From an uncultured Flaviramulus sp. (GTDB lineage Bacteria; Bacteroidota; Bacteroidia; Flavobacteriales; Flavobacteriaceae), in assembly GCA_947501105.1 (NCBI GenBank), contig CANMUP010000003.1, positions 310,001 to 374,000 on the forward strand: a stretch of DNA of 64,000 nt, in the 5' to 3' direction. A program made the position numbers and the translations under genes. The notes below the pieces were generated by a model. That model did no database searches. It was not told the origin of the DNA and was given only the letters and a program-made list of their open reading frames with translations. Shown here in pieces: positions 1-64,000 of the stretch. How positions within the stretch are numbered: position 1 is the first letter of the stretch; each line of letters starts with the position of its first letter.

Positions 1-222
1 TAAAAACGGATACTGAAAAATATCAGTACTACCAACTTCAACAGTTTGAGGTTTAGAATTTATCTTAGTATTTATATTACTATTACAAAACGCAATAAGA
101 TTAGGTAATGCAGTAGGGTTACCATACCAATCGCCACCACCTTTATATTTTAGAATAGCTAAATCTTGACTGAAAGAGAAAAAAGAAAAGAGAAAAAAGA
201 AAAGAGAAAAAATTAACTTCAT
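1..222 (-). CDS. DUF4159 domain protein, N-terminal part (cut by window edge)
   Basis: The reverse strand reads from an ATG at 220-222 through 74 codons to the window edge without a stop, so the gene continues outside. The product starts with a hydrophobic, Phe/Ser-rich signal peptide ending about residue 19 (FSQ), followed by a region rich in the residues typical of DUF4159 proteins (LAILKYKGGGDWYGNP, residues 21-36). The start lies one base after the rsmE stop, so it is the last visible gene of the tsaD-rsmE operon, the usual flavobacterial order. DUF4159 proteins are secreted and of unknown function. The signal-peptide codons lie on a tandem repeat (176-212). Confidence 0.8.
   Translation of the reverse strand, partial: MKLIFSLFFFLFSFFSFSQDLAILKYKGGGDWYGNPTALPNLIAFCNSNINTKINSKPQTVEVGSTDIFQYPFL
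176..212. repeat. 14-nt purine tandem repeat inside a signal peptide
   Basis: On the plus strand the unit GAGAAAAAAGAAAA occurs at 176-189 and 190-203, with a nine-base partial copy at 204-212. It lies within the first 16 codons of the DUF4159 gene, where it encodes Phe/Ser/Leu of the signal peptide. Fourteen is not a multiple of three, so gain or loss of a unit would shift the reading frame. Confidence 0.85.
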
Positions 223-223
223 A

Positions 224-928
224 TTACTCGTTTATAAAAGCGACTGAGTGACAAGCAACTATTGCCGCAGTTTCAGTACGTAATCTGGTTTCACCCAAAG
301 TTACAGGAATAAAATTATTAGACAACGCCATTTCTATTTCTTTAACAGAAAAATCGCCTTCTGGTCCAATTAAAATAGTAACGTTTTGATTTGGTTTTAA
401 TTCTTGTTTTAAAGATTTTCTATCGGTTTCCTCGCAATGCGCAATAAATAAATAGCCATTAAAGTCTTGTTTTATAAAGGTTTTAAAAGAAATCGCTTCA
501 TTTAGTTTTGGCATATGGCAATTTAAAGATTGTTTCATAGCAGATTGCAAAATCTTTTCGTAACGCTCTGCTTTTATAACTTTTCGTTCGCTATGGTCAC
601 AGATAATTGGCGTGATGCTATCGATACCAATTTCGGTAGCCTTTTCTAAAAACCATTCGTATCGATCATTCATTTTTGTTGGTGCTACTGCAAGATGCAA
701 ATTGTAATTTCTTTTTGTTTGTTGGGTTTTAGTAACAACCGTAGCAATGCATTTGTTAATATTTGGTATCGTAATTTCTGCAGTAAACAACCAACCTTTT
801 CCGTTTGTAATATGCAAAGTATCTCCAACATTTTTGCGTAATACTTTTACAATATGTTTACTTTCTTCTTTACTAAAAGTAAATTGTGTGGTGCTTTCTG
901 ATATGTCTGAATTGTAAAAGAGTTGCAT
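224..928 (-). CDS. rsmE: 16S rRNA (uracil1498-N3)-methyltransferase RsmE
   Basis: 234 residues, normal for RsmE, the cytoplasmic SPOUT-family enzyme that methylates U1498 of 16S rRNA with SAM. The SPOUT knot signatures are visible: GPEGDF at residues 188-193 and LGETRLRTETA at 211-221. The N-terminal 70 residues form the PUA-like RNA-binding part. It starts four bases after the stop of the 155-residue membrane protein and ends one base before the DUF4159 start, so it is embedded in a tight operon with tsaD upstream. Confidence 0.95.
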   Translation of the reverse strand: MQLFYNSDISESTTQFTFSKEESKHIVKVLRKNVGDTLHITNGKGWLFTAEITIPNINKCIATVVTKTQQTKRNYNLHLAVAPTKMNDRYEWFLEKATEIGIDSITPIICDHSERKVIKAERYEKILQSAMKQSLNCHMPKLNEAISFKTFIKQDFNGYLFIAHCEETDRKSLKQELKPNQNVTILIGPEGDFSVKEIEMALSNNFIPVTLGETRLRTETAAIVACHSVAFINE

Positions 929-932
929 TTTG

Positions 933-1400
933 CTAATTTAATTTAAAATGTCTTCGATGAATTATAAATTTTGTTATTGATATAATCAAGTTAAATAAAA
1001 AAATAAATTGAGCTAAAACAAATAATAAAAGAATAATACTAAAAAACGTAATATAATTTGATAAGTCATCAAATAAAGGAAAGTTTGAATTATTACTAAA
1101 GGTTTTAAAATATACTTGACCAATTATAGAAAAAATAAAGGAACCTATACTAATATAGAGATGAAAATTTGTTAGAAATTTAAATAGCTCAACTTTCTTA
1201 AGAAGAAAATAAATAAAACCAATTAAAATAAATAAAAAGGAAAAAAAAATTCCAAAGTGACGATAAGTAATGATATAATAAGTGTCATGAATATTTATGT
1301 CCAGAATATCATCGGGTTTATAAAAAAGAAGAGTAAATACAAAAATGGTTACGGCTGTTAACCAAAAATAGAAATATGGCTTTTTATACAAATGTTTCAT
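933..1400 (-). CDS. Small membrane protein with a cytochrome-oxidase-I-like segment
   Basis: 155 residues with about four hydrophobic segments (roughly residues 11-27, 49-67, 78-97 and 115-146). I do not recognise a named family. The stretch INIHDTYYIITYRHF (residues 35-49) resembles the HDTYYVVAHFH segment of haem-copper oxidase subunit I, but of the two haem-ligand histidines only the second position keeps a His; the first aligns with Tyr. The protein is far too short to be an oxidase. It is packed between tsaD (2 bases) and rsmE (4 bases), so it is probably translated from the same transcript. Role unknown. Confidence 0.7.
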   Translation of the reverse strand: MKHLYKKPYFYFWLTAVTIFVFTLLFYKPDDILDINIHDTYYIITYRHFGIFFSFLFILIGFIYFLLKKVELFKFLTNFHLYISIGSFIFSIIGQVYFKTFSNNSNFPLFDDLSNYITFFSIILLLFVLAQFIFLFNLIISITKFIIHRRHFKLN

Positions 1401-1402
1401 AT

Positions 1403-2425
1403 TTAAATCTTCAACCTAGCAGAAGCCATAACACTTTGTTCAGCAAAATCGCCTTCTAAGTATTTTAAATAGCCAACTATAGCAATCATAGCAGCATTAT
1501 CAGTAGTAAACTCAAACTTGGGCACATAAGTTGTCCACCCAAATTTTTGTTCACCATCTTTAAGCGCTTGTCTTATCCCAGAGTTTGCCGATACACCACC
1601 ACCAATAGCAATATGCTTTATATCGGTTTGTTTTGTCGCAAGCTTTAGTTTATCAATCAAAATACCAATAATAGTATATTGAATAGAAGCGCAAATATCG
1701 TTTAAGTTTTCCTTAATAAAATTCGGATTAGCTTTTACTTCACGTTGAATAAAATACAAAATTGCTGTTTTTAAACCCGAAAAGCTAAAGTTTAAGCCAT
1801 CAACTCTTGGTTTAGTAAATTGGTATGCTTTTGGGTTTCCTAATTGCGCACGTTTATCAATTTCTGGTCCAGCAGGATAGCCTAAGCCAAGAATTTTTCC
1901 GCTTTTATCAAAGGCTTCGCCAACTGCATCATCAATGGTTTCGCCAATAACAGACATATTAAAATAATTATCAACTCTAACAATTTGTGTGTGTCCGCCA
2001 GAAATAGTCATTGCTAAAAAAGGAAATGGTGGTTTATCAAAACCTTCTTCATCAATAAAATGCGCCAAAATATGAGCTTGCATGTGGTTAACATCTACGA
2101 GCGGAATATTTAATCCGTAAGCTAAAGATTTTGCGAATGATGTACCCACTAATAAAGATCCCATTAAACCTGGACCACGTGTAAAAGCAATGGCATGAAG
2201 TTGTTCCTTACTAATATTTGCTTTTTCTAAGGCTTGATGCACCACAGGAACTATATTTTGTTGGTGAGCACGCGATGCTAATTCTGGCACAACACCACCA
2301 AACTCTTCGTGTATTTTTTGGCTTGCAACAACATTGCTTAAAATTTTGCCGTTGTGTATTACAGAAGCCGCTGTATCGTCGCAAGAAGACTCAATTCCTA
2401 GAATGTAAATATTTTGTGAAGACAT
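1403..2425 (-). CDS. tsaD: tRNA N6-threonylcarbamoyladenosine transferase TsaD
   Basis: 340 residues, standard length for TsaD (Kae1/Gcp family), which transfers the threonylcarbamoyl group to A37 of ANN-decoding tRNAs. The ASKHA-type nucleotide motif GIESSCDDTAA is at residues 10-20, the metal-binding histidines are in HMQAH (114-118), and SGGHTQ and GGGVSAN motifs follow. It is the first gene of a minus-strand operon leading to rsmE and the DUF4159 gene, and is divergent from tamB. A TsaC/YciO-family protein, the partner activity, lies at 63034. Confidence 0.97.
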   Translation of the reverse strand: MSSQNIYILGIESSCDDTAASVIHNGKILSNVVASQKIHEEFGGVVPELASRAHQQNIVPVVHQALEKANISKEQLHAIAFTRGPGLMGSLLVGTSFAKSLAYGLNIPLVDVNHMQAHILAHFIDEEGFDKPPFPFLAMTISGGHTQIVRVDNYFNMSVIGETIDDAVGEAFDKSGKILGLGYPAGPEIDKRAQLGNPKAYQFTKPRVDGLNFSFSGLKTAILYFIQREVKANPNFIKENLNDICASIQYTIIGILIDKLKLATKQTDIKHIAIGGGVSANSGIRQALKDGEQKFGWTTYVPKFEFTTDNAAMIAIVGYLKYLEGDFAEQSVMASARLKI

Positions 2426-2500
2426 TAATAAAAATTAGGCACAATAATTGTTAATTTTGAAAACAGATAAACGTCTGATTACTTCATTTATTCGTAAGTA

Positions 2501-2508
2501 CAAATGTA
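2501..2508 (-). promoter_or_regulatory. Possible -7 element for the tsaD operon
   Basis: The minus strand reads TACATTTG, matching the Bacteroidota TANNTTTG -7 consensus, about 76 bases upstream of the tsaD start codon in the tsaD/tamB divergent gap. No convincing -33 TTG was seen at the right distance. Confidence 0.25.
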
Positions 2509-2587
2509 GTTTATTCTTAATAAAATCATAACTTTAACGCATATCAAAAAAGTACTTAAAATAATATCAAAAATAGTAGGCATTTTA

Positions 2588-5500
2588 TTGCTGCTTTTCA
2601 TCATTTTGGTGTTGGTGCTTTCTATTCCCTTTGTTCAAACAAGATTAGGTAATTATGCTACTGAAAAACTCAATAGTGAATTTGGTACTAATATAAATAT
2701 AGATAAGGTTGGATTGCAGTTTAATGGCGATGTTGAGCTGAAAAATATTTATATTGAAGATTACAAAAAGGATACACTCATAAATATTGTCGAACTTAAT
2801 ACTTCAATTTTAAGTTTTAGAAATCTATACAACGGTAAATTAGTTTTTGGTGATATTGATATTATCGATTTAGTTTTCAATATTAAAACCTATAAAGATA
2901 CTACAGATACGAATTTGGATATTTTTGTGGCGAAACTAGATGGTGATAACCCTGAGGTAAAAAGTGGAAATTTTTTGTTGTCCTCAAGTGATGTGTCAAT
3001 CTACAATGGGCATTTTAAATTATCTGATGAAAATAGAGAGGTTTCAAAAAGATTAGATTTTGAAGACTTAAATATAAATGCAACTAACTTTTTAATTAGC
3101 GGTAGCGATGTAAGCGCCAGAATTAACACTTTAGCGTTTAAAGATAGTAGAGGCGTTGTTGTAAAAAACTTAATGACTAATTTTAGTTACACGTTAACAG
3201 ACATGACCTTTGATAATTTGAATATTAAAACTCCGAATTCAGAATTAAAGGGCGATTTAAAATTTTCGTATAAGAGAGAAGATTTACAGTTTTTTGAAGA
3301 CAGAGTTTTAGTTTCTGCAAACTTTAAGGATTCTAATGTTTTGCTTAACGAATTAAATATGTTTTATGATGAATTTGGTAACAATCAATATGCCAAATTT
3401 AGTGTTGATTTATCAGGTACTTTAAACGATTTACAGACCACAAATTTGAGATTGAACACCAGCCGAAACACCAAGGTTTATGGCGATATAAAGTTTAAAA
3501 ATTTATTTAGTAAAGAAGAGAATGATTTTTATATGGATGGAAAATTCAACAATTTATCCTCAACTTATAAAGATTTAACAGCATTACTGCCAAATGTTTT
3601 AGGGCAAGCTATTCCTTCATCGTTTGATAGATTAGGGAAGTTTAGAATTATTGGACAATCACAAATAACGGCTTCAACTATAAATGCAGATATTGAGATT
3701 GATACAGATTTAGGTTTTGTTGATTCTAAACTAGAAATAACAAAGATTAATGATATTGATAACTCTTCTTATAAGGGCAATATAATTTTTGAAGAATTTG
3801 ATTTAGGGACTTTAATTGAAGATCCGAAAGTTGGTAAAACATCCCTTGATTTAAATGTAAATGGTACTGGATTTGTTGCTGAAACAATAGACACTCAAGT
3901 AGAAGGTGACGTTTTTGATATTATTTATAACAACTATAATTATAAGAGAATTAAAGTTGCAGGAAATGTTAAGAACAAGATATTTGATGGTAATTTAATT
4001 GCGAACGATAAAAACCTTCAATTAAATTTTAATGGCCTTGTTGATTTTTCTGGAAGTATAAAAAAATACGATTTTACAGCTAATGTAGATTATGCCAATT
4101 TAAAGGAGCTAAACTTTATAAAGAACGATAGTATTTCAATCTTTAAAAGTAAGGTGAAAATGAATATGAACGCGAACAGTTATGATGATGCTTATGGTAG
4201 AGTATTGTTTCAAAACACGTCATATAAAAACCAAAAAGATACATATTATTTTAAAGAATTTGCAGTATCATCAAGGTTTGATAATGATTTACGGTTTATA
4301 GAAATTAACTCTCCAGATATAATACAAGGTAGCCTTAAAGGAAAGTTTATATTTAAAGATATAAAAAAGCTTTTCGAAAATTCACTAGGTCATATTTATA
4401 CCAATTATATTCCACATAAAGTAATAGCAAATCAAAGTATCGACTTCAATTTTAAAATTTATAATAAAATAGTTGAAGTGTTTTATCCAGATATTCAATT
4501 AGGTAAAAACACCTTTGTTCGAGGTAGAGTTGAGAGTGAAGAAGAAGAATTTAAGCTCACATTTAAGTCGCCAAAAATTAAATTATTAGATCATTTTGCA
4601 AATAATATAGAGTTGCAAGTTGATAATAACAACCCTTTATTTAATACATATGTAGAGGTAGATAGTATAAATACCAAATATTATAGTGTATCTAAATTCA
4701 ACTTAATCAACGTAACAGTTAATGATACCTTGTTTATGCGTTCGGAGTTTAAAGGCGGTAAAAAGAGTAGCGATATATTTAATTTAAGTTTCTATCACAC
4801 AATTAATGAAGAAAATGAATCTGTAATTGGGTTTAAAAAATCTGATGTAACAATTAAAAATAGTAAATGGTTTATTAATGAAGATAAAGATCGATTTAAT
4901 AAAATTTCGTTCGATAAGAATCTCACAACTTTTACTATTGATAAGCTCAAGGTAAATCATAAAAATGAAGAAATTAAGCTTTCAGGTTTTATAAAAGATT
5001 CTACTCAAAAAGATTTAAAACTGAATTTTAAAAATGTTGATTTAGCTAAAATAACACCCGATATTGATAGTTTATCGTTAGCAGGAAACGTAAATGGTAA
5101 GTTAGATATTTTACAACAAAATGGGAGTTATTTACCAAATTCATCAGTTATAATTGATAATTTCAAAGTTAATAATTTCCCTTTAGGAGCTTTTGATGCT
5201 ACCATAACAGGTAATGAAGATTTATCAAATTACAATGTTAATGCTATTATAAAAAATGATTATTCAAAGTCATTTAGCGCAATTGGAGATATAAGTGTAG
5301 TTGGAAAAAAATCAAATATTGATGTAGATTTAACCTTCAATGAGTTTAATTTACAACCATTAAACCCATTACTGGATGGAGTTTTAAGTGATATTAGAGG
5401 TCTCGTTACAGGTGAAGCTCAAGTTGTTGGGAATCTTAAAAGACCAAATATAAAAACCACAAAAAACAAATCACTTACTTTAAATAATGCAGGTTTTGGT

Positions 5501-6997
5501 ATCCCATATTTAAATGTAGATTATAGCTTTAATGATAACGCTAAGGTTGAATTAAAAAACCAAAGTTTTATATTTAAAAATGTTCAGTTAACAGATACTA
5601 AGTTTAATTCTTCAGGTCGATTAAATGGGGCATTAAGCCATGTAAATCTTTCAAAATGGGGCTTAGATTTAAATATTGATACTAATAGACTATTAGTACT
5701 GGACACTAAAGAAACAGAAGAAGCCTTATATTATGGTACAGGGTTTATTGGCGGTAATGCTAGTATAAAAGGCCCAACGGACGAATTGGTTATTAAAGTT
5801 ATTGGAGAAACTAAAAGAGGAACAGTTTTCAAAATACCACTTAGTGATGCAGAATCTTTTGGAGATAATTCATTTATTCATTTTATTACAAAAGAAGAAA
5901 AACTAGCTAAAGAGCAAGGTGTAGATATTGCTTTTGAAGATCTTAAAGGGTTGGAATTAAATTTTGATTTGGATATTACTGAGGATGCCGAAGTTGAAAT
6001 AATTATAGATAAAAATACTGGACATACATTAAAAGGGAGAGGAATAGGAGGTCTTTTAGTAGAAATTAATACCAATGGTAAATTTAATATGTGGGGCGAT
6101 TTCTCAGTATTTGAAGGAGTTTATAATTTTGCTTTTGGCGGCATAGTACAAAAAGAGTTTATTGTACAGCCTGGTGGAACATTAGCTTGGAATGGAGAAC
6201 CCCTAGATGCAGATATTAGAATGGATGCTATTTACAAAACTCAAGCAAACCCATCACCACTTTTAGATAACCCTATTAATAGAAGCATCCCTGTTGAGTT
6301 AAAAATAAGTTTAACAGGTGCATTAGAACAACCAGAACCTGAGTTTGAATTTGAATTTCCTTCGGTAAACTCTACGGTTAAATCCGAATTACAATACAGA
6401 TTAGAGTCTACAGACGATAGACAAAACCAAGCTTTATACTTGTTGTCTACAGGTTCCTTTTCACGAGGTTTAAACGATCTTAATTTTTCTGGTACTATTG
6501 CCGAAAGACTTAATGGTATAGTAAATGGTATTTTTTCAAGTGAAAACGGAAAATTCGATTTTGGTTTTAATTATGAGGTTGGAGAAAATCGGCCAGATTA
6601 TAAAACAGATGATAGGGTAAGTGCAACAATTCAAACAAAAATTAGTGATAAGGTTTTATTTAACGGGAAACTAGGAGTTCCTGTAGGTGGTGCTACCGAA
6701 ACTGTAATTGCTGGAGATGTAGAAATAAATTTTTTATTAAATGAAGAAGGCACGTTAACGGCTAAAGTATTTAATAGAGAAAATAGCATCCGTAATTTTG
6801 GAGAAAAGATAGGTTATACTCAAGGCGTAGGTTTATCATATAATGTGGATTTTGACACCTTTAAAGAATTAATTCAGAATTTATTTAAAAAGAAACCTAA
6901 ACAGGAGGAAGAATTACCTAATGAATCTGAAAAAGAAGAAAACGATACTTCACCAGATTTTATCACCCATAAATCATCTTCAAAAAAGAATAATTAG
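2588..6997 (+). CDS. tamB: TamB-like translocation/assembly module protein (DUF490)
   Basis: About 1,469 residues: an N-terminal transmembrane anchor, a very long beta-rich repeat region like other bridge-type lipid-transfer proteins, and a C-terminal DUF490/TamB domain (roughly residues 1050-1420, including FSVFEGVYNFAFGG). Family members span the periplasm from the inner membrane and take part in outer-membrane biogenesis and lipid transport. A low-complexity Glu/Lys/Ser tail ends the protein. The start is doubtful. TTG at 2588 leaves no positive residues before the membrane helix, whereas the open frame extends upstream to 2510 and encodes a typical KKVLKIISKIVG lead-in but contains no ATG, GTG or TTG. 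The true start may be a rare ATC/ATA codon, for example ATC at 2543. Confidence 0.9.
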   Translation: MLLFIILVLVLSIPFVQTRLGNYATEKLNSEFGTNINIDKVGLQFNGDVELKNIYIEDYKKDTLINIVELNTSILSFRNLYNGKLVFGDIDIIDLVFNIKTYKDTTDTNLDIFVAKLDGDNPEVKSGNFLLSSSDVSIYNGHFKLSDENREVSKRLDFEDLNINATNFLISGSDVSARINTLAFKDSRGVVVKNLMTNFSYTLTDMTFDNLNIKTPNSELKGDLKFSYKREDLQFFEDRVLVSANFKDSNVLLNELNMFYDEFGNNQYAKFSVDLSGTLNDLQTTNLRLNTSRNTKVYGDIKFKNLFSKEENDFYMDGKFNNLSSTYKDLTALLPNVLGQAIPSSFDRLGKFRIIGQSQITASTINADIEIDTDLGFVDSKLEITKINDIDNSSYKGNIIFEEFDLGTLIEDPKVGKTSLDLNVNGTGFVAETIDTQVEGDVFDIIYNNYNYKRIKVAGNVKNKIFDGNLIANDKNLQLNFNGLVDFSGSIKKYDFTANVDYANLKELNFIKNDSISIFKSKVKMNMNANSYDDAYGRVLFQNTSYKNQKDTYYFKEFAVSSRFDNDLRFIEINSPDIIQGSLKGKFIFKDIKKLFENSLGHIYTNYIPHKVIANQSIDFNFKIYNKIVEVFYPDIQLGKNTFVRGRVESEEEEFKLTFKSPKIKLLDHFANNIELQVDNNNPLFNTYVEVDSINTKYYSVSKFNLINVTVNDTLFMRSEFKGGKKSSDIFNLSFYHTINEENESVIGFKKSDVTIKNSKWFINEDKDRFNKISFDKNLTTFTIDKLKVNHKNEEIKLSGFIKDSTQKDLKLNFKNVDLAKITPDIDSLSLAGNVNGKLDILQQNGSYLPNSSVIIDNFKVNNFPLGAFDATITGNEDLSNYNVNAIIKNDYSKSFSAIGDISVVGKKSNIDVDLTFNEFNLQPLNPLLDGVLSDIRGLVTGEAQVVGNLKRPNIKTTKNKSLTLNNAGFGIPYLNVDYSFNDNAKVELKNQSFIFKNVQLTDTKFNSSGRLNGALSHVNLSKWGLDLNIDTNRLLVLDTKETEEALYYGTGFIGGNASIKGPTDELVIKVIGETKRGTVFKIPLSDAESFGDNSFIHFITKEEKLAKEQGVDIAFEDLKGLELNFDLDITEDAEVEIIIDKNTGHTLKGRGIGGLLVEINTNGKFNMWGDFSVFEGVYNFAFGGIVQKEFIVQPGGTLAWNGEPLDADIRMDAIYKTQANPSPLLDNPINRSIPVELKISLTGALEQPEPEFEFEFPSVNSTVKSELQYRLESTDDRQNQALYLLSTGSFSRGLNDLNFSGTIAERLNGIVNGIFSSENGKFDFGFNYEVGENRPDYKTDDRVSATIQTKISDKVLFNGKLGVPVGGATETVIAGDVEINFLLNEEGTLTAKVFNRENSIRNFGEKIGYTQGVGLSYNVDFDTFKELIQNLFKKKPKQEEELPNESEKEENDTSPDFITHKSSSKKNN

Positions 6998-7100
6998 CAG
7001 TTTTTTCAACTTTTTGTTGCATATTTTTTTACAAAATCATTTTTTTTATTAACTAAAACGTTATAGTTTAACAACTATCGTTAAAATATGATATATCTTA

Positions 7101-7108
7101 TAAATTTG
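7101..7108 (+). promoter_or_regulatory. Possible -7 element of the pfkA-gapA operon
   Basis: TAAATTTG matches the TANNTTTG consensus and lies 42 bases before the pfkA ATG. An imperfect inverted repeat built on AACG..ATAGTT and AACTATCGTT (about 7057-7082) lies at the expected -33 region. No clean TTG -33 box is present. Confidence 0.35.
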
Positions 7109-7149
7109 TAATATTAGTTTACTAATTTTACTTCATAATAATAAAATTA

Positions 7150-8136
7150 ATGCCAAATAAAATAAAAAAAATAGGTGTTTTAACATCAGGCGGAGACTCA
7201 CCAGGAATGAATGCAGCAATAAGATCTGTAGTTAGAACATGTGCATATCATGATATAGAATGTGTTGGTGTTTATCGTGGGTATGAAGGTTTAATGGAAG
7301 GCGATTTCAAATCAATGGACGCTAGAAGCGTAAAAGGTATTATAAACAAAGGAGGAACTATATTAAAATCGGCGCGTTCAAAAGAGTTTCGAACTAAAGA
7401 AGGAAGACAGCAAGCTTATAATAAATTAATAGAAGCAAATGTAGGAGGTTTAGTTGTTGTAGGAGGAGATGGTTCTTTTACAGGAGCACTTATTTTCAAT
7501 CAAGAATTTGATTTCCCAGTAATGGGAATACCAGGAACTATTGATAATGATATTTTTGGAACAACACATACACTAGGTTTTGATACAGCATTAAATACAG
7601 TTGTAGATGCTATAGATAAAATAAGAGATACGGCTAGTTCGCATAACAGATTATTCTTTATCGAAGTTATGGGGAGAGATGTTGGACATATTGCGTTGAA
7701 CACGGGAATTGCCGGAGGTGCTGAAGAAATTTTAATCCCAGAAGAAGATTTAGGTTTAGAAAGGTTAGTTGAGTCTTTAAATAGGAGTAGAAAGTCTGGT
7801 AAATCATCAAGTATAGTTATTGTAGCTGAAGGAGATAAAATTGGAAAAAACATTTTTGAGCTTAAAGACTATGTTGATGAAAATATGGAAGGCTATGATG
7901 TAAGAGTATCGGTTTTAGGGCACATGCAACGTGGTGGTGCACCATCTTGTTTTGATCGTGTTTTAGCCAGTAGAATGGGCGTTAAAGCAGTCGAGTCTTT
8001 ACTAGAAAGTAAAACTAATTATATGGTGGGTTTATTAAATAATAAAATAGAATTAACACCTCTAGATAACGCCATTAAAGGAAAAACAAAAATAAATTTA
8101 GAATTATTGCGTGTCTCAGACATTATGAGCACTTAA
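7150..8136 (+). CDS. pfkA: ATP-dependent 6-phosphofructokinase
   Basis: 328 residues, the usual length of bacterial PfkA, which phosphorylates fructose 6-phosphate in the committed step of glycolysis. Family motifs: GGDSPGMNAAIR (residues 14-25), GGDGS (105-109, ATP binding, with Gly-Asp-Gly as in ATP-dependent rather than PPi-dependent enzymes), PGTIDND (128-134, catalytic Asp132) and GHMQRGG near the C-terminus. It is followed after 18 bases by gapA, so two glycolytic enzymes are probably co-transcribed and end at the terminator at 9170. Confidence 0.97.
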   Translation: MPNKIKKIGVLTSGGDSPGMNAAIRSVVRTCAYHDIECVGVYRGYEGLMEGDFKSMDARSVKGIINKGGTILKSARSKEFRTKEGRQQAYNKLIEANVGGLVVVGGDGSFTGALIFNQEFDFPVMGIPGTIDNDIFGTTHTLGFDTALNTVVDAIDKIRDTASSHNRLFFIEVMGRDVGHIALNTGIAGGAEEILIPEEDLGLERLVESLNRSRKSGKSSSIVIVAEGDKIGKNIFELKDYVDENMEGYDVRVSVLGHMQRGGAPSCFDRVLASRMGVKAVESLLESKTNYMVGLLNNKIELTPLDNAIKGKTKINLELLRVSDIMST

Positions 8137-9156
<1,020 letters not shown>

Positions 9157-9169
9157 ATATTTAATATAT

Positions 9170-9220
9170 ATCCACAGAATTGTCTTCCTAATAATTGTTT
9201 GATAATTCTGTGGATTTTTT
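9170..9220 (+). terminator. Rho-independent terminator after gapA
   Basis: ATCCACAGAATTGTC (9170-9184) pairs with GATAATTCTGTGGAT (9201-9215): 15 base pairs including one G-U, with a 16-base loop, followed directly by five T residues. It is among the clearest terminators in the window and separates pfkA-gapA from the sugar-kinase gene. Confidence 0.92.
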
Positions 9221-9232
9221 AATTTTAAACTT

Positions 9233-10099
9233 ATGATTTTAATTGTTGATAGTGGTTCTACAAAATCAGATTGGATAGCAGTAGATAAAGACGGAAACAG
9301 GTTATTGGAAAAAATCCGTACTAAAGGTTTAAATCCTGCCATATTACCAGAAAAAAAGCTAAAAAAAATAATTAAAAAAAGTAAAGATTTAAAAGAAAAC
9401 AGGAACATTGTTACTAACGTTTTTTTTTATGGTGCAGGTTGTGGTACGCCTAAGGCAAATGCACTTTTAAAAGGAGTATTGCAAGATATTTTTATAAATG
9501 CCGCCATTGAAGTTAGTGAAGATACAATGGCTGCTGTTTTTTCTACTATAAATCATCCTAAAGAAGCTGCGGTTGTATGTATTTTGGGAACCGGATCTAA
9601 TTGTAGTTATTATGATGGAGAGAAAGTTCACCAAAAAGTAAAATCCTTAGGATATTCTATCATGGATGATGCCTCCGGAAATTATTATGGGAAACAATTA
9701 ATAAGAGATTACTATTTTAATCAGATGCCAGAAAATGTTAAAATAGCTTTTGAGACTAAGTTTAATGTAGAGGATGATTATATAAAATACAACTTATATA
9801 AGCAACCTAATCCAAATGCATATTTGGCAAGCTTTGCAGAGTTTATGTTTTTACACAAAGACTCAGAATACACAGTAAACCTTATTAAGAAAGGTATTCG
9901 ATTATTTACAGAAACAATGATTATGCAGTATAAGGAGGTGCTTAAAACTACTCCTGTGCACTTTGCAGGGTCTATTGCTTTTTTCTCTCAAAAAGAGATT
10001 AAAGAAGTTGCAGAAGAGATGGGTTTTACTGTTGGTAATTTTGAACGAAGGCCTATAGAAGGCTTGGTATCATTCCACATAAATAATTTAAAAAATTAA
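9233..10099 (+). CDS. BadF/BadG-type ATPase, probable N-acetylglucosamine-kinase-like protein
   Basis: 288 residues of the BadF/BadG/BcrA/BcrD ATPase family within the ASKHA fold. The phosphate-1 motif DSGSTKSDW is at residues 6-14, and a second phosphate motif ILGTGSN is near residue 120. Flavobacterial members are usually annotated as GlcNAc-kinase-like; the substrate cannot be read from sequence. It follows the gapA terminator closely and is followed after 19 bases by an ABC ATPase gene. Confidence 0.8.
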   Translation: MILIVDSGSTKSDWIAVDKDGNRLLEKIRTKGLNPAILPEKKLKKIIKKSKDLKENRNIVTNVFFYGAGCGTPKANALLKGVLQDIFINAAIEVSEDTMAAVFSTINHPKEAAVVCILGTGSNCSYYDGEKVHQKVKSLGYSIMDDASGNYYGKQLIRDYYFNQMPENVKIAFETKFNVEDDYIKYNLYKQPNPNAYLASFAEFMFLHKDSEYTVNLIKKGIRLFTETMIMQYKEVLKTTPVHFAGSIAFFSQKEIKEVAEEMGFTVGNFERRPIEGLVSFHINNLKN

Positions 10100-10118
10100 C
10101 CTCGAAAAATAATAGTTT

Positions 10119-11351
10119 TTGCATAAGCACGTTGCGCTTTATATTTCTAATAAAGATAATAAGCACCAACTTATTGAGCGTATTGTGTCAGGTAACTTTA
10201 TTGTTGATTATTCAAATTTAAAGGGTGCTATATTTTCTAAAAAAACATTAGATAAATTTATTGATGAAGAAGTTCGTCATGGAAATTTTAATGTAATTAC
10301 AAGCACGAAAAACAGCTTACTAAACTCCTCTGAAGGTGAACGTAAAAAGGCATTACTAAAGCATCTTGTTTTGCAAAACCCTAAATACATTTTAGTTGAT
10401 AATGTTTTTGGAAATTTAGATGTTAATGCACAAAAAAATATTGAAGAAACATTAACAAATCTAAGCCATAAAATACCAGTAATACAAATTACTAACAGGA
10501 AAAGAGATATACTCCCTTTTATAGATAATATTTATAAGTTAGAAAATCAAAATCCAGTTTTATGCAAAGAAACTGATGTCTTAAAACAAAACAGAACAAA
10601 ACATTTCTCTCAAGATTTACCAAAGCCCTACAGTTTAATAAAAAGCCAATTTGATACGCTTGTAAAATTTAATAATGTTACAATAAGTTATGGAAACAGA
10701 ACTATTGTTAAGAATATTAAATGGGTAATTAAACCTGGAGAGTTTTGGCAATTAACTGGACCTAATGGCTCAGGAAAAAGCACACTTTTAAGCCTTATTT
10801 CGGGAGATAACCCTAAAGCCTATAATCAAGATATTACTTTATTTGGAGTTAAAAAGGGTAGTGGAGAAAGTGTTTGGGATATAAAACGAAAAATAGGTTA
10901 TTTTTCTTCGGAGCATTTAAGAGGTTTTGAGCGTCTGCATTCTATTGAAAAAATGATTATCTCAGGTTTTTTCGATTCTATTGGGCTTTATAAAATTCCG
11001 AGCGAAAGACAAATTATGTTAGCGCATCAATGGCTGAAAGTATTGAGTATGTTCAATATAAAAGACAAGAGTTTTTTAAGCTTATCTGTGGGGCATCAAC
11101 GATTAGTTTTAATTGCTAGAGCCATGGTTAAGCACCCGCCGTTACTTATTTTAGATGAGCCCACAAACGGTTTAGATGATAACGATGCAGAATTGTTTTC
11201 CAAGTTAGTAAATAAAATAGCTTCAGAAAGCAATACAGCCATCCTATATGTTTCTCACAGAAAAGAAGAAAGCCTATTAAAACCTAGTTTTATTTATCAA
11301 TTATTACCAGAGCCTACAGGATCTATAGGTAAATCTATTAAAACTTCTTAA
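10119..11351 (+). CDS. Double ABC ATPase (ModF/PhrA-like) with a degenerate first half
   Basis: 410 residues without membrane segments. The C-terminal half is a complete ABC domain: Walker A GPNGSGKST (214-222), signature LSVGHQ (322-327) and Walker B LLILDEP (342-348). The N-terminal half keeps a signature-like SEGERKK (71-77) and Walker-B-like ILVDNVFGNLD (91-101) but has only about 70 residues before them and no P-loop, so it should not bind ATP alone. The start is TTG at 10119, because an in-frame stop lies two codons upstream (10113-10115) and no ATG is near. No permease is encoded nearby. ModF-type proteins have been linked to molybdate uptake, but the role here is unknown. Confidence 0.8.
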   Translation: MHKHVALYISNKDNKHQLIERIVSGNFIVDYSNLKGAIFSKKTLDKFIDEEVRHGNFNVITSTKNSLLNSSEGERKKALLKHLVLQNPKYILVDNVFGNLDVNAQKNIEETLTNLSHKIPVIQITNRKRDILPFIDNIYKLENQNPVLCKETDVLKQNRTKHFSQDLPKPYSLIKSQFDTLVKFNNVTISYGNRTIVKNIKWVIKPGEFWQLTGPNGSGKSTLLSLISGDNPKAYNQDITLFGVKKGSGESVWDIKRKIGYFSSEHLRGFERLHSIEKMIISGFFDSIGLYKIPSERQIMLAHQWLKVLSMFNIKDKSFLSLSVGHQRLVLIARAMVKHPPLLILDEPTNGLDDNDAELFSKLVNKIASESNTAILYVSHRKEESLLKPSFIYQLLPEPTGSIGKSIKTS

Positions 11352-11432
11352 TATTTTATAGCAATACTTGTTCGTAAGTTATACTTTTGATATTTAGTAT
11401 ATTTATAAATAAGTTTGTTTAAATAATTATTG

Positions 11433-12848
11433 ATGCCTTTTTATAAAAACCCAATGAGACCTACACAAGCAAAAATTGTTTTATCAATTTTTGTGCTTAT
11501 TGCTTTTGCTGTTATTTTCTTTGTTGGCTTTAACTATGTTGAGACAAGTTCAGACTTAAGAAATATAGCCCTATTGTTAGCTATTATGATGATAGTTATG
11601 GTTATTGTCGCGTTTCATTTTTTTAAAAATCAATACGCAAATGAGTTAGAGGTGGAAAACTTAAACAATCTTATAAAAGATTTAAAACAAAAATTGAATG
11701 AAGCATTAGATATAGCCGAATATAAGTCTATTTATTTGGCTAATATGAGTCACGAAATAAGAACACCTTTAAATACGGTTTTAGGAATGCTAAATATGTT
11801 GAAACAGACTAATTTAGATGCAGACCAAAAAGCGCAAGTAGAAATTGCCGATTATTCTTCTGAACATTTATTGCAATTGGTAAATATGATTATTGATAAC
11901 TCTAAGGTAGATGAAGGGTCTGTAAATTTAAATTTAGCGGCAATAAATTTAAAATCAGATTTATCTAGATTGTTTAAAATTTTCGAGTATCAAGCCTGGG
12001 AAAAAGGTCTAGAACTAGAGTTTAACTTTTTGTTTGAAGATGAAAAAAAGTTTTATGTTTTAGGTGATTCTGCCAAGATCCAACAAGTTCTTATTAACTT
12101 AATTAATAATGCTATTAAGTTTACCAATAATGGAAGAATAACAATAATTGTGGACCAAACGGTTAGTATTGATGAAAATCAAATCGTTACTTTTTATATA
12201 AAAGATACTGGTATTGGTATGCGTTCTTACGAAGTGAAAAGAATCCTTGAAACTTCAGGCAATGTAGAACTCTCCGATTTTAAAGATTATAGAGGAGGCG
12301 GGTATGGGCTTTCAATTTCGAGAGACTTAGTAAAATTAATGGGAGGTGAACTTAAAATTGAAAGTAAAGAAAATAAGGGCACTACGTTTTATTTTAGTTT
12401 ACAGCTTAAAAAGACTTTAAATATTGAGGCTCTAAGCACAGAAATTAAACCAATACTACTAAATAAGTTTAATGTATTAGTTGCCGAAGATAATAGGATG
12501 AATCAAAAAGTGATAAAGTTTCTATTAGAACAACAAGGAGCTGATTGTACTTTTGCTAAAAATGGACTAGAAGCGGTTGAGCTATATAAAATTTTGGACT
12601 TCGATATGGTGTTTATGGATATCTATATGCCAGATTTGGATGGTTATCAAGCTACTGAAAAAATTAAAAGAAGTAGAAAGTATACTAAGTTAAAAACGCC
12701 AATAATAGCTGTTTCTGCAAGTGCTTTTGAAGAGGATATAGAAAATGCAAAATTAGCAGGTATTGATGATTTTTTAGCAAAACCAATTGAAGTAGAAAAA
12801 CTAAAAGAGCTACTTATTAAATATGCCTCAGTTGATGAGCCAGTTTAG
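11433..12848 (+). CDS. Hybrid sensor histidine kinase with C-terminal receiver
   Basis: 471 residues from ATG 11433; a TTG one codon earlier is less likely. Two adjacent transmembrane helices (about residues 14-33 and 46-64) are joined by a very short loop, so there is no real extracellular sensor domain. A coiled-coil linker leads to HisKA (SHEIRTP, phospho-acceptor His107), a HATPase domain (N-box around LINLINNAIKFT) and a receiver domain with phospho-acceptor Asp396 (MVFMDIYMPDLDG). No DNA-binding output or phosphotransfer partner is adjacent. Its stop codon abuts the convergent RidA gene with no intervening base. Confidence 0.92.
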   Translation: MPFYKNPMRPTQAKIVLSIFVLIAFAVIFFVGFNYVETSSDLRNIALLLAIMMIVMVIVAFHFFKNQYANELEVENLNNLIKDLKQKLNEALDIAEYKSIYLANMSHEIRTPLNTVLGMLNMLKQTNLDADQKAQVEIADYSSEHLLQLVNMIIDNSKVDEGSVNLNLAAINLKSDLSRLFKIFEYQAWEKGLELEFNFLFEDEKKFYVLGDSAKIQQVLINLINNAIKFTNNGRITIIVDQTVSIDENQIVTFYIKDTGIGMRSYEVKRILETSGNVELSDFKDYRGGGYGLSISRDLVKLMGGELKIESKENKGTTFYFSLQLKKTLNIEALSTEIKPILLNKFNVLVAEDNRMNQKVIKFLLEQQGADCTFAKNGLEAVELYKILDFDMVFMDIYMPDLDGYQATEKIKRSRKYTKLKTPIIAVSASAFEEDIENAKLAGIDDFLAKPIEVEKLKELLIKYASVDEPV

Positions 12849-13229
12849 CTATTTTATGGCAATCATGCTAATTTCAACATTTACATCTTTTGGTAATCTT
12901 GCTACTTCCACGGTTTCACGCGCTGGTGCATTAGTATCATCAAAATAGCTCCCATAGACCTCATTTATTTCTCCAAAATTATTCATATCACTAATAAATA
13001 TTGAAGATTTAATAACGTCATTAAAAGTCATGTTGGCTGCTTTTAAAACAGCTTTCATATTTTCCATTACTTGTTTAGTTTCTGTTTTAATATCACCTAA
13101 AGTTAACTCTCCTGTTTCTGGATTTAATGCAATCTGCCCTGATGTATAAAGTGTATTTCCACTTAAAACTGCTTGGTTGTATGGTCCAATTGGAGCTGGT
13201 GCATTTGGTGTAGTAATAATTTTTTTCAT
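12849..13229 (-). CDS. ridA: RidA family reactive intermediate/imine deaminase
   Basis: 126 residues starting at MKKIITTPNAPAPIGPYNQA. The reading frame is open for 14 more codons upstream, but family members begin here. RidA deaminates reactive enamine/imine intermediates made by PLP enzymes in the cytoplasm. The family Arg is seen in APARETVEVARLP and the C-terminal VEISMIA motif is intact. It lies 57 bases downstream of the LptD-like gene on the same strand and its stop directly touches the stop of the histidine kinase gene. Confidence 0.93.
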   Translation of the reverse strand: MKKIITTPNAPAPIGPYNQAVLSGNTLYTSGQIALNPETGELTLGDIKTETKQVMENMKAVLKAANMTFNDVIKSSIFISDMNNFGEINEVYGSYFDDTNAPARETVEVARLPKDVNVEISMIAIK

Positions 13230-13286
13230 CAAATTTAGTTTTTGTCTCTCCTTCAATGGAAGGAGTCTCATAGTATTTTTTCAACC

Positions 13287-16043
13287 TTAAAGTTGCTGAT
13301 CTGGTTGCCTACGTTTCTCGTATTTAAGATCTTTTAGAATATTAGATTTTATTCCTATGAAGAAATTCCAAGAGCTTCTTGAACTAAAAGGAACCCAACT
13401 AAAATTCATTCGCCAGCTTAATAAATCACGCTCAAAGCGCAACTGTGTATAAGTGAATCCTTTATCTTTTAAATCGTAACCAGAAGATGCACCAACAGAC
13501 CATTTAGGCGACAATTCTATATCGCCAGAAAACATAAGCGAGTGTGAGGATATTTCACTTTGTCTTCTAGAATTAGAATAATTAACGGCATACGCTAAAC
13601 GTAAACTCCAAGGTATTTTAAAGTTATAAAACTCACTAGGTTCTTCGTCTTCTTCATTCCCTTTTTCCTCGTTAAATCTAGAAAAATCTTCTGAAACCCC
13701 AAATAAGTCATCGTCACGACCACCACTCCGTAAGTTTTCCTGTATAGCAGGATCCCCTTTATTATCGTCATTTTTGTCTCCTTTACCACCAGAAAGCGAA
13801 TAACTAGCTGTTAAGTTTGCACTAGTCAGTCTAAAAAGGCTTCCACCATTATCAATGTTAAATTTATCAATTCGGTTATTATTATTATCTAAAGCATATG
13901 GGTCTAAGGTTGCACCAAAATTTAAACTTAACTTGTTATCAAATAATTGAGTACCACCACTCATTCTAACTGGGCTCCATTGTAGCGAGTCTCCGGCAAA
14001 ATTATAAGAAGTTGAAAAATTTAAATTGTTAAGTAAAATAATCTTTTTTGGTTCAGTTGCAGTACTATCTTTATCTCTTACTTTAGCTTCAAAATTATTA
14101 GCTATAGAAATCCCCATAGAGCTAGAGAAGTTTTTGTTTGGAACTCCAAAAAGACCTTGTTCAAACCTTGTAAATTCAACATCTTCAGTAGTTAATCCGT
14201 CTGCACTAACAACCTCGTATGTGTCATAGTATTTATCAAAAGCTGGGTTTATATTATAGCTTATTGATGGGCGAATGACATGACGAATAGCATGAATCTT
14301 TGGATTTTCTCCTTCTTTCTTAAAGTTAAACATTCCATAAATTGTTGTTCCTAAACTAGTACTAAAATTATAAGTTCTAAAAGAATCAAAACCATTTATG
14401 GTTTCAGTTATTACCTCATCATTAACGTTATCGTAATACCTATCTATAGTCTTAAAAGTCCAAACTTCATTAAAACTTGTAGAGGCACTTAAACTAAAAT
14501 GTTTAAATACTTTAAAGTTTGTACTTAAAGGAACAGAATGTTGGAAACCAGCTTTTGCGTCATCAAACATTTCTTTTTTAAAGAAAAGTGAGTCTGTGGT
14601 TTGTATTCTATTTTCCCCTCTTATACTATATTGAAGATTTATATTTTGAATGACACCCTTTTTTGATCCAACTTTAGGAGCAAAAGGAAATATTCTACTC
14701 ACGTTCCCTTGAAATGTTGGAAGCGTCATATTAATTTGCTCAGTGTTTGTGTTTTGAGAATGAGTGGCTGTTACACTAAAATTTACCGATGGTTCGCCTT
14801 CAAATGTTTTAGAATAAGACACAGATGATGATAAAGTGTTATTTAAAAAAGCACCAGAGTTAACTTGATTAAGTGAAGTTCTATAATACGTACTACTACC
14901 TAAGTTTACAGATGCTGAGAAGCGTGAGCTGGGATTAGCCTTACTATCTTGACTGTGCGACCAGCGTAAATTATATACGGTAGATTTTCCGTAATCAGGA
15001 AAACCGCGTTCACTAGTGATTAAATTTTCATACCTAAATCCAACATTCCCTCTGAAGTTGTAGCGTTTAGCATAAGTATTCTCTATGCGTAATCCATAAC
15101 TTCCGTTAGTATAATAATCTCCTAAAACTGCTAAATCAACATAATCGTTTATGGCAAAATAATAACCTCCATTTTGTAAAAAGTAACCACGATCGTTTTG
15201 TTCACCAAAACTTGGTATAATAACACCAGAAGTTTGTTTTTCAGATTGCGGAAAAAAGCCAAAAGGCAAGCCAATAGGCGTAGGGACATCATAAATAAAA
15301 AGATTTGCTAAACCAGTTACTATTTTTTTACCAGGGACAACCTTAGCTTTTCTTAGTAAGATGTAATATTCTGGATCTTCTAAATCTTCAGCAGTAGTAT
15401 ATTTTCCTCTGTGAATAAAATAAACCGAGTCATTCTCTTTTTTTGTTATTTGAGCAATAACTGTACCTCCAGATTGCTCCGTCTTAGAATTATAAATCAG
15501 TGCTTTTTCAGATTTTGTATTAAAAATAATGGAATCTGGCTCTACAATATTTTCACCTTGAGTAAATATTGGTGCTTGAGAATAGTCTCCAATAGAATCT
15601 AAAATACCCTTAGCATAAACGGTATTGGTGCTATAATCTATAGTTATACTACCAGATTTAATATTTATATCGCCATAATCTATTTCAGCTTCATTATATA
15701 AATATAATTTTTGCTTTTTTTGATTAAAAGACGTGTAATCAGTAGCCTTATACTTTACAATATGCTCTAATGTTTCTTTTTTAGGCTTTATGGAATCTGT
15801 AACTGTAGTGTCTTGCAGTTTCTCTGCTGGGGCTTCAGATTTTATAATATCCTTAGCATTAACAACCAAACTATCTTTAACGGTAGGTTTTATACTATCT
15901 GTAGGTTTCTGTATATCTTGAGCGAAGCTAAACGTGTTAATAAACACTGTAAAACTTAATGCAAAAAGTATTTTAAAGTTGTTTGTACGCAACGCTTTTA
16001 AATGTATTTTTGTAAAAGTATGGCTCGGTTTTTGAATTGCCAA
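13287..16043 (-). CDS. lptD: LptD-like outer-membrane LPS assembly protein (OstA-like)
   Basis: 918 residues. A long basic N-terminus leads to a signal peptide ending about residue 41 (FSFAQ). A low-complexity Ser/Lys/Asp/Thr stretch follows, then an OstA/LptA-like jellyroll (about residues 90-230, with NEAEIDYGDINIKSGSI), then a long beta-barrel region rich in aromatic strands. Bacteroidota homologues are annotated as putative LPS assembly protein LptD and are thought to insert lipopolysaccharide in the outer leaflet. The gene is divergent from a cell-wall amidase and upstream of ridA. TamB and an MCE protein are within 15 kb, making this an envelope-biogenesis neighbourhood. Confidence 0.88.
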   Translation of the reverse strand: MAIQKPSHTFTKIHLKALRTNNFKILFALSFTVFINTFSFAQDIQKPTDSIKPTVKDSLVVNAKDIIKSEAPAEKLQDTTVTDSIKPKKETLEHIVKYKATDYTSFNQKKQKLYLYNEAEIDYGDINIKSGSITIDYSTNTVYAKGILDSIGDYSQAPIFTQGENIVEPDSIIFNTKSEKALIYNSKTEQSGGTVIAQITKKENDSVYFIHRGKYTTAEDLEDPEYYILLRKAKVVPGKKIVTGLANLFIYDVPTPIGLPFGFFPQSEKQTSGVIIPSFGEQNDRGYFLQNGGYYFAINDYVDLAVLGDYYTNGSYGLRIENTYAKRYNFRGNVGFRYENLITSERGFPDYGKSTVYNLRWSHSQDSKANPSSRFSASVNLGSSTYYRTSLNQVNSGAFLNNTLSSSVSYSKTFEGEPSVNFSVTATHSQNTNTEQINMTLPTFQGNVSRIFPFAPKVGSKKGVIQNINLQYSIRGENRIQTTDSLFFKKEMFDDAKAGFQHSVPLSTNFKVFKHFSLSASTSFNEVWTFKTIDRYYDNVNDEVITETINGFDSFRTYNFSTSLGTTIYGMFNFKKEGENPKIHAIRHVIRPSISYNINPAFDKYYDTYEVVSADGLTTEDVEFTRFEQGLFGVPNKNFSSSMGISIANNFEAKVRDKDSTATEPKKIILLNNLNFSTSYNFAGDSLQWSPVRMSGGTQLFDNKLSLNFGATLDPYALDNNNNRIDKFNIDNGGSLFRLTSANLTASYSLSGGKGDKNDDNKGDPAIQENLRSGGRDDDLFGVSEDFSRFNEEKGNEEDEEPSEFYNFKIPWSLRLAYAVNYSNSRRQSEISSHSLMFSGDIELSPKWSVGASSGYDLKDKGFTYTQLRFERDLLSWRMNFSWVPFSSRSSWNFFIGIKSNILKDLKYEKRRQPDQQL

Positions 16044-16103
16044 AATTACATATATTTTTCTGTGATAATTTATTATTCAACGGAAAAATTTTAAATTAAA
16101 TAT

Positions 16104-16124
16104 TTACTCAATTAAATTGAGTAA
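16104..16124. promoter_or_regulatory. 21-bp palindrome between lptD-like and amidase genes
   Basis: Perfect 10-base arms TTACTCAATT (16104-16113) and AATTGAGTAA (16115-16124) with a single central base. It sits in the divergent gap about 61 bases from the LptD-like start and 32 bases before the amidase ATG, and is symmetric like a dimeric repressor site. There is no T-tract, so it is not a typical terminator. Confidence 0.6.
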
Positions 16125-16155
16125 TAAACCGAATTTTTACGCGTTAAAAACACTT

Positions 16156-17265
16156 ATGCAAACGTCAAGATTATTAGTTTTCGTATCTTTTATAATAGTA
16201 TTAACATTTTCGTCTTTTATAAATGTTGGTAAAATTCAAACAAATGATGAATTTATTGTTGTTTTAGATGCTGGTCATGGCGGGAAAGATCCAGGAAATT
16301 TAGGTAGCGGATACAAAGAAAAAGATATAGCTTTAAAAATTGTTTTAGAAATAGGCAGAAGGTTAGAGAAAATTCCAAATGTAAAAGTTATCTATACTCG
16401 AAAAAAGGATGTTTTTATTGAGCTATATGAACGTCCAAGAATTGCAAATAGAGCTAATGCTGATTTGTTTATTTCTGTACATTGTGATTCTCATACCTCG
16501 CAAGCTCATGGGGCAGGTACTTTTGTAATGGCAATAAATAAAATGTCGCAAAACCTTAGTGTAGCAAAAAAGGAAAATGCTGTAATTTTACTTGAAGATA
16601 ATTACGAGGAAAATTATGCAGGGTTTGATCCCAATTCACCAGAGTCATTAATAGGAACTTCTTTAATTGTTGAAGAATATTTAGACCAGAGTATTCTTGC
16701 AGCTAGTTTAATACAAAAAAATATTGTTAAAAAACTAAAGCGTAAAGACAGAAAGGTAAAACAAGATGTATTTTGGGTACTTCATGCTACTTATATGCCA
16801 AGTGTTTTGGTAGAAACAGGGTTTTTAACGTACAAAAAGGAAGGTGCTTACTTAAATTCAAAGAGGGGTCAGTTGGAAATGGCTAGAGAGATTGTCAATG
16901 GCATTCTTGATTATAAGAAGACAGTAGATTTAAACACAACTGACAATATATTTGAAAATAATGATGAGAATTATTCAATAGAAAAACCTGAAATTGTCAC
17001 AGATATTGTTTTTAAAGTTCAAATAGCAGCAAGCTCAAAATCTTTAGAGACAAAACCGTATAATTTTAAAGGGTTGAACAACATTTCCAGGACCAAAGAA
17101 AATAATTTATACAAATATTATTACGGAAAAACTTCAAATTATAATACTATTAAAAAGCTAGAAGAAGAAGCTAAAACTGCTGGTTTTAAAACTGGTTACA
17201 TTGTAGCATTTAAAGCAGGTGAAAAAATAACTTTAACTGAAGCTTTAAAAACAACTGCGAATTAG
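16156..17265 (+). CDS. N-acetylmuramoyl-L-alanine amidase with C-terminal SPOR-like region
   Basis: Zinc amidase (Amidase_3) that cleaves the amide bond between muramic acid and the peptide stem of peptidoglycan in the periplasm. Motifs: VVLDAGHGGKDPGN with the first Zn His, the EKD Glu, SVHCDSH with a second Zn His, and the catalytic VLVETGFLT. A signal peptide (MQTSRLLVFVSFIIVLTFS) begins at ATG 16156. A TTG at 16117 would add 13 residues but lies inside the 16104-16124 palindrome, so I prefer 16156. The last 85 residues look like a SPOR domain, which binds denuded glycan at division sites. An MCE gene follows. Confidence 0.92.
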   Translation: MQTSRLLVFVSFIIVLTFSSFINVGKIQTNDEFIVVLDAGHGGKDPGNLGSGYKEKDIALKIVLEIGRRLEKIPNVKVIYTRKKDVFIELYERPRIANRANADLFISVHCDSHTSQAHGAGTFVMAINKMSQNLSVAKKENAVILLEDNYEENYAGFDPNSPESLIGTSLIVEEYLDQSILAASLIQKNIVKKLKRKDRKVKQDVFWVLHATYMPSVLVETGFLTYKKEGAYLNSKRGQLEMAREIVNGILDYKKTVDLNTTDNIFENNDENYSIEKPEIVTDIVFKVQIAASSKSLETKPYNFKGLNNISRTKENNLYKYYYGKTSNYNTIKKLEEEAKTAGFKTGYIVAFKAGEKITLTEALKTTAN

Positions 17266-17288
17266 ATTCATTCTTTTTAAATTTATCT

Positions 17289-17296
17289 TAAATTTG
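17289..17296 (+). promoter_or_regulatory. Possible -7 element upstream of the MCE gene
   Basis: TAAATTTG matches TANNTTTG 104 bases before the MCE start codon. Between them lies a 19-codon open frame (17322-17381, ATG to TAA) that may be chance. No clear -33 box was seen. Confidence 0.3.
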
Positions 17297-17399
17297 TTTC
17301 ACTAAACATATTTATTTTGAAATGAGCATAGCAGAAAATTTAACATTAGATTTTCATGTAAATTGCATCTCACTTAAATAAAGCAAATAATATTTTTAG

Positions 17400-18332
17400 A
17401 TGAAAATATCAAAAGAAGTAAAAACATCAATATTAGTAATAGCCGGAATTGTCCTTTTTATTTTTGGATTTAATTACTTAAAAGGTCAGAATTTGTTTGA
17501 AAACAGTAATGTTTATTATACAGAGTTTGATTATAATGCATTAACAACATCTTCATTAGTTACCATTAAAGGGAATTCTGTTGGTAAAATTCAAGATATT
17601 GCTTACGATTATAAAACAGGAAAAACTAAAGTTGCTTTTTTTGTAAACGGAGAGTTAGAGTTTTCTAAAAATAGTATTGTAAGAATGTATGAAGCTGGTA
17701 TAATGGGCGGAAATGCTATAGCTATAATTATTGCAGAAGAGGGAGAAATGGCAAAATCTGGTGCGGTTTTAAAATCTGAAGTGGAAGAAGGGCTTGTTGC
17801 TAGCCTTTCAAAGAATTTTTCTGGTTTAAGTAACGAATTAAATTCTACCTTAAGATCTACAGATACCCTTATGGTTAGCTTAAACAAGCTAGTTGCTGAT
17901 GATTCCGAAAAAGGCCTTAAAAGCACTATAAAAGAGCTAAACGAAACTTTAAAGTCATTTAAAAACACCTCAAATTCTTTAAATAGAGTCATATCAAAAA
18001 ATGACGATAACATCACAGCAATCCTTGAACGTTTTAAAACTACTAGTAACGATTTATCATTAATGATAGCACAACTTAAAGACGCTAAAATTGGGACTAC
18101 TGTGGAATCTTTAAATAGTACATTAAGTAATTTAAATAACCTGTTGGTTGCAATTGATAAAGGAGAAGGCACAATGGGTAAATTGCTTAAGGATGATGCC
18201 TTGTATAACAACCTAAAAGGTGCTTCAAAAGAGATGGAAGAACTTTTAGAGGACATAAAACTACATCCAAAGCGTTATTTTAGAATTCTTTCAAAAAAAG
18301 AAATTCCTTATAAAGAAGCTGAAACCAACTAA
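17400..18332 (+). CDS. MlaD-family (MCE) lipid-transport protein
   Basis: 310 residues: one N-terminal transmembrane anchor (about residues 9-26), an MCE/MlaD domain (about 35-115, with LVTIKGNSVGKIQDI), and a long helical C-terminal region (about 130-290) that could form the coiled barrel of MCE hexamers. MCE proteins shuttle phospholipids between inner and outer membranes, normally with MlaE/MlaF ABC subunits, which are not encoded in this window. It follows the amidase after 134 bases and precedes the Fe-S protein by 6 bases, so it may be co-transcribed with the latter. Confidence 0.9.
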   Translation: MKISKEVKTSILVIAGIVLFIFGFNYLKGQNLFENSNVYYTEFDYNALTTSSLVTIKGNSVGKIQDIAYDYKTGKTKVAFFVNGELEFSKNSIVRMYEAGIMGGNAIAIIIAEEGEMAKSGAVLKSEVEEGLVASLSKNFSGLSNELNSTLRSTDTLMVSLNKLVADDSEKGLKSTIKELNETLKSFKNTSNSLNRVISKNDDNITAILERFKTTSNDLSLMIAQLKDAKIGTTVESLNSTLSNLNNLLVAIDKGEGTMGKLLKDDALYNNLKGASKEMEELLEDIKLHPKRYFRILSKKEIPYKEAETN

Positions 18333-18338
18333 AAATAA

Positions 18339-19646
18339 ATGGAATACTTGCCTAATATAATTTTTGCAATCATACTTATAATTGGTATTGGATATTTTGC
18401 AAAAAACGTAAAAAAATTAATTCGGAATATCAAACTTGGTCAAGATGTTGATGTTAGTGATAACAAATCTCAGCGTTGGCGAAATATGGCGATGATTGCG
18501 CTTGGGCAAAGTAAAATGGTGCGTCGTCCTATTGCTGGATTTTTACACGTTGTAGTTTATGTAGGTTTTATAATCATCAATATTGAAGTTTTAGAAATTA
18601 TTATTGATGGCTTGTTTGGCACACACAGAATTGGCTTAAAAGTATTACCAGAATCTGTTTATGGATTTTTAATAGGTGCTTTCGAGATATTAGCTGTTTT
18701 AGTATTTGTATCAGTTACAATATTTTGGATACGAAGAAATATTATAAAACTTGCACGTTTTTGGAAAAGCGAAATGACAAGCTGGCCAAAAAACGATGGA
18801 AATTTTATTTTGTATTTCGAAATGGTATTGATGACACTGTTTTTAATTATGAATGCTACCGATGTTCATTTTCAAGCATTAAACTCAGGTAATGTAGTTA
18901 GTCAGTTTATTTCGCCATGGTTTTCAGAATTACAAGAAACTACATTGCATGGTATAGAAAGAGGCGCTTGGTGGCTACATATTATTGGAATATTCATCTT
19001 TTTAAATTACTTATATTTTTCAAAACACTTGCATATTTTATTGGCGTTTCCAAACACTTTTTATGGAAAGTTACAACCTAAAGGGCAATTAAATAACCTT
19101 GAAGCAGTAACCAATGAAGTAAAAATGATGATGGACCCAGATGCCGACCCTTACGCAGTAACAGAAGACGACGGAGAAGCACCAGCAAAATTCGGAGCTA
19201 GTGATGTGCAAGATTTAAGTTGGGTACAATTATTAAATGCTTACACCTGTACTGAATGCGGACGATGCACAAGCGAATGTCCAGCAAATCAAACAGGAAA
19301 AAAACTATCGCCTCGAAAAATAATGATGGATACCAGAGACCGTTTAGAAGAGGTTGGTAAGAACATTGATGCAAATAAAGGCGAATTTATAGACGACGAA
19401 AAGCAGCTTTTAGATACTTACATTACACGCGAAGAGCTTTGGGCTTGTACCTCGTGTAACGCCTGTACAGAAGCTTGTCCGGTTAGTATCGATCCCTTAT
19501 CTATTATTTTAGATATGCGTCGCTATTTGGTTATGGAGCAATCGGCAGCACCGGTTGAACTTAATAATATGATGACAAATATTGAAAACAATGGAGCACC
19601 ATGGCCATACAATCAAATGGACCGATTGAATTGGAAAAATGAATAA
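18339..19646 (+). CDS. Membrane-anchored (Fe-S)-binding oxidoreductase subunit
   Basis: 435 residues. The N-terminal half has about five membrane segments (near residues 5-22, 65-88, 108-130, 157-173 and 212-228) with histidines that could ligate haem as in NarI/HdrE-type subunits. The C-terminal half has two 4Fe-4S motifs: Cys304, 307, 310, 314 (CTECGRCTSECP) and Cys370, 373, 376, 380 (CTSCNACTEACP). This layout suits quinone-linked electron transfer. Its partner CCG-domain protein lies just downstream, separated by a REP-like element. Similar pairs occur across Bacteroidota, but substrate and donor are unknown to me. Confidence 0.9.
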   Translation: MEYLPNIIFAIILIIGIGYFAKNVKKLIRNIKLGQDVDVSDNKSQRWRNMAMIALGQSKMVRRPIAGFLHVVVYVGFIIINIEVLEIIIDGLFGTHRIGLKVLPESVYGFLIGAFEILAVLVFVSVTIFWIRRNIIKLARFWKSEMTSWPKNDGNFILYFEMVLMTLFLIMNATDVHFQALNSGNVVSQFISPWFSELQETTLHGIERGAWWLHIIGIFIFLNYLYFSKHLHILLAFPNTFYGKLQPKGQLNNLEAVTNEVKMMMDPDADPYAVTEDDGEAPAKFGASDVQDLSWVQLLNAYTCTECGRCTSECPANQTGKKLSPRKIMMDTRDRLEEVGKNIDANKGEFIDDEKQLLDTYITREELWACTSCNACTEACPVSIDPLSIILDMRRYLVMEQSAAPVELNNMMTNIENNGAPWPYNQMDRLNWKNE

Positions 19647-19657
19647 TTAAATAATTT

Positions 19658-19736
19658 GGGCGTTACCCATAAAGGGTCGGGCTTTCCGCTATATCTTTTG
19701 CAAAAAGCAAAAGGATGCCGCTGCAATCCCTAACGC
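19658..19736. repeat. REP-like intergenic repeat element
   Basis: A 79-base GC-richer island between the two Fe-S genes. Its ends carry inverted GCGTTA (GGGCGTTACCC at 19658-19668 and TAACGC at 19731-19736). It contains GGGTCGGGCTTTCCGC and a hairpin CTTTTGC/GCAAAAG (19695-19701 and 19707-19713, five-base loop), followed by GGATGCCGCTGCAATCCC. I recall very similar intergenic elements recurring in flavobacterial genomes. A split, decayed copy is at 32876-33013. No transposase is encoded nearby. Confidence 0.75.
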
Positions 19737-19762
19737 AACTAAATAACAAACAACTCAACAAA

Positions 19763-20554
19763 ATGAGCGAATTACTTAAAGTACCAACCATGGCCGAATT
19801 TATGGCTCAAGGCAAGCAACCAGAAGTCTTATTTTGGGTTGGTTGTGCAGGTAGTTTTGATGATAGAGCAAAAAAAATAACGAAAGCTTTTGTAAAACTT
19901 TTAAACAAAGCCAATGTAGAATTTGCCGTATTAGGAACCGAAGAAAGCTGTACTGGCGATCCTGCAAAGCGTGCAGGAAATGAGTTTTTATTTCAAATGC
20001 AAGCAGTAACCAATATTGAAGTACTGAATGCTTACGAAGTAAAAAAAATAGTAACAGCTTGCCCGCATTGTTTTAACACCATCAAAAATGAATACCCAGA
20101 ATTAGGTGGTAATTATGAGGTTATGCATCACACACAGTTTTTAAAAACATTGTTGGAAGAAGGACGTTTAACCATTGAAGGCGGTAAATTTAAAGGCAAG
20201 CGTATCACATTTCACGACCCTTGTTATTTAGGACGTGCAAATAATGTATATGAAGCTCCGCGAGAACTAATTCAAAAACTAGAAGCTGAGTTAGTAGAAA
20301 TGAAAAATTGCCGTAGAAATGGTTTATGCTGTGGAGCAGGAGGAGCACAAATGTTTAAAGAGCCAGAACAAGGCGATAAGGATGTTAATGTAGAACGTAC
20401 TGAACAAGCCTTAGATGTAAAACCAGAAATTATAGCTGCAGGATGTCCATTTTGTAATACCATGATGACAGATGGTGTAAAAGCTAAAGAAAAAGAAAGT
20501 GATGTTGAAGTTATGGACATTGCAGAACTTATTGCTAATGCTCAAGACTTATAA
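19763..20554 (+). CDS. (Fe-S)-binding CCG-domain protein (HdrB/LldE-like)
   Basis: 263 residues starting at MSELLKVPTMAEF. An upstream in-frame extension runs through the REP-like element and is not used. Two CCG-type cysteine regions are visible: WVGCAGSFDD with TACPHC and then DPCYLGR, followed by RNGLCCGAGGAQMF and AAGCPFCNTMM, as in heterodisulfide reductase subunit B, where they bind a non-cubane Fe-S cluster. It is the probable catalytic partner of the membrane Fe-S protein upstream and is translationally coupled (ATGA-type one-base overlap) to the small membrane protein downstream. Confidence 0.9.
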   Translation: MSELLKVPTMAEFMAQGKQPEVLFWVGCAGSFDDRAKKITKAFVKLLNKANVEFAVLGTEESCTGDPAKRAGNEFLFQMQAVTNIEVLNAYEVKKIVTACPHCFNTIKNEYPELGGNYEVMHHTQFLKTLLEEGRLTIEGGKFKGKRITFHDPCYLGRANNVYEAPRELIQKLEAELVEMKNCRRNGLCCGAGGAQMFKEPEQGDKDVNVERTEQALDVKPEIIAAGCPFCNTMMTDGVKAKEKESDVEVMDIAELIANAQDL

Positions 20555-20745
20555 TGACGCCTAAAGATTTAAAGTCTCAAATAATTTATGGAATAATTAC
20601 AGGTTTTATATATGCTTCTTTTATAGCTATAGTTGATTATTACAGAGATAAAGAATTTAGTCTTCAAAAATTTATTATTGGCCTAATTGCCTTTGGGATA
20701 GCTATGTTTATAGCTGTTAAAATAAAAAACAATAAAGAGAAATAA
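20554..20745 (+). CDS. Small two-helix membrane protein
   Basis: 63 residues with two hydrophobic helices (about residues 10-27 and 41-56) and charged ends. It starts on the last base of the upstream stop codon, and its own stop overlaps the next start by one base, so it is translationally coupled on both sides and is very probably real. No family recognised. Being fixed in an Fe-S redox operon suggests an accessory subunit, which is inference. Confidence 0.7.
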   Translation: MTPKDLKSQIIYGIITGFIYASFIAIVDYYRDKEFSLQKFIIGLIAFGIAMFIAVKIKNNKEK

Positions 20746-21230
20746 TGCTAGTAGAATTTAATACATTACCAGAAGAATCTCGAGTTTGGATTTACCAAGC
20801 CAATCGTTCGTTTAACGAGACAGAGCTTGAAGAAATTCAATCTAAACTCGATACTTTTATTGAAAACTGGACAGCACACGGAAGTGATTTGCAATCAGGT
20901 TACACCATAAAATATAAACGTTTTATAATAATTGGTTTAAACCAAGATTTAAATAAAGCTACTGGTTGTTCTATTGATGCATCTGTTCATTTTATTCAGC
21001 AGTTAGAAAAAGAATACAATGTCGATTTAATGGACAAAATGAATGTGTCTTATAAGCAAGGTGAATACGTCGCTTATAAATCACTTACAGATTTTAGAAA
21101 AATGGCAAAAGATAAAGCGGTTTCTAAAAACACTATTGTATTTAATAACCTAGTTAGTAATATAGCAGAACTTAAAGAGAACTGGGAAGTGCCAGCTAGC
21201 GATAGTTGGCATAGTCGTTTTGTTAAGTAA
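20745..21230 (+). CDS. Conserved Bacteroidota protein often labelled ABC transporter ATPase
   Basis: 161 residues, soluble, beginning MLVEFNTLPEESRVWIYQAN and containing GCSIDASVHFIQQLE near residues 85-99. Homologues in Flavobacteriia carry the label ABC transporter ATPase, but there is no Walker A, signature or Walker B motif and the protein is far too small for that role. Function unknown. It is the last gene of the run starting at 17400, overlapping the small membrane protein by one base. Confidence 0.8.
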   Translation: MLVEFNTLPEESRVWIYQANRSFNETELEEIQSKLDTFIENWTAHGSDLQSGYTIKYKRFIIIGLNQDLNKATGCSIDASVHFIQQLEKEYNVDLMDKMNVSYKQGEYVAYKSLTDFRKMAKDKAVSKNTIVFNNLVSNIAELKENWEVPASDSWHSRFVK

Positions 21231-21250
21231 AACTTACTCAACTTTACTGT

Positions 21251-21340
21251 TAGGCTTAATATTGTTGGTGTTTTCTCAATATTTGAGGGGTATTAAAATA
21301 AAATCCTTAAAACTTTCTGAACGTCTTAATATTATGCCTA
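21251..21340 (+). other. Inverted repeats in the gap before serB
   Basis: TAGGCTTAATATT (21251-21263) is complementary to AATATTATGCCTA (21328-21340) at 12 of 13 positions. Within the enclosed 64 bases lies the palindrome CTCAA-TAT-TTGAG. The gap of about 200 bases before serB holds no convincing promoter box. It could be a folded leader or a termination structure for the upstream operon. Confidence 0.4.
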
Positions 21341-21434
21341 GAAAAGTTTTCATATTTAAAATAGAATAATGATTTTTACAACTTATACCTTTTTTAAAGT
21401 TTATTTGGTATTAAAAGTGTAAATATTTTACTTT

Positions 21435-22658
21435 ATGTCTAAGGAGATTTTCTTATTAAATATTTCAGGGCAAGATAAGCCTGGATTAACAGCTGCTTTA
21501 ACAGGTGTTTTAGCTCAGTATGATGCTAAAGTGTTAGATATTGGTCAAGCAAATATTCATGAGTCTCTATCTTTAGGTATGATGTTTGAAATTGAATCTG
21601 GAGCAGATTCAGCCCCTGTATTAAAAGACTTACTTTTTAAGTCTTATGAACTTGGTATTACAGCAAAATTCACTCCAATTTCACTTAATGAGTATGAACA
21701 TTGGGTAAATCTACAAGGTAAAGACAGATATATAGTTACTTTATTGGGAGAAAAGCTGACTGCCAAACAAATAACAGAAGTAACGAAAGTAATTTTAGAA
21801 AAGAATTTAAATATAGATTCTATAAAAAGACTTACTGGGCGTTTATCACTTGTTAAAAAAGAAGAATACCCAAGAGCTTCAATTCAGTTATCAATTAGAG
21901 GAAAGTTAGGTAGTAAAGCTGAATTCACTAAGAGATTCATGGAAATTTCAAGAGAATTAGATTTAGATATTGCGTTTCAAGAAGACAATATTTATAGACG
22001 TAACAGACGCTTAGTGTGTTTTGATATGGACTCGACACTAATACAAACTGAAGTTATTGATGAATTAGCTGAATTAGCTGGCGTTGGTGACGAGGTAAGA
22101 GCAATTACTGAATCGGCGATGCAAGGCGAAATAGACTTTAAAGAAAGTTTTATTAGTCGTATGAAACTCTTAAAAGGCTTAAAAGAAGAAGTTTTGAAAG
22201 ATGTCGCGGTTAATCTACCTATTACTAAAGGAGCAAGAAGGTTAATTGATACTTTAAAAAGCTACGGGTTTAAAACAGCCATTTTATCAGGTGGTTTCTC
22301 ATACTTCGGACACTACTTAAAGGAAGAACTTGGTATGGATTATGTGTATGCAAACCATTTAGAAATTGAAAATGGTGTTTTAACAGGGGGCTACATTGGT
22401 GATATTGTCGATGGAAACAAAAAAGCAGAGTACCTTAAAGAAATTGCTAAAAGTGAAGGTATAGATATTAGTCAAACCATTGCTGTTGGAGATGGAGCAA
22501 ATGATTTACCAATGCTTAATTTAGCAGGACTAGGGATTGCTTTTCATGCCAAACCAACCGTTAAGAATAATGCACAAAGCGCTATATCAAGCATTGGATT
22601 AGATGGTGTGTTGTATTTATTAGGTTACCACGACAGACATATAGATTTAATTGAGTAG
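21435..22658 (+). CDS. serB: Phosphoserine phosphatase SerB with two N-terminal ACT domains
   Basis: 407 residues. ACT-like domains at about residues 5-85 and 98-180 probably bind serine or another amino acid for feedback control. The HAD phosphatase domain follows, with DMDSTL (197-202; nucleophile Asp197, acid Asp199), SGGFSYFG and GDGANDLPML. It makes L-serine from phosphoserine in the cytoplasm. serA and serC are not in the window. It is preceded by a structured gap and followed after 150 bases by the GH3 fusion gene. Confidence 0.96.
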   Translation: MSKEIFLLNISGQDKPGLTAALTGVLAQYDAKVLDIGQANIHESLSLGMMFEIESGADSAPVLKDLLFKSYELGITAKFTPISLNEYEHWVNLQGKDRYIVTLLGEKLTAKQITEVTKVILEKNLNIDSIKRLTGRLSLVKKEEYPRASIQLSIRGKLGSKAEFTKRFMEISRELDLDIAFQEDNIYRRNRRLVCFDMDSTLIQTEVIDELAELAGVGDEVRAITESAMQGEIDFKESFISRMKLLKGLKEEVLKDVAVNLPITKGARRLIDTLKSYGFKTAILSGGFSYFGHYLKEELGMDYVYANHLEIENGVLTGGYIGDIVDGNKKAEYLKEIAKSEGIDISQTIAVGDGANDLPMLNLAGLGIAFHAKPTVKNNAQSAISSIGLDGVLYLLGYHDRHIDLIE

Positions 22659-22807
22659 TTTGCTGTTTAAGTATTTCGCTAACTGTTTATAATCTTATTA
22701 TAATTCTATCTTAAAGTCTTTTAATCTTCTTCCTAAAAGTATTATTTTGGCATAGTTATTTCTGGTATTAATATATTTTGCTATTAATAATTTAATTAAA
22801 ACCTTTT

Positions 22808-25726
22808 ATGCGCCACATCTTACTCTCAATATTTTCCTTTTTTATAATTCTTTTGACTTTTGGTCAAACTACTACAAACCCTTTGCTACATACTAATGTT
22901 GAAGCACAACAAAAGTGGGTGGATAGTGTATATAATTCGTTAACACTTAAAGAAAAAGTAGGGCAATTATATATGATTATGATTTTTACAAATCAAGAAA
23001 AAAAACTGATTGATGCCAATGTAAAACTAATTCAAGACCATAAATTAGGAGGTGTTATATATTCTTTAGGCGGCCCAGTTAGACAAGCTAAATTAAATAA
23101 TGAATTGCAAGCAACTTCAAAAGTACCACTTTTAGTTGCTATGGATGCCGAATGGGGTTTAGGAATGCGTTTAGATTCTACATATTCTTTTCCGTGGAAT
23201 ATGACACTTGGAGCTATAAAAGATAACGATCTTATAAAGCAAACAGGAAAGCAAATAGGTGAACATTGTAAGCGTTTAGGAGTTCATTTTAATTTTGCAC
23301 CAGTTACAGACATTAATACCAATCCTAAAAACCCAATAATTGGAAATAGGTCGTTTGGTGAAGATCGCGATAATGTTACTGCTAAAGCTTTGGCGTTTAT
23401 GGAAGGCATGCAAAGCGTTGGTGTTTTGGCAAATGCTAAACATTTTCCTGGACATGGAGATACGGATCAAGATTCGCACAAAACTTTACCAACTGTTAAC
23501 TTTAGTGAAAAACGAATAGATTCTATTGAACTTTATCCTTATAAAAAATTAATTAAAAAAGGGCTTTCAAGCGTCATGGTAGCGCACTTAAATGTGCCTA
23601 GTTTAGAACCACGCTCGGGTTATCCTTCTTCTTTATCAAAGCATATTGTTACAGATATTTTAAAAGAACGCTTAGGTTTTAAAGGAATAATATTTACGGA
23701 TGCTTTAAACATGAAAGGCGCTTCAAATTTTAATGAGTCTGGAGAAATTGACTTAGCTGCGTTTAAAGCAGGTAATGATGTTTTGCTTATTTCTGAAGAT
23801 GTACCTACAGGTATTTCAAAAATTGTAGAGGCTTATGAAAAAGGAAATATAACTGAAGAACGTTTAGCACATTCAGTAAAAAAGATGCTTCAAGCTAAAT
23901 ATAAAGCGGGATTAAATAATTATAAACCCATTGGATTACATAATCTATCGAAAGATTTAAATAGAATTGAAGATGACGTTTTGTATGAAGAACTTATTGA
24001 AAATGCCATAACAATTGTAAAAAATAAAAACGATTTGTTGCCTATCCGTCAATTAGAAACTAAAACTATGGCTTACGTTAAAATGGGTGATGATAGTGGT
24101 TCTACATTCTTTAATGAACTTAAGAAGTATACTAAAGTTCATGCTGTTGAAGATGAAAAGTTAGATGGTTTAATAAATAAGTTACAACCATATAACACTG
24201 TTATAATTGGTTTGCACCGCTCTAATGCTAGCCCATGGAAACCTTATAAATTTACTGATAAAGAGCTTGTTTGGTTATATGAAATTGCTAGAACACATAC
24301 TGTTATATTAGATATTTTTGTAAAGCCGTATGCACTTTCAGATTTAAAAACTATTGAGAACATCGAAAGCATTGTTATAAGTTATCAAAATAGTGAAATA
24401 GCGCAACAAAAATCTGCACAACTTATATTTGGGGCTTTTGCAGCAAAAGGTACTTTACCAGTATCAACAGGCGAATTTTTTAAAGAAGGTGATGGCATTT
24501 CTAATTTTTCAATAAAACGATTGGGTTATGCAGCTCCAGAGCGTGTTGGAATGAATTCTGAGAAACTAGAAAAAATAAGTTCTATAGCTCAAATGGCCGT
24601 AGATTCAATGATGACCCCTGGGATACAGCTTTTGGTGGCTAGACAAGGTAAAGTTATTTACAATAAAAATTTTGGAAAGCATACCTATAAAGGAAAAGAA
24701 AAAGTAGCTTTTGATGATGTTTATGATGTTGCTTCATTAACAAAAATATTGGCAACATTACCTTTGTTGATGGAATTAGAAGAACAGGGCATAGTATCTT
24801 TAAATAATAAACTTTCAGAGATTTTACCAGAGTATAAAAAATCTAATAAAAAGGATATTACAATCAAAAAAATGCTGTCTCATTATGCAAGATTACGTCC
24901 ATGGGAACCATTTTATTATAAAACATTAGACTCGGTAACAAAACGCCCAAGTTCAAAATATTATAGAAAAACCCGTAGCGACAAATTTAATATTGAAGTA
25001 AGTAAAAATTTATTTTTGCGTACTGATTATAAAGATTCTATTCCCAAAATTATAAAGGATTCTGAGTTGTTGGAACGTTTAAGATACCGCTATAGCGATT
25101 TTCCTTATTACATCTTGAAGAAATTTATTGAAAAGCATTACGACAAAGGGTTGGATGAAATAGTCCAAAATCATTTTTATCAATCTTTAGGAGCAAATTA
25201 TACATTGTATAACCCATATCATAAAATTAGCAATAAAAAGATAGTTCCAACCGAGGTTGATGATTATTATCGTTATCAAAAAGTACATGGTTATGTACAC
25301 GATATGGGTGCCGCAATGCAAAATGGAGTAGGTGGTCATGCAGGTGTTTTTAGCAATGCTAATGATGTTGCTAAAATTATGCAAATGTACTTGCAAAAGG
25401 GGATTTATGGCGGTAAACGTTATTTAAAACCAGCAACCATTGATAAATTTAATACTTGTTATTTTTGTGAAAACAATAATAGAAGAGGTGTTGGGTTTGA
25501 TAAGCCACAATTAGGAGAAGAAGGTCCAACTTGCGGTTGCATATCAATGACGAGTTTTGGACATTCAGGTTTTACAGGAACCTATGCTTGGGCAGATCCA
25601 GAAGAAGAGCTGGTATATGTTTTTTTAGCGAACAGAACATATCCTAGAGCAGGTAAAAATATATTGTTAAAAAAGAATATTAGAACAGATATTCAGCGTT
25701 TGATTTACGAAGCGATAGAAGATTAA
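22808..25726 (+). CDS. Glycoside hydrolase family 3 / serine hydrolase (beta-lactamase-like) fusion
   Basis: 972 residues with a signal peptide (to about residue 20). The GH3 catalytic domain (about 30-370) has the NagZ-type loop KHFPGHGDTDQDSH (211-224), supplying the His-Asp acid/base pair, and nucleophile Asp298 in IIFTDALN. This predicts a beta-N-acetylhexosaminidase. A GH3 C-terminal-like linker leads to a serine beta-lactamase/PBP-like domain (about 570-965) with Ser643-x-x-Lys646 and an HSG triad (919-921). Both halves suggest peptidoglycan fragment or muropeptide processing in the periplasm. It runs 6 bases ahead of bshA. Both active sites look intact. Confidence 0.93.
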   Translation: MRHILLSIFSFFIILLTFGQTTTNPLLHTNVEAQQKWVDSVYNSLTLKEKVGQLYMIMIFTNQEKKLIDANVKLIQDHKLGGVIYSLGGPVRQAKLNNELQATSKVPLLVAMDAEWGLGMRLDSTYSFPWNMTLGAIKDNDLIKQTGKQIGEHCKRLGVHFNFAPVTDINTNPKNPIIGNRSFGEDRDNVTAKALAFMEGMQSVGVLANAKHFPGHGDTDQDSHKTLPTVNFSEKRIDSIELYPYKKLIKKGLSSVMVAHLNVPSLEPRSGYPSSLSKHIVTDILKERLGFKGIIFTDALNMKGASNFNESGEIDLAAFKAGNDVLLISEDVPTGISKIVEAYEKGNITEERLAHSVKKMLQAKYKAGLNNYKPIGLHNLSKDLNRIEDDVLYEELIENAITIVKNKNDLLPIRQLETKTMAYVKMGDDSGSTFFNELKKYTKVHAVEDEKLDGLINKLQPYNTVIIGLHRSNASPWKPYKFTDKELVWLYEIARTHTVILDIFVKPYALSDLKTIENIESIVISYQNSEIAQQKSAQLIFGAFAAKGTLPVSTGEFFKEGDGISNFSIKRLGYAAPERVGMNSEKLEKISSIAQMAVDSMMTPGIQLLVARQGKVIYNKNFGKHTYKGKEKVAFDDVYDVASLTKILATLPLLMELEEQGIVSLNNKLSEILPEYKKSNKKDITIKKMLSHYARLRPWEPFYYKTLDSVTKRPSSKYYRKTRSDKFNIEVSKNLFLRTDYKDSIPKIIKDSELLERLRYRYSDFPYYILKKFIEKHYDKGLDEIVQNHFYQSLGANYTLYNPYHKISNKKIVPTEVDDYYRYQKVHGYVHDMGAAMQNGVGGHAGVFSNANDVAKIMQMYLQKGIYGGKRYLKPATIDKFNTCYFCENNNRRGVGFDKPQLGEEGPTCGCISMTSFGHSGFTGTYAWADPEEELVYVFLANRTYPRAGKNILLKKNIRTDIQRLIYEAIED

Positions 25727-25732
25727 AAATTT

Positions 25733-26869
25733 ATGAGAATAGGAATAGTTTGTTATCCAACATTTGGAGGTAGTGGAGTAGTTGCTACCGAACTTGGTTT
25801 AGAGTTATCTAAACGCGGGCATGAAATCCATTTTATAACCTATAATCAACCAGTTAGGTTGGAGTTATTAGGTAATAATGTGCATTACCACGAAGTAAAC
25901 GTGCCAGAATACCCTTTGTTTCATTATCAACCTTACGAGTTGGCTTTATCGAGTAAGTTGGTAGATATGGTAAAACTTCATAAAATTGAAATTTTACATG
26001 TTCACTATGCTATTCCTCATGCTTATGCAGCTTATATGGCTAAAAAAATGTTGATTGAAGAAAATATATATGTCCCTATAGTAACTACACTTCATGGTAC
26101 CGATATCACACTTGTCGGGAGTCACCCATTTTATAAGCCTGCAGTTACGTTTAGTATCAATAAATCTGATGCTGTTACTGCTGTTTCGAAGAGTTTGAAA
26201 GAAGATACATTGCGTTTGTTTGATATTAAAAATGAGATTAGTGTTGTACCTAATTTTATCGATTTAAGCAAATATGACCACGGATTTACCGATTGCCAGC
26301 GTGCAATGATGGCAAATGATGATGAAAAAATTATTACTCACATTAGTAATTTAAGAGAAGTAAAGCGCGTACAAGATGTAGTTAGTGTTTTTTATAATAT
26401 TCAGAAAGAAATGCCAGCAAAACTAATGCTAGTAGGAGAAGGGCCGGAGCGTGAAAAAATAGAGTGGCGCTGTCAAGAATTGAGCATTACTGATAAGGTG
26501 ATTTTCTTTGGAAAAAGTAATGAAATAGATAAAATACTGTGTTTTAGCGATTTGTTTTTACTACCATCACAAACCGAAAGTTTTGGTTTAGCTGCACTTG
26601 AAGCAATGGCGTCAGGAGTACCTGTTATTTCTAGTAATACAGGAGGTATTCCAGAGGTAAATACACATGGGGTTTCTGGGTTTTTAAGTAATGTAGGTGA
26701 TATTGAAGACATGACAAAAAACGCACTGCATATTTTAAGCGATAAAAACCGATTACAGACTTTTAAAAACAGTGCAAGAAAAGAATCCTTAAAATATGAC
26801 TTGCATAATATTGTACCACAATACGAAGCCATTTATGAAGATACTTTGGCTAAGTGTTTGGTGCTTTAA
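25733..26869 (+). CDS. bshA: N-acetyl-alpha-D-glucosaminyl L-malate synthase BshA
   Basis: 378 residues, GT4-family retaining glycosyltransferase joining GlcNAc from UDP-GlcNAc to L-malate, the first step of bacillithiol synthesis. The start CYPTFGGSGVVATELG is diagnostic of BshA; LHGTDITLVG and the nucleotide-binding ESFGLAALEAMASG follow. The gene implies that this organism uses bacillithiol as its low-molecular-weight thiol; bshB and bshC lie elsewhere. It is 6 bases after the GH3 fusion gene, so probably co-transcribed. Confidence 0.95.
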   Translation: MRIGIVCYPTFGGSGVVATELGLELSKRGHEIHFITYNQPVRLELLGNNVHYHEVNVPEYPLFHYQPYELALSSKLVDMVKLHKIEILHVHYAIPHAYAAYMAKKMLIEENIYVPIVTTLHGTDITLVGSHPFYKPAVTFSINKSDAVTAVSKSLKEDTLRLFDIKNEISVVPNFIDLSKYDHGFTDCQRAMMANDDEKIITHISNLREVKRVQDVVSVFYNIQKEMPAKLMLVGEGPEREKIEWRCQELSITDKVIFFGKSNEIDKILCFSDLFLLPSQTESFGLAALEAMASGVPVISSNTGGIPEVNTHGVSGFLSNVGDIEDMTKNALHILSDKNRLQTFKNSARKESLKYDLHNIVPQYEAIYEDTLAKCLVL

Positions 26870-26918
26870 AAAGACGTGATTAAGATACTTATATATAGTT
26901 TTTAGCGTGCTTTAGGGG

Positions 26919-27911
26919 TCACTCAATTTTGTTCCATTTTTTACCATCCCATCTCCAAAAATCGCTTAAAGCTTTCTGTTCTTCGTCTATATACTCTTTT
27001 CCTCCATATAAATATCCAAAATTCTTTTTGCTGTCAAATGTGAATCCAAAACTATGACGTGCAGACGGACCTTCACTATCAATGAGAACTACTTTCCCGT
27101 TTTCAATTGAGAAAGTTTTATTTTGAAATTTATAGCGATAATTTTTACCTCCAAATCCAATTATCTTCTCCAATTTGGAGTCATAAATCATTGAATGATG
27201 ATCTAGAGAAGAATTATCATAAGGCCCACTCAAGCTTTGCCATTTGTTATCCGTCCATTTCCAAATATCTGCATACTGCCCATTAATCCATAGCCCGCCA
27301 TATAGGACAATACTATTAGTTTTTTTATTATTTACCATTGAAAATGAAGCTCTTTTTGGAGGAGAATTACTTTTTAATTTTTCCCATTTGTTGTTCCATA
27401 TCCAAGTATCATTCATAACATTTTTCCCGTTCCAACCTCCAAAAGCAAGTAATGAATTTTGATTATTTATGTAAACCATTTGATGATGATCAGCTTTGAA
27501 TAAACTTTTATCTTCAATTTTCTTCCAGTTTTTTCCATTCCATTCCCATAAATCGGAATGAGTTAAACCACCATTACCTCTGCCACCATGCAAGATGATA
27601 GTCTTCCTTTCTTTGTGAAATGTAAAGGCACAAAAACCTCTTGGAGAAGGGCCTTTAATATCCGCTTTTTTCCAAGAGTTACCATTCCAAATCCAAGTGT
27701 CATTCAAATATGTGCCACCACGTTGACGAGTTCCTCCAAAAAGTAAAATTTGTTGTTGATTTGGGTGATAGATAAAAACATGACCCCATCTTGCTCCAGG
27801 ATCATTTTCTTTTTCGATGTTCTGGCTTTTGACATTAAAGCAAACTAATAAGAATAAAATCAATATGATATTGATTAATTGTTTCTTATTGATTATTGAG
27901 GTTAATATCAT
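26919..27911 (-). CDS. Secreted Kelch-repeat beta-propeller protein
   Basis: 330 residues with a signal peptide (to about residue 29, VKSQ). About six Kelch-like blades are visible as GG followed some 10-15 residues later by DTWIWNG-xx-W or a variant (DLWEWNGKNW, DIWKWTDNKW, DFWRWDGKKW). This predicts a six-bladed propeller, a protein- or ligand-binding scaffold outside the inner membrane. No catalytic motif is seen. It is convergent with bshA and downstream of a small OMP gene, but the terminator at 28045 separates the two. Ligand unknown. Confidence 0.85.
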   Translation of the reverse strand: MILTSIINKKQLINIILILFLLVCFNVKSQNIEKENDPGARWGHVFIYHPNQQQILLFGGTRQRGGTYLNDTWIWNGNSWKKADIKGPSPRGFCAFTFHKERKTIILHGGRGNGGLTHSDLWEWNGKNWKKIEDKSLFKADHHQMVYINNQNSLLAFGGWNGKNVMNDTWIWNNKWEKLKSNSPPKRASFSMVNNKKTNSIVLYGGLWINGQYADIWKWTDNKWQSLSGPYDNSSLDHHSMIYDSKLEKIIGFGGKNYRYKFQNKTFSIENGKVVLIDSEGPSARHSFGFTFDSKKNFGYLYGGKEYIDEEQKALSDFWRWDGKKWNKIE

Positions 27912-28044
27912 TATTTTGTATTTATATTTAATATCAACTTATATTAAATCACTTTAATGCTGAAACAATTACAACTCTTGTGCTTTCAAACGAATTTCGT
28001 TATTTTTTTTCATAAATTCAAATGACAAATGTTATGTTTATCAC

Positions 28045-28073
28045 AAAAAAAAGCGCCCCGTTGGGCGCTTTTT
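28045..28073 (-). terminator. Terminator of the small OMP gene
   Basis: GCGCCC (28053-28058) and GGGCGC (28063-28068) with a CGTT loop, flanked by A-tracts on the left and T-tracts on the right. It works as a GC-rich stem plus T-run in either direction. It lies just beyond the stop of the minus-strand OMP gene at 28094. Confidence 0.9.
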
Positions 28074-28093
28074 AAATTGTATAAATTGCTTTT

Positions 28094-28585
28094 TTAGAAT
28101 TGGTAACGAATACCTAAAGCAATATCAAAATCTAAATCATTGTTATCATATAAATCATCACCAAAACCAATTTCTGGTCTAAAATCAAGTGATAATAATA
28201 AAGGAATATCAAAATTATATTCAATACCTATATCGCCAGCAGCAAAAACAAAGGTATCAGTAATATCCTTTCCTCCAGGTACATTAACGCTAAACGATCC
28301 TATACCGCCACCAACACCGGCATACCAATTAAAATTCCCATCTAATGGCATAACCCATTGATATAAACCAGCTAGCTTAAAGCCATCGTAGTTTTTGCCA
28401 TCACGCCACCCTAAATCTAATTCTAAACGGTTGCTATCGCCTAAAGCACGTTGATACGATATTTCAGCTCCAAAACCATCACTATCGCCTAAACGTAACC
28501 CAATAGCGTTTTCTGAGATCTCTTGAGCACTTGCTGCAAATGTAAATCCTAATACGGCAACTGATAATAAAAATAATTTCTTCAT
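28094..28585 (-). CDS. Small outer-membrane beta-barrel protein
   Basis: 163 residues from the ATG of MKKLFLLSVAVLGFTFAASA; 11 upstream in-frame codons are not needed and would spoil the signal peptide. The mature part alternates glycine/aromatic strands (AIGLRLGDSDGFGAEISYQ, LGWRDGKNYDGF) and ends in an aromatic residue (GIRYQF), as OMPs recognised by the BAM machinery do. It probably forms a porin-like or OmpA-like eight-strand barrel. Function unknown. It is transcribed alone, divergent from the FAD/Fe-S gene, with a strong terminator. Confidence 0.88.
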   Translation of the reverse strand: MKKLFLLSVAVLGFTFAASAQEISENAIGLRLGDSDGFGAEISYQRALGDSNRLELDLGWRDGKNYDGFKLAGLYQWVMPLDGNFNWYAGVGGGIGSFSVNVPGGKDITDTFVFAAGDIGIEYNFDIPLLLSLDFRPEIGFGDDLYDNNDLDFDIALGIRYQF

Positions 28586-28732
28586 AAGTTTTAAGTTTTT
28601 GTTTAATTTTTTAGACACTATGTATATAAATACGTCACTTTTTGTAATTCAGATTAGTTTTTACAAAAATAACGCCAAAATTGTATTTATATTTAACTTC
28701 TTTTTAGTTTTAAAAAAAATATTTAAGAATAA

Positions 28733-31654
28733 ATGAGCTTAATACCACATTTACAAGCTTTAAAAGAAAACCTTTCTGGAGAGTTTTTTTATGATGATTT
28801 AATAAAATCCATATACGCTACCGATGCTTCTGTTTACAGAATGTTACCCTTGGCAGTCGCGTATCCAAAAAACAATGCAGATATAAAGCAACTTATTGAG
28901 TTTGCAAAAAAGTATAGTACATCATTAATTCCTAGAACAGCAGGTACATCGCTTGCAGGACAATGTGTTGGTAGTGGTATTGTGGTTGATGTTTCAAAGC
29001 ATTTTACAAAAATTTTAAATGTTGACGAAAAAAAGCAAACAGTAACAGTACAACCTGGAGTTGTTAGAGATCAATTGAACAACTACTTAAAACCTTTCGG
29101 TTTGTTTTTTGGTCCCAATACATCAACCTCAAATAGATGTATGATTGGTGGTATGGTTGGTAATAATTCTTCAGGTACGACTTCAATTCAATACGGCGTT
29201 ACACGAGATAAAGTAATAGAATTGCATACTATTTTAAGTGACGGTAACGAGGTGGTCTTTGGTGAAGTGTCTTCAGATGAATTTAAAAAGAAGGCAGATA
29301 ATGATTCATTAGAAGGGCATATTTATAACACTATTTACTCTGAACTTATTTATGACTCTGTTCAAAAAAATGTAAAAGAAAATTTTCCTAAACCAGAAAT
29401 ACACCGTCGCAACACGGGTTATGCTGTTGATGAGTTATTAAAATCTAATATATTTTCTGATGTTTCTGATAACTTTAATATGTGTAAACTACTTTCTGGT
29501 AGTGAAGGTACGTTGGCATTTACAACTCAAATTACTTTAAAACTAGATAAGTTACCACCTCAAGAAAGTATTATGGTTGCAGCGCATTTTAATAGTATTG
29601 AAAACTGCCTAAATACTGTTGAGTTGGTAATGAAACACAATTTGTTTACCTGTGAAATGATGGATAAAACCATTTTAGATTGCACCAAACAAAATAAAAC
29701 CCAAGAAGTAAACAGACAATTTTTAGTGGGAGATCCTACGGCTATTTTAATGTGTGAGGTAAAAGCCAATACCCTTGAAGATGTAAAAGGTAAAGCCGAT
29801 GAACTTGTTAAAGCTATTAAGGAAACCAATTTAAGTTATGCATACCCAATGCTTATTGGTGATAATATTAGTAAGGCAAACAACTTGCGTAGTGCAGGTT
29901 TGGGCTTGCTAGGAAATATTATTGGCGATAAAAAAGCAGTGGCGTGTATTGAAGATACGGCGGTGGTTTTAGAGGATTTAGCAAGCTATATAGCAGAGTT
30001 TACAAGTTTAATGAAAAGCTATAAGCAAGATGCAGTGTATTATGCTCATGCAGGAGCAGGAGAAATTCATTTGCGCCCTATTTTAAATTTAAAGAAGCAA
30101 GAAGATGTTGTTTTATTTAGAAAGATAACTACGGATGTTGCGCATTTAGTAAAAAAATATAAAGGCTCGATGAGTGGTGAACATGGCGATGGCATTGTAC
30201 GGGCTGAATTTATTCCGTTAATGATTGGTAAAGAAAATTATGAGATATTAAAACGCATAAAAACTGCCTTTGATGCTGATAATATATTTAATCCAGGAAA
30301 AATAGTTGATGCATATTCGATGGATGAGTCGTTGCGTTATGTTCCAGATAGAGAAGAGTCACAAGTTGAAACACTCTTAGATTTTTCAAAATCTCAAGGC
30401 ATTCTTCGTGAAGCCGAAAAATGTAATGGTTCTGGAGATTGCAGAAAGTTGCCAGAATTTGGAGGAACTATGTGCCCCAGTTATAGAGCGACTAGAAATG
30501 AAAAAGACACTACAAGAGCACGCGCGAATGCATTACGGGAGTTTTTAACCAATTCAGATAAAAAAAATAAGTTCAACCATACAGAGCTTAGAGACGTATT
30601 CGATTTATGTTTAAGCTGTAAAGCCTGCGCAAGTGAATGCCCAAGTAGTGTAGATGTAGCGAGTTTAAAAGCAGAGTTTCAATATCAATATCAAAAGGAG
30701 AATGGTGTATCGTTACGGACTAAATTGTTTGCCTATAATAACAAATTAAATAGTATTGGAAGTCGAGTTCCTAAGCTGACGAATTTTGTTTTTTCTAACG
30801 GATTTACATCTACATTATTAAAGAAAAGCTTTGGTGTTGCAAAAGAAAGAAGCTTGCCTTTGATGTCAAATAAAAGTTTAGATAAAGTATTTCAAAGAAT
30901 TAATAAACAAGAAGTTATAAATAATAAAAATAAAACTATTTATTTTTTCAATGATGAGTTTACTAACCATTTAGATGCTTCTATCGGGCTTGATGCTATT
31001 CAACTTTTAACGGCTTTAAATTACGAAGTAAAGTTGGTTGATAATGCCGAATCTGGTCGTTCGTTTTTATCAAAAGGATTATTAGAGCAAGCAAAAGAAT
31101 TGGCTAATAAAAACGTATCTATTTTTAAGAATAAGGTTTCAGGCGACACGCCACTCATCGGAATTGAACCGTCAGCTATCTTAACTTTTAAAGATGAATA
31201 TTTAAAATTAGCAGACGATAAAGCTTCCGCGGAAGCGATTGCAAAACACACGTTTTTAATTGAAGAATTTATTCAAAAAGAGATAGAGTTGGGTAATATT
31301 AAGCCTGAGCAATTCACTTTAGAAGAAAAAACTATAAAATTTCATGGCCATTGTCATCAAAAAGCAATGCGTAATCAATTATCTAGTTTTTCAGTTTTAA
31401 ATCTGCCTAAAAACTATAAAGTAACAATTATTCCAAGTGGTTGCTGTGGTATGGCAGGGAGTTTTGGTTACGAGAAAGAGCATTACGAGGTTAGTATGCA
31501 AATAGGTGAGCAAACGTTATTTCCAGCCATTAGAAAAGCTTCTGATGATGTTGTTATATCTGCAAATGGAACAAGTTGCAGGCATCAAATTAAAGATGGC
31601 ACGCAGCGAGAGGCAAAGCATCCTATTACTATTTTAAAAGAAGCTCTTGTTTAG
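28733..31654 (+). CDS. FAD-linked oxidoreductase fused to Fe-S and CCG domains (D-lactate/glycolate dehydrogenase type)
   Basis: 973 residues. An FAD-binding type-4 (PCMH) domain (about 20-250) contains PRTAGTSLAGQCVG and PNTSTSNRCMIGGMVGNNSSG. The FAD-oxidase C-terminal domain reaches about residue 535. A ferredoxin-type region follows (CNGSGDCRK...CP, then CLSCKACASECP with Cys626, 629, 632, 636), and finally a CCG-type region (GHCHQKAM, SGCCGMAGSFGYE). It corresponds to GlcD plus GlpC-like subunits in one chain, as in D-lactate dehydrogenases (Dld-II/YdiJ type) that feed electrons to the respiratory chain. The 2-hydroxyacid substrate cannot be fixed from sequence. Confidence 0.92.
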   Translation: MSLIPHLQALKENLSGEFFYDDLIKSIYATDASVYRMLPLAVAYPKNNADIKQLIEFAKKYSTSLIPRTAGTSLAGQCVGSGIVVDVSKHFTKILNVDEKKQTVTVQPGVVRDQLNNYLKPFGLFFGPNTSTSNRCMIGGMVGNNSSGTTSIQYGVTRDKVIELHTILSDGNEVVFGEVSSDEFKKKADNDSLEGHIYNTIYSELIYDSVQKNVKENFPKPEIHRRNTGYAVDELLKSNIFSDVSDNFNMCKLLSGSEGTLAFTTQITLKLDKLPPQESIMVAAHFNSIENCLNTVELVMKHNLFTCEMMDKTILDCTKQNKTQEVNRQFLVGDPTAILMCEVKANTLEDVKGKADELVKAIKETNLSYAYPMLIGDNISKANNLRSAGLGLLGNIIGDKKAVACIEDTAVVLEDLASYIAEFTSLMKSYKQDAVYYAHAGAGEIHLRPILNLKKQEDVVLFRKITTDVAHLVKKYKGSMSGEHGDGIVRAEFIPLMIGKENYEILKRIKTAFDADNIFNPGKIVDAYSMDESLRYVPDREESQVETLLDFSKSQGILREAEKCNGSGDCRKLPEFGGTMCPSYRATRNEKDTTRARANALREFLTNSDKKNKFNHTELRDVFDLCLSCKACASECPSSVDVASLKAEFQYQYQKENGVSLRTKLFAYNNKLNSIGSRVPKLTNFVFSNGFTSTLLKKSFGVAKERSLPLMSNKSLDKVFQRINKQEVINNKNKTIYFFNDEFTNHLDASIGLDAIQLLTALNYEVKLVDNAESGRSFLSKGLLEQAKELANKNVSIFKNKVSGDTPLIGIEPSAILTFKDEYLKLADDKASAEAIAKHTFLIEEFIQKEIELGNIKPEQFTLEEKTIKFHGHCHQKAMRNQLSSFSVLNLPKNYKVTIIPSGCCGMAGSFGYEKEHYEVSMQIGEQTLFPAIRKASDDVVISANGTSCRHQIKDGTQREAKHPITILKEALV

Positions 31655-31714
31655 TAGTTTGTGTTTTATTCAATAAAAATGTTGGTTCAATCAATTTTTA
31701 GTAGAAAATTTTAG

Positions 31715-31772
31715 AGAGAAATTATAAGTTGTAAAATCGTGCTTTTTTGAGCTTTACAATTTTTGTTTCTCT
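31715..31772 (+). other. Long imperfect hairpin in the aroC leader
   Basis: Nested complementary blocks: AGAGAAA (31715-31721) with TTTCTCT (31766-31772), TTGTAAA (31729-31735) with TTTACAA (31753-31759), and GCT (31741-31743) with AGC (31750-31752). A short palindrome ATCAAA-A-TTTGAT (31793-31805) ends 2 bases before the aroC ATG. It could be a terminator for the upstream gene (the internal T-run is in the loop) or a leader structure. Confidence 0.45.
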
Positions 31773-31807
31773 AAGAATAGATTTACTTTAGCATCAAAAT
31801 TTGATTT

Positions 31808-32869
31808 ATGGCAGGTAATTCTTTCGGAAAACTATTTAATCTTACTACTTATGGCGAATCTCATGGACCAGCTTTAGGTGGAGTTATAGACGGTTGTCCG
31901 TCTGGAATTGAATTAGATTTAGATGCTATACAAAATGAACTGGATAGACGTAAACCTGGACAATCTGCTATTGTTACACAACGAAAAGAACCAGACACAG
32001 TTAAATTTCATTCAGGTATTTTTGAAGGGAAAACAACAGGAACTTCTATTGGTTTTGTTATAGAAAATACCAATCAAAAATCTCACGATTACACTCATAT
32101 AAAAGATAGTTACAGACCAAGTCATGCCGATTATGTTTACGACAAAAAATATGGTTTTAGAGATTACCGTGGTGGCGGACGAAGCTCTGCAAGAGAAACC
32201 GCATGTCGTGTCGTTGCAGGTGCGATTGCAAAGCAGATGCTAAAAAACATCGAGATTACCGCTTATGTTTCTGCTGTTGGAACCATGAAACTTGATAAGC
32301 CTTATACCGAATTAGATTTAACAAAAACTGAGTCTAATATCGTTCGCTGTCCAGACGAAACTATGGCTTCAAACATGGAAAACTATATTAAAGAGGTGCG
32401 AAGTAAAGGCGATACCGTTGGTGGTATTGTAAGTTGTGTTATTAAAAACGTACCAGTAGGTTTGGGCGAACCTGTGTTCGATAAATTACATGCAGAACTT
32501 GGTAAAGCTATGCTTTCAATAAACGCAGTAAAGGGTTTTGAGTACGGTAGCGGATTCCACGGGAGCACTATGTATGGTAGCGATCATAACGATGCTTTTA
32601 ATAACGATGGAACCACAAAAACCAATTTTTCAGGAGGTGTTCAAGGTGGTATAAGCAATGGCATGGATATTTATTTTAATGTGGCATTTAAGCCAGTGGC
32701 TACACTTATTCAGAAATACGAAACCATAGATAAATCAGGGAATACAGTCGAAATGCAAGGTAAAGGGCGTCACGATCCCTGTGTAGTGCCGAGAGCGGTT
32801 CCTATTGTAGAAGCTATGGCAGCGTTGGTTTTAGCTGATTTCCATCTATTAAATAAACTTTATAATTAG
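31808..32869 (+). CDS. aroC: Chorismate synthase
   Basis: 353 residues, normal length. Makes chorismate from 5-enolpyruvylshikimate 3-phosphate using reduced FMN, the last shikimate-pathway step. Family signatures visible: [18 protein letters not shown] near the N-terminus, [34 protein letters not shown] and, near the C-terminus, [14 protein letters not shown]. It stands alone with no other aro genes near. A decayed REP-like region follows it. Confidence 0.97.
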
Positions 32870-33202
32870 AAGCTATTTCCCGCTTTCCGTTATATCTTTC
32901 TTGTGCTGAACTTGTTTCAGTATCTCATAAAGCAAGTTGCAAACATTATAAGTTTATTTTTTATTAAGTATATCGTTTGGCACAAAAAAGAATGCCACTT
33001 CAATCGGGGCTAAATTATCTGCTATGTTTTTTGTTAAATCACGAATTTGTTACGCCAAATAAGGCAAGAGCATCAATTAAATACAATATTATATTCTCTC
33101 ATTCCTTTTGGTTTTCAATTAGATATGCAAAAAAGTATTCTAACTTGATTGAAACTAAAAAATACTTATCTTGTTCTCCACTTAAATACACTAACATAGC
33201 AC
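32870..33202. other. 333-bp gene-free gap with repeat remnants
   Basis: The only long non-coding stretch in the window. Its first 140 bases hold a split copy of the REP-like element (see 32876-33013). The rest is AT-rich sequence in which I see no RNA gene, terminator or convincing promoter box, although the promoter of the symporter gene presumably lies here. Confidence 0.6.
32876..33013. repeat. Decayed, interrupted copy of the REP-like element
   Basis: CGCTTTCCGTTATATCTTT (32881-32899) matches the left part of the 19658 element, and GAATGCCACTTCAATC (32990-33005) matches its right part, GGATGCCGCTGCAATC. Between them is extra sequence including the hairpin CTGAA-CTTGT-TTCAG (32906-32920), which I recall as a frequent short dispersed repeat in flavobacteria. 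The element therefore appears to have been interrupted or expanded and then mutated. Confidence 0.55.
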
Positions 33203-34528
33203 ATGAAAAAACTAGCACTACATTGGAAAATTATTATAGGAATGGTTTTAGGAATCATTTTTGGTTTTATTATGAATACTGTAGATGGAGGAAAAGGTAT
33301 TGTAACTGATTGGATAGCACCTTTCGGAACCATTTTTATTAACCTTTTAAAACTCATTGCAGTGCCTTTAATTTTGGCTTCTTTAATTAAAGGAATATCT
33401 GATTTAAAAGACATTTCTAAAATAAAATCAATGGGTTTACGCACTATAGGTATTTATGTTGCAACTACTTTAGTAGCTATTGTTATTGGTTTAAGTATTG
33501 TAAATGTGGTTAAACCAGGAAATGGTATGCCACAAGACACTATTGAGAAAATTAAGTTAAAGTACGAAAATGACGCAGGTGTAACCGATAAGTTGATGAA
33601 AGCCTCGGCTCAAAAAGATGCTGGCCCGTTACAAGCATTGGTAGATATTTTTCCAAGTAATATATTTACATCTTTAGGTGAAGCAAAAATGCTTCAAATT
33701 ATATTCTTTGCTCTATTTGTTGGTATTTGTTTGCTGCTAATTGGAGAGAAAAAGGCAAAGCCTTTAGTTAAGTTTTTTGACTCGCTTAACGAGGTGGTCA
33801 TGAAAATGGTTGATTTGATTATGCTGTTTGCGCCTTATGCAGTTTTTGCTCTGTTAGCTAATGTTATTATTGCTTTCGATGATGTAGAAATTTTAATAAA
33901 ATTATTGTATTACGCCTTTTGTGTTGTTGGCGGTCTTATTTTAATGATTGGGTTTTACCTTATTTTAGTTAGTGTTTATACAAAAAAATCACCTATGTGG
34001 TTTTTAAAACAAATAAGCCCAGCACAACTATTAGCCTTTTCAACGAGTAGTAGTGCAGCGACATTGCCTGTTACTATGGAGCGTGTTGAAGAGCACATAG
34101 GTGTAGATAAAGAAGTGTCTGGTTTTGTATTACCTGTTGGGGCAACTGTAAATATGGATGGTACCAGTTTGTATCAAGGTATAGCAGCTGTGTTTATTAT
34201 GCAAGTTATTTGGCCAGAAGGCTTAACTTTTACAAATCAGTTAGTCATTGTTGCTACCGCATTATTGGCTTCTATCGGTAGTGCTGCCGTACCAAGTGCT
34301 GGTATGGTTATGTTGGTTATTGTGTTAGAATCTATTGGGTTTCCATCTGAATTATTGCCAATAGGATTAGCTCTTATTTTTGCGGTAGATAGACCTTTAG
34401 ATATGTGTAGAACGGTAGTAAATGTAACAGGAGATGCAACGGTTTCTATGATTGTTGCTAAATCTTTAAATAAACTACATGATCCGAAGCCTAAAGAATG
34501 GGATGACCATTACGACGAAGTAAAATAA
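33203..34528 (+). CDS. Dicarboxylate/amino acid:cation symporter (DAACS family)
   Basis: 441 residues with about eight transmembrane helices plus re-entrant loops, as in GltP/DctA/GltPh. Core motifs: serine-rich STSSSAATLPVT, NMDGTSLYQ, and the final GDATVSMIVAK segment. It imports glutamate, aspartate or C4-dicarboxylates with H+ or Na+. An extra roughly 25-residue segment near residues 105-130 precedes the third helix. It lies 37 bases before the ATP-grasp gene, so it may be co-transcribed with the 34566-38472 cluster and could supply its substrate, which is inference. Confidence 0.93.
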   Translation: MKKLALHWKIIIGMVLGIIFGFIMNTVDGGKGIVTDWIAPFGTIFINLLKLIAVPLILASLIKGISDLKDISKIKSMGLRTIGIYVATTLVAIVIGLSIVNVVKPGNGMPQDTIEKIKLKYENDAGVTDKLMKASAQKDAGPLQALVDIFPSNIFTSLGEAKMLQIIFFALFVGICLLLIGEKKAKPLVKFFDSLNEVVMKMVDLIMLFAPYAVFALLANVIIAFDDVEILIKLLYYAFCVVGGLILMIGFYLILVSVYTKKSPMWFLKQISPAQLLAFSTSSSAATLPVTMERVEEHIGVDKEVSGFVLPVGATVNMDGTSLYQGIAAVFIMQVIWPEGLTFTNQLVIVATALLASIGSAAVPSAGMVMLVIVLESIGFPSELLPIGLALIFAVDRPLDMCRTVVNVTGDATVSMIVAKSLNKLHDPKPKEWDDHYDEVK

Positions 34529-34565
34529 TTTTTTTAAATTTAAATAATCTTCAATTTATTGAATT

Positions 34566-35603
34566 ATGAATGTTTGTTTTATAATGTATCCATGGGATGA
34601 GATAGACCCTGAAAATGATACAAGTTTAGCATTAATAAAAGAATGTGTTAAGAGGAAACATGGTGTTGCTATGTGTACACCTGCAAACTTAACTATTCGT
34701 AATAGTGTAACAACTGCCAACTGTACCGTTATTGGTAGAATGGAGAAAACTCCAGGCTCACTTAAATCATTTTATAATAAAGCCGAATTGCGAGAAGAGA
34801 TGTTACCACTTGCTGGGTTTGATGTGATTTTCTTTAGAGCAAATCCACCTTTAGATCCTATTATGCTTAATTTTTTAGATTCGGTTAAGGACGATGTTTT
34901 TATCATGAATTCCTTGGAAGGTATGCGAGAAGCTAACAATAAATTATACACGGCTGCTTTTGGTGATGCACACAGTAACATTATTCCAGCAACCCATGTT
35001 TCAAAAAGTAAGAACTATTTAATCAAGCAAATTAAAGAGTCCAGCGCAGATAAAATGATTCTGAAACCACTTAATGGTTTTGGGGGTTCTGGCGTTATTC
35101 TTATTGAAAAATCAGCAATGAGTAATATTAATTCTTTATTAGATTTTTATATAACAAGTGGAGACGGCTCTTCAAATTATGTTATTCTTCAGGACTATAT
35201 CGAAGGTGCTGATGAAGGCGATGTTCGAATTTTAATTTTAAATGGTGAGCCAGTTGGAGCTATGAAACGTGTTCCTGGAAAAGAAGACCATCGTTCAAAC
35301 GTTTCTGCAGGAGGTAGTGTTCAAAAGCACACTTTAACTAAAACCGAAAAAGCACTTTGTAAACAAATAGGACCTAAGTTAGTAAACGACGGACTCTACT
35401 TTGTAGGTATTGATGTTATAGGAGGAAAATTAGTAGAAGTTAACGTTATGTCTCCAGGTGGAATAACATATATAAATAAAGTTTATAAGTTAAAAACTAA
35501 AGTTGAAGAAAAAGTAATTGACTTTTTAGAAATGAAAGTTTTAGATAAACTTCAAGCTTTTGATAGACGTACACGATTAAGAAAAACAGTTCAAGACGCC
35601 TAA
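34566..35603 (+). CDS. GshB-like ATP-grasp ligase (glutathione-synthetase family)
   Basis: 345 residues. It aligns along its length with bacterial GshB from memory: an N-terminal FIMYPWDEIDPENDTSLALI, a RANPPLD motif where GshB has RKDPPFD, the ATP-grasp lid/lysine KPLNGFGGSGV, and Mg-binding EVNVMSPGG where GshB has EINVTSPTC. ATP-grasp enzymes form amide bonds through acyl phosphates. The organism carries bshA and no gshA is in the window, and the changed PGG tail suggests a different acceptor from gamma-glutamylcysteine, although this is unproven. It heads a four-gene run with a rhodanese, an amidohydrolase and a DUF1704 peptidase. Two bases before its ATG a small hairpin (34550-34563) occurs. 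Confidence 0.88.
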   Translation: MNVCFIMYPWDEIDPENDTSLALIKECVKRKHGVAMCTPANLTIRNSVTTANCTVIGRMEKTPGSLKSFYNKAELREEMLPLAGFDVIFFRANPPLDPIMLNFLDSVKDDVFIMNSLEGMREANNKLYTAAFGDAHSNIIPATHVSKSKNYLIKQIKESSADKMILKPLNGFGGSGVILIEKSAMSNINSLLDFYITSGDGSSNYVILQDYIEGADEGDVRILILNGEPVGAMKRVPGKEDHRSNVSAGGSVQKHTLTKTEKALCKQIGPKLVNDGLYFVGIDVIGGKLVEVNVMSPGGITYINKVYKLKTKVEEKVIDFLEMKVLDKLQAFDRRTRLRKTVQDA

Positions 35604-35650
35604 TTTAAGTCAATAGCATTCAGTATCAGTAATCAGTAAATAGGTTTTTA

Positions 35651-36475
35651 ATGAATTCTGAAATATCAATTCCTCAACACGTCGTATCAGCAAAATGGCT
35701 TCATGACAATATGAATGCCGAAAATTTAGTGGTTTTAGATGGAACTATAAACAAGGTCTTTGATATGCCTACAACTCAAATCCCTAGATCTTGTTTTTTC
35801 GATATAAAAAAGAAATTTAGCGATATCTCTAATCCATTTCCAAATGCATTTCCTTCTGCTGAACACTTTCAAAGCGAAGCAAGAAATCTTGGTATTAATA
35901 CTAATAGCGCCATTGTAGTTTACGACGATAAAGGAATATATTCTAGCGCACGTGTTTGGTGGTTATTTAAAGCTTTTGGATACAACAATGTAGCAGTTTT
36001 AGATGGAGGGCTCCCTGCTTGGTTAAAGGCGGAGTGTCCTATTGAATCTAATATAAATCATGTAAATAAAACGGGTGATTTTGTAGCTAAACTTCAACCT
36101 AGGTTTATGCAGTTTTTTGATAATTTAATTAATGCTTCAAATGATAAAACACATGAAATAATTGATGCGCGTTCAGCTGACCGATTTAATTGTGTAGTAG
36201 ATGAACCAAGAGCAGGATTGAGAAGTGGTACTATTCCTAATTCTAAAAATATTCCTTTTACAAACCTTTTAAATGATGGCCATTTATTGAAATCGAAAGA
36301 AGAATTAAATGATATTTTTTCTGAAGTTATAAGTAAGAATGATGAAGTCATTTTTTCCTGTGGCTCTGGTATTACGGCTTGTATTTTAGCTTTGGGTGCA
36401 GAAATTTCTGGATATCAAAATATTTCAGTTTACGATGGATCTTGGACAGAATGGGGAAGTTTAGTTAAAGAATAA
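35651..36475 (+). CDS. Two-domain rhodanese-type sulfurtransferase (SseA-like)
   Basis: 274 residues with an inactive N-terminal rhodanese domain and an active C-terminal one whose catalytic loop is CGSGITA with Cys237. The CGSG(I/V)T loop is typical of 3-mercaptopyruvate sulfurtransferases rather than thiosulfate rhodaneses (CRKGVT). The N-terminal RSCFFDIKKKFSDISNPFPN is also SseA-like. It moves a sulfane sulfur to a thiol acceptor in the cytoplasm. It lies between a GshB-like ligase (47 bases upstream) and an amidohydrolase (2 bases downstream), and so may act on the thiol made or processed by the cluster. Confidence 0.93.
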   Translation: MNSEISIPQHVVSAKWLHDNMNAENLVVLDGTINKVFDMPTTQIPRSCFFDIKKKFSDISNPFPNAFPSAEHFQSEARNLGINTNSAIVVYDDKGIYSSARVWWLFKAFGYNNVAVLDGGLPAWLKAECPIESNINHVNKTGDFVAKLQPRFMQFFDNLINASNDKTHEIIDARSADRFNCVVDEPRAGLRSGTIPNSKNIPFTNLLNDGHLLKSKEELNDIFSEVISKNDEVIFSCGSGITACILALGAEISGYQNISVYDGSWTEWGSLVKE

Positions 36476-36477
36476 CC

Positions 36478-37308
36478 ATGGAAAAACTTTCTATAAAAGA
36501 TATAATTAGTAAAATTTGTACAGAAGAAACTTTTGAAGCCGTCTCTTCAGATTATTCATTCACCATAAAAATTGATGAGTATGTTCCGTATGCTTGCGCT
36601 GCGATACATGATGGACACCAATTTAGAAAAGAGTTATGGGAGAATTGTATTCATACAGAATACGAGCGTTGGTATGAGGAAGACCCAGAAACAAGAAATA
36701 TGATTAAATCGCACCCAATAGTTATTGCTGGTTGCGATTCGCGTTTTGAATATGATTTAAATAGAGACCCGCAAAACGCTGTTTTTGATACCGCATGGGG
36801 AAAACAATTATGGAATGAGCCGCTTTCAGAAGAAATGAAAGATAAAAGTTTGAGAAAGCATACCAATTTTTATAAAGTAGTACACACTTTGGTAAACAAA
36901 TTGGAATCTAAATTTGGGTTTTGTTCTATTTACGACATGCACAGTTATAACTGGAAGCGATGGGATAGAGAAGTGCCTACTTGGAATTTAGGAACTAGTA
37001 ATGTTGATAATGATCGTTTTGGAGATGTTATTGAAAGTTGGAGACAAAGCCTTTCAGAAATTAAACTTCCAAATAGTATAAAGTCTACATCTAAAATTAA
37101 TGATACTTTTCAAGGTAACGGATATTTTTTAAAATATATTACAAATAACTTTAAGAATACCTTAGTTTTGGCAACCGAAATAGCCAAGGTATATTGTGAT
37201 GAATATGAGCGAATTATTTACCCAGAGGTTGTGAAGACTGTTGAAAAAGAATTGATTACCAGAATACCACAGCATGCTTTAAGTGTGTATAATGCCTTTA
37301 AAAGTTAG
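36478..37308 (+). CDS. N-formylglutamate amidohydrolase family protein
   Basis: 276 residues of the FGase (HutG2-like) family, which contains zinc hydrolases cleaving N-acyl or peptide-type amide bonds of acidic amino acids. Family features: an AIHDGHQFR-like His motif near residue 43, an R/D motif around IVIAGCDSRFEYDLNRDP, and FCSIYDMHSYN with a further His. No other hut genes are nearby, so a role in histidine degradation is not indicated. It starts 2 bases after the rhodanese stop and ends 3 bases before the DUF1704 gene, so it belongs to that operon. Confidence 0.88.
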   Translation: MEKLSIKDIISKICTEETFEAVSSDYSFTIKIDEYVPYACAAIHDGHQFRKELWENCIHTEYERWYEEDPETRNMIKSHPIVIAGCDSRFEYDLNRDPQNAVFDTAWGKQLWNEPLSEEMKDKSLRKHTNFYKVVHTLVNKLESKFGFCSIYDMHSYNWKRWDREVPTWNLGTSNVDNDRFGDVIESWRQSLSEIKLPNSIKSTSKINDTFQGNGYFLKYITNNFKNTLVLATEIAKVYCDEYERIIYPEVVKTVEKELITRIPQHALSVYNAFKS

Positions 37309-37311
37309 AAA

Positions 37312-38472
37312 ATGAAGATTGATATTAATGTAGGCTCTAAAGCCCTTTTAGATATAGATAAACGCATAGACGAACTTGTTAAGCAAATAGAATTACTTAG
37401 CTATGTAAATCCTACAAATATAGAAGAAGAAAAGCATAAGTTTTATGCTTCAAAATATTTAGAAGATCCTCTTTTTAAGTATCCTGAAATTAATTTTGAT
37501 AAGTTTAAATTGCATCGAGAGTTATTTACGATGCCTTTGGAACTTATTGAAGATGACGAAATACGAGATTTTTACGAAACTATTATTTATACATATTCTG
37601 GTTTAATTCAGTGCATAGAAACTATTGGTAGTGGTAAACAGTTTTATTATAATAGCTTACATTGTTTTGGAACACCTACAGAGCAAGATGTTGAAAACGC
37701 GAAATTCATACTTCATTTTGATGATGAAAATAAAAACAGTGATACTTTTTTGCCAAAGCATAGCGCTATTGAAGCAGAAGATTTTTTCCGAAAATTTTCA
37801 AAGAAATATGATTTTACATATTCCATAAAACATTCTGATAAACTTTCAGCAATTGCCATGGTTTTAAATAATGTTAAGACCTTAGTTTTAAACAGTAACC
37901 ATACGTTTTCAGATAATGAAATTGCGGTGCTAACTAATCATGAAATTGGAGTGCACATGGTAACAACAATGAATGGCTTGTTGCATCCTTTAAAAATATT
38001 TTCTCATGGATTCCCTAATAATGAAGAAACTCAAGAAGGGCTAGCTGTTTTTGCTGAGTATATGAGTAATAATTTAACCGTAACTCGTTTAAAAGAACTA
38101 GCTTATCGAGTTATTGCAGTTGACAGTTTGGCAAAAGGGTATTCGTTTTCAAGAACATTTAGATTGCTTCATAATCAATATGATTTGGATCGTGAAGAAT
38201 CATATTATATTACAGTTAGAGCGCATCGTGGCGGCGGATTCACAAAAGATTATTTGTATTTGACAGGGTTAAAAAAGGTATATGATTATTATCATGAGGG
38301 TAAGGATTTAAACTTACTTTTAACAGGGAAAGTGACCTTAGAGTATGCTAATCAAATAGAAACTTTGATAAAAAAAGGTTTAGCGGTTCCAGCAAGACAT
38401 ATCACTGACGCTTATACAGAAAATAGTAATGCTAATAAAACTGTAGATTTTATTCTTAAAAATTTAAAGTAA
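37312..38472 (+). CDS. DUF1704 / QEGLA-motif putative metallo-carboxypeptidase
   Basis: 386 residues, annotated in databases as flavohemoglobin expression-modulating QEGLA motif protein (DUF1704). The gluzincin-type site is clear: HEIGVH (His210, Glu211, His215) and QEGLA (241-245), whose Glu242 is the likely third zinc ligand. Eukaryotic members of this family (MATCAP) are tyrosine carboxypeptidases, so the bacterial protein is probably a carboxypeptidase-like hydrolase. The historic label rests on a regulatory effect and says little about mechanism. It is the last gene of the ATP-grasp cluster and its stop lies 4 bases from the convergent gene. Confidence 0.9.
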   Translation: MKIDINVGSKALLDIDKRIDELVKQIELLSYVNPTNIEEEKHKFYASKYLEDPLFKYPEINFDKFKLHRELFTMPLELIEDDEIRDFYETIIYTYSGLIQCIETIGSGKQFYYNSLHCFGTPTEQDVENAKFILHFDDENKNSDTFLPKHSAIEAEDFFRKFSKKYDFTYSIKHSDKLSAIAMVLNNVKTLVLNSNHTFSDNEIAVLTNHEIGVHMVTTMNGLLHPLKIFSHGFPNNEETQEGLAVFAEYMSNNLTVTRLKELAYRVIAVDSLAKGYSFSRTFRLLHNQYDLDREESYYITVRAHRGGGFTKDYLYLTGLKKVYDYYHEGKDLNLLLTGKVTLEYANQIETLIKKGLAVPARHITDAYTENSNANKTVDFILKNLK

Positions 38473-38476
38473 GCAA

Positions 38477-39676
38477 TCAATCTGTTTCTAGGTCTTCTAA
38501 TGCTTCACAATCTTTAATGTAAATTAATATATCATACTTTAACACGAGGGTTTCCATTTCTTTTGATAACTTATGAGTTATCGATCTTAAGGGAACCGTG
38601 TTTATTATTAAATATTTCTCTTTTAAACCTTCAATATTTTCAAGAACTTCTTTTGGCAAATCTTTTGTATTATCAAAAGGAACTACAGATACTGGTGCAA
38701 ATGGATTTCCCATATTTTTCATACCATTAATTCCAGTAGCATAGATATGCAATGATTTTTTACCATTAATAATTGCTAATTCTGATATCATATTGGAGAT
38801 ATCAAAAACATTAGTATTATTCAGCCCCTTTTTTACATGGTTAGCCCCTAACTTAAACAATACTTTTGGTGTTTTTTTATTTAGAGTAGCTTCTTTATAG
38901 TAATTTAAAAAATTATTCTTCATTAGTTTAGCTCTCTCGTTGTTATTTAAATAATAACGTTTCTGGAAATTATGGAGATAAATTTCTTTAGTAGCCTTTA
39001 AGCTTATTAGAATGGCTTTTTCTTCTTCTGTATGGCAAAGCGCTAATAGTTCTTTATGTAACTCATCAGAATATTTAAAAATGTAAGGCGCCATGTAATT
39101 CTTTTCTTCAACCGCAGTTTTATAATTGTTTTTTGCTTCAATCAATAAAGGTTCTATAGCCTTTTTTAATTGTTTATTAGAAGTGTTTTTTAAGAGATAA
39201 TCAAAAATTAATCTAAATTCTACCATAAAAACTTGGTCTATACCCCATATTTTTCCTTTGTGATTAATTATATTTTCAAAAAGCTTAATATCATTTCTAT
39301 TATTATAGAAAGGAATGGTATAAGGATATTCTTGATATAATTCACTAAGCGCTTTTTTAGGGTTCTTGGATTTAGAAAAAATGGTTTCTATAGTTTTTGC
39401 GGCTATAGGATCAGTTTCTATACAAAGCGTATTGTATCCATATTCTAAACCAATATTATAAAGCTCATTAGTAATTTCTCCAACTTCTTTAATGCCATGT
39501 TGTTCTCCTAACATTATAAATTGGGAACCTTCAATTTTGTTCTTTAAGAATGTTTGCAGCTTTTCTGATGATAATTTGGTTACTGTGAATGAATTATCTT
39601 TTAAGATATTGCTTTGTGCGACTAAATTATTTAGAGTTAACGTAAAATAGATTATTACTATTATCTTAGTTTTCAT
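38477..39676 (-). CDS. Secreted erythromycin-esterase/ChaN-like protein
   Basis: 399 residues from the ATG of MKTKIIVIIYFTLTLNNLVAQ, which gives a good signal peptide; a start 12 codons earlier is open but unlikely. The mature part begins FIMLGEQHGIKEVGE, followed by LCIETDP, KIWGIDQ and LFKLGANHVKKG, the pattern of Glu/His motifs of the EreA/ChaN/TraB superfamily. Members include esterases, haem-binding ChaN and metalloproteases; the exact activity is unknown. It lies 25 bases downstream of a second protein of the same superfamily, suggesting a functional pair outside the inner membrane. Confidence 0.75.
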   Translation of the reverse strand: MKTKIIVIIYFTLTLNNLVAQSNILKDNSFTVTKLSSEKLQTFLKNKIEGSQFIMLGEQHGIKEVGEITNELYNIGLEYGYNTLCIETDPIAAKTIETIFSKSKNPKKALSELYQEYPYTIPFYNNRNDIKLFENIINHKGKIWGIDQVFMVEFRLIFDYLLKNTSNKQLKKAIEPLLIEAKNNYKTAVEEKNYMAPYIFKYSDELHKELLALCHTEEEKAILISLKATKEIYLHNFQKRYYLNNNERAKLMKNNFLNYYKEATLNKKTPKVLFKLGANHVKKGLNNTNVFDISNMISELAIINGKKSLHIYATGINGMKNMGNPFAPVSVVPFDNTKDLPKEVLENIEGLKEKYLIINTVPLRSITHKLSKEMETLVLKYDILIYIKDCEALEDLETD

Positions 39677-39701
39677 CTTGTTGGTTTTTAAGTTCTTTTT
39701 T

Positions 39702-40580
39702 TTACTCTTCAATTAAATTTTCAAAGTTTTTTAAATTGAAATCTACAGATGCATTTGCTAAATAATGGAGTATTGATAAATGGCCAGCCCCAATTAAAAC
39801 AAACACTTTGTCTTCTCCTGGTGTATTTATGTTTAAAATGTTTTGAAATATCCTTAGGTTTCTACTATACCACCATATTGAGTTGTCTGCTCCGAAGTAA
39901 TCATCTTTTTCCGAGTCACCCATTTTAAATTCACCCATTAAATAATGACCATGGTTGTGATTAACAACATCTGGATCGTTCATAATTTTAAAATAGTCTA
40001 TAAGTGGAATTTCGGTTTTTAACTTATCTCCTTTTTCGTATAAACCAAAATAGGTCTCATTTATTTGCATTTCTCTATTAACCTTTTCTTGACCAGCTTT
40101 TATGTAAAAACTGTTTTGTTTTTCTTTATACTCTTCTTTTGATAAATCATTTTTAAAACCCCTTGATGGAGCATCTACGGCATATATTTTTTTATGTCCA
40201 AGTATTTTTGCTAATTGAAAAGCAATTTGGTAAGTTTCATTCGATTTTAATTTAAATTCACCTCTTAAATAAGCATTATATACAGAGTCTAGTTTTATTT
40301 GATTACTTGCTTTCCATTCCACTGCAATCTTTGTAGGTGCAAATTTTTTAATTACACCTAATAATTCATTTAATTCTTGTTGTTTTTTCTCAGAAAATAT
40401 ATCAATACTGAATTTTGGCTTGTAAGTATCTAACTGCGGGTTTGCAAAATGAAAAGATCCTAAGATTAATAAATCAGATGATTTAATATTTTTAAAATGC
40501 TCTTCTATTTGTGCTTTTTGAGCAAATAGAGAAACTGCCAGTAATATAAACGCAAGTAATGATATGGTTTTAGGTTTCAT
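39702..40580 (-). CDS. Secreted DUF5694 (TraB/TIKI-like) protein
   Basis: 292 residues with a signal peptide ending at VSLFAQ (about residue 21). The motifs LLILGSFHFANPQLD, KIAVEWKAS, YAVDAPSRG and IGAGHLSILHYL are those of DUF5694, a family related to the TraB/TIKI and EreA/ChaN fold in which the first GxxH and later conserved Glu/His residues form the active or metal site. Function unknown. It is the first gene of a two-gene minus-strand unit and is divergent from the LytS-type kinase at 40787, whose regulator may control it. Confidence 0.8.
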   Translation of the reverse strand: MKPKTISLLAFILLAVSLFAQKAQIEEHFKNIKSSDLLILGSFHFANPQLDTYKPKFSIDIFSEKKQQELNELLGVIKKFAPTKIAVEWKASNQIKLDSVYNAYLRGEFKLKSNETYQIAFQLAKILGHKKIYAVDAPSRGFKNDLSKEEYKEKQNSFYIKAGQEKVNREMQINETYFGLYEKGDKLKTEIPLIDYFKIMNDPDVVNHNHGHYLMGEFKMGDSEKDDYFGADNSIWWYSRNLRIFQNILNINTPGEDKVFVLIGAGHLSILHYLANASVDFNLKNFENLIEE

Positions 40581-40786
40581 AGATTTATTTTTTAATTTAC
40601 ACTTCGAAAATACTTATACATATTTACGCTAAAATTAAAATTCCATATAAACCTATTTTTATTGTATTAACTATGCTAAACGTTACATCATTTGTTTCGT
40701 TTTGTGTTTTAACCTGTTTGTCCTAAAAAAACTTAGTGATAAATTAAAACGAAAAGGAGATTGAGATTAATCGTTACATTTGATGT

Positions 40787-41833
40787 ATGAGATTAAAACG
40801 TACTTTTAAATATCATTTTCTCCTTGGGGTTGTTATTATAGGAATGAGCCTGTTTGATAGTTATATTAGAATGGGACCTGAAAAGCTTTACGAAAGACTT
40901 TTCCCTTTAGGCATAATATATTTGTTTACATTTAATATTACATTTTTTTGTGTGTATGCAATTAATTATAAAATAATTTGTCCTAATACATTGCCTAAGA
41001 AGAATGTGCTGCTTTTTATTTTAGGGCAAATTTCTCTTTTTTTCATATTTGCAGGAGTTCGTTATTTTTTTGAAGAAATATTAGTGTATTCAATTGGCGG
41101 ATTTCATAATTATTCAGATAGAACAAGAGTGTTTTGGTTTTATATTTTTGATAACTCTTATTATGCCTTAAAAGCTATTTTGTTTAGTACATTTATGTAT
41201 TTTCTTTTTATGTATTTAAAAAGTAGTTCAACAATACACCAGTTGCAATTGGAGCAACAAAAAGCGAAATTAGATGCTTTGAAAACGCAATTAGAGCCCC
41301 ATTTTCTATTTAACACCTTAAATGTGTTTTATTCAGAATTAGCTGATAAGCAACCAGAAACAGCGAAAGGAATTCATAAATTGTCTGAACTTTTGAGATA
41401 CCTTACCTATGATGCTCAAAAAGATTTTATGCCATTAAAAAAGGAGTTAAAATTTATAGAGGACTATGTTTATTTTTATAAAAAACGTTTTGAAAATAAC
41501 TTATTCTTAAATTTTTCTATTAATGGAGATATTAAGCAGCAAGAAATACCATCTTTAATCCTTATTCATTTTATAGAGAATATTTTTAAACACGGTATTA
41601 CTAATGATTCATCTATTCCAGCAGAAATATCTATAAAAATTAATGACAATAGCCTAGAATTAATGACGAAAAATAAAATTTCTAACGTAAAGAACTACAG
41701 TATCACAGGCATTGGAAGAGAAAATTTAAATAAACGATTGCAATTATTATTTAATGATAATTATACATTTAATCACAAAGAGTCTAATAATACTTATTCT
41801 ACTTATTTAAAAATTCCATTAAAAAACAATTAA
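40787..41833 (+). CDS. LytS-type sensor histidine kinase
   Basis: 348 residues: four transmembrane helices (about residues 10-25, 40-60, 75-95 and 120-145), a short coiled coil and a His_kinase (PF06580) domain with LKTQLEPHFLFNTLNVF, phospho-acceptor His172, then a degenerate HATPase domain with FIENIFKHGI and GIGRENLNKRL. This is the LytS/YehU class that pairs with LytTR regulators. The cognate regulator starts 2 bases after its stop. No extracellular sensor domain is present, so sensing is probably within the membrane. Confidence 0.93.
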   Translation: MRLKRTFKYHFLLGVVIIGMSLFDSYIRMGPEKLYERLFPLGIIYLFTFNITFFCVYAINYKIICPNTLPKKNVLLFILGQISLFFIFAGVRYFFEEILVYSIGGFHNYSDRTRVFWFYIFDNSYYALKAILFSTFMYFLFMYLKSSSTIHQLQLEQQKAKLDALKTQLEPHFLFNTLNVFYSELADKQPETAKGIHKLSELLRYLTYDAQKDFMPLKKELKFIEDYVYFYKKRFENNLFLNFSINGDIKQQEIPSLILIHFIENIFKHGITNDSSIPAEISIKINDNSLELMTKNKISNVKNYSITGIGRENLNKRLQLLFNDNYTFNHKESNNTYSTYLKIPLKNN

Positions 41834-41835
41834 TT

Positions 41836-42543
41836 ATGAAAACTTTAAATTGTTTAATTGTTGATGATGAAGCCCCTGCTGTTAGGCTATTAGAATCATA
41901 TGTAAGCAAGGTTCCTTTTTTAAAATTAGTGGCCTCTACTACAAACCCTATTGAAGCTTTAAGTATTATTGAGAAAGAAAGGTTAGATATCATCTTTTTA
42001 GATATACAAATGCCAACTATTACTGGTATACAATTATCTAAAATTATAAAAGGTAAAGTGCATGTTATTTTTACAACAGCATATCCGCAATTTGCATTAG
42101 AAAGCTATGAATTAAATGCCGTAGACTATTTACTAAAACCTTTTGAGTTTGAGCGTTTTTATAATGCTGTTTTAAAGATCAAATATAAGGATGCTCCAAG
42201 TAATCAAACAGCTTTTAACAATTTTATTTTTATAAAAACAGACGGAAAAAACAACTTTGAAAAAGTTAGTTTAAAAGATATTTTATATATAGAAAGTTTA
42301 AAAAACTATGTCTCTATACATCTTACAGACAAACAAATCATTACCTATAGTACTTTGAAGTATTTTGAAACAGAATTACCAAAAAATAAGTTTATTAAAA
42401 TTCATAAATCTTATGTTGTCTCTATTCAAAATATCATTAAAACTGATACTTTAAGTGTTTATATTTCTAATGGCAATAATTTGCCGATTGGTGATACTTA
42501 CAAGAAACAATTTTTTGAGGCAATTAATAAGTTAATGTTATAG
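41836..42543 (+). CDS. LytTR-family response regulator
   Basis: 235 residues. Receiver domain (1-120) with the acidic pair DDE at 10-12, phospho-acceptor Asp56 in IIFLDIQMP, and Lys near 106 (YLLKPFEFERF). The C-terminal LytTR DNA-binding domain (about 135-233) shows ILYIESLKNYVSIHLTD and FIKIHKSYVVSIQNI. It binds direct repeats upstream of target genes. It is coupled to the LytS-type kinase. The nearest plausible target is the divergent DUF5694/EreA-like unit, but I saw no clear LytTR direct repeat. Confidence 0.94.
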   Translation: MKTLNCLIVDDEAPAVRLLESYVSKVPFLKLVASTTNPIEALSIIEKERLDIIFLDIQMPTITGIQLSKIIKGKVHVIFTTAYPQFALESYELNAVDYLLKPFEFERFYNAVLKIKYKDAPSNQTAFNNFIFIKTDGKNNFEKVSLKDILYIESLKNYVSIHLTDKQIITYSTLKYFETELPKNKFIKIHKSYVVSIQNIIKTDTLSVYISNGNNLPIGDTYKKQFFEAINKLML

Positions 42544-42549
42544 CTTTAC

Positions 42550-42969
42550 TTATTCTAGAAACTTACTTTTCAATTCAGGAGTAGGAATCATACAAGCATC
42601 TTTTTTGCCATACCATTTGTAACGGTTTTTTGCAATATAATTATAAACCCAATTTCTAATGAAGGTTGGGATAATAAAAAAAATATTCATTAAGTTTTGT
42701 GGAAACCCTAGTTGTGATGCAATTTTTAATGCTGCAGTACTTTTATAATCAATGCCTTTTTCTGGAGTGTAGAGCAAAATAGAATCTATTTTTGAAGTAT
42801 CTATTTTGAATTCTTCTATTACCTCTTTACCAATATTGCTTTGCAAAGCTGTAAACATAAAAATATTCTTTTTATCCTGCTTTATTACGTATCGTACAGT
42901 GGTATTGCACAGATTGCAAACACCATCAAAAAGGATTAATTTTTTGTCTTTTGGAAGCTCAAAATTCAT
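42550..42969 (-). CDS. Thiol-disulfide oxidoreductase of the DCC family (DUF393)
   Basis: 139 residues. The family motif DGVCNLC (residues 15-21) gives the D-x-x-C-x-x-C of DCC proteins, predicted thioredoxin-like redox enzymes. Further conserved blocks are DSILLYTPEKG and the C-terminal YNYIAKNRYKWYGKKDAC. Partners and substrates are unknown. It lies 16 bases downstream of the MutS2-like gene and its stop is 6 bases from the stop of the convergent LytTR regulator gene. Confidence 0.9.
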   Translation of the reverse strand: MNFELPKDKKLILFDGVCNLCNTTVRYVIKQDKKNIFMFTALQSNIGKEVIEEFKIDTSKIDSILLYTPEKGIDYKSTAALKIASQLGFPQNLMNIFFIIPTFIRNWVYNYIAKNRYKWYGKKDACMIPTPELKSKFLE

Positions 42970-42985
42970 ACTACAAAGTTACAGC

Positions 42986-45151
42986 TTATTTGGCGGCTTC
43001 AACCAATTCTAATTGTTCTAAACTTACATTAGTAGTAAATAAGCCGTAGTTAACTATGGCTTTATTTTTTTCAATCTTGTCAATGCTACCAATAGCTCTT
43101 CCATCCTCCATGCGAACACGATCTCCAATTTTTAAAACAGGCTTTGGTTTAGGAGCTTCAATAGCTTTTTTCTTAGCTGCTTTTTTCTTTTTCCGAATAA
43201 CTTCAACTTTCTTTTCGGCTTCCTGTTTTACTTGTTTTTCTTTGGCTTTTATTACTTTTTTCTGTTTTACAGAAACTTTTTTGCGTTTAGAATTTTCTAT
43301 TTGAACCAATTTAAAAAGCTCATCCATTAAGCTCTTTTTTTGCTTATTTTCAAAATATTTTTCGGCAATATCGTTTACTTTTTGCCCTAAATATATTAAG
43401 CGCTGATTACTATCGTACAATTCTTGATAGCTTTCTAGTTTTTTTTGAATTTTCGCATTAATTTCTTCAAGTTTATCGGCTTCTTCAAGTTTTTTCTTCT
43501 CATTAAACATTAAAGATTGTCCAGTTTTTTCAAGTTTAGAACGTTCTTTTTGAAGCTTAGCTATGGTAGCATCAAAACGTACTTTACTACGCTCTATCTT
43601 CTTTTTGGATCGGTTTATTAAACTATACGGAATACCGTTTTTCTGAGCAACCTCAAAAGTAAAGCTACTTCCTGCTTGCCCGATAACCAATTTAAAAAGA
43701 GGCTCTAACGTACGCTCATCAAAAAGCATATTAGCATTAAGCATATGTGGTAACTCGTTTGCTAATATTTTTAAATTAGAATAGTGTGTTGTTATTATTC
43801 CAAAAGCTTCACGATGATAAAACTCCTCTAAAAACGTTTCTGCCAAAGCACCACCAAGTTCAGGGTCACTACCCGTACCAAATTCATCAATTAAAAAAAG
43901 TGTATTCTTATTGCACTTCTTTAAAAAATAATTCATTTGTTTTAAGCGATAGCTATAGGTGCTTAAATGATTTTCTATAGATTGATTGTCACCAATATCA
44001 CTTAAAACTCTATCAAACAAACACGCTTTACTACGCTCATGTACAGGAATTAGCATGCCGCTTTGTAGCATGACCTGTAATAAACCAACTGTTTTTAGTG
44101 TAATACTTTTTCCGCCTGCATTAGGACCAGAGATAACAATAATTCTGCTGTCTTGCTTTAATTCGATAGTCTGAGGAAATGTCTTTTCTTTCTTCTCTAA
44201 ATTATTCAAATAGAGTAGTGGATGGTATGCATCACGAAGATGTATGTTTCTGTCTTCCGAAATTTCTGGAAGAATACCATTCATAGATTTTGCATATTTC
44301 GCTTTCGCGGAAATAACATCTATATCAATTAAAAATGCTTGGTATTGTTCTAATAATGGTAAAAACGGACGAATATAATTTGTAACATCTTTTAAAATCC
44401 GAACTACTTCTTCTTGTTCCTCGTATTCTAAATTATTAAGTTCTCGCGAAAATTGGAGTGTGGTTTCTGGTTCAATATAAACAATACTTCCAGTTTTGCT
44501 TCCCCCCATAATGGCGCCTTTAACTTTACGACGATACATGGCTTTAACTGCTAATACCCGTTTATTATCCACTACAGACTCTCTAATATCATCTAAATAT
44601 TCAAGATTGTGGTAAGTGTTTAGAGCAGACGAAAAACTAGCGTTTATTTTTCCCTTTATGCGGTTTATAGATTGACGTAAATCAAAAAGAAGAGATGATG
44701 CATTATCTTTAATATCTCCAAACCGATCTACAATGGCATCAACCTTTTCTATAATTACTTTTGTAACTTCTATACGAGAGGCATATTCATTTAAGGTTGG
44801 GTAATATTCTTCAAACTTTTTTAAATAGGTAACAATCTCATTAGAGGTTAACGAAATTGACACTATTTTTTTTAAACCATGTACTTCAAGGTATGTGTTT
44901 TCAATGCGTAAAAGTTTAATTTCTTTTGCAATTGTATCAAATCCATGATTTGGAATACGGTTATCGTTATAAAAAGAAGATAAATATTCATTGGTTAATT
45001 GTAACGCAATATGGAGCTCTTCTTTTTTCTTGTATGGTAAAATTTTAAGCGCTTTATCATTCCCCAATGGTGTTACGCAATGTTCGCTAACATGTTGTAA
45101 AACAGTAGGGAATTCTAAATCTTGTAATGTCTTTTCGTGAATGTGTATCAT
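42986..45151 (-). CDS. mutS2: MutS2-like DNA-binding ATPase without Smr nuclease domain
   Basis: 721 residues with a MutS core and ABC-type ATPase: Walker A SGPNAGGKS (341-349), LFDRVLSDIGDNQSIENHLS and Walker B LFLIDEFGTGSDP. A long coiled coil (about 510-620) and a Lys/Ala-rich stretch (625-665) lead to a small KOW-like beta domain (RVRMEDGRAIGSIDKI) at the C-terminus. The Smr endonuclease domain that ends typical MutS2 (about 780 residues) is missing. MutS2 acts against recombination and in rescue of collided ribosomes, not in mismatch repair. Whether this shorter form cuts nucleic acid is doubtful. The DCC gene is downstream. Confidence 0.92.
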   Translation of the reverse strand: MIHIHEKTLQDLEFPTVLQHVSEHCVTPLGNDKALKILPYKKKEELHIALQLTNEYLSSFYNDNRIPNHGFDTIAKEIKLLRIENTYLEVHGLKKIVSISLTSNEIVTYLKKFEEYYPTLNEYASRIEVTKVIIEKVDAIVDRFGDIKDNASSLLFDLRQSINRIKGKINASFSSALNTYHNLEYLDDIRESVVDNKRVLAVKAMYRRKVKGAIMGGSKTGSIVYIEPETTLQFSRELNNLEYEEQEEVVRILKDVTNYIRPFLPLLEQYQAFLIDIDVISAKAKYAKSMNGILPEISEDRNIHLRDAYHPLLYLNNLEKKEKTFPQTIELKQDSRIIVISGPNAGGKSITLKTVGLLQVMLQSGMLIPVHERSKACLFDRVLSDIGDNQSIENHLSTYSYRLKQMNYFLKKCNKNTLFLIDEFGTGSDPELGGALAETFLEEFYHREAFGIITTHYSNLKILANELPHMLNANMLFDERTLEPLFKLVIGQAGSSFTFEVAQKNGIPYSLINRSKKKIERSKVRFDATIAKLQKERSKLEKTGQSLMFNEKKKLEEADKLEEINAKIQKKLESYQELYDSNQRLIYLGQKVNDIAEKYFENKQKKSLMDELFKLVQIENSKRKKVSVKQKKVIKAKEKQVKQEAEKKVEVIRKKKKAAKKKAIEAPKPKPVLKIGDRVRMEDGRAIGSIDKIEKNKAIVNYGLFTTNVSLEQLELVEAAK

Positions 45152-45326
45152 TCTTGTTTTTATAAAAGGCTCGCAAAGTTAAACATTCTCTGTGAGATGT
45201 TTTATGCTGTTAAATTCTTCTTAATAAATAGTTAATTAACAAATAGGTGTACTTCTTTAACAAAACGCTAACACTTGTGATTGTTATTTGTCAATACCTT
45301 GAGGTACAAACTAAACATAATCAAAA

Positions 45327-46418
45327 ATGAAAAACAACAAACTTACAACATTTTGTATGCTACTGTTACTTACTTTTAGTTTCAGTACTTATGCTCAATT
45401 AAACACACCACGTGGTAGTCAGCAAGCAACTGTATCGCAGCGCGTAGGTGTTTCTGATGTTTCAATAACTTACTCAAGACCAAGCGTAAATGGTCGAGAA
45501 GTCTGGGGAAAATTAGTGCCTTATGGTATGAATAACCTCGGTTTCGGTACTGCAACTGATGCGCCGTGGCGTGCTGGTGCTAATGAAAATACTACCATTA
45601 CTTTTTCGCATGATGCTAAAGTTGAAGGTAAACCTATAAAGGCAGGAACTTACGGTTTGCATTTAGATGTGAGAGCTGATAACACTGCTACTCTCATTTT
45701 ATCACATGATGCAAACGCATGGGGGAGTTTTTTCTATGATGAAAGTAAAGACGCTTTAAGAGCAGATATAAAAACCACTACTGTTCCTCATCACGAATTA
45801 CTATCTTTTGAATTCAATAATGTAGATGCAACTTCTGCAACAGCTATGTTAGCATGGGAGAAAAAAGGATTTCCTTTTAATGTTTCTTTTGATGTAACAG
45901 AAATAGTACTAAGCGATATTAGAGCTAAGTTTAAAGGGCAAGACGGCTTTCAGCGTCAAAATTGGGAGCAAGCAGCACGTTTTTCGTTAAACAACGGTGG
46001 TAATCTTAATGAGGCCTTAGGTTGGGTGGATTCGGCTATAGCTGGACAATTTTTTAGCCAAAAAACGTTTAATAACGTTGCGCTTAAAGGACAAATACTA
46101 AATAAATTAGGAAAGACAGATGAATATGCTGCATTAATGGATGAAGCTTCGGGTATGGCAAATACTGCTCAGCTAAATACCTTAGGTTATCAAATGATTG
46201 CAGCAAAAGATTTTGACCGAGCTTTAAAGTATTTTAAATTGAATGTAGCCAATAATCCAACTAACGCTAATGTGTATGATAGTTTAGGAGAGTGTTATAA
46301 AAACATGGGAGATAAAAAGAATGCAATTAAAAACTTAAAAAAATCGTTATCACTTAATCCACCTGCCAATGTAAAAGCAAATTCAGAAAAGCTTTTAAAG
46401 GAAATGGGTGTAATGTAA
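45327..46418 (+). CDS. DUF2911 domain protein with C-terminal TPR
   Basis: 363 residues with a signal peptide ending STYAQ (about residue 24). The DUF2911 domain (about 30-195) contains the typical SQRVGVSDVSITYSRPSVN and WGKLVPYGMNNLGFGTATDAPWRAGANE, common in secreted Bacteroidota proteins of unknown function. The C-terminal 150 residues have tetratricopeptide-like helices (DFDRALKYFKLNVANNP, VYDSLGECYKNMGDKKNAI). Probably a periplasmic protein-interaction module. It is transcribed alone and ends at a terminator shared with miaE. Confidence 0.9.
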   Translation: MKNNKLTTFCMLLLLTFSFSTYAQLNTPRGSQQATVSQRVGVSDVSITYSRPSVNGREVWGKLVPYGMNNLGFGTATDAPWRAGANENTTITFSHDAKVEGKPIKAGTYGLHLDVRADNTATLILSHDANAWGSFFYDESKDALRADIKTTTVPHHELLSFEFNNVDATSATAMLAWEKKGFPFNVSFDVTEIVLSDIRAKFKGQDGFQRQNWEQAARFSLNNGGNLNEALGWVDSAIAGQFFSQKTFNNVALKGQILNKLGKTDEYAALMDEASGMANTAQLNTLGYQMIAAKDFDRALKYFKLNVANNPTNANVYDSLGECYKNMGDKKNAIKNLKKSLSLNPPANVKANSEKLLKEMGVM

Positions 46419-46448
46419 AAGTCATCAATCAAACTATTATCAGTTGTT

Positions 46449-46479
46449 AAAACTCAATCAGAAATGGTTGAGTTTTTTT
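46449..46479. terminator. Terminator between the convergent DUF2911 and miaE genes
   Basis: AAAACTCAATC (46449-46459) pairs with GGTTGAGTTTT (46466-46476) with one wobble and a six-base loop, followed by more T residues. The stem sits between two convergent genes, and the T-run reaches the miaE stop codon at 46478-46480, so it may serve both directions. Confidence 0.85.
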
Positions 46480-47059
46480 ATCCATGAATACTTTCAGATT
46501 TTCCATAGCTTTTAATAATTTCACTTTCAAATGCGACTAGTTCTTTCCAGCGTTTATCAACATCAATGCCTTTTCCATATTTTCGTGCGAAACCAATAAA
46601 AGTAGTATAATGACCAGCTTCGCTAACCATTAAATCGTGATAGAATTTTGAAAGCTCCGGGTCTTTTAGTTTCTCTGATAATAATTTGAAGCGTTCGCAG
46701 CTTCTAGCTTCAATCATGGCGGAAAACAAAAGTCTATCTACCATGCTTTGTAGCCTATTACCACCTTTGTTCATAAATTTGTAAAGTTCAATCACGTAAC
46801 TGTCTTTACGCTCTCTACCTAGCTTGTATCCGCGTTTTTTAATGATCTCATGTACCATTTGGAAGTGTTCTAATTCTTCTTGAGCTAAAAGAAGTAAGTC
46901 TGTTACTAAGTCTGTATATTCAGAATTTAAAGTAATAATAGTTATAGCATTTGTGGCAGCTTTTTGTTCACACCATGCATGATCGGTTAGTATCTCTTCA
47001 ATGTTTGATTCTACAATGTTTACCCAACGCGGATCAGTTTCTAGTATTAGATGAAGCAT
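46478..47059 (-). CDS. miaE: tRNA-(ms2io6A)-hydroxylase MiaE
   Basis: 193 residues, ferritin-like di-iron fold. Candidate iron ligands are seen in DHAWCEQKAATNA, QEELEHFQMVHEI, EARSCERFKLL and SEAGHYTTF, the repeated E...ExxH pattern of the family. MiaE hydroxylates the isopentenyl group of ms2i6A37 in tRNA using O2. It stands alone, convergent with the DUF2911 gene. Confidence 0.94.
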   Translation of the reverse strand: MLHLILETDPRWVNIVESNIEEILTDHAWCEQKAATNAITIITLNSEYTDLVTDLLLLAQEELEHFQMVHEIIKKRGYKLGRERKDSYVIELYKFMNKGGNRLQSMVDRLLFSAMIEARSCERFKLLSEKLKDPELSKFYHDLMVSEAGHYTTFIGFARKYGKGIDVDKRWKELVAFESEIIKSYGKSESIHG

Positions 47060-47201
47060 TTATTTATTTTTGGATAAAGATATTACTATAACTTAAATGT
47101 TAACCAATTATAAGAATTAAATAAAGGGTTATCAACAGTTTCTATTAAATAGACCATCAACCTATATTGTAATATAAGCAGTTTCAAATATGTTACTTCT
47201 A

Positions 47202-48449
47202 TTATTTTTTCTGCTTATTATGAGATGTAACATCGTCCAAAAACTCTAAAACCACATTCCAGTTTTTTTGTACATCATTTTCAACTCGTTCTTTTACTAA
47301 CATTGAAGATCCATGAATTCCATGTTTGGCAATGTAGGTTTGATGATGATATTTTTTAGCTATTTTAAATTGTTCTTTAGAGCTCTCTCTTTCCATTTCT
47401 TGCTTTGGTCTTAAAAGTAATAATGGGATATTTATATGCTCTAAATACTGATTTGGATGACAGTCTTTAACAGCATTTCCTGTTGAAGGAGAAAAAGCTA
47501 ATAAAGCCGTAATATCGTTTTGACGTTTGCTTGTAAGTTGAATGGCTAAAGCTGCACCATAACTGCTTCCCCATAAAATTCTTTTACCATTGTAATTGTT
47601 TTTAATTAAATAATCTAGCGTAGTTTCTAAATCTGGATATGCGTCGCAATAAGTGAAGCTATTTGCACCTAGTTTAGAAATAGTTCTATTATAGCCACCA
47701 TAATATGATGAGCCACCAACTCTTTGGTCAATAGCCATAATATTGTATCCTTTATTAAGTAATTTAGGAGTTATTGAGTGGTATTCACCTTTTGCATTTG
47801 AACCTCCCTGATGGAACATTATAATAGTTGGACTTTCTTTATTGATTGTATATAAATCTCCATATACTACTACGCTATCCTTGGTCGTCATTGTAACCTC
47901 TTTGTAGCTTATTTTGGAATACTTTCTTTGATGTGTTAAAGCCCAATCTTTACCATAATTGGTTGATAAATAAGATGAAAATTCAAAAGTATTAGTATCA
48001 GTAAAGGACATAATGTATTTTGATTGTAGCTTTTTAACATCTTTATTTCTATACCAATAGGTGGTTAATTCATTATTATTAATTGTTCCATTTAAAGTTG
48101 AAAATGATCCATGTTCAGAATCTAATGCTAACATTTCTACATTAGTTGAATCTAATCCAGTAATAAAAACTTCTCTAGCGTAATTTTTGCCTTTGTAAAC
48201 TCCTTTGTAAGACTCTTTGATGCCGCAGCCTTCAATGGAGCTTGTGATTACTGAAGTGCCGTAATTATTTTCATATACACCAGGCGATGTGCGATCTTTA
48301 GTTATCACATGCCATTTACCAATGGTTTGTTTAAGAAAACTATAAGCCTCGTTTTTACAACTATAGGTGTTTTCTTGAGAATGTGCTGTGCTGAAAAATA
48401 ATAATAAGGCAATAAAATTACATTTATATACTAACTTTAAGAGTTTCAT
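47202..48449 (-). CDS. Secreted alpha/beta hydrolase with an N-terminal DUF1579-like domain
   Basis: 415 residues with a signal peptide ending TAHSQ (about residue 25). Residues 30-165 look like a beta-rich lipocalin-type domain (IGKWHVITKD, GCGIKESYKGVYKGKNY) similar to DUF1579-like domains. Residues 175-405 are a dienelactone-hydrolase-like alpha/beta hydrolase with FHQGGSNAKGEY (oxyanion), nucleophile elbow GSSYG and a final HGSSM His. Substrate unknown. A 21-bp palindrome (48466-48486) lies just upstream of the start codon. Confidence 0.85.
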   Translation of the reverse strand: MKLLKLVYKCNFIALLLFFSTAHSQENTYSCKNEAYSFLKQTIGKWHVITKDRTSPGVYENNYGTSVITSSIEGCGIKESYKGVYKGKNYAREVFITGLDSTNVEMLALDSEHGSFSTLNGTINNNELTTYWYRNKDVKKLQSKYIMSFTDTNTFEFSSYLSTNYGKDWALTHQRKYSKISYKEVTMTTKDSVVVYGDLYTINKESPTIIMFHQGGSNAKGEYHSITPKLLNKGYNIMAIDQRVGGSSYYGGYNRTISKLGANSFTYCDAYPDLETTLDYLIKNNYNGKRILWGSSYGAALAIQLTSKRQNDITALLAFSPSTGNAVKDCHPNQYLEHINIPLLLLRPKQEMERESSKEQFKIAKKYHHQTYIAKHGIHGSSMLVKERVENDVQKNWNVVLEFLDDVTSHNKQKK

Positions 48450-48465
48450 GGTGAGTTTGTATTAG

Positions 48466-48486
48466 TTAATGTTAGGATAACATTAA
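48466..48486. promoter_or_regulatory. 21-bp palindrome upstream of the alpha/beta hydrolase gene
   Basis: Perfect nine-base arms TTAATGTTA (48466-48474) and TAACATTAA (48478-48486) around GGA, 17-37 bases before the start codon at 48449 on the minus strand. The position between promoter region and start fits an operator. No T-tract follows. Confidence 0.55.
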
Positions 48487-48578
48487 AGGTATAAGGAAAG
48501 TTTAGTTTCAAAAACTGTTTTACAGAACTTTAACAAAAATGAATGTTAAAAAGTGTGACACCTTTAAAAACTAGATGT

Positions 48579-50681
48579 TTAACTAATATAATTCCAAATA
48601 TTCTTGTATTTACCTAGTTGTCTATAGGTGTTTAAGATAATATGATTTTCTTGCTTTGATAAAGCAGGGTCGTTTTGAAGAATCTTTTTCGCATAAAATC
48701 GAGCACTTTGCAAAATATCATTATCCTTAATAATATCTGCTATTTTTAAATTTAAAACACCACTTTGCTGAGTTCCCATAATATCTCCAGGACCACGTAA
48801 ACGTAAATCTACTTCGGCAATTTCAAAACCATCATTGGTTTTAACCATGGTTTCTAAACGTGTTTTGCTATCATTGCTAAGTTTATGGCTAGTCATTAAA
48901 ATACAATAGCTTTGTTCGGCACCACGACCAACTCGACCTCGCAATTGGTGTAGTTGAGATAATCCAAAGCGTTCTGCGCTTTCTATAATCATAACCGAAG
49001 CATTTGGTACGTTTACACCAACCTCAATAACTGTAGTTGCAACCATAATTTGCGTTTCGCCTTTAATAAAACGTTGCATTTCGTAATCTTTGTCTGTAGG
49101 CTTCATTTTTCCATGAACTATAGATATTTGATATTCCGGCATTGGGAAATCTCTTGAGATACTTTCGTAGCCATCCATTAAATCTTTATAGTCCATAGCA
49201 GAACTTTCTTTAATTAAAGGATACACAATATAAACCTGTCTACTTTTATCTATTTCATCGCGAATAAATCGAAATACATTCAGCCGGTTTTTATCATACC
49301 GATGTACCGTTTTTATGGGTTGTCGTCCAGGAGGTAATTCGTCAATTATTGAGATATCTAAATCGCCATAAACAGACATTGCTAATGTTCTAGGAATTGG
49401 TGTTGCAGTCATCACTAAAACGTGTGGAGGAGAGGTGTTTTTCTTCCATAATTTTGATCGTTGCGCAACTCCAAATCGGTGTTGTTCATCTATAATTGCT
49501 AGCCCCAAATTCTTGAATTTCACCTTGTCTTCAAGCAGTGCATGTGTGCCAATTAGTATTTGTAATTCGCCATTTTCTAAAGATTCATGGATTTCTCTTC
49601 TTTTTGAAGTTTTAGTTGAACCAGTTAATAGTTTAATTCTGATATTCAGATTATTACATAGTTCACTTAAACCATTATAATGTTGGACTGACAAAATTTC
49701 AGTCGGCGCCATTAAACAGGCTTGAAAATCGTTGTCAAGTGCTATTAACATTGACATAAGCGCTACTATGGTTTTTCCAGAACCTACATCGCCTTGTAAA
49801 AGCCGATTCATTTGTGCATTACTGCCTAAGTCGGCACGAATTTCTTTTAAAACACGTTTTTGTGCATTGGTTAATTCGAAGGGTAAATGGTCTTTAAAAA
49901 AATGATTGAAATTATCTCCTACTTTTTCAAAAGGAAAACCTTTAATTTTTGATTTATGAATTAAATTTTTTAAAATCAATTGCAACTGAATGTAAAATAA
50001 TTCTTCAAATTTTAATCGATATTGCGCCTTAGAAAGTAGCTTTTGATTCTTCGGAAAATGAACATTAAAAAGCGCCTCTTTTTTATTAATTAATTTTAAT
50101 TCTGAAAGTAAATTTTCTGATAGGGTTTCGGTAAATTTTCCACCAGTTTCAATAAACAGTTGTTGGATGATTTTGCTAACCACACGATTGCTAATGCCTT
50201 TATTTGATAATTTTTCGGTAGAAGGATAAATAGCTTGGATTCCAGAACGCAGATTCTTTTCATGTTCTTCCAGAAGTTCTAAATCTGGATGTGCCATATT
50301 AAATTTACCACTAAACCAATTGGTTTTTCCAAAAGCTACGTATGGTTTATTCAGTTTTAAATTTTCTCTTATCCATTTTTGTCCTCTAAACCAAACAAGT
50401 TCCATAGTGCCAGTTTCGTCTTGAAAAGTTGCCACCAGTCGCTTTCCGCGTTTTTGAGCCACCTCTTTGAAGCCTGTTATGTTGCCAATAATTTGTACAT
50501 CAGCATTATTACGCTGCAATTCATTTATTTTATAATAACGTGTTCTGTCTATATATCTGTTGGGAAATAAATTGATTAAATCTTGATAAGTGTGAATACC
50601 AAGCTCCTTGCGCAATAAATCTGCACGATTAGGACCAACACCTTTTAGGTAGTCTATGGGAGTTTGGAGGTTTACACTCAT
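48579..50681 (-). CDS. recG: ATP-dependent DNA helicase RecG
   Basis: 700 residues from the ATG of MSVNLQTPIDYLKGVGPNRA; eight in-frame codons upstream are not typical. N-terminal wedge/OB domain (about 60-140), then SF2 helicase motifs: Walker A GDVGSGKT (297-304), DEQH box IIDEQHRFG, MTATPIPRT, and motif VI QLRGRVGRG. It remodels stalled replication forks and branch-migrates Holliday junctions. The gene is divergent from an M1 peptidase gene, with 72 bases between start codons. Confidence 0.96.
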   Translation of the reverse strand: MSVNLQTPIDYLKGVGPNRADLLRKELGIHTYQDLINLFPNRYIDRTRYYKINELQRNNADVQIIGNITGFKEVAQKRGKRLVATFQDETGTMELVWFRGQKWIRENLKLNKPYVAFGKTNWFSGKFNMAHPDLELLEEHEKNLRSGIQAIYPSTEKLSNKGISNRVVSKIIQQLFIETGGKFTETLSENLLSELKLINKKEALFNVHFPKNQKLLSKAQYRLKFEELFYIQLQLILKNLIHKSKIKGFPFEKVGDNFNHFFKDHLPFELTNAQKRVLKEIRADLGSNAQMNRLLQGDVGSGKTIVALMSMLIALDNDFQACLMAPTEILSVQHYNGLSELCNNLNIRIKLLTGSTKTSKRREIHESLENGELQILIGTHALLEDKVKFKNLGLAIIDEQHRFGVAQRSKLWKKNTSPPHVLVMTATPIPRTLAMSVYGDLDISIIDELPPGRQPIKTVHRYDKNRLNVFRFIRDEIDKSRQVYIVYPLIKESSAMDYKDLMDGYESISRDFPMPEYQISIVHGKMKPTDKDYEMQRFIKGETQIMVATTVIEVGVNVPNASVMIIESAERFGLSQLHQLRGRVGRGAEQSYCILMTSHKLSNDSKTRLETMVKTNDGFEIAEVDLRLRGPGDIMGTQQSGVLNLKIADIIKDNDILQSARFYAKKILQNDPALSKQENHIILNTYRQLGKYKNIWNYIS

Positions 50682-50753
50682 AAAAGCGAATTTAGTGTAT
50701 TTCAATTAAGATTAAAAGTGCTATTTTGGTCTGATACTTGTTGTAGTTTAAAT

Positions 50754-52718
50754 ATGAAAGATTTAGTGCTTCTTTATTTGTTGTTTGTGAGTTGTTTTGG
50801 GTTTTCTCAACAAACTGATTATGTTGATTTTAAAACAGCTAAAGCAAACATAATTTTTCGTGATTTAGTAAAAAATGAAATAGAAGGATTAATTACTTAT
50901 GAGTTTGAAATTTTAAAAGATGTCGATTCTGTTTTTGTAGATGCCAAAAATTTTGGAAAAATCAAGTACAAATTAGATGATCAATTTGAAGATAGTTTAT
51001 ATAATGGAAATCAGCTTGTTATAAAGCATCCTTTTAAAGCTAGTAGTAAGCATAAGGTTGATATTGTTTGGAGTACAATTCCTAAAAAAACAATGTATTT
51101 TATTGATTGGAGAAATTCTTCTACAAACACAAGACAAATTTGGACTCAAGGTCAAGGTAAATACACAAGTAATTGGATGCCTAGTTTTGATGATATGAAT
51201 GAAAAAGTCGAGTTCGATTTAAACGTGATTTTCAGAAAAAACTATGAGGTGATTAGTAACGGAAAATTAGTTGATAAAAAGCTATATCCAAATCTAACTG
51301 AATGGAGTTATGATATGCAAAAACCCATGTCCAGCTACCTGGTTGCTTTAGTAATTGGAAAGTATGATAAAAAAGTAGAGTACTCAAAAAGAGGTATTCC
51401 TTTAGAAATGTACTATTATCCTGAGGATTCATTAAAAGTTGAACCAACATACCGCTATACTAAACAAATGTTTGATTTTCTTGAGGAAGAAATTGGTGTT
51501 CCGTATCCGTGGCAAAATTATAAGCAAGTGCCTGTAAAAGATTTTTTGTATGCGGGAATGGAAAATACAAGTACGACTATTTTTTCAGATGCATTCGTTG
51601 TTGATTCTATTGGTTTTGTGGATAAAAATTATGTTAACGTAAATGCTCACGAATTGGCGCATCAATGGTTTGGAGATTTAGTTACAGAAACCTCAGGAAC
51701 ACACCATTGGTTGCAAGAAGGCTTTGCTACGTATTACGCCTTATTAGCAGAGCGCGATATTTTTGGAGAGGATTACTACTATTGGCGATTATATGAATAC
51801 GCTCAAGAGTTGTTAGATCAAGAGAGAAGAGGGGCTAGTACATCGCTTTTAAATCCAAAATCGAGTAGTACAACATTTTATAAAAAAGGCTGTTTAGTAT
51901 TGCATGCTTTGCGTGATGAAGTTGGTGATAAAGCTTTTAGAGTTTCAGTTAAAAACTATTTAGAAAAGCATCAATTTAAAAATGTTGAAACGGATGATTT
52001 TATATTAGAAGTTGAAAAGGTTTCAAATAAAGATTTAAGTCAATTTGTAAAAGAATGGTTGATTGAAGATAAATTTAATTATGAAAAAGTTGAAGAAATA
52101 TTATATTTAAGTTCAACATTTATAAAACAATATGTTCAAATAGATTGTGAAAATTATACTTCTAAATGTAAAGACTATTTAGGTTCATGGATTTCAGACG
52201 AAGCTAAAATTAAAGTGATTAACCAAATACCAGAACGGATAGTAAAAGAAGATTTTAAAAACAGTATAAAAGTGCGTCAAGCAATTGCTAAATCTTTATC
52301 AAAAATCCCTTTAGAGTTAAAAGATGATTACGAAACTCTTTTAGATGATAAATCATATATAACTATTGAAGCGGCTCTGTTTGGATTGTGGAACAATTTT
52401 CCTGATGAGCAAAGTAAATATTTAGAAAAAACAAAGAGTATTCAAGGGTTTAATGATAAAAGCACTAGAATACTTTGGTTGACATTGGCGCTCATTACTG
52501 ATGATTTTGAGCCTGAAAACGAAACGCTTTATTTTAATGAGTTAGAAAACTATACAAGCCCTAAATACGGTTTCGAAATCCGACAAAATGCATTTAGTTA
52601 TCTGGCATGGATAAGCTCATGCGGGACTAAGTGTCAAGAAAATTTAAAACAAGCAACAAAGCATCATAATTGGCGATTTAAAAAATTTGCAAAAGAGCTG
52701 TTAAAAAATATAAATTAA
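50754..52718 (+). CDS. M1-family metallopeptidase (aminopeptidase-like)
   Basis: 654 residues from the ATG of MKDLVLLYLLFVSCFGFSQQ, which gives a proper signal peptide; an open frame reaching 50664 overlaps recG and is not the start. Catalytic features: AGMEN (267-271, substrate binding) and HELAHQ (His299, Glu300, His303) with Glu322 in WLQEGFATY completing the zinc site. A C-terminal HEAT-like region (about 480-654) follows. It probably trims peptides in the periplasm or outside. It overlaps the patatin gene by one base, so the two are translationally coupled. Confidence 0.94.
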   Translation: MKDLVLLYLLFVSCFGFSQQTDYVDFKTAKANIIFRDLVKNEIEGLITYEFEILKDVDSVFVDAKNFGKIKYKLDDQFEDSLYNGNQLVIKHPFKASSKHKVDIVWSTIPKKTMYFIDWRNSSTNTRQIWTQGQGKYTSNWMPSFDDMNEKVEFDLNVIFRKNYEVISNGKLVDKKLYPNLTEWSYDMQKPMSSYLVALVIGKYDKKVEYSKRGIPLEMYYYPEDSLKVEPTYRYTKQMFDFLEEEIGVPYPWQNYKQVPVKDFLYAGMENTSTTIFSDAFVVDSIGFVDKNYVNVNAHELAHQWFGDLVTETSGTHHWLQEGFATYYALLAERDIFGEDYYYWRLYEYAQELLDQERRGASTSLLNPKSSSTTFYKKGCLVLHALRDEVGDKAFRVSVKNYLEKHQFKNVETDDFILEVEKVSNKDLSQFVKEWLIEDKFNYEKVEEILYLSSTFIKQYVQIDCENYTSKCKDYLGSWISDEAKIKVINQIPERIVKEDFKNSIKVRQAIAKSLSKIPLELKDDYETLLDDKSYITIEAALFGLWNNFPDEQSKYLEKTKSIQGFNDKSTRILWLTLALITDDFEPENETLYFNELENYTSPKYGFEIRQNAFSYLAWISSCGTKCQENLKQATKHHNWRFKKFAKELLKNIN

Positions 52719-53629
52719 TGAGAGCATTAGTAATTTCAGGAGGAGGTAGTAAAGGTGCTTATGCAGGCGGTGTTGCACAATACTTAATGCAGGAAGAAGG
52801 TGTAGATTATGATATGTTTTTAGGTACATCTACGGGTAGTTTGCTTGTTCCTCATCTAGCCGCTGGTAAAATTGATAAGATTCATCAAGTGTTTACTAAT
52901 GTTAATCAAGGTAATATATTTAGTGTCAACCCATTTGTAATACGTAAAAAGGGGAATAGAGAATTTGTTTCTATTGACTTTATAAATACCATTTGGCAAT
53001 TTGTTAAAATGAAAAGAACTTTTGGTGAAAGTAAATCGCTTAGGCGTCATATAAAGAAACACTTCACTTTTGAGGAGTATAATTTAATTAAAGAAACCAA
53101 GGATGATGTTGTAGTTACGGTTTCTAATCTCTCTAAAAACAGAGTAGAATATAAGTCAATAAAAGATTTTAGTTATGATGAGTTTTGTGATTGGATATGG
53201 ATTTCTTGTAATTATATACCTTTCATGTCTTTGGTAAAAAAGGATGGTTTTGAGTATGCTGATGGTGGTTTGGGTTGTGTGGTTCCTATAAGAGAGGCAA
53301 TTCAAAGAGGGGCAACCGAAATTGATGCTGTGATTTTAGAATCAGAAAATATGGCGTACAATAAAGTGTTAGGTAAAAACCCATTTTCTTTAATGATTAA
53401 TTTGTTTGGGCATTTACTTGATCAAGTTGAGCGTAGTGATATAGTTATTGGAAAGTTGGCTGCAAAAAATAAAAATGTAAAGCTTAATTTGTATTATACA
53501 CCATCTAAGCTTACTGAAAACTCATTGATTTTCAATAAAAAACTCATGACTACTTGGTGGCAACAAGGATATTATTATGCTAAGCAAAAGTGTATGGAGG
53601 CACGTTCAAACGAGTTGAGAGCAGAGTAG
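52718..53629 (+). CDS. Patatin-like phospholipase
   Basis: 303 residues. The oxyanion loop GGGSKGAYAGG (8-18), nucleophile Ser38 in GTSTG (36-40) and catalytic Asp182 in ADGG complete a patatin catalytic dyad. There is no signal peptide, so it is predicted cytoplasmic. The enzyme class hydrolyses fatty-acyl esters of phospholipids. It starts on the last base of the M1 peptidase stop codon. Its stop is 4 bases from the convergent gene. Confidence 0.93.
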   Translation: MRALVISGGGSKGAYAGGVAQYLMQEEGVDYDMFLGTSTGSLLVPHLAAGKIDKIHQVFTNVNQGNIFSVNPFVIRKKGNREFVSIDFINTIWQFVKMKRTFGESKSLRRHIKKHFTFEEYNLIKETKDDVVVTVSNLSKNRVEYKSIKDFSYDEFCDWIWISCNYIPFMSLVKKDGFEYADGGLGCVVPIREAIQRGATEIDAVILESENMAYNKVLGKNPFSLMINLFGHLLDQVERSDIVIGKLAAKNKNVKLNLYYTPSKLTENSLIFNKKLMTTWWQQGYYYAKQKCMEARSNELRAE

Positions 53630-53633
53630 TAGT

Positions 53634-54155
53634 TTACCATAGATCAGAGATCTCTTCTTTTATAAAAGATAAGGCAGCATCGCTTGGTGCTCTGCGTTCC
53701 ATCATTTCGGTTAAAACTACTTCTCTCAGTTTATCAGCTGTATCTGTTTTTTCGAGCATACTAGCTTTTCTTATCAATTGAATAGTTGCATTTTTTGCAG
53801 CAGATATTATGCTCCAGCATTTTTCGCTTATATAGATTTGTTGTGACAAATTATGCTCCATTTCCTGTTCAATATTTTGTATAAGTAAACGTTCATAATC
53901 ATCTTTATTTGAAGATATTGGAGTCACTCTAATCATTAATTTGTTTGGAGAAATTCTTTCTAAAAATAATGCAAGCCTTTCATAAGCTTGAAGACGCAAC
54001 GGCATTGCAGAAACTTGTAAATCCTTTTTTAATAAATAGCGTCTTCTGCCATCTTCGTTTTTTGTATGTTCTTTAAAGAAATAGTATGCAATAATTCCAA
54101 CGATTAAAGAGGGAATTGTGAATAAAAATAAATCTATAATTCTTTCTGCGTCCAT
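53634..54155 (-). CDS. Conserved flavobacterial membrane-anchored protein (probably DUF7935)
   Basis: 173 residues: one N-terminal transmembrane helix (about residues 8-26), then a soluble helical domain with LRLQAYERLALFLERISP and QNIEQEMEHNLSQQIYIS. I associate this with the Bacteroidota family called DUF7935, from memory. No catalytic motif. It follows the FMN glutamate-synthase-like gene by 8 bases on the same strand, so it is the last gene of that operon. Function unknown. Confidence 0.75.
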   Translation of the reverse strand: MDAERIIDLFLFTIPSLIVGIIAYYFFKEHTKNEDGRRRYLLKKDLQVSAMPLRLQAYERLALFLERISPNKLMIRVTPISSNKDDYERLLIQNIEQEMEHNLSQQIYISEKCWSIISAAKNATIQLIRKASMLEKTDTADKLREVVLTEMMERRAPSDAALSFIKEEISDLW

Positions 54156-54163
54156 GGTTTTTT

Positions 54164-55741
54164 TTAATTAGTTTGAGGAGAAGCTTTTAATTGTCCGCCC
54201 AAATATAAACAATCTTTTAAATTTTGCATACTAGTAAATGGTACATGCGATTTCTCATACATGTATGTTCTATTCAATTCTTTTGATAGGTTATGATCAT
54301 CTACATTAATTTCAATATCACTCATTTTAAATTGACAAGGATGTTCATATCCTGCAGCATGAGTAATTTCCACTAATTCTTTCCTAAACGTTTTAAAGTA
54401 TTGTGCTAATCGTTCAGATTTTAAAGTAGGATCTATACCATTTTGCAACCATTTGCTTTGCGTAGCAACCCCACTAGGGCAGCGGTTAGTATGACATATT
54501 TGAGCTTGAATACACCCAATACTCATCATGGCTTCTCTTGCTACATTAATGCAATCTGCACCCATAGCAAATGCCATAGCTGCTTTCGCAGGAAAGCCTA
54601 ATTTACCACTACCAATAAATACGATACGCTCTGATAATCCTTTGTATTTAAATAATTTATATAAGTCGCTAAATCCATAAACCCAAGGCAATGAAACATG
54701 GTCTGCAAAACTTGGTGGAGCCGCTCCAGTTCCGCCTTCGCCACCATCCACTGTAATAAAATCAGGACCATTACCAGTTTTCAGCATAATATCTGCGAGT
54801 TCTTCCCATTGTTCTAGTTTACCTATGGCAGCTTTAATGCCAACAGGCAATCCAGTGGCTTCTGCAATTTTTTCTATGAAATCAACCATCTCTGGTACGT
54901 TAGAAAACGCTTTATGATTAGGTGGCGATAATACATCTTTACCTATCTCTACACCTCTAATCTCTGCAATTTGTTTGGTTATTTTTGCCCCAGGTAAAAC
55001 CCCACCTTTTCCAGGTTTAGCACCTTGAGATAGTTTTACTTCTATAGCACGAATAAATGGGTTGTTTTCAACTAATTTTATCATTTTTCCCATGGAAAAA
55101 CCACCATCTTCAGCGCGTACTCCAAAATAGCCTGTTCCAAAATGAAAAACGACATCGCCGCCATTGCTGTGGTAAGGAGATAATCCACCTTCTCCAGTAT
55201 TATGATAAGCCCCTGCAATTTTAACGCCTTTGTTTAAAGATTCAACTGCTTTGGCGGAAAGAGAACCAAAGCTCATAGCCGACACATTTATAACCGATGC
55301 TGGACGGTATGGTCGCTTCCTTTTGTTAAATTCACCCATAACCTTAGCACAAGGTAAAAAGGTTTTATCTAGCTTATTAGGATGATTTTTGTCTATTTTA
55401 AATGGCATCATTGCATTATTAATAAAAATATGTTGATGCTCATAAATATCTCTATCTGTACCAAAACCTTCGTAATTATTTTCCTTTTTAGCTGATGCAT
55501 AAATCCATCCTCTTTCTATGCGGTTAAAAGGTAATTCTTCTCTGTTATTTGCAACAAAGTATTGACGCATTTCAGGGCCGATGCTTTCAAATAAATAGCG
55601 TAAATGACCAATAATGGGAAAATTGTGACTTATGGTGTGCTTTTTTTGAAAAAATATATCGCGAATTGCTACTAAAAGTAACCCAATTAAAATCCAGCCC
55701 CACCAAGCTATGTTTGATAAAAAATCTAATACAAAGTCCAT
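54164..55741 (-). CDS. FMN-binding glutamate-synthase family protein
   Basis: 525 residues. An N-terminal membrane helix (about residues 10-28) is followed by a domain resembling the FMN/Fe-S domain of the glutamate synthase large subunit: VSAMSFGSLSAKAVESLNKG, GGEGGTGAAPPSFADHVSLPW (flavin-phosphate region) and the Cys-rich CIQAQICHTNRCPSGVATQ, where the 3Fe-4S cluster of GltB sits. The glutaminase domain is absent, so it is not a complete glutamate synthase; the true reaction is unknown. It lies between the M20 amidohydrolase (1 base upstream) and the DUF7935-like gene. Confidence 0.9.
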   Translation of the reverse strand: MDFVLDFLSNIAWWGWILIGLLLVAIRDIFFQKKHTISHNFPIIGHLRYLFESIGPEMRQYFVANNREELPFNRIERGWIYASAKKENNYEGFGTDRDIYEHQHIFINNAMMPFKIDKNHPNKLDKTFLPCAKVMGEFNKRKRPYRPASVINVSAMSFGSLSAKAVESLNKGVKIAGAYHNTGEGGLSPYHSNGGDVVFHFGTGYFGVRAEDGGFSMGKMIKLVENNPFIRAIEVKLSQGAKPGKGGVLPGAKITKQIAEIRGVEIGKDVLSPPNHKAFSNVPEMVDFIEKIAEATGLPVGIKAAIGKLEQWEELADIMLKTGNGPDFITVDGGEGGTGAAPPSFADHVSLPWVYGFSDLYKLFKYKGLSERIVFIGSGKLGFPAKAAMAFAMGADCINVAREAMMSIGCIQAQICHTNRCPSGVATQSKWLQNGIDPTLKSERLAQYFKTFRKELVEITHAAGYEHPCQFKMSDIEINVDDHNLSKELNRTYMYEKSHVPFTSMQNLKDCLYLGGQLKASPQTN

Positions 55742-55742
55742 T

Positions 55743-57014
55743 CTAATTATTTAAGTAGTCAAAGGTAATATTAGTTAGTGTTTTTACACCTAAAAGCATA
55801 CCGCTTTCATCAATTTTAAAATCGGGTGTATGATGCGGAAATGCTTCTTTATTTCCTGGGGTCATGCCTCCCAAAAAGAAATAAAAACCGGGAATAATTT
55901 CTTGAAAATATGAAAAATCTTCACCGCCAGTAGTCGCTTTTCTTAAGCGGACATTTTTTATTCCTGCAACTTTTTGCAAAGTAGGTAGCATTTCATCAAC
56001 TAAATCGGAATCGTTATAAGTTATTGCTGTGTTATTTTGAAAACTAATAGTTGCTTCACCTCCATAAGCCTTTGCTAGGGTAGTAACCATTTCGGTCATT
56101 CGCTTTTCAATATGAGCTTTCATTTTAGGATCTAAAGTTCTAACAGTTCCTATAAGCTCTGCACTTTCAGGGATAATATTAAAGCGCGTACCAGCTGTAA
56201 TTTTACCAACGGTAATAACAGCTGCTTCATCAACTAATTTAGATTCTCGACTAATAATAGTTTGTAATCCATCTATAATTTTTGCAGAAATTAAAATAGG
56301 ATCGACTCCTTGCCAAGGTCTGCCTCCATGAGTTTGCTTTCCTTTTACATTAATTACAAAACGCTCAACTGACGCCATGATACCTCCTTTTTTATAGTGA
56401 ATGGTACCTACCTCGTAGTTTGAACGAATATGTAATCCGAAAATAGCATCTACTTTTGGGTTTTCTAAAACACCTTCTTTAATCATTAATTTTGCTCCAC
56501 CTTCTTCTCCTGGTAGAGGACCTTCTTCTGCTGGCTGAAAAATGAATTTTACAGTGCCTTTAATTTTGTCTTTATTTTTTGTTAGAATTTCTGCTACACC
56601 CATTAAAATAGCTGTGTGTGTATCGTGGCCGCAAGCATGCATCACACCCGTTTCTGTGTTTAAAAAGATGGTTTTCACTTCAGATTTATAAGGTAAATCA
56701 TTTCTTTCTGTTACAGGTAGTGCATCAATATCAGCACGTAAAGCAATCACTTTTCCTGGTGATTTCCCCCTTAAAATAGCAACAACACCCGTATGTGCAA
56801 CTCCAGTTTTAACTTCTAATCCTAAGTCTTTTAAATGTTTAGCAATGGTTTCAGCTGTTTTAAACTCTCTGTTTGAAAGTTCTGGGTTTTGATGAAAATG
56901 TCTACGCCATTCAATTACTTTTTCTTCAATATCTATAAATTGTTGTTCTAAATTGTCTTGTGAGTAAGTATTTGATATGCTAAAGCATATAAAAAAAAAG
57001 AAGAGGTATTTCAT
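55743..57014 (-). CDS. Secreted M20-family amidohydrolase/peptidase
   Basis: 423 residues with a signal peptide ending at NTYSQ (about residue 19). M20D features: WRRHFHQNPELSNREF, ALRADIDALPV, metal ligands in HACGHDTHTAILMG, PAEEGPLPGEEGGAKLM and the distal GGEDFSYF. Relatives (HipO/AmhX) hydrolyse N-acyl amino acids such as hippurate or indole-acetyl-amino acids; export makes a scavenging role likely. It is separated by 1 base from the FMN protein gene downstream. Confidence 0.93.
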   Translation of the reverse strand: MKYLFFFFICFSISNTYSQDNLEQQFIDIEEKVIEWRRHFHQNPELSNREFKTAETIAKHLKDLGLEVKTGVAHTGVVAILRGKSPGKVIALRADIDALPVTERNDLPYKSEVKTIFLNTETGVMHACGHDTHTAILMGVAEILTKNKDKIKGTVKFIFQPAEEGPLPGEEGGAKLMIKEGVLENPKVDAIFGLHIRSNYEVGTIHYKKGGIMASVERFVINVKGKQTHGGRPWQGVDPILISAKIIDGLQTIISRESKLVDEAAVITVGKITAGTRFNIIPESAELIGTVRTLDPKMKAHIEKRMTEMVTTLAKAYGGEATISFQNNTAITYNDSDLVDEMLPTLQKVAGIKNVRLRKATTGGEDFSYFQEIIPGFYFFLGGMTPGNKEAFPHHTPDFKIDESGMLLGVKTLTNITFDYLNN

Positions 57015-57166
57015 ACTAAAAATTAAAAGAGTTCATTTTTATGAAGCTAAAGATATTCAAATTTTTATAAAAGATGATGCTGAGATTAATTGTTTATAAT
57101 TATTAATAATTCCGCTTAATTAAACGCATAACATTGGTTATTTTCACATCTTAAAATGAAAATGAT

Positions 57167-59497
57167 TTGGAGAAGTATTTAAGTCAGTTAAACGATGCAC
57201 AATTAGAGCCAACAATAGAAATTGATGGACCTATGATTGTTATTGCTGGCGCAGGTTCTGGAAAAACACGAGTGCTAACTTATCGTATTGCTTATATGAT
57301 GAGTAAAGGGATAGATCCTTTTAATATATTATCGCTAACGTTTACCAACAAAGCGGCACGTGAAATGAAAGATCGTATTGCAACTATTGTTGGTGCTAGT
57401 GAAGCGAAGAATTTATGGATGGGAACGTTTCACTCGGTTTTTGCAAAAATTTTACGTATTGAAGCTGATAGATTAGGGTACCCTAGTAATTTTACAATTT
57501 ATGATACGCAGGACTCTGATAGATTGATTGCATCTATTATTAAAGAAATGAGTCTTGATAAAGACATTTATAAATATAAGCAAGTACGTTCTAGAATTTC
57601 ATCTTATAAAAATAGTTTGATTACTGTGCGTGCTTATTTTCAAAACCCAGAGCTTAAAGAAGCTGATGCTATGGCACGCAGACCACGAATGGGAGACATT
57701 TATAAAGAATATGTTGAGCGCTGTTTTAAAGCTGGCGCTATGGATTTTGATGATTTATTATTGAAAACTAATGAGCTGTTAACGCGTTTTCCTGAAGTTT
57801 TAGCAAAATACCAAAACCGTTTTAAATATATTTTAGTTGATGAGTATCAAGATACAAATCATTCGCAATATTTAATTGTGAGAGCCTTGTCTGATAAGTT
57901 TCAAAATATCTGTGTAGTAGGTGATGATGCGCAAAGTATTTATGCATTCCGTGGAGCAAATATTAATAATATATTAAATTTTCAGAAAGATTACGATGAT
58001 GTAAAAGTATTTAGATTAGAGCAAAATTATCGTTCAACAAAAAATATTGTTAACGCAGCAAATTCAATCATCGATAAAAACCAAACGAAACTTGATAAAA
58101 TTGTTTGGACAGCTAATGATGAAGGAGATAAAATAAAAGTAAATAGATCGTTAACAGATGGTGACGAAGGGCGTTATGTGGCGAGTACTATTTGGGAAAG
58201 CAAAATGAATCATCAATTAAAGAACAGTGATTTTGCCATTTTATACAGAACCAATGCACAGTCGCGTGCTATTGAAGATGCATTAAGAAAACGAGATATT
58301 AAATATCGAATTTATGGCGGACTTTCATTTTATCAGCGAAAAGAAATAAAAGATGTGCTATCGTATTTACGACTTATAATAAATCCTGCCGATGAAGAAG
58401 CTTTAAAACGTGTTATTAATTTTCCACCTCGTGGTATTGGACAAACAACTGTTGACAAATTAATTGTTTCTGCAAATGGTTATAACCGAACCATTTTTGA
58501 AGTGATGAAACACATTGATAAAACAGATGTAAAAGTTAATTCGGGCACAAAAACCAAGCTTCAAAACTTTGTAACGCTTATAGAGAGTTTCCAAGTGTTA
58601 AATCAAACCGCTGATGTTTTTGAATTGGCTGAGCATGTAACCAGAACTAGCGGTTTAATAAAAGAATTTAATAAGGACGGAACGCCAGAAGGTGTTACCA
58701 GAATGGAAAATATTGAGGAGCTTTTAAACGGTATGAAAGATTTTGTTGAAGGACAAAAAGAAATTGCCGATACTACAGGCTCTTTAGCAGAATTTTTAGA
58801 GGATGTTGCTTTGGCAACAGATTTGGATGCCGATAAAGGCGATGCAGATCATGTGGCATTAATGACGATACATTTAGCAAAAGGATTGGAGTTTCCGTAT
58901 GTTTTTATTGTTGGTTTAGAAGAAGATTTATTTCCTAGCGCTATGAGTATGAATACACGTAGCGAGCTAGAGGAGGAGCGACGCTTGTTTTATGTGGCTT
59001 TAACCCGAGCTGAAAAACAAGCTTATTTAACCTATGCGTTATCGCGTTACCGCTGGGGGAAATTAATTGATTCTGAACCTAGTCGTTTTATTGAAGAAAT
59101 TGATGAACAGTATTTAGACATTGTTACACCCATTGAAGAACGTCGATTTAACCCGATGCTTGATGCTGATATTTTTGGAGATGTTGAACCTAATAAAATT
59201 AGATACAAGCCTGCAAAACAACCCGTATTGAAAAAGGGAGGCACAAAGAAATCTCCAGAGAAGTTTAAGGTTACTACGCCTAAAAACTTGAAACCTGTTG
59301 CTAAAACAAGTGGAAATACTAATTTATTCGACAGTAAATTGGTTGTTGGAAATATTGTGAAGCATATTAGATTTGGTACTGGAGAAGTTATGAAAATTGA
59401 AGGCGCTGGAGCAGATATTAAAGCAGAAATTAATTTTCAGCATGGTGGCGTTAAAAAGTTATTATTGCGTTTTGCTAAGCTGGAAGTTGTTGGGTAA
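57167..59497 (+). CDS. pcrA: UvrD/PcrA-type ATP-dependent DNA helicase
   Basis: 776 residues, SF1A helicase: Q motif QLNDAQLEP, Walker A AGAGSGKT (27-34), DEYQDTN (motif II), GDDAQSIYAFRGA (III), LEQNYRSTKNI (IV), HLAKGLEFPYVFIVGLEE (V), and VALTRAEK (VI). The C-terminal region contains a VGNIVKHIRFGTGEV segment, the Tudor-like domain PcrA uses to contact RNA polymerase. It acts in nucleotide excision repair and removal of recombination intermediates. The start is TTG at 57167; an in-frame stop lies at 57152 and neighbouring ATGs are out of frame. Confidence 0.95.
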   Translation: MEKYLSQLNDAQLEPTIEIDGPMIVIAGAGSGKTRVLTYRIAYMMSKGIDPFNILSLTFTNKAAREMKDRIATIVGASEAKNLWMGTFHSVFAKILRIEADRLGYPSNFTIYDTQDSDRLIASIIKEMSLDKDIYKYKQVRSRISSYKNSLITVRAYFQNPELKEADAMARRPRMGDIYKEYVERCFKAGAMDFDDLLLKTNELLTRFPEVLAKYQNRFKYILVDEYQDTNHSQYLIVRALSDKFQNICVVGDDAQSIYAFRGANINNILNFQKDYDDVKVFRLEQNYRSTKNIVNAANSIIDKNQTKLDKIVWTANDEGDKIKVNRSLTDGDEGRYVASTIWESKMNHQLKNSDFAILYRTNAQSRAIEDALRKRDIKYRIYGGLSFYQRKEIKDVLSYLRLIINPADEEALKRVINFPPRGIGQTTVDKLIVSANGYNRTIFEVMKHIDKTDVKVNSGTKTKLQNFVTLIESFQVLNQTADVFELAEHVTRTSGLIKEFNKDGTPEGVTRMENIEELLNGMKDFVEGQKEIADTTGSLAEFLEDVALATDLDADKGDADHVALMTIHLAKGLEFPYVFIVGLEEDLFPSAMSMNTRSELEEERRLFYVALTRAEKQAYLTYALSRYRWGKLIDSEPSRFIEEIDEQYLDIVTPIEERRFNPMLDADIFGDVEPNKIRYKPAKQPVLKKGGTKKSPEKFKVTTPKNLKPVAKTSGNTNLFDSKLVVGNIVKHIRFGTGEVMKIEGAGADIKAEINFQHGGVKKLLLRFAKLEVVG

Positions 59498-59606
59498 TTA
59501 GTAGGGCAATTAATTTATTTTGAGATTATTTCAAGGAGAATACTGGAGTAATCAAACAAAAATTATGTGTTATCAAAAATTATTTATTAATATATGCTAG
59601 AGGTTT

Positions 59607-60047
59607 TTATTTTAGCACTATACATTTCGTACCCCATTTTATAACTTCAAACCTTCTTTTTTTTCGAATTGATTCATTCTTTTTCCATGGCCATTTAGTA
59701 GATTCGAAATCAACTATAAGTATATTGTTTGTTAATTCTATAGTATGTACCTGTTTAATTGATTCACCAACAGGACAGGACATGTTATTTGTATAAGTTA
59801 TTTCTCCATTTTCATTGAAACTAATTCTTTCTCCATATAGCTCCCTTTTATTTTGTTTGAGAATCTTAATTTCATATTCTCCATCATGATTTATTTTTGT
59901 CTTTTTTCTTGGCAATAAAACAACTGTATCTTTGTCAAACCATTGTAATGTATACCAATCATTTTCTTTTAAAATTTTCAAAGAGTCCACTTCTTGGGAC
60001 TGACATAATAAAGAAATAAAAAAAAGAATAAATGTTACTTTTCTCAT
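59607..60047 (-). CDS. Small secreted protein of unknown function
   Basis: 146 residues with a signal peptide ending at LLCQSQ (about residue 18). The mature part is beta-rich and charged (DGEYEIKILKQNKRELYGERIS, many Trp/Lys), with a late CxV end. No known family recognised. It is the last gene in the minus-strand series of secreted proteins from 62986, 98 bases after the glycogen-binding-like gene. Confidence 0.65.
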   Translation of the reverse strand: MRKVTFILFFISLLCQSQEVDSLKILKENDWYTLQWFDKDTVVLLPRKKTKINHDGEYEIKILKQNKRELYGERISFNENGEITYTNNMSCPVGESIKQVHTIELTNNILIVDFESTKWPWKKNESIRKKRRFEVIKWGTKCIVLK

Positions 60048-60145
60048 TGATAGATTTTATGTTTTTTTTAATTAGCTATACTAATGATTAAGCTTGCTTC
60101 AGAAGTAGTAATGAATATGAAAAATTAAATAGCTATTATGAAACA

Positions 60146-61114
60146 TTACTTAATCATACAAACCGAGTTAACATGTCCATTATCATCATATTCTTTTACA
60201 GAGTTATGTGGATCTAAAACCCACTTTCCATCTACAATAAATTTGTAGTGGTGTTTGCCTCCAGAAAGTGGTATAACATATTTCCAGCCGTAATCCATTT
60301 TACGCATAACGTAGTCATGTTCATTCCAATTATTAAATGTGCCAGAAAGCACCACTTTTTGTGCATCAGTGTATCCTCTAAGCTTGAATGCTGTGTATTC
60401 CTTGATATCTATTAATGAATTGTATTCCTTAAATTCATTCTTTACTTTATGAATATTGTTTGGGTCTTCCATCCATTTACCATCTACAATAAAGCGATAT
60501 TCATACACTCCGGGTTTTATTTTCAATGTGAGCTCCCAACCATCGCCTACCTTCTCCATTTTAAATAAATTTTCATTCCATTTATTAAAAGAACCTGCAA
60601 CAATAACTTTTTGAGCATCGGTGAATCCCTTTAATTTAAAATGCGCATTACCTTTCTCATTTGGATGTGCTAAATACATTTTTAAATTATATACACCACG
60701 TAATTTTTTACCATCTTTTGTAGCTTTAGCAATATTGCCGTCTTTTTTTGATGGTTCTGCCCAAAAGGAATTGTTGATTACAAACTTAAATTCCCATGAG
60801 AATTCATCAGTAAAATCATGGATGTTTTTTTTGAGTTCGTATCTATCAACTCCAACTTTGGTCATATACCATTTGTTTTTTGACCAATTATTAAACTCAC
60901 CAGAGACTACTACATTTTCAATATCAAAATCATCAAAATCGTACTTGTCTCCATCAAAATCATGAGTAGCTTTTGCATAATCGTTTCTATCAAAAGAAAA
61001 CACAATGGTATCGCCTTCAATTCTATACCCCTTAAAATCATCTTTTTGGGCATAAGAATTTAAGCTTATAAAAGCAAAAACTGTAATGGTTATATGTTTT
61101 AATAAATATTTCAC
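60146..61114 (-). CDS. Secreted protein with three AMPK/CBM48-type glycogen-binding modules
   Basis: 322 residues with a signal peptide (to about residue 22, SYAQ). Three repeats of the pattern V(V)xSGxFNxWxxxxxxMxKxxxxW, ending in (F/I)(V)DGKWxxDP, occur at about 65-122, 164-219 and 246-305. This is the CBM48/AMPK glycogen-binding fold. The last two modules are closest (both preceded by TDAQKV), pointing to internal duplication. There is no catalytic domain. The start overlaps the protease gene upstream by 4 bases, so the two are translationally coupled. It probably binds alpha-glucan or serves as a scaffold in the periplasm. Confidence 0.88.
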   Translation of the reverse strand: MKYLLKHITITVFAFISLNSYAQKDDFKGYRIEGDTIVFSFDRNDYAKATHDFDGDKYDFDDFDIENVVVSGEFNNWSKNKWYMTKVGVDRYELKKNIHDFTDEFSWEFKFVINNSFWAEPSKKDGNIAKATKDGKKLRGVYNLKMYLAHPNEKGNAHFKLKGFTDAQKVIVAGSFNKWNENLFKMEKVGDGWELTLKIKPGVYEYRFIVDGKWMEDPNNIHKVKNEFKEYNSLIDIKEYTAFKLRGYTDAQKVVLSGTFNNWNEHDYVMRKMDYGWKYVIPLSGGKHHYKFIVDGKWVLDPHNSVKEYDDNGHVNSVCMIK

Positions 61115-62076
61115 TGTCTTCTTAATGGGTAATCTACAAAGTACAAAGTTTCTTTTTGATAATTAATAATGGTTCTTTTTTGCGCAAAAAACTCATAACC
61201 AAAAACACCATCTAAATCGGTACCAAAAGCTTCATTCATTTTATTTAAGTTTGTTAGCACAGTAAGCATAGGTCCAAAGTAAACAGTTTCTTTTAATTTA
61301 ACGCGATGCAATTTTCCTGCCAAAACTTCAATCTTCTTATTACTAGCTCCAATTAGTGTTAATCGCTTTTTAGGAATGAAATATTTTAGCACTTTTTTGT
61401 TAACGTTTTTGCTTATTTGGTTAAATTCTGCTGCAGTATCAAGCCCAAATTTAAGCTTTTGATTGTTTATAGTACTATTTAAAACAATGGTATGTTTTTT
61501 AAGTTTAAAATCAATGCTATCAACTATCTTTTCAAGATATACATGCTTGTCTAACTTGTTTCCAAAAGCGTCTACTTTTGTTAGAGTAATTTGATTTAAG
61601 TGCATATCTATAAAGATTTCGTAATCTTTTAATATGTTGTAACCTATGATGCCTAGAAGCTTTATTTTTTTGCTGTTTTCTATATGTGATAAATCTATAA
61701 CATCAGAACTTTTGTTTTCCAACCTAAAGCTTTGTAAAACAAATTCTTTTACTTGTTTTTCGTAGGTATAATCAATGGCTTGTAAAACACCTGAAGTTTC
61801 TTTGTATTTGGTATTATTTGCATACATATTTGGGAAATGTCCACTATTCAATATTAAAGTTTCAGATCCTGTATCAATAATAAAGTTTCCTTTTTTATTT
61901 AATAATTCTGCTTCGACCACAATTAAATGATCGACTAACTTAAAAGGTATTCTACTAGTGTATTCGTTTACAATTTCGGCTTCAGGAAAGAGAATATTTT
62001 TTTTAATATCATTAGTTGCATGAACCAAATGAATATTAAGAGTAAAAACTAGTATAAAGAATAGAAGCCTTGGCAT
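61111..62076 (-). CDS. Secreted two-lobed retropepsin-like aspartyl protease
   Basis: 321 residues with a signal peptide (to about residue 20). Two similar halves: lobe 1 has DTGS (68-71) and the hydrophobic-glycine motif LLGIIGYNIL; lobe 2 has DTAA (213-216) and DGVFGYEFF. Retropepsin-like clan AA proteases need two Asp motifs per active unit, so this chain may form an internal dimer. In lobe 2 Gly is replaced by Ala. It overlaps the CBM48 gene by 4 bases and lies 43 bases after the lipoprotein esterase gene. Substrate unknown. Confidence 0.85.
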   Translation of the reverse strand: MPRLLFFILVFTLNIHLVHATNDIKKNILFPEAEIVNEYTSRIPFKLVDHLIVVEAELLNKKGNFIIDTGSETLILNSGHFPNMYANNTKYKETSGVLQAIDYTYEKQVKEFVLQSFRLENKSSDVIDLSHIENSKKIKLLGIIGYNILKDYEIFIDMHLNQITLTKVDAFGNKLDKHVYLEKIVDSIDFKLKKHTIVLNSTINNQKLKFGLDTAAEFNQISKNVNKKVLKYFIPKKRLTLIGASNKKIEVLAGKLHRVKLKETVYFGPMLTVLTNLNKMNEAFGTDLDGVFGYEFFAQKRTIINYQKETLYFVDYPLRRQ

Positions 62077-62119
62077 ATTATTAAGACTAAAATAATTACA
62101 AAATGTTACAAAATTTATG

Positions 62120-62986
62120 CTATAAATGGTTATTTATGAAAACTTTAAGTTTTTGCCATGTATCTAATAATTCTAGACCAACCCAACCGTGTCCAGCATT
62201 AGGATAAAGTGTAAATTCATGGACAACGTTTAAGCTTTGGAGTTTATCTCTCATATCTGTTCCTTGTGTAGTTGGAATTAATGGATCTTTCCCGCCATAA
62301 AACAGAATAGTTGGAGGCGAGGTAGTTTTAACTTGATGATAAGGACTTACTTCTTCTAAAAAAGTAGTTGTTGCATTTTCTCCATATAAATTGAGTAAGC
62401 CTTGTAATGCAGGACTTGTGTTATTTAAATATGCAGGGTCAGTAAAATTCGTTGGACCTACAATACTACATACCATATTTACATTATTATTATTAGTGTC
62501 AAACGCATAACTCCAAAGCATAGATAAGTGTGCGCCTGCGCTCGTACCAATAAACCCGATGGTATTAGAAATGGAGTATTTCAATTTATTATCATTTAAA
62601 AAACTAATAATATTTGTAATATCATCAATTTGCATGGGATAAGGTTTATTATTATTGTCTGCTAACCTGTAATTAATATTTACAATAGCCAAATCAGGAA
62701 AATCTTGACGTAATAAATCTTTTATAGGGTTCATATCAGCTTTGTCTCCAGAGGTCCACCCACCTCCATGTACTAAAACCATTACTTTGGTACTAGTGGT
62801 TCTGTTTGCTGGTAAATACAAATCGAATTTTTGATCGGTGTCTTCGCCATAAGAAATATTTAATTCTTGGTAGTATCTTGTTGGGTCAATTCCAACGTTA
62901 TTTTCTTCGTTTGCTTTCTCATTTGAACAATTAAAAAACACCAAAGCAAAAACAAAAATTAAGAAATTTGTTTTTTTAAGTTTCAT
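62120..62986 (-). CDS. Lipoprotein alpha/beta hydrolase (esterase, BD-FAE-like)
   Basis: 288 residues. A lipobox ends at Cys20 (VFFNC), so it is a predicted lipoprotein. Hormone-sensitive-lipase-type motifs: oxyanion HGGG (73-76), nucleophile elbow GTSAG (Ser149) and a C-terminal NAGHGW His. Similar enzymes are carbohydrate (acetyl/feruloyl) or aryl esterases. It is the first gene of a minus-strand unit with the protease and glycogen-binding-like protein, and divergent from the YciO/TsaC gene (47 bases between starts). Confidence 0.9.
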   Translation of the reverse strand: MKLKKTNFLIFVFALVFFNCSNEKANEENNVGIDPTRYYQELNISYGEDTDQKFDLYLPANRTTSTKVMVLVHGGGWTSGDKADMNPIKDLLRQDFPDLAIVNINYRLADNNNKPYPMQIDDITNIISFLNDNKLKYSISNTIGFIGTSAGAHLSMLWSYAFDTNNNNVNMVCSIVGPTNFTDPAYLNNTSPALQGLLNLYGENATTTFLEEVSPYHQVKTTSPPTILFYGGKDPLIPTTQGTDMRDKLQSLNVVHEFTLYPNAGHGWVGLELLDTWQKLKVFINNHL

Positions 62987-63033
62987 TTTAAAAATAATAT
63001 CTACTTTGTAAACGCATTTACAAGATAGTTATT

Positions 63034-63654
63034 ATGGCTGAGTTTTTAAGAATATATGAAGAAAACCCCAATCCCATTGCGATTGAAAATGTGGTTGCTA
63101 TTCTAAAGCGAGGAGGTATAATTATATATCCAACAGATTCTGTTTATGGTTTAGGGTGTGATATTACTAACATAAAGGCTTTAGAGCGTATTGCAAAAAT
63201 CAAGCAAGTAAAACTTGAAAAAGCCAACTTTTCGTTTGTTTGTCATGATTTAAGCAATTTAAGTGACTATGTTAAACAAATAGATACATCAACATTTAAA
63301 ATTTTAAAGCGAGCACTCCCTGGGGCTTATACATTTATTCTTCCTGGAGCTAAAACATTACCAAACCCTTTTAAAAAGCGTAAAACAGTTGGTATTCGTG
63401 TACCAAATAATAACATAGCTTTAGATATTGTTAAACAATTGGGGAATCCAATAATATCAACCTCAATACATGATGAAGATGAAGTTTTAGAATACACTAC
63501 CGATCCAGAATTGATATTAGAAAAATGGGGAGATAAGGTAGATTTAGTTATTGATGGTGGCTATGGCGATAATGAACCTTCAACAATTATAGACTTATCT
63601 GACGATGAACCTGTTATTATTAGAGAAGGGAAAGGGAGTTTAGAGATTTTCTAA
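63034..63654 (+). CDS. YciO/TsaC (Sua5-YciO-YrdC) family protein, probable L-threonylcarbamoyladenylate synthase
   Basis: 206 residues with the YrdC fold: GGIIIYPTDSVYGLGCDI near the N-terminus, KRALPGAYTFILPG, VGIRVPNN, STS and a final STIIDLS. TsaC enzymes make threonylcarbamoyl-AMP from Thr, bicarbonate and ATP, the substrate used by TsaD (1403-2425). The length and KKRKTVGIRVP stretch are YciO-like, so it may be a paralogue instead of the main t6A enzyme. Confidence 0.88.
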   Translation: MAEFLRIYEENPNPIAIENVVAILKRGGIIIYPTDSVYGLGCDITNIKALERIAKIKQVKLEKANFSFVCHDLSNLSDYVKQIDTSTFKILKRALPGAYTFILPGAKTLPNPFKKRKTVGIRVPNNNIALDIVKQLGNPIISTSIHDEDEVLEYTTDPELILEKWGDKVDLVIDGGYGDNEPSTIIDLSDDEPVIIREGKGSLEIF

Positions 63655-63718
63655 TTCCATTAAAAATATAAATTGAATAGATAATAATTTTACAAAGACA
63701 ATTAATAAATATAACTTT

Positions 63719-64000
63719 ATGAATTTAGCCGAAATTAATAGTGACATTCCTTTATTTGCAAACGACACCATTATTTTTGGCGTTTTAAGTATAACACTTG
63801 CATTAATATTTTACACATCAAGTTTACCTCGTTTTAAAAAGTTTTATAATATAGTTCCTGCACTTTTATTATGCTATTTTATTCCATCAGTTTTAAGTTC
63901 TGTTGGTTTAATTGCTGATAAATGGATTGACGTTTCGGCTGCTATAGATCATTTAAAATCGCTTTATGGTAATTTAGATGGTGTCACAAATTTAGATACT
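63719..64000 (+). CDS. DUF819 family membrane protein, N-terminal part (cut by window edge)
   Basis: ATG at 63719 opens 94 codons to the window end. The product has hydrophobic helices at about residues 18-32 and 45-63 and the sequence DTIIFGVLSITLALIFYTSS, typical of DUF819 (YjcL-like) permease-type proteins, annotated only as predicted integral membrane proteins. It follows the YciO/TsaC gene after 64 bases on the same strand. Confidence 0.75.
   Translation, partial: MNLAEINSDIPLFANDTIIFGVLSITLALIFYTSSLPRFKKFYNIVPALLLCYFIPSVLSSVGLIADKWIDVSAAIDHLKSLYGNLDGVTNLDT

Follow-up and report, generated by a model that had tools for sequence, protein, structure and literature searches.

In the brain, the NAAG set comprises an ATP-grasp synthetase (RIMKLA/B), a carboxypeptidase removing the terminal Glu (glutamate carboxypeptidase II) and aspartoacylase. 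Precedents for a cap-and-release logic are LysX/LysK and BtrJ/BtrG. Amidoligase-peptidase operons, in which ATP-grasp ligases lie beside peptidases, were reportedly surveyed by Iyer et al. (2009, Mol BioSyst) with predicted peptide metabolites, and part of the association described here may already have been noted there. The human tubulin carboxypeptidases TMCP1/2 take off C-terminal Glu and polyglutamate, according to the available part of PMC10499314. A published description of a triad of GshB-like ligase, FGase and MATCAP was not found among the matches listed in the literature on DUF1704/QEGLA/MATCAP, FGase-ligase operons and amidoligases, and may exist in print; the available part of a paper on graspetides (PMC8939145) makes no mention of FGase or MATCAP.

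The locus analysed lies in a 64,000-nt stretch of DNA, here called the window, from an uncultured Flaviramulus sp. (GCA_947501105.1, contig CANMUP010000003.1, 310,001-374,000 of the forward strand). An earlier note made from these letters had described five open reading frames in order on one strand, with gaps of 2-47 nt, as an operon building and cutting an amide or peptide bond on a small thiol or a protein tail. Order and strand were confirmed, with intergenic gaps of 37, 47, 2 and 3 nt, and Pfam scores bore out all five family assignments (Table 1; PF08014, MATCAP, was formerly DUF1704). On the minus strand, a Flavo-1 RNA match falls in the gap before the operon, and the bshA gene reported in the same window is indeed present. 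The promoter motif TTTG-N-TANNTTTG matched 10 times in the window (7.65 expected) and not once in the pre-operon gap. The four operon proteins other than the symporter gave no match up to E 0.01 in PADLOC (anti-phage defence), and no signal peptides were noticed by eye in the core enzymes.

Table 1. Features of the operon and its surroundings (positions in the window)
Feature	Position	Strand	Evidence
bshA	25733-26869		567.6 bits, cut-off 273.7
Gap 5' of operon, 333 nt	32870-33202	.	Flavo-1 RNA match inside
Flavo-1 RNA (Rfam RF01705)	32872-33015	-	62.4 bits, gathering score 42
SDF-family (DAACS) symporter, predicted Asp/Glu; accessory	33203-34528	+	PF00375 412.8 bits
GshB-like ATP-grasp ligase, operon type A; core	34566-35603	+	GSH-S_ATP 185.2, GSH-S_N 81.7 bits
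3-mercaptopyruvate-type sulfurtransferase; accessory	35651-36475	+	Rhodanese 97.9 bits
FGase-family amidohydrolase; core	36478-37308	+	PF05013 44.6 bits, cut-off 28.9
MATCAP/DUF1704 gluzincin metallocarboxypeptidase, short form; core	37312-38472	+	PF08014 326.6 bits

MATCAP was found in 16 of 296 Bacteroidota genomes, with a ligase at most four genes away at 15 of the 16 loci and FGase directly before it or fused to it at 13. Ligase matches of 167-191 bits occurred in exactly the 15 linked genomes among the 296 sampled, the next class scoring 97 bits, and two canonical GshB proteins (about 230 bits) were both in genomes without MATCAP. Among 80 Flavobacteriaceae loci, five of which have less than 3.5 kb upstream (L060, L064, L065, L073 and L089), FGase lay directly upstream of MATCAP in 76 (median gap 7 nt, 76 pairs) and the ligase at most four genes away in 73 (median gap -8 nt, 40 directly neighbouring pairs). 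Counts by position (FGase 76, ligase 73, symporter 56, sulfurtransferase 34) differ from those by protein cluster (75, 72, 60 and 34) because of labelling, limits on distance and an FGase that is split in L083. The earlier note had expected its reading to fall if the genes rarely co-occurred in related genomes; across Bacteroidota, co-occurrence was strong and bears out ligase, FGase and MATCAP as one conserved unit. The gene grouping is beyond chance, and the conserved core consists of these three genes, not five.

Symporter and sulfurtransferase are Flavobacteriaceae add-ons within this sample. The symporter was found at 7 of the 16 Bacteroidota loci, all 7 from the same family, and at most five genes away in 56 of the 80 Flavobacteriaceae loci, and the rhodanese at 3 and 34 loci, respectively; neither is supported as a core part. 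Among solved structures, the symporter comes nearest to aspartate and glutamate carriers, as expected for uptake of an acidic amino acid; in the best match, an 'Aspartate transporter' (9bgz, 308 bits), the motifs D-M-x-R-T and NVTGD align. The sulfurtransferase carries the predicted Cys237 in a CGSG active-site loop and has close solved relatives among 3-mercaptopyruvate sulfurtransferases (3olh, 189.7 bits), and it scored 216.8 against the PRK11493 equivalog, under the cut-off of 250. Since rhodanese and symporter lie outside the conserved core, the suggested thiol cycle has little support.

Gene order varies between lineages, and the linkage of the triad is kept. All 12 Rhizobiales plasmid loci examined (15 of 127 plasmid records sampled) carry the triad, as does Photobacterium, where FGase and MATCAP are fused. 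FGase-MATCAP fusions occur in two phyla (L021 and L116) and also back the three-gene unit. A 914-residue open reading frame in L030 was considered as a MATCAP-ligase fusion and rejected, as the Pfam domains in it are all ATP-grasp or GSH-S and MATCAP is encoded in a different frame. In two Bacteroidota clusters without FGase (L029 and L031), whose genomes gave no match to the FGase profile, an AstE_AspA deacylase adjoins the ligase; because this gene is on the opposite strand in L029, only one of the two examples behind the swap is co-directional. FGase and the operon-type ligase are both missing from the genomes L080, L102, L104 and L108. Together with L017, L115 and L117, these have MATCAP with neither partner, so MATCAP can serve another role; a lone FGase was seen in G128.

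The predicted MATCAP active site was confirmed (H210-E211-IGV-H215, with the distal Glu 242 in QEGLA). Its structural model (pLDDT 90.4) matched human MATCAP (7z5g) with Z 25.1 and rmsd 3.0 over 292 residues, and HExxxH and EGxA are kept in 80 of 80 Flavobacteriaceae relatives. Against the NCBIfam QEGLA family TIGR02421, the protein scored 315.2, under the cut-off of 338.65. A long MATCAP form bears a degenerate FGase-like N-terminal domain (hhalign 91.8%, E 7e-7; controls 0.1% against the ligase profile and 7.7% against the MATCAP profile). Membership of the window FGase in PF05013 is supported by score and by fold: its model (pLDDT 92.5) matched 2q7s (Z 24.1) and 2odf (Z 21.4) ahead of AstE (Z 11.0) and poly-gamma-glutamate hydrolase (Z 10.6) in VIA-align lists, which are a second look at Foldseek hits, so that other families may also match. 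By sequence, the FGase profile matched nothing in the PDB up to E 1; the fold search found relatives. H44, R89, D93, R96, D153, H155 and E234 are invariant among 15 aligned sequences, and 65 of 75 passed an overly strict motif pattern, most of the 10 misses deviating, by eye, only in its last part.

The reading preferred here, which has about an even chance of being right, is that the ligase and the two amide-cutting enzymes produce and edit a single small amide or peptide of an acidic amino acid. The three enzymes would form a core module, probably cytoplasmic, directed at one small amide or short peptide containing an acidic amino acid. Judged by its family and conserved residues, the GshB-like ATP-grasp enzyme would turn a carboxylate into an acyl phosphate, to which an amino acid would then be joined. 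MATCAP, established by family and active-site residues, would take off the C-terminal residue of a presumed substrate, and FGase, or the AstE/AspA-type enzyme in two genomes, would hydrolyse the N-acyl amide bond of an acidic residue. The fusions suggest that FGase and MATCAP probably form one complex. In Flavobacteriaceae, the pathway may be supplied by the Glu/Asp-type symporter, and the sulfurtransferase with a small helper domain would be an optional add-on. As ligase and hydrolases acting on one bond would run a futile cycle, they must differ in bonds, times or molecules.

A connection to salinity and the glutamate pool might be plausible. In the available part of an RNA-seq study of another species, Photobacterium damselae (PMC10308900), adjacent genes annotated 'GshB' and 'QEGLA', identified by annotation and locus-tag order with FGase unnamed in the main text, were up 38.42- and 27.51-fold at low salinity; RimK was induced alongside, and the 'GshB' was discussed as glutathione synthetase. 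The earlier note had named separate transcription as evidence against its operon, and these data, the sole ones found, show co-induction of the neighbouring annotated ligase and peptidase. The joint rise of ligase and hydrolase speaks against the preferred reading in its simplest form, as a store-or-release switch would not predict it.

It is unlikely, but conceivable, that the ligase instead attaches an acidic amino acid to a precursor as a cap, which FGase and MATCAP take off once enzymes encoded elsewhere have modified the precursor. Operons with a single ligase or with two (L022 and L023), two hydrolases with different bond preference and the seeming interchangeability of FGase and AstE/AspA would fit this route; however, no processing enzyme is kept with the triad across families, and flanking genes vary.

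Rather improbable is a cycle on a protein or peptide C-terminus, in which amino acids are attached to an acidic tail by the ligase and taken off again by MATCAP and FGase, like TTL/TTLL ligases and MATCAP/CCP peptidases on tubulin. MATCAP retains the human detyrosinase's fold and active-site residues, human TMCP1/2 also remove polyglutamate, the ligase tail SPG is shared with E. coli RimK, and low salt induces RimK along with 'GshB' and 'QEGLA'. However, no conserved substrate gene was seen among the operons, and the ligase's match to the GshB N-domain covers all of that domain, pointing to a small substrate. FGase-type enzymes, too, are known for acting on small N-acyl amino acids. It is more doubtful again that the operon is a salinity-responsive writer-eraser of acidic C-terminal tails (ATP-grasp, MATCAP and M14-like FGase), a counterpart and perhaps a source of parts of the eukaryotic tubulin tyrosination/glutamylation cycle. 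Just as improbable as the C-terminal cycle itself is mere shared regulation, with symporter, ligase and peptidases scavenging acidic amino acids without a common substrate; of the four genomes in which ligase and FGase were lost, three keep MATCAP directly behind the symporter, but the joint loss of these two enzymes, the fusions in two phyla and the survival of linkage through changes in gene order argue against this.

The ligase is annotated as a glutathione synthetase. It scores above the cut-offs of both GSH-S domains, of PRK12458 (456 bits) and of the glutathione-synthase equivalog PRK05246 (280.2, cut-off 272) and under that of TIGR01380 (232.1, cut-off 299.05), and the top solved structure for its family profile is E. 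coli GshB (1gsa, E 5e-67). In the tree, E. coli, G194 and G076 GshB form one clade (support 100/99), and the window ligase falls not with these but in the type-A clade (8 rows, 98/96); the type-B ligases (13 rows) are drawn as one clade (93/99), with the deep branch order unresolved (52/67). As previously noted, the Mg-site tail reads PGG, not PTC (SPGG from 296); [ST]PG[GA] was found in 21 of 21 operon ligases and SPT[CG] in three of three true GshB. By family profile, the own genome has neither GCS2 (PF04107) nor gshA (PF04262), other gamma-Glu-Cys sources or uptake being possible; a gshA elsewhere, with a ligase making glutathione, was what the earlier note had counted against its reading. 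A GCS2 match was present in 5 of 15 triad genomes, never close to the triad, and missing from 10, the own genome among them, whereas both canonical-GshB genomes have one about 1.5 kb from gshB. PF04262 was missing from all 15 and from both canonical-GshB genomes too, so the absence of gshA by itself says little. Judged from these sequences, ordinary glutathione synthesis by the operon ligase is unlikely, and on the preferred reading the module is no ordinary glutathione pathway. The annotated glutathione/gamma-glutamylcysteine route, with imported gamma-Glu-Cys precursor and hydrolases for salvage, is very improbable: the profile scores, 1gsa, the five GCS2 genomes and the sulfurtransferase gene within this operon favour it, but clade, tail motif, GCS2 distribution and bshA in the window oppose it. 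The earlier interpretation thus stands for the three-gene unit with its two fusions, the missing gshA and GCS2 and the symporter type, and not for a core with rhodanese and symporter or for a thiol cycle.

Public labels such as 'glutathione synthetase' or 'synthase', 'N-formylglutamate amidohydrolase' and 'flavohemoglobin expression-modulating QEGLA motif protein' conceal one conserved module in Bacteroidota, Rhizobiales and one Photobacterium. Identification of its product, which could be a new small amide tied to acidic amino acids, would assign a function to bacterial MATCAP proteins, relatives of the human tubulin detyrosinase.

Compared with known systems, the operon ligase has both Pfam domains of E. 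coli GshB and aligns over near-full length, but differs in tail, clade and genomic GCS2 and PF04262 content. The window FGase shares fold and family with N-formylglutamate amidohydrolase (2q7s, 2odf), but has no NCBIfam match up to E 0.001, adjoins ligase and MATCAP and is replaced by AstE/AspA in two genomes. With human MATCAP/TMCP, the bacterial enzyme shares fold, HExxxH, the EGLA glutamate and the R-x-x-RG and KDxxYLxG segments, at 23% identity; unlike these, it has no microtubule to act on and stands in an operon with ligase and FGase, and its long form carries the degenerate FGase domain. The operons reportedly surveyed by Iyer et al. are alike in placing an ATP-grasp ligase next to peptidases. 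Compared with the NAAG cycle of brain, this bacterial operon has another ligase subfamily and another carboxypeptidase family, and the two would resemble each other in logic, not kinship: an ATP-grasp ligase, a C-terminal carboxypeptidase and an N-acylaspartate deacylase.

Genes for an SDF symporter, a GshB-like ATP-grasp ligase, a sulfurtransferase, an FGase (PF05013) and a MATCAP protein (PF08014, formerly DUF1704) follow one another on the plus strand with gaps of 37, 47, 2 and 3 nt, which bears out the order and single strand claimed in the earlier note. The family calls and active-site residues given there match the family scores and residues computed here, and bshA is present in the same window, as had been stated. 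The five-gene unit starts 333 nt after aroC, and a convergent gene lies 4 nt past its end. A scan of positions 28000-46000 found a Flavo-1 RNA (RF01705, 62.4 bits) between aroC and the symporter gene. The 411-aa protein encoded 3' of the operon has no Pfam match, and the two convergent genes there are seldom near the triad of ligase, FGase and MATCAP in the best 80 of at least 572 Flavobacteriaceae loci.

Coordinates of the operon, its surroundings and a lone FGase gene
Stretch	Feature	Position	Strand	Remark
Window	Flavo-1 RNA	32872-33015	minus	
Window	SDF symporter	33203-34528	plus	
Window	GshB-like ligase	34566-35603	plus	
Window	Sulfurtransferase (MST)	35651-36475	plus	
Window	FGase	36478-37308	plus	
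Window	MATCAP	37312-38472	plus	
Window	Two convergent genes 3' of operon	38477-40580	minus	DUF5694 protein with weak TraB match; 411-aa protein
L161 (genome G128)	Operon-type FGase	7252-8058		

MATCAP is present in 16 of 296 Bacteroidota genomes, and its loci were examined as 15 stretches of 14.8 to 19 kb together with the window. The co-occurrence suspected from the window alone was recovered in other Bacteroidota for the ligase, FGase and MATCAP: 15 of the 16 loci have the ligase within four genes of MATCAP, and 13 have FGase either immediately 5' of MATCAP or as part of one fused protein. In one locus (L017), MATCAP stands without triad partners nearby. In the clusters L029 and L031, whose genomes have no FGase-profile match, an AstE/AspA-type deacylase adjoins the ligase, on the opposite strand in L029 and on the same strand in L031. 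Viewed from the ligase, the genomes with matches of 167-191 bits (17 in all) are precisely the 15 that bear the cluster, among which six family codes are represented; the next match below this class has 97 bits, and two higher ones, near 230 bits, belong to canonical GshB of genomes that lack MATCAP. FGase matches occur in 15 of the 296 genomes, 13 of these being triad genomes; G128 has the single strong match outside the triad and G196 a weak partial match only. Neither MATCAP nor ligase is near the G128 gene.

Among the best 80 of at least 572 Flavobacteriaceae relatives, FGase lies directly upstream of MATCAP in 76 loci; 73 have the ligase no more than four genes away, 56 the symporter at most five genes away and 34 the sulfurtransferase at most four genes away. 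The seven loci without the ligase include two with shortened sequence (L060, L064) and one (L065) whose genome carries an operon-type ligase of 437 bits on a different contig, whereas the genomes of L080, L102, L104 and L108 (completeness not stated) have no FGase match, and none of their weaker ligase matches exceeds 101 bits. Three of these loci, L102, L104 and L108 (Arenibacter, Muricauda, Maribacter), lack both FGase and the operon-type ligase but keep MATCAP, with its active-site motifs, behind the symporter. Eight sulfurtransferases have 384-397 aa (L033, L036, L037, L039-L042, L061); in the seven with matches listed, the extra part resembles a protein of some 108 aa encoded by a stand-alone gene between sulfurtransferase and FGase in L046 and 11 other loci, and all Pfam matches of this part or protein are below cut-off. 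In L083 (Patiriisocius), FGase is split between an ORF of 133 aa and one of 127 aa, representing a broken gene or a sequencing error.

Gene order and fusion state vary between loci and linkage is kept, also beyond Bacteroidota. A long-MATCAP query matched 127 plasmid records, mostly of Rhizobiaceae, of which 15 were examined; all 12 Rhizobiales loci examined have the order FGase, long MATCAP, ligase. In one Rhizobium plasmid (L156), all three triad genes matched piecewise, as broken genes or through sequencing errors. Photobacterium sp. GJ3 encodes a ligase 58% identical to that of the window, followed by an FGase-MATCAP fusion, a second such fusion being found in Bacteroidota (L021). Pseudoalteromonas and Aeromonas loci (L115, L117) have MATCAP without triad partners nearby. 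In the operons L022 and L023, a window-type ligase and FGase are accompanied by a long MATCAP and by a further ligase of another kind (type B), and therefore triad parts seem to be interchangeable.

The window MATCAP model (pLDDT 90.4) matches human MATCAP at Z 25.1, and HExxxH, the EGLA glutamate and R/K segments are conserved. The fold of the FGase model (pLDDT 92.5) agrees with two structures of N-formylglutamate amidohydrolase (Z 24.1 and 21.4), followed by M14 carboxypeptidases (up to Z 12.4), AstE (11.0) and poly-gamma-glutamate hydrolase (10.6). Profile comparison shows the N-domain of long MATCAP, about 260 residues, to be FGase-like (91.8%, E 7e-7), with 0.1% and 7.7% for control comparisons to the ligase and MATCAP profiles, but the FGase motifs are gone from this domain in all 11 proteins. 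An FGase fold appears to sit against MATCAP in several forms: as an active fusion partner, as an active protein of its own, or as an inactive domain where the active FGase is encoded separately.

The doubt raised earlier about ordinary glutathione was supported, as the genome of the window has neither gshA nor GCS2 and its ligase falls outside the canonical clade, but this ligase narrowly passed one glutathione-synthetase equivalog model (PRK05246), staying below the cut-off of another (TIGR01380). In a tree of 30 rows, three canonical GshB form one clade (100/99) apart from the operon ligases, of which the window kind (type A) forms one clade (98/96) and type B is drawn as one (93/99), with weak support for the deep order (52/67). 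The tail motif is [ST]PG[GA] in 21 of 21 operon ligases, in contrast to SPT[CG] in all three canonical GshB. PF04262 is absent from all 15 cluster genomes and from both canonical-GshB genomes. Each of the latter two has a pair of GCS2 matches, of which one lies about 1.5 kb from gshB, whereas GCS2 occurs in five of the 15 cluster genomes and is distant from the cluster every time. The operon is unlikely to be an ordinary glutathione pathway, although GCS2 leaves room for one in those five genomes.

In Photobacterium damselae RM-71, 'Glutathione synthase GshB' (A0J47_RS17020) and a 'QEGLA motif protein' (A0J47_RS17025) were up 38.42-fold and 27.51-fold at 1% versus 3% NaCl (PMC10308900 Table 2). 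From their locus tags and names, together with the locus in GJ3, the two are probably neighbours and part of a triad; the main text of that paper does not mention FGase. RimK was among the genes most induced in the same table (52.24-fold), and its rise with these two might possibly tie ATP-grasp ligases to the osmotic glutamate pool.

Beside the observed families, folds, residues, linkage, fusions and joint loss of triad parts, a scheme may be proposed in which the ligase would form an amide on a compound containing an acidic amino acid, MATCAP would trim the C-terminus of the product and FGase, or AstE/AspA, would open an N-acyl bond. The symporter, nearest among solved structures to aspartate and glutamate carriers, would supply the amino acid. 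A description of the triad was not found in searches of the open literature, which did not cover Iyer et al. 2009, the most relevant survey. A cycle on a protein tail is a possible alternative by analogy to human TMCP1/2 and TTLLs, which operate such a cycle on tubulin (PMC10499314). We place the triad as a variant among known ligase-plus-peptidase systems. The logic of the proposed small-compound scheme would be similar to that of the NAAG set of the brain.
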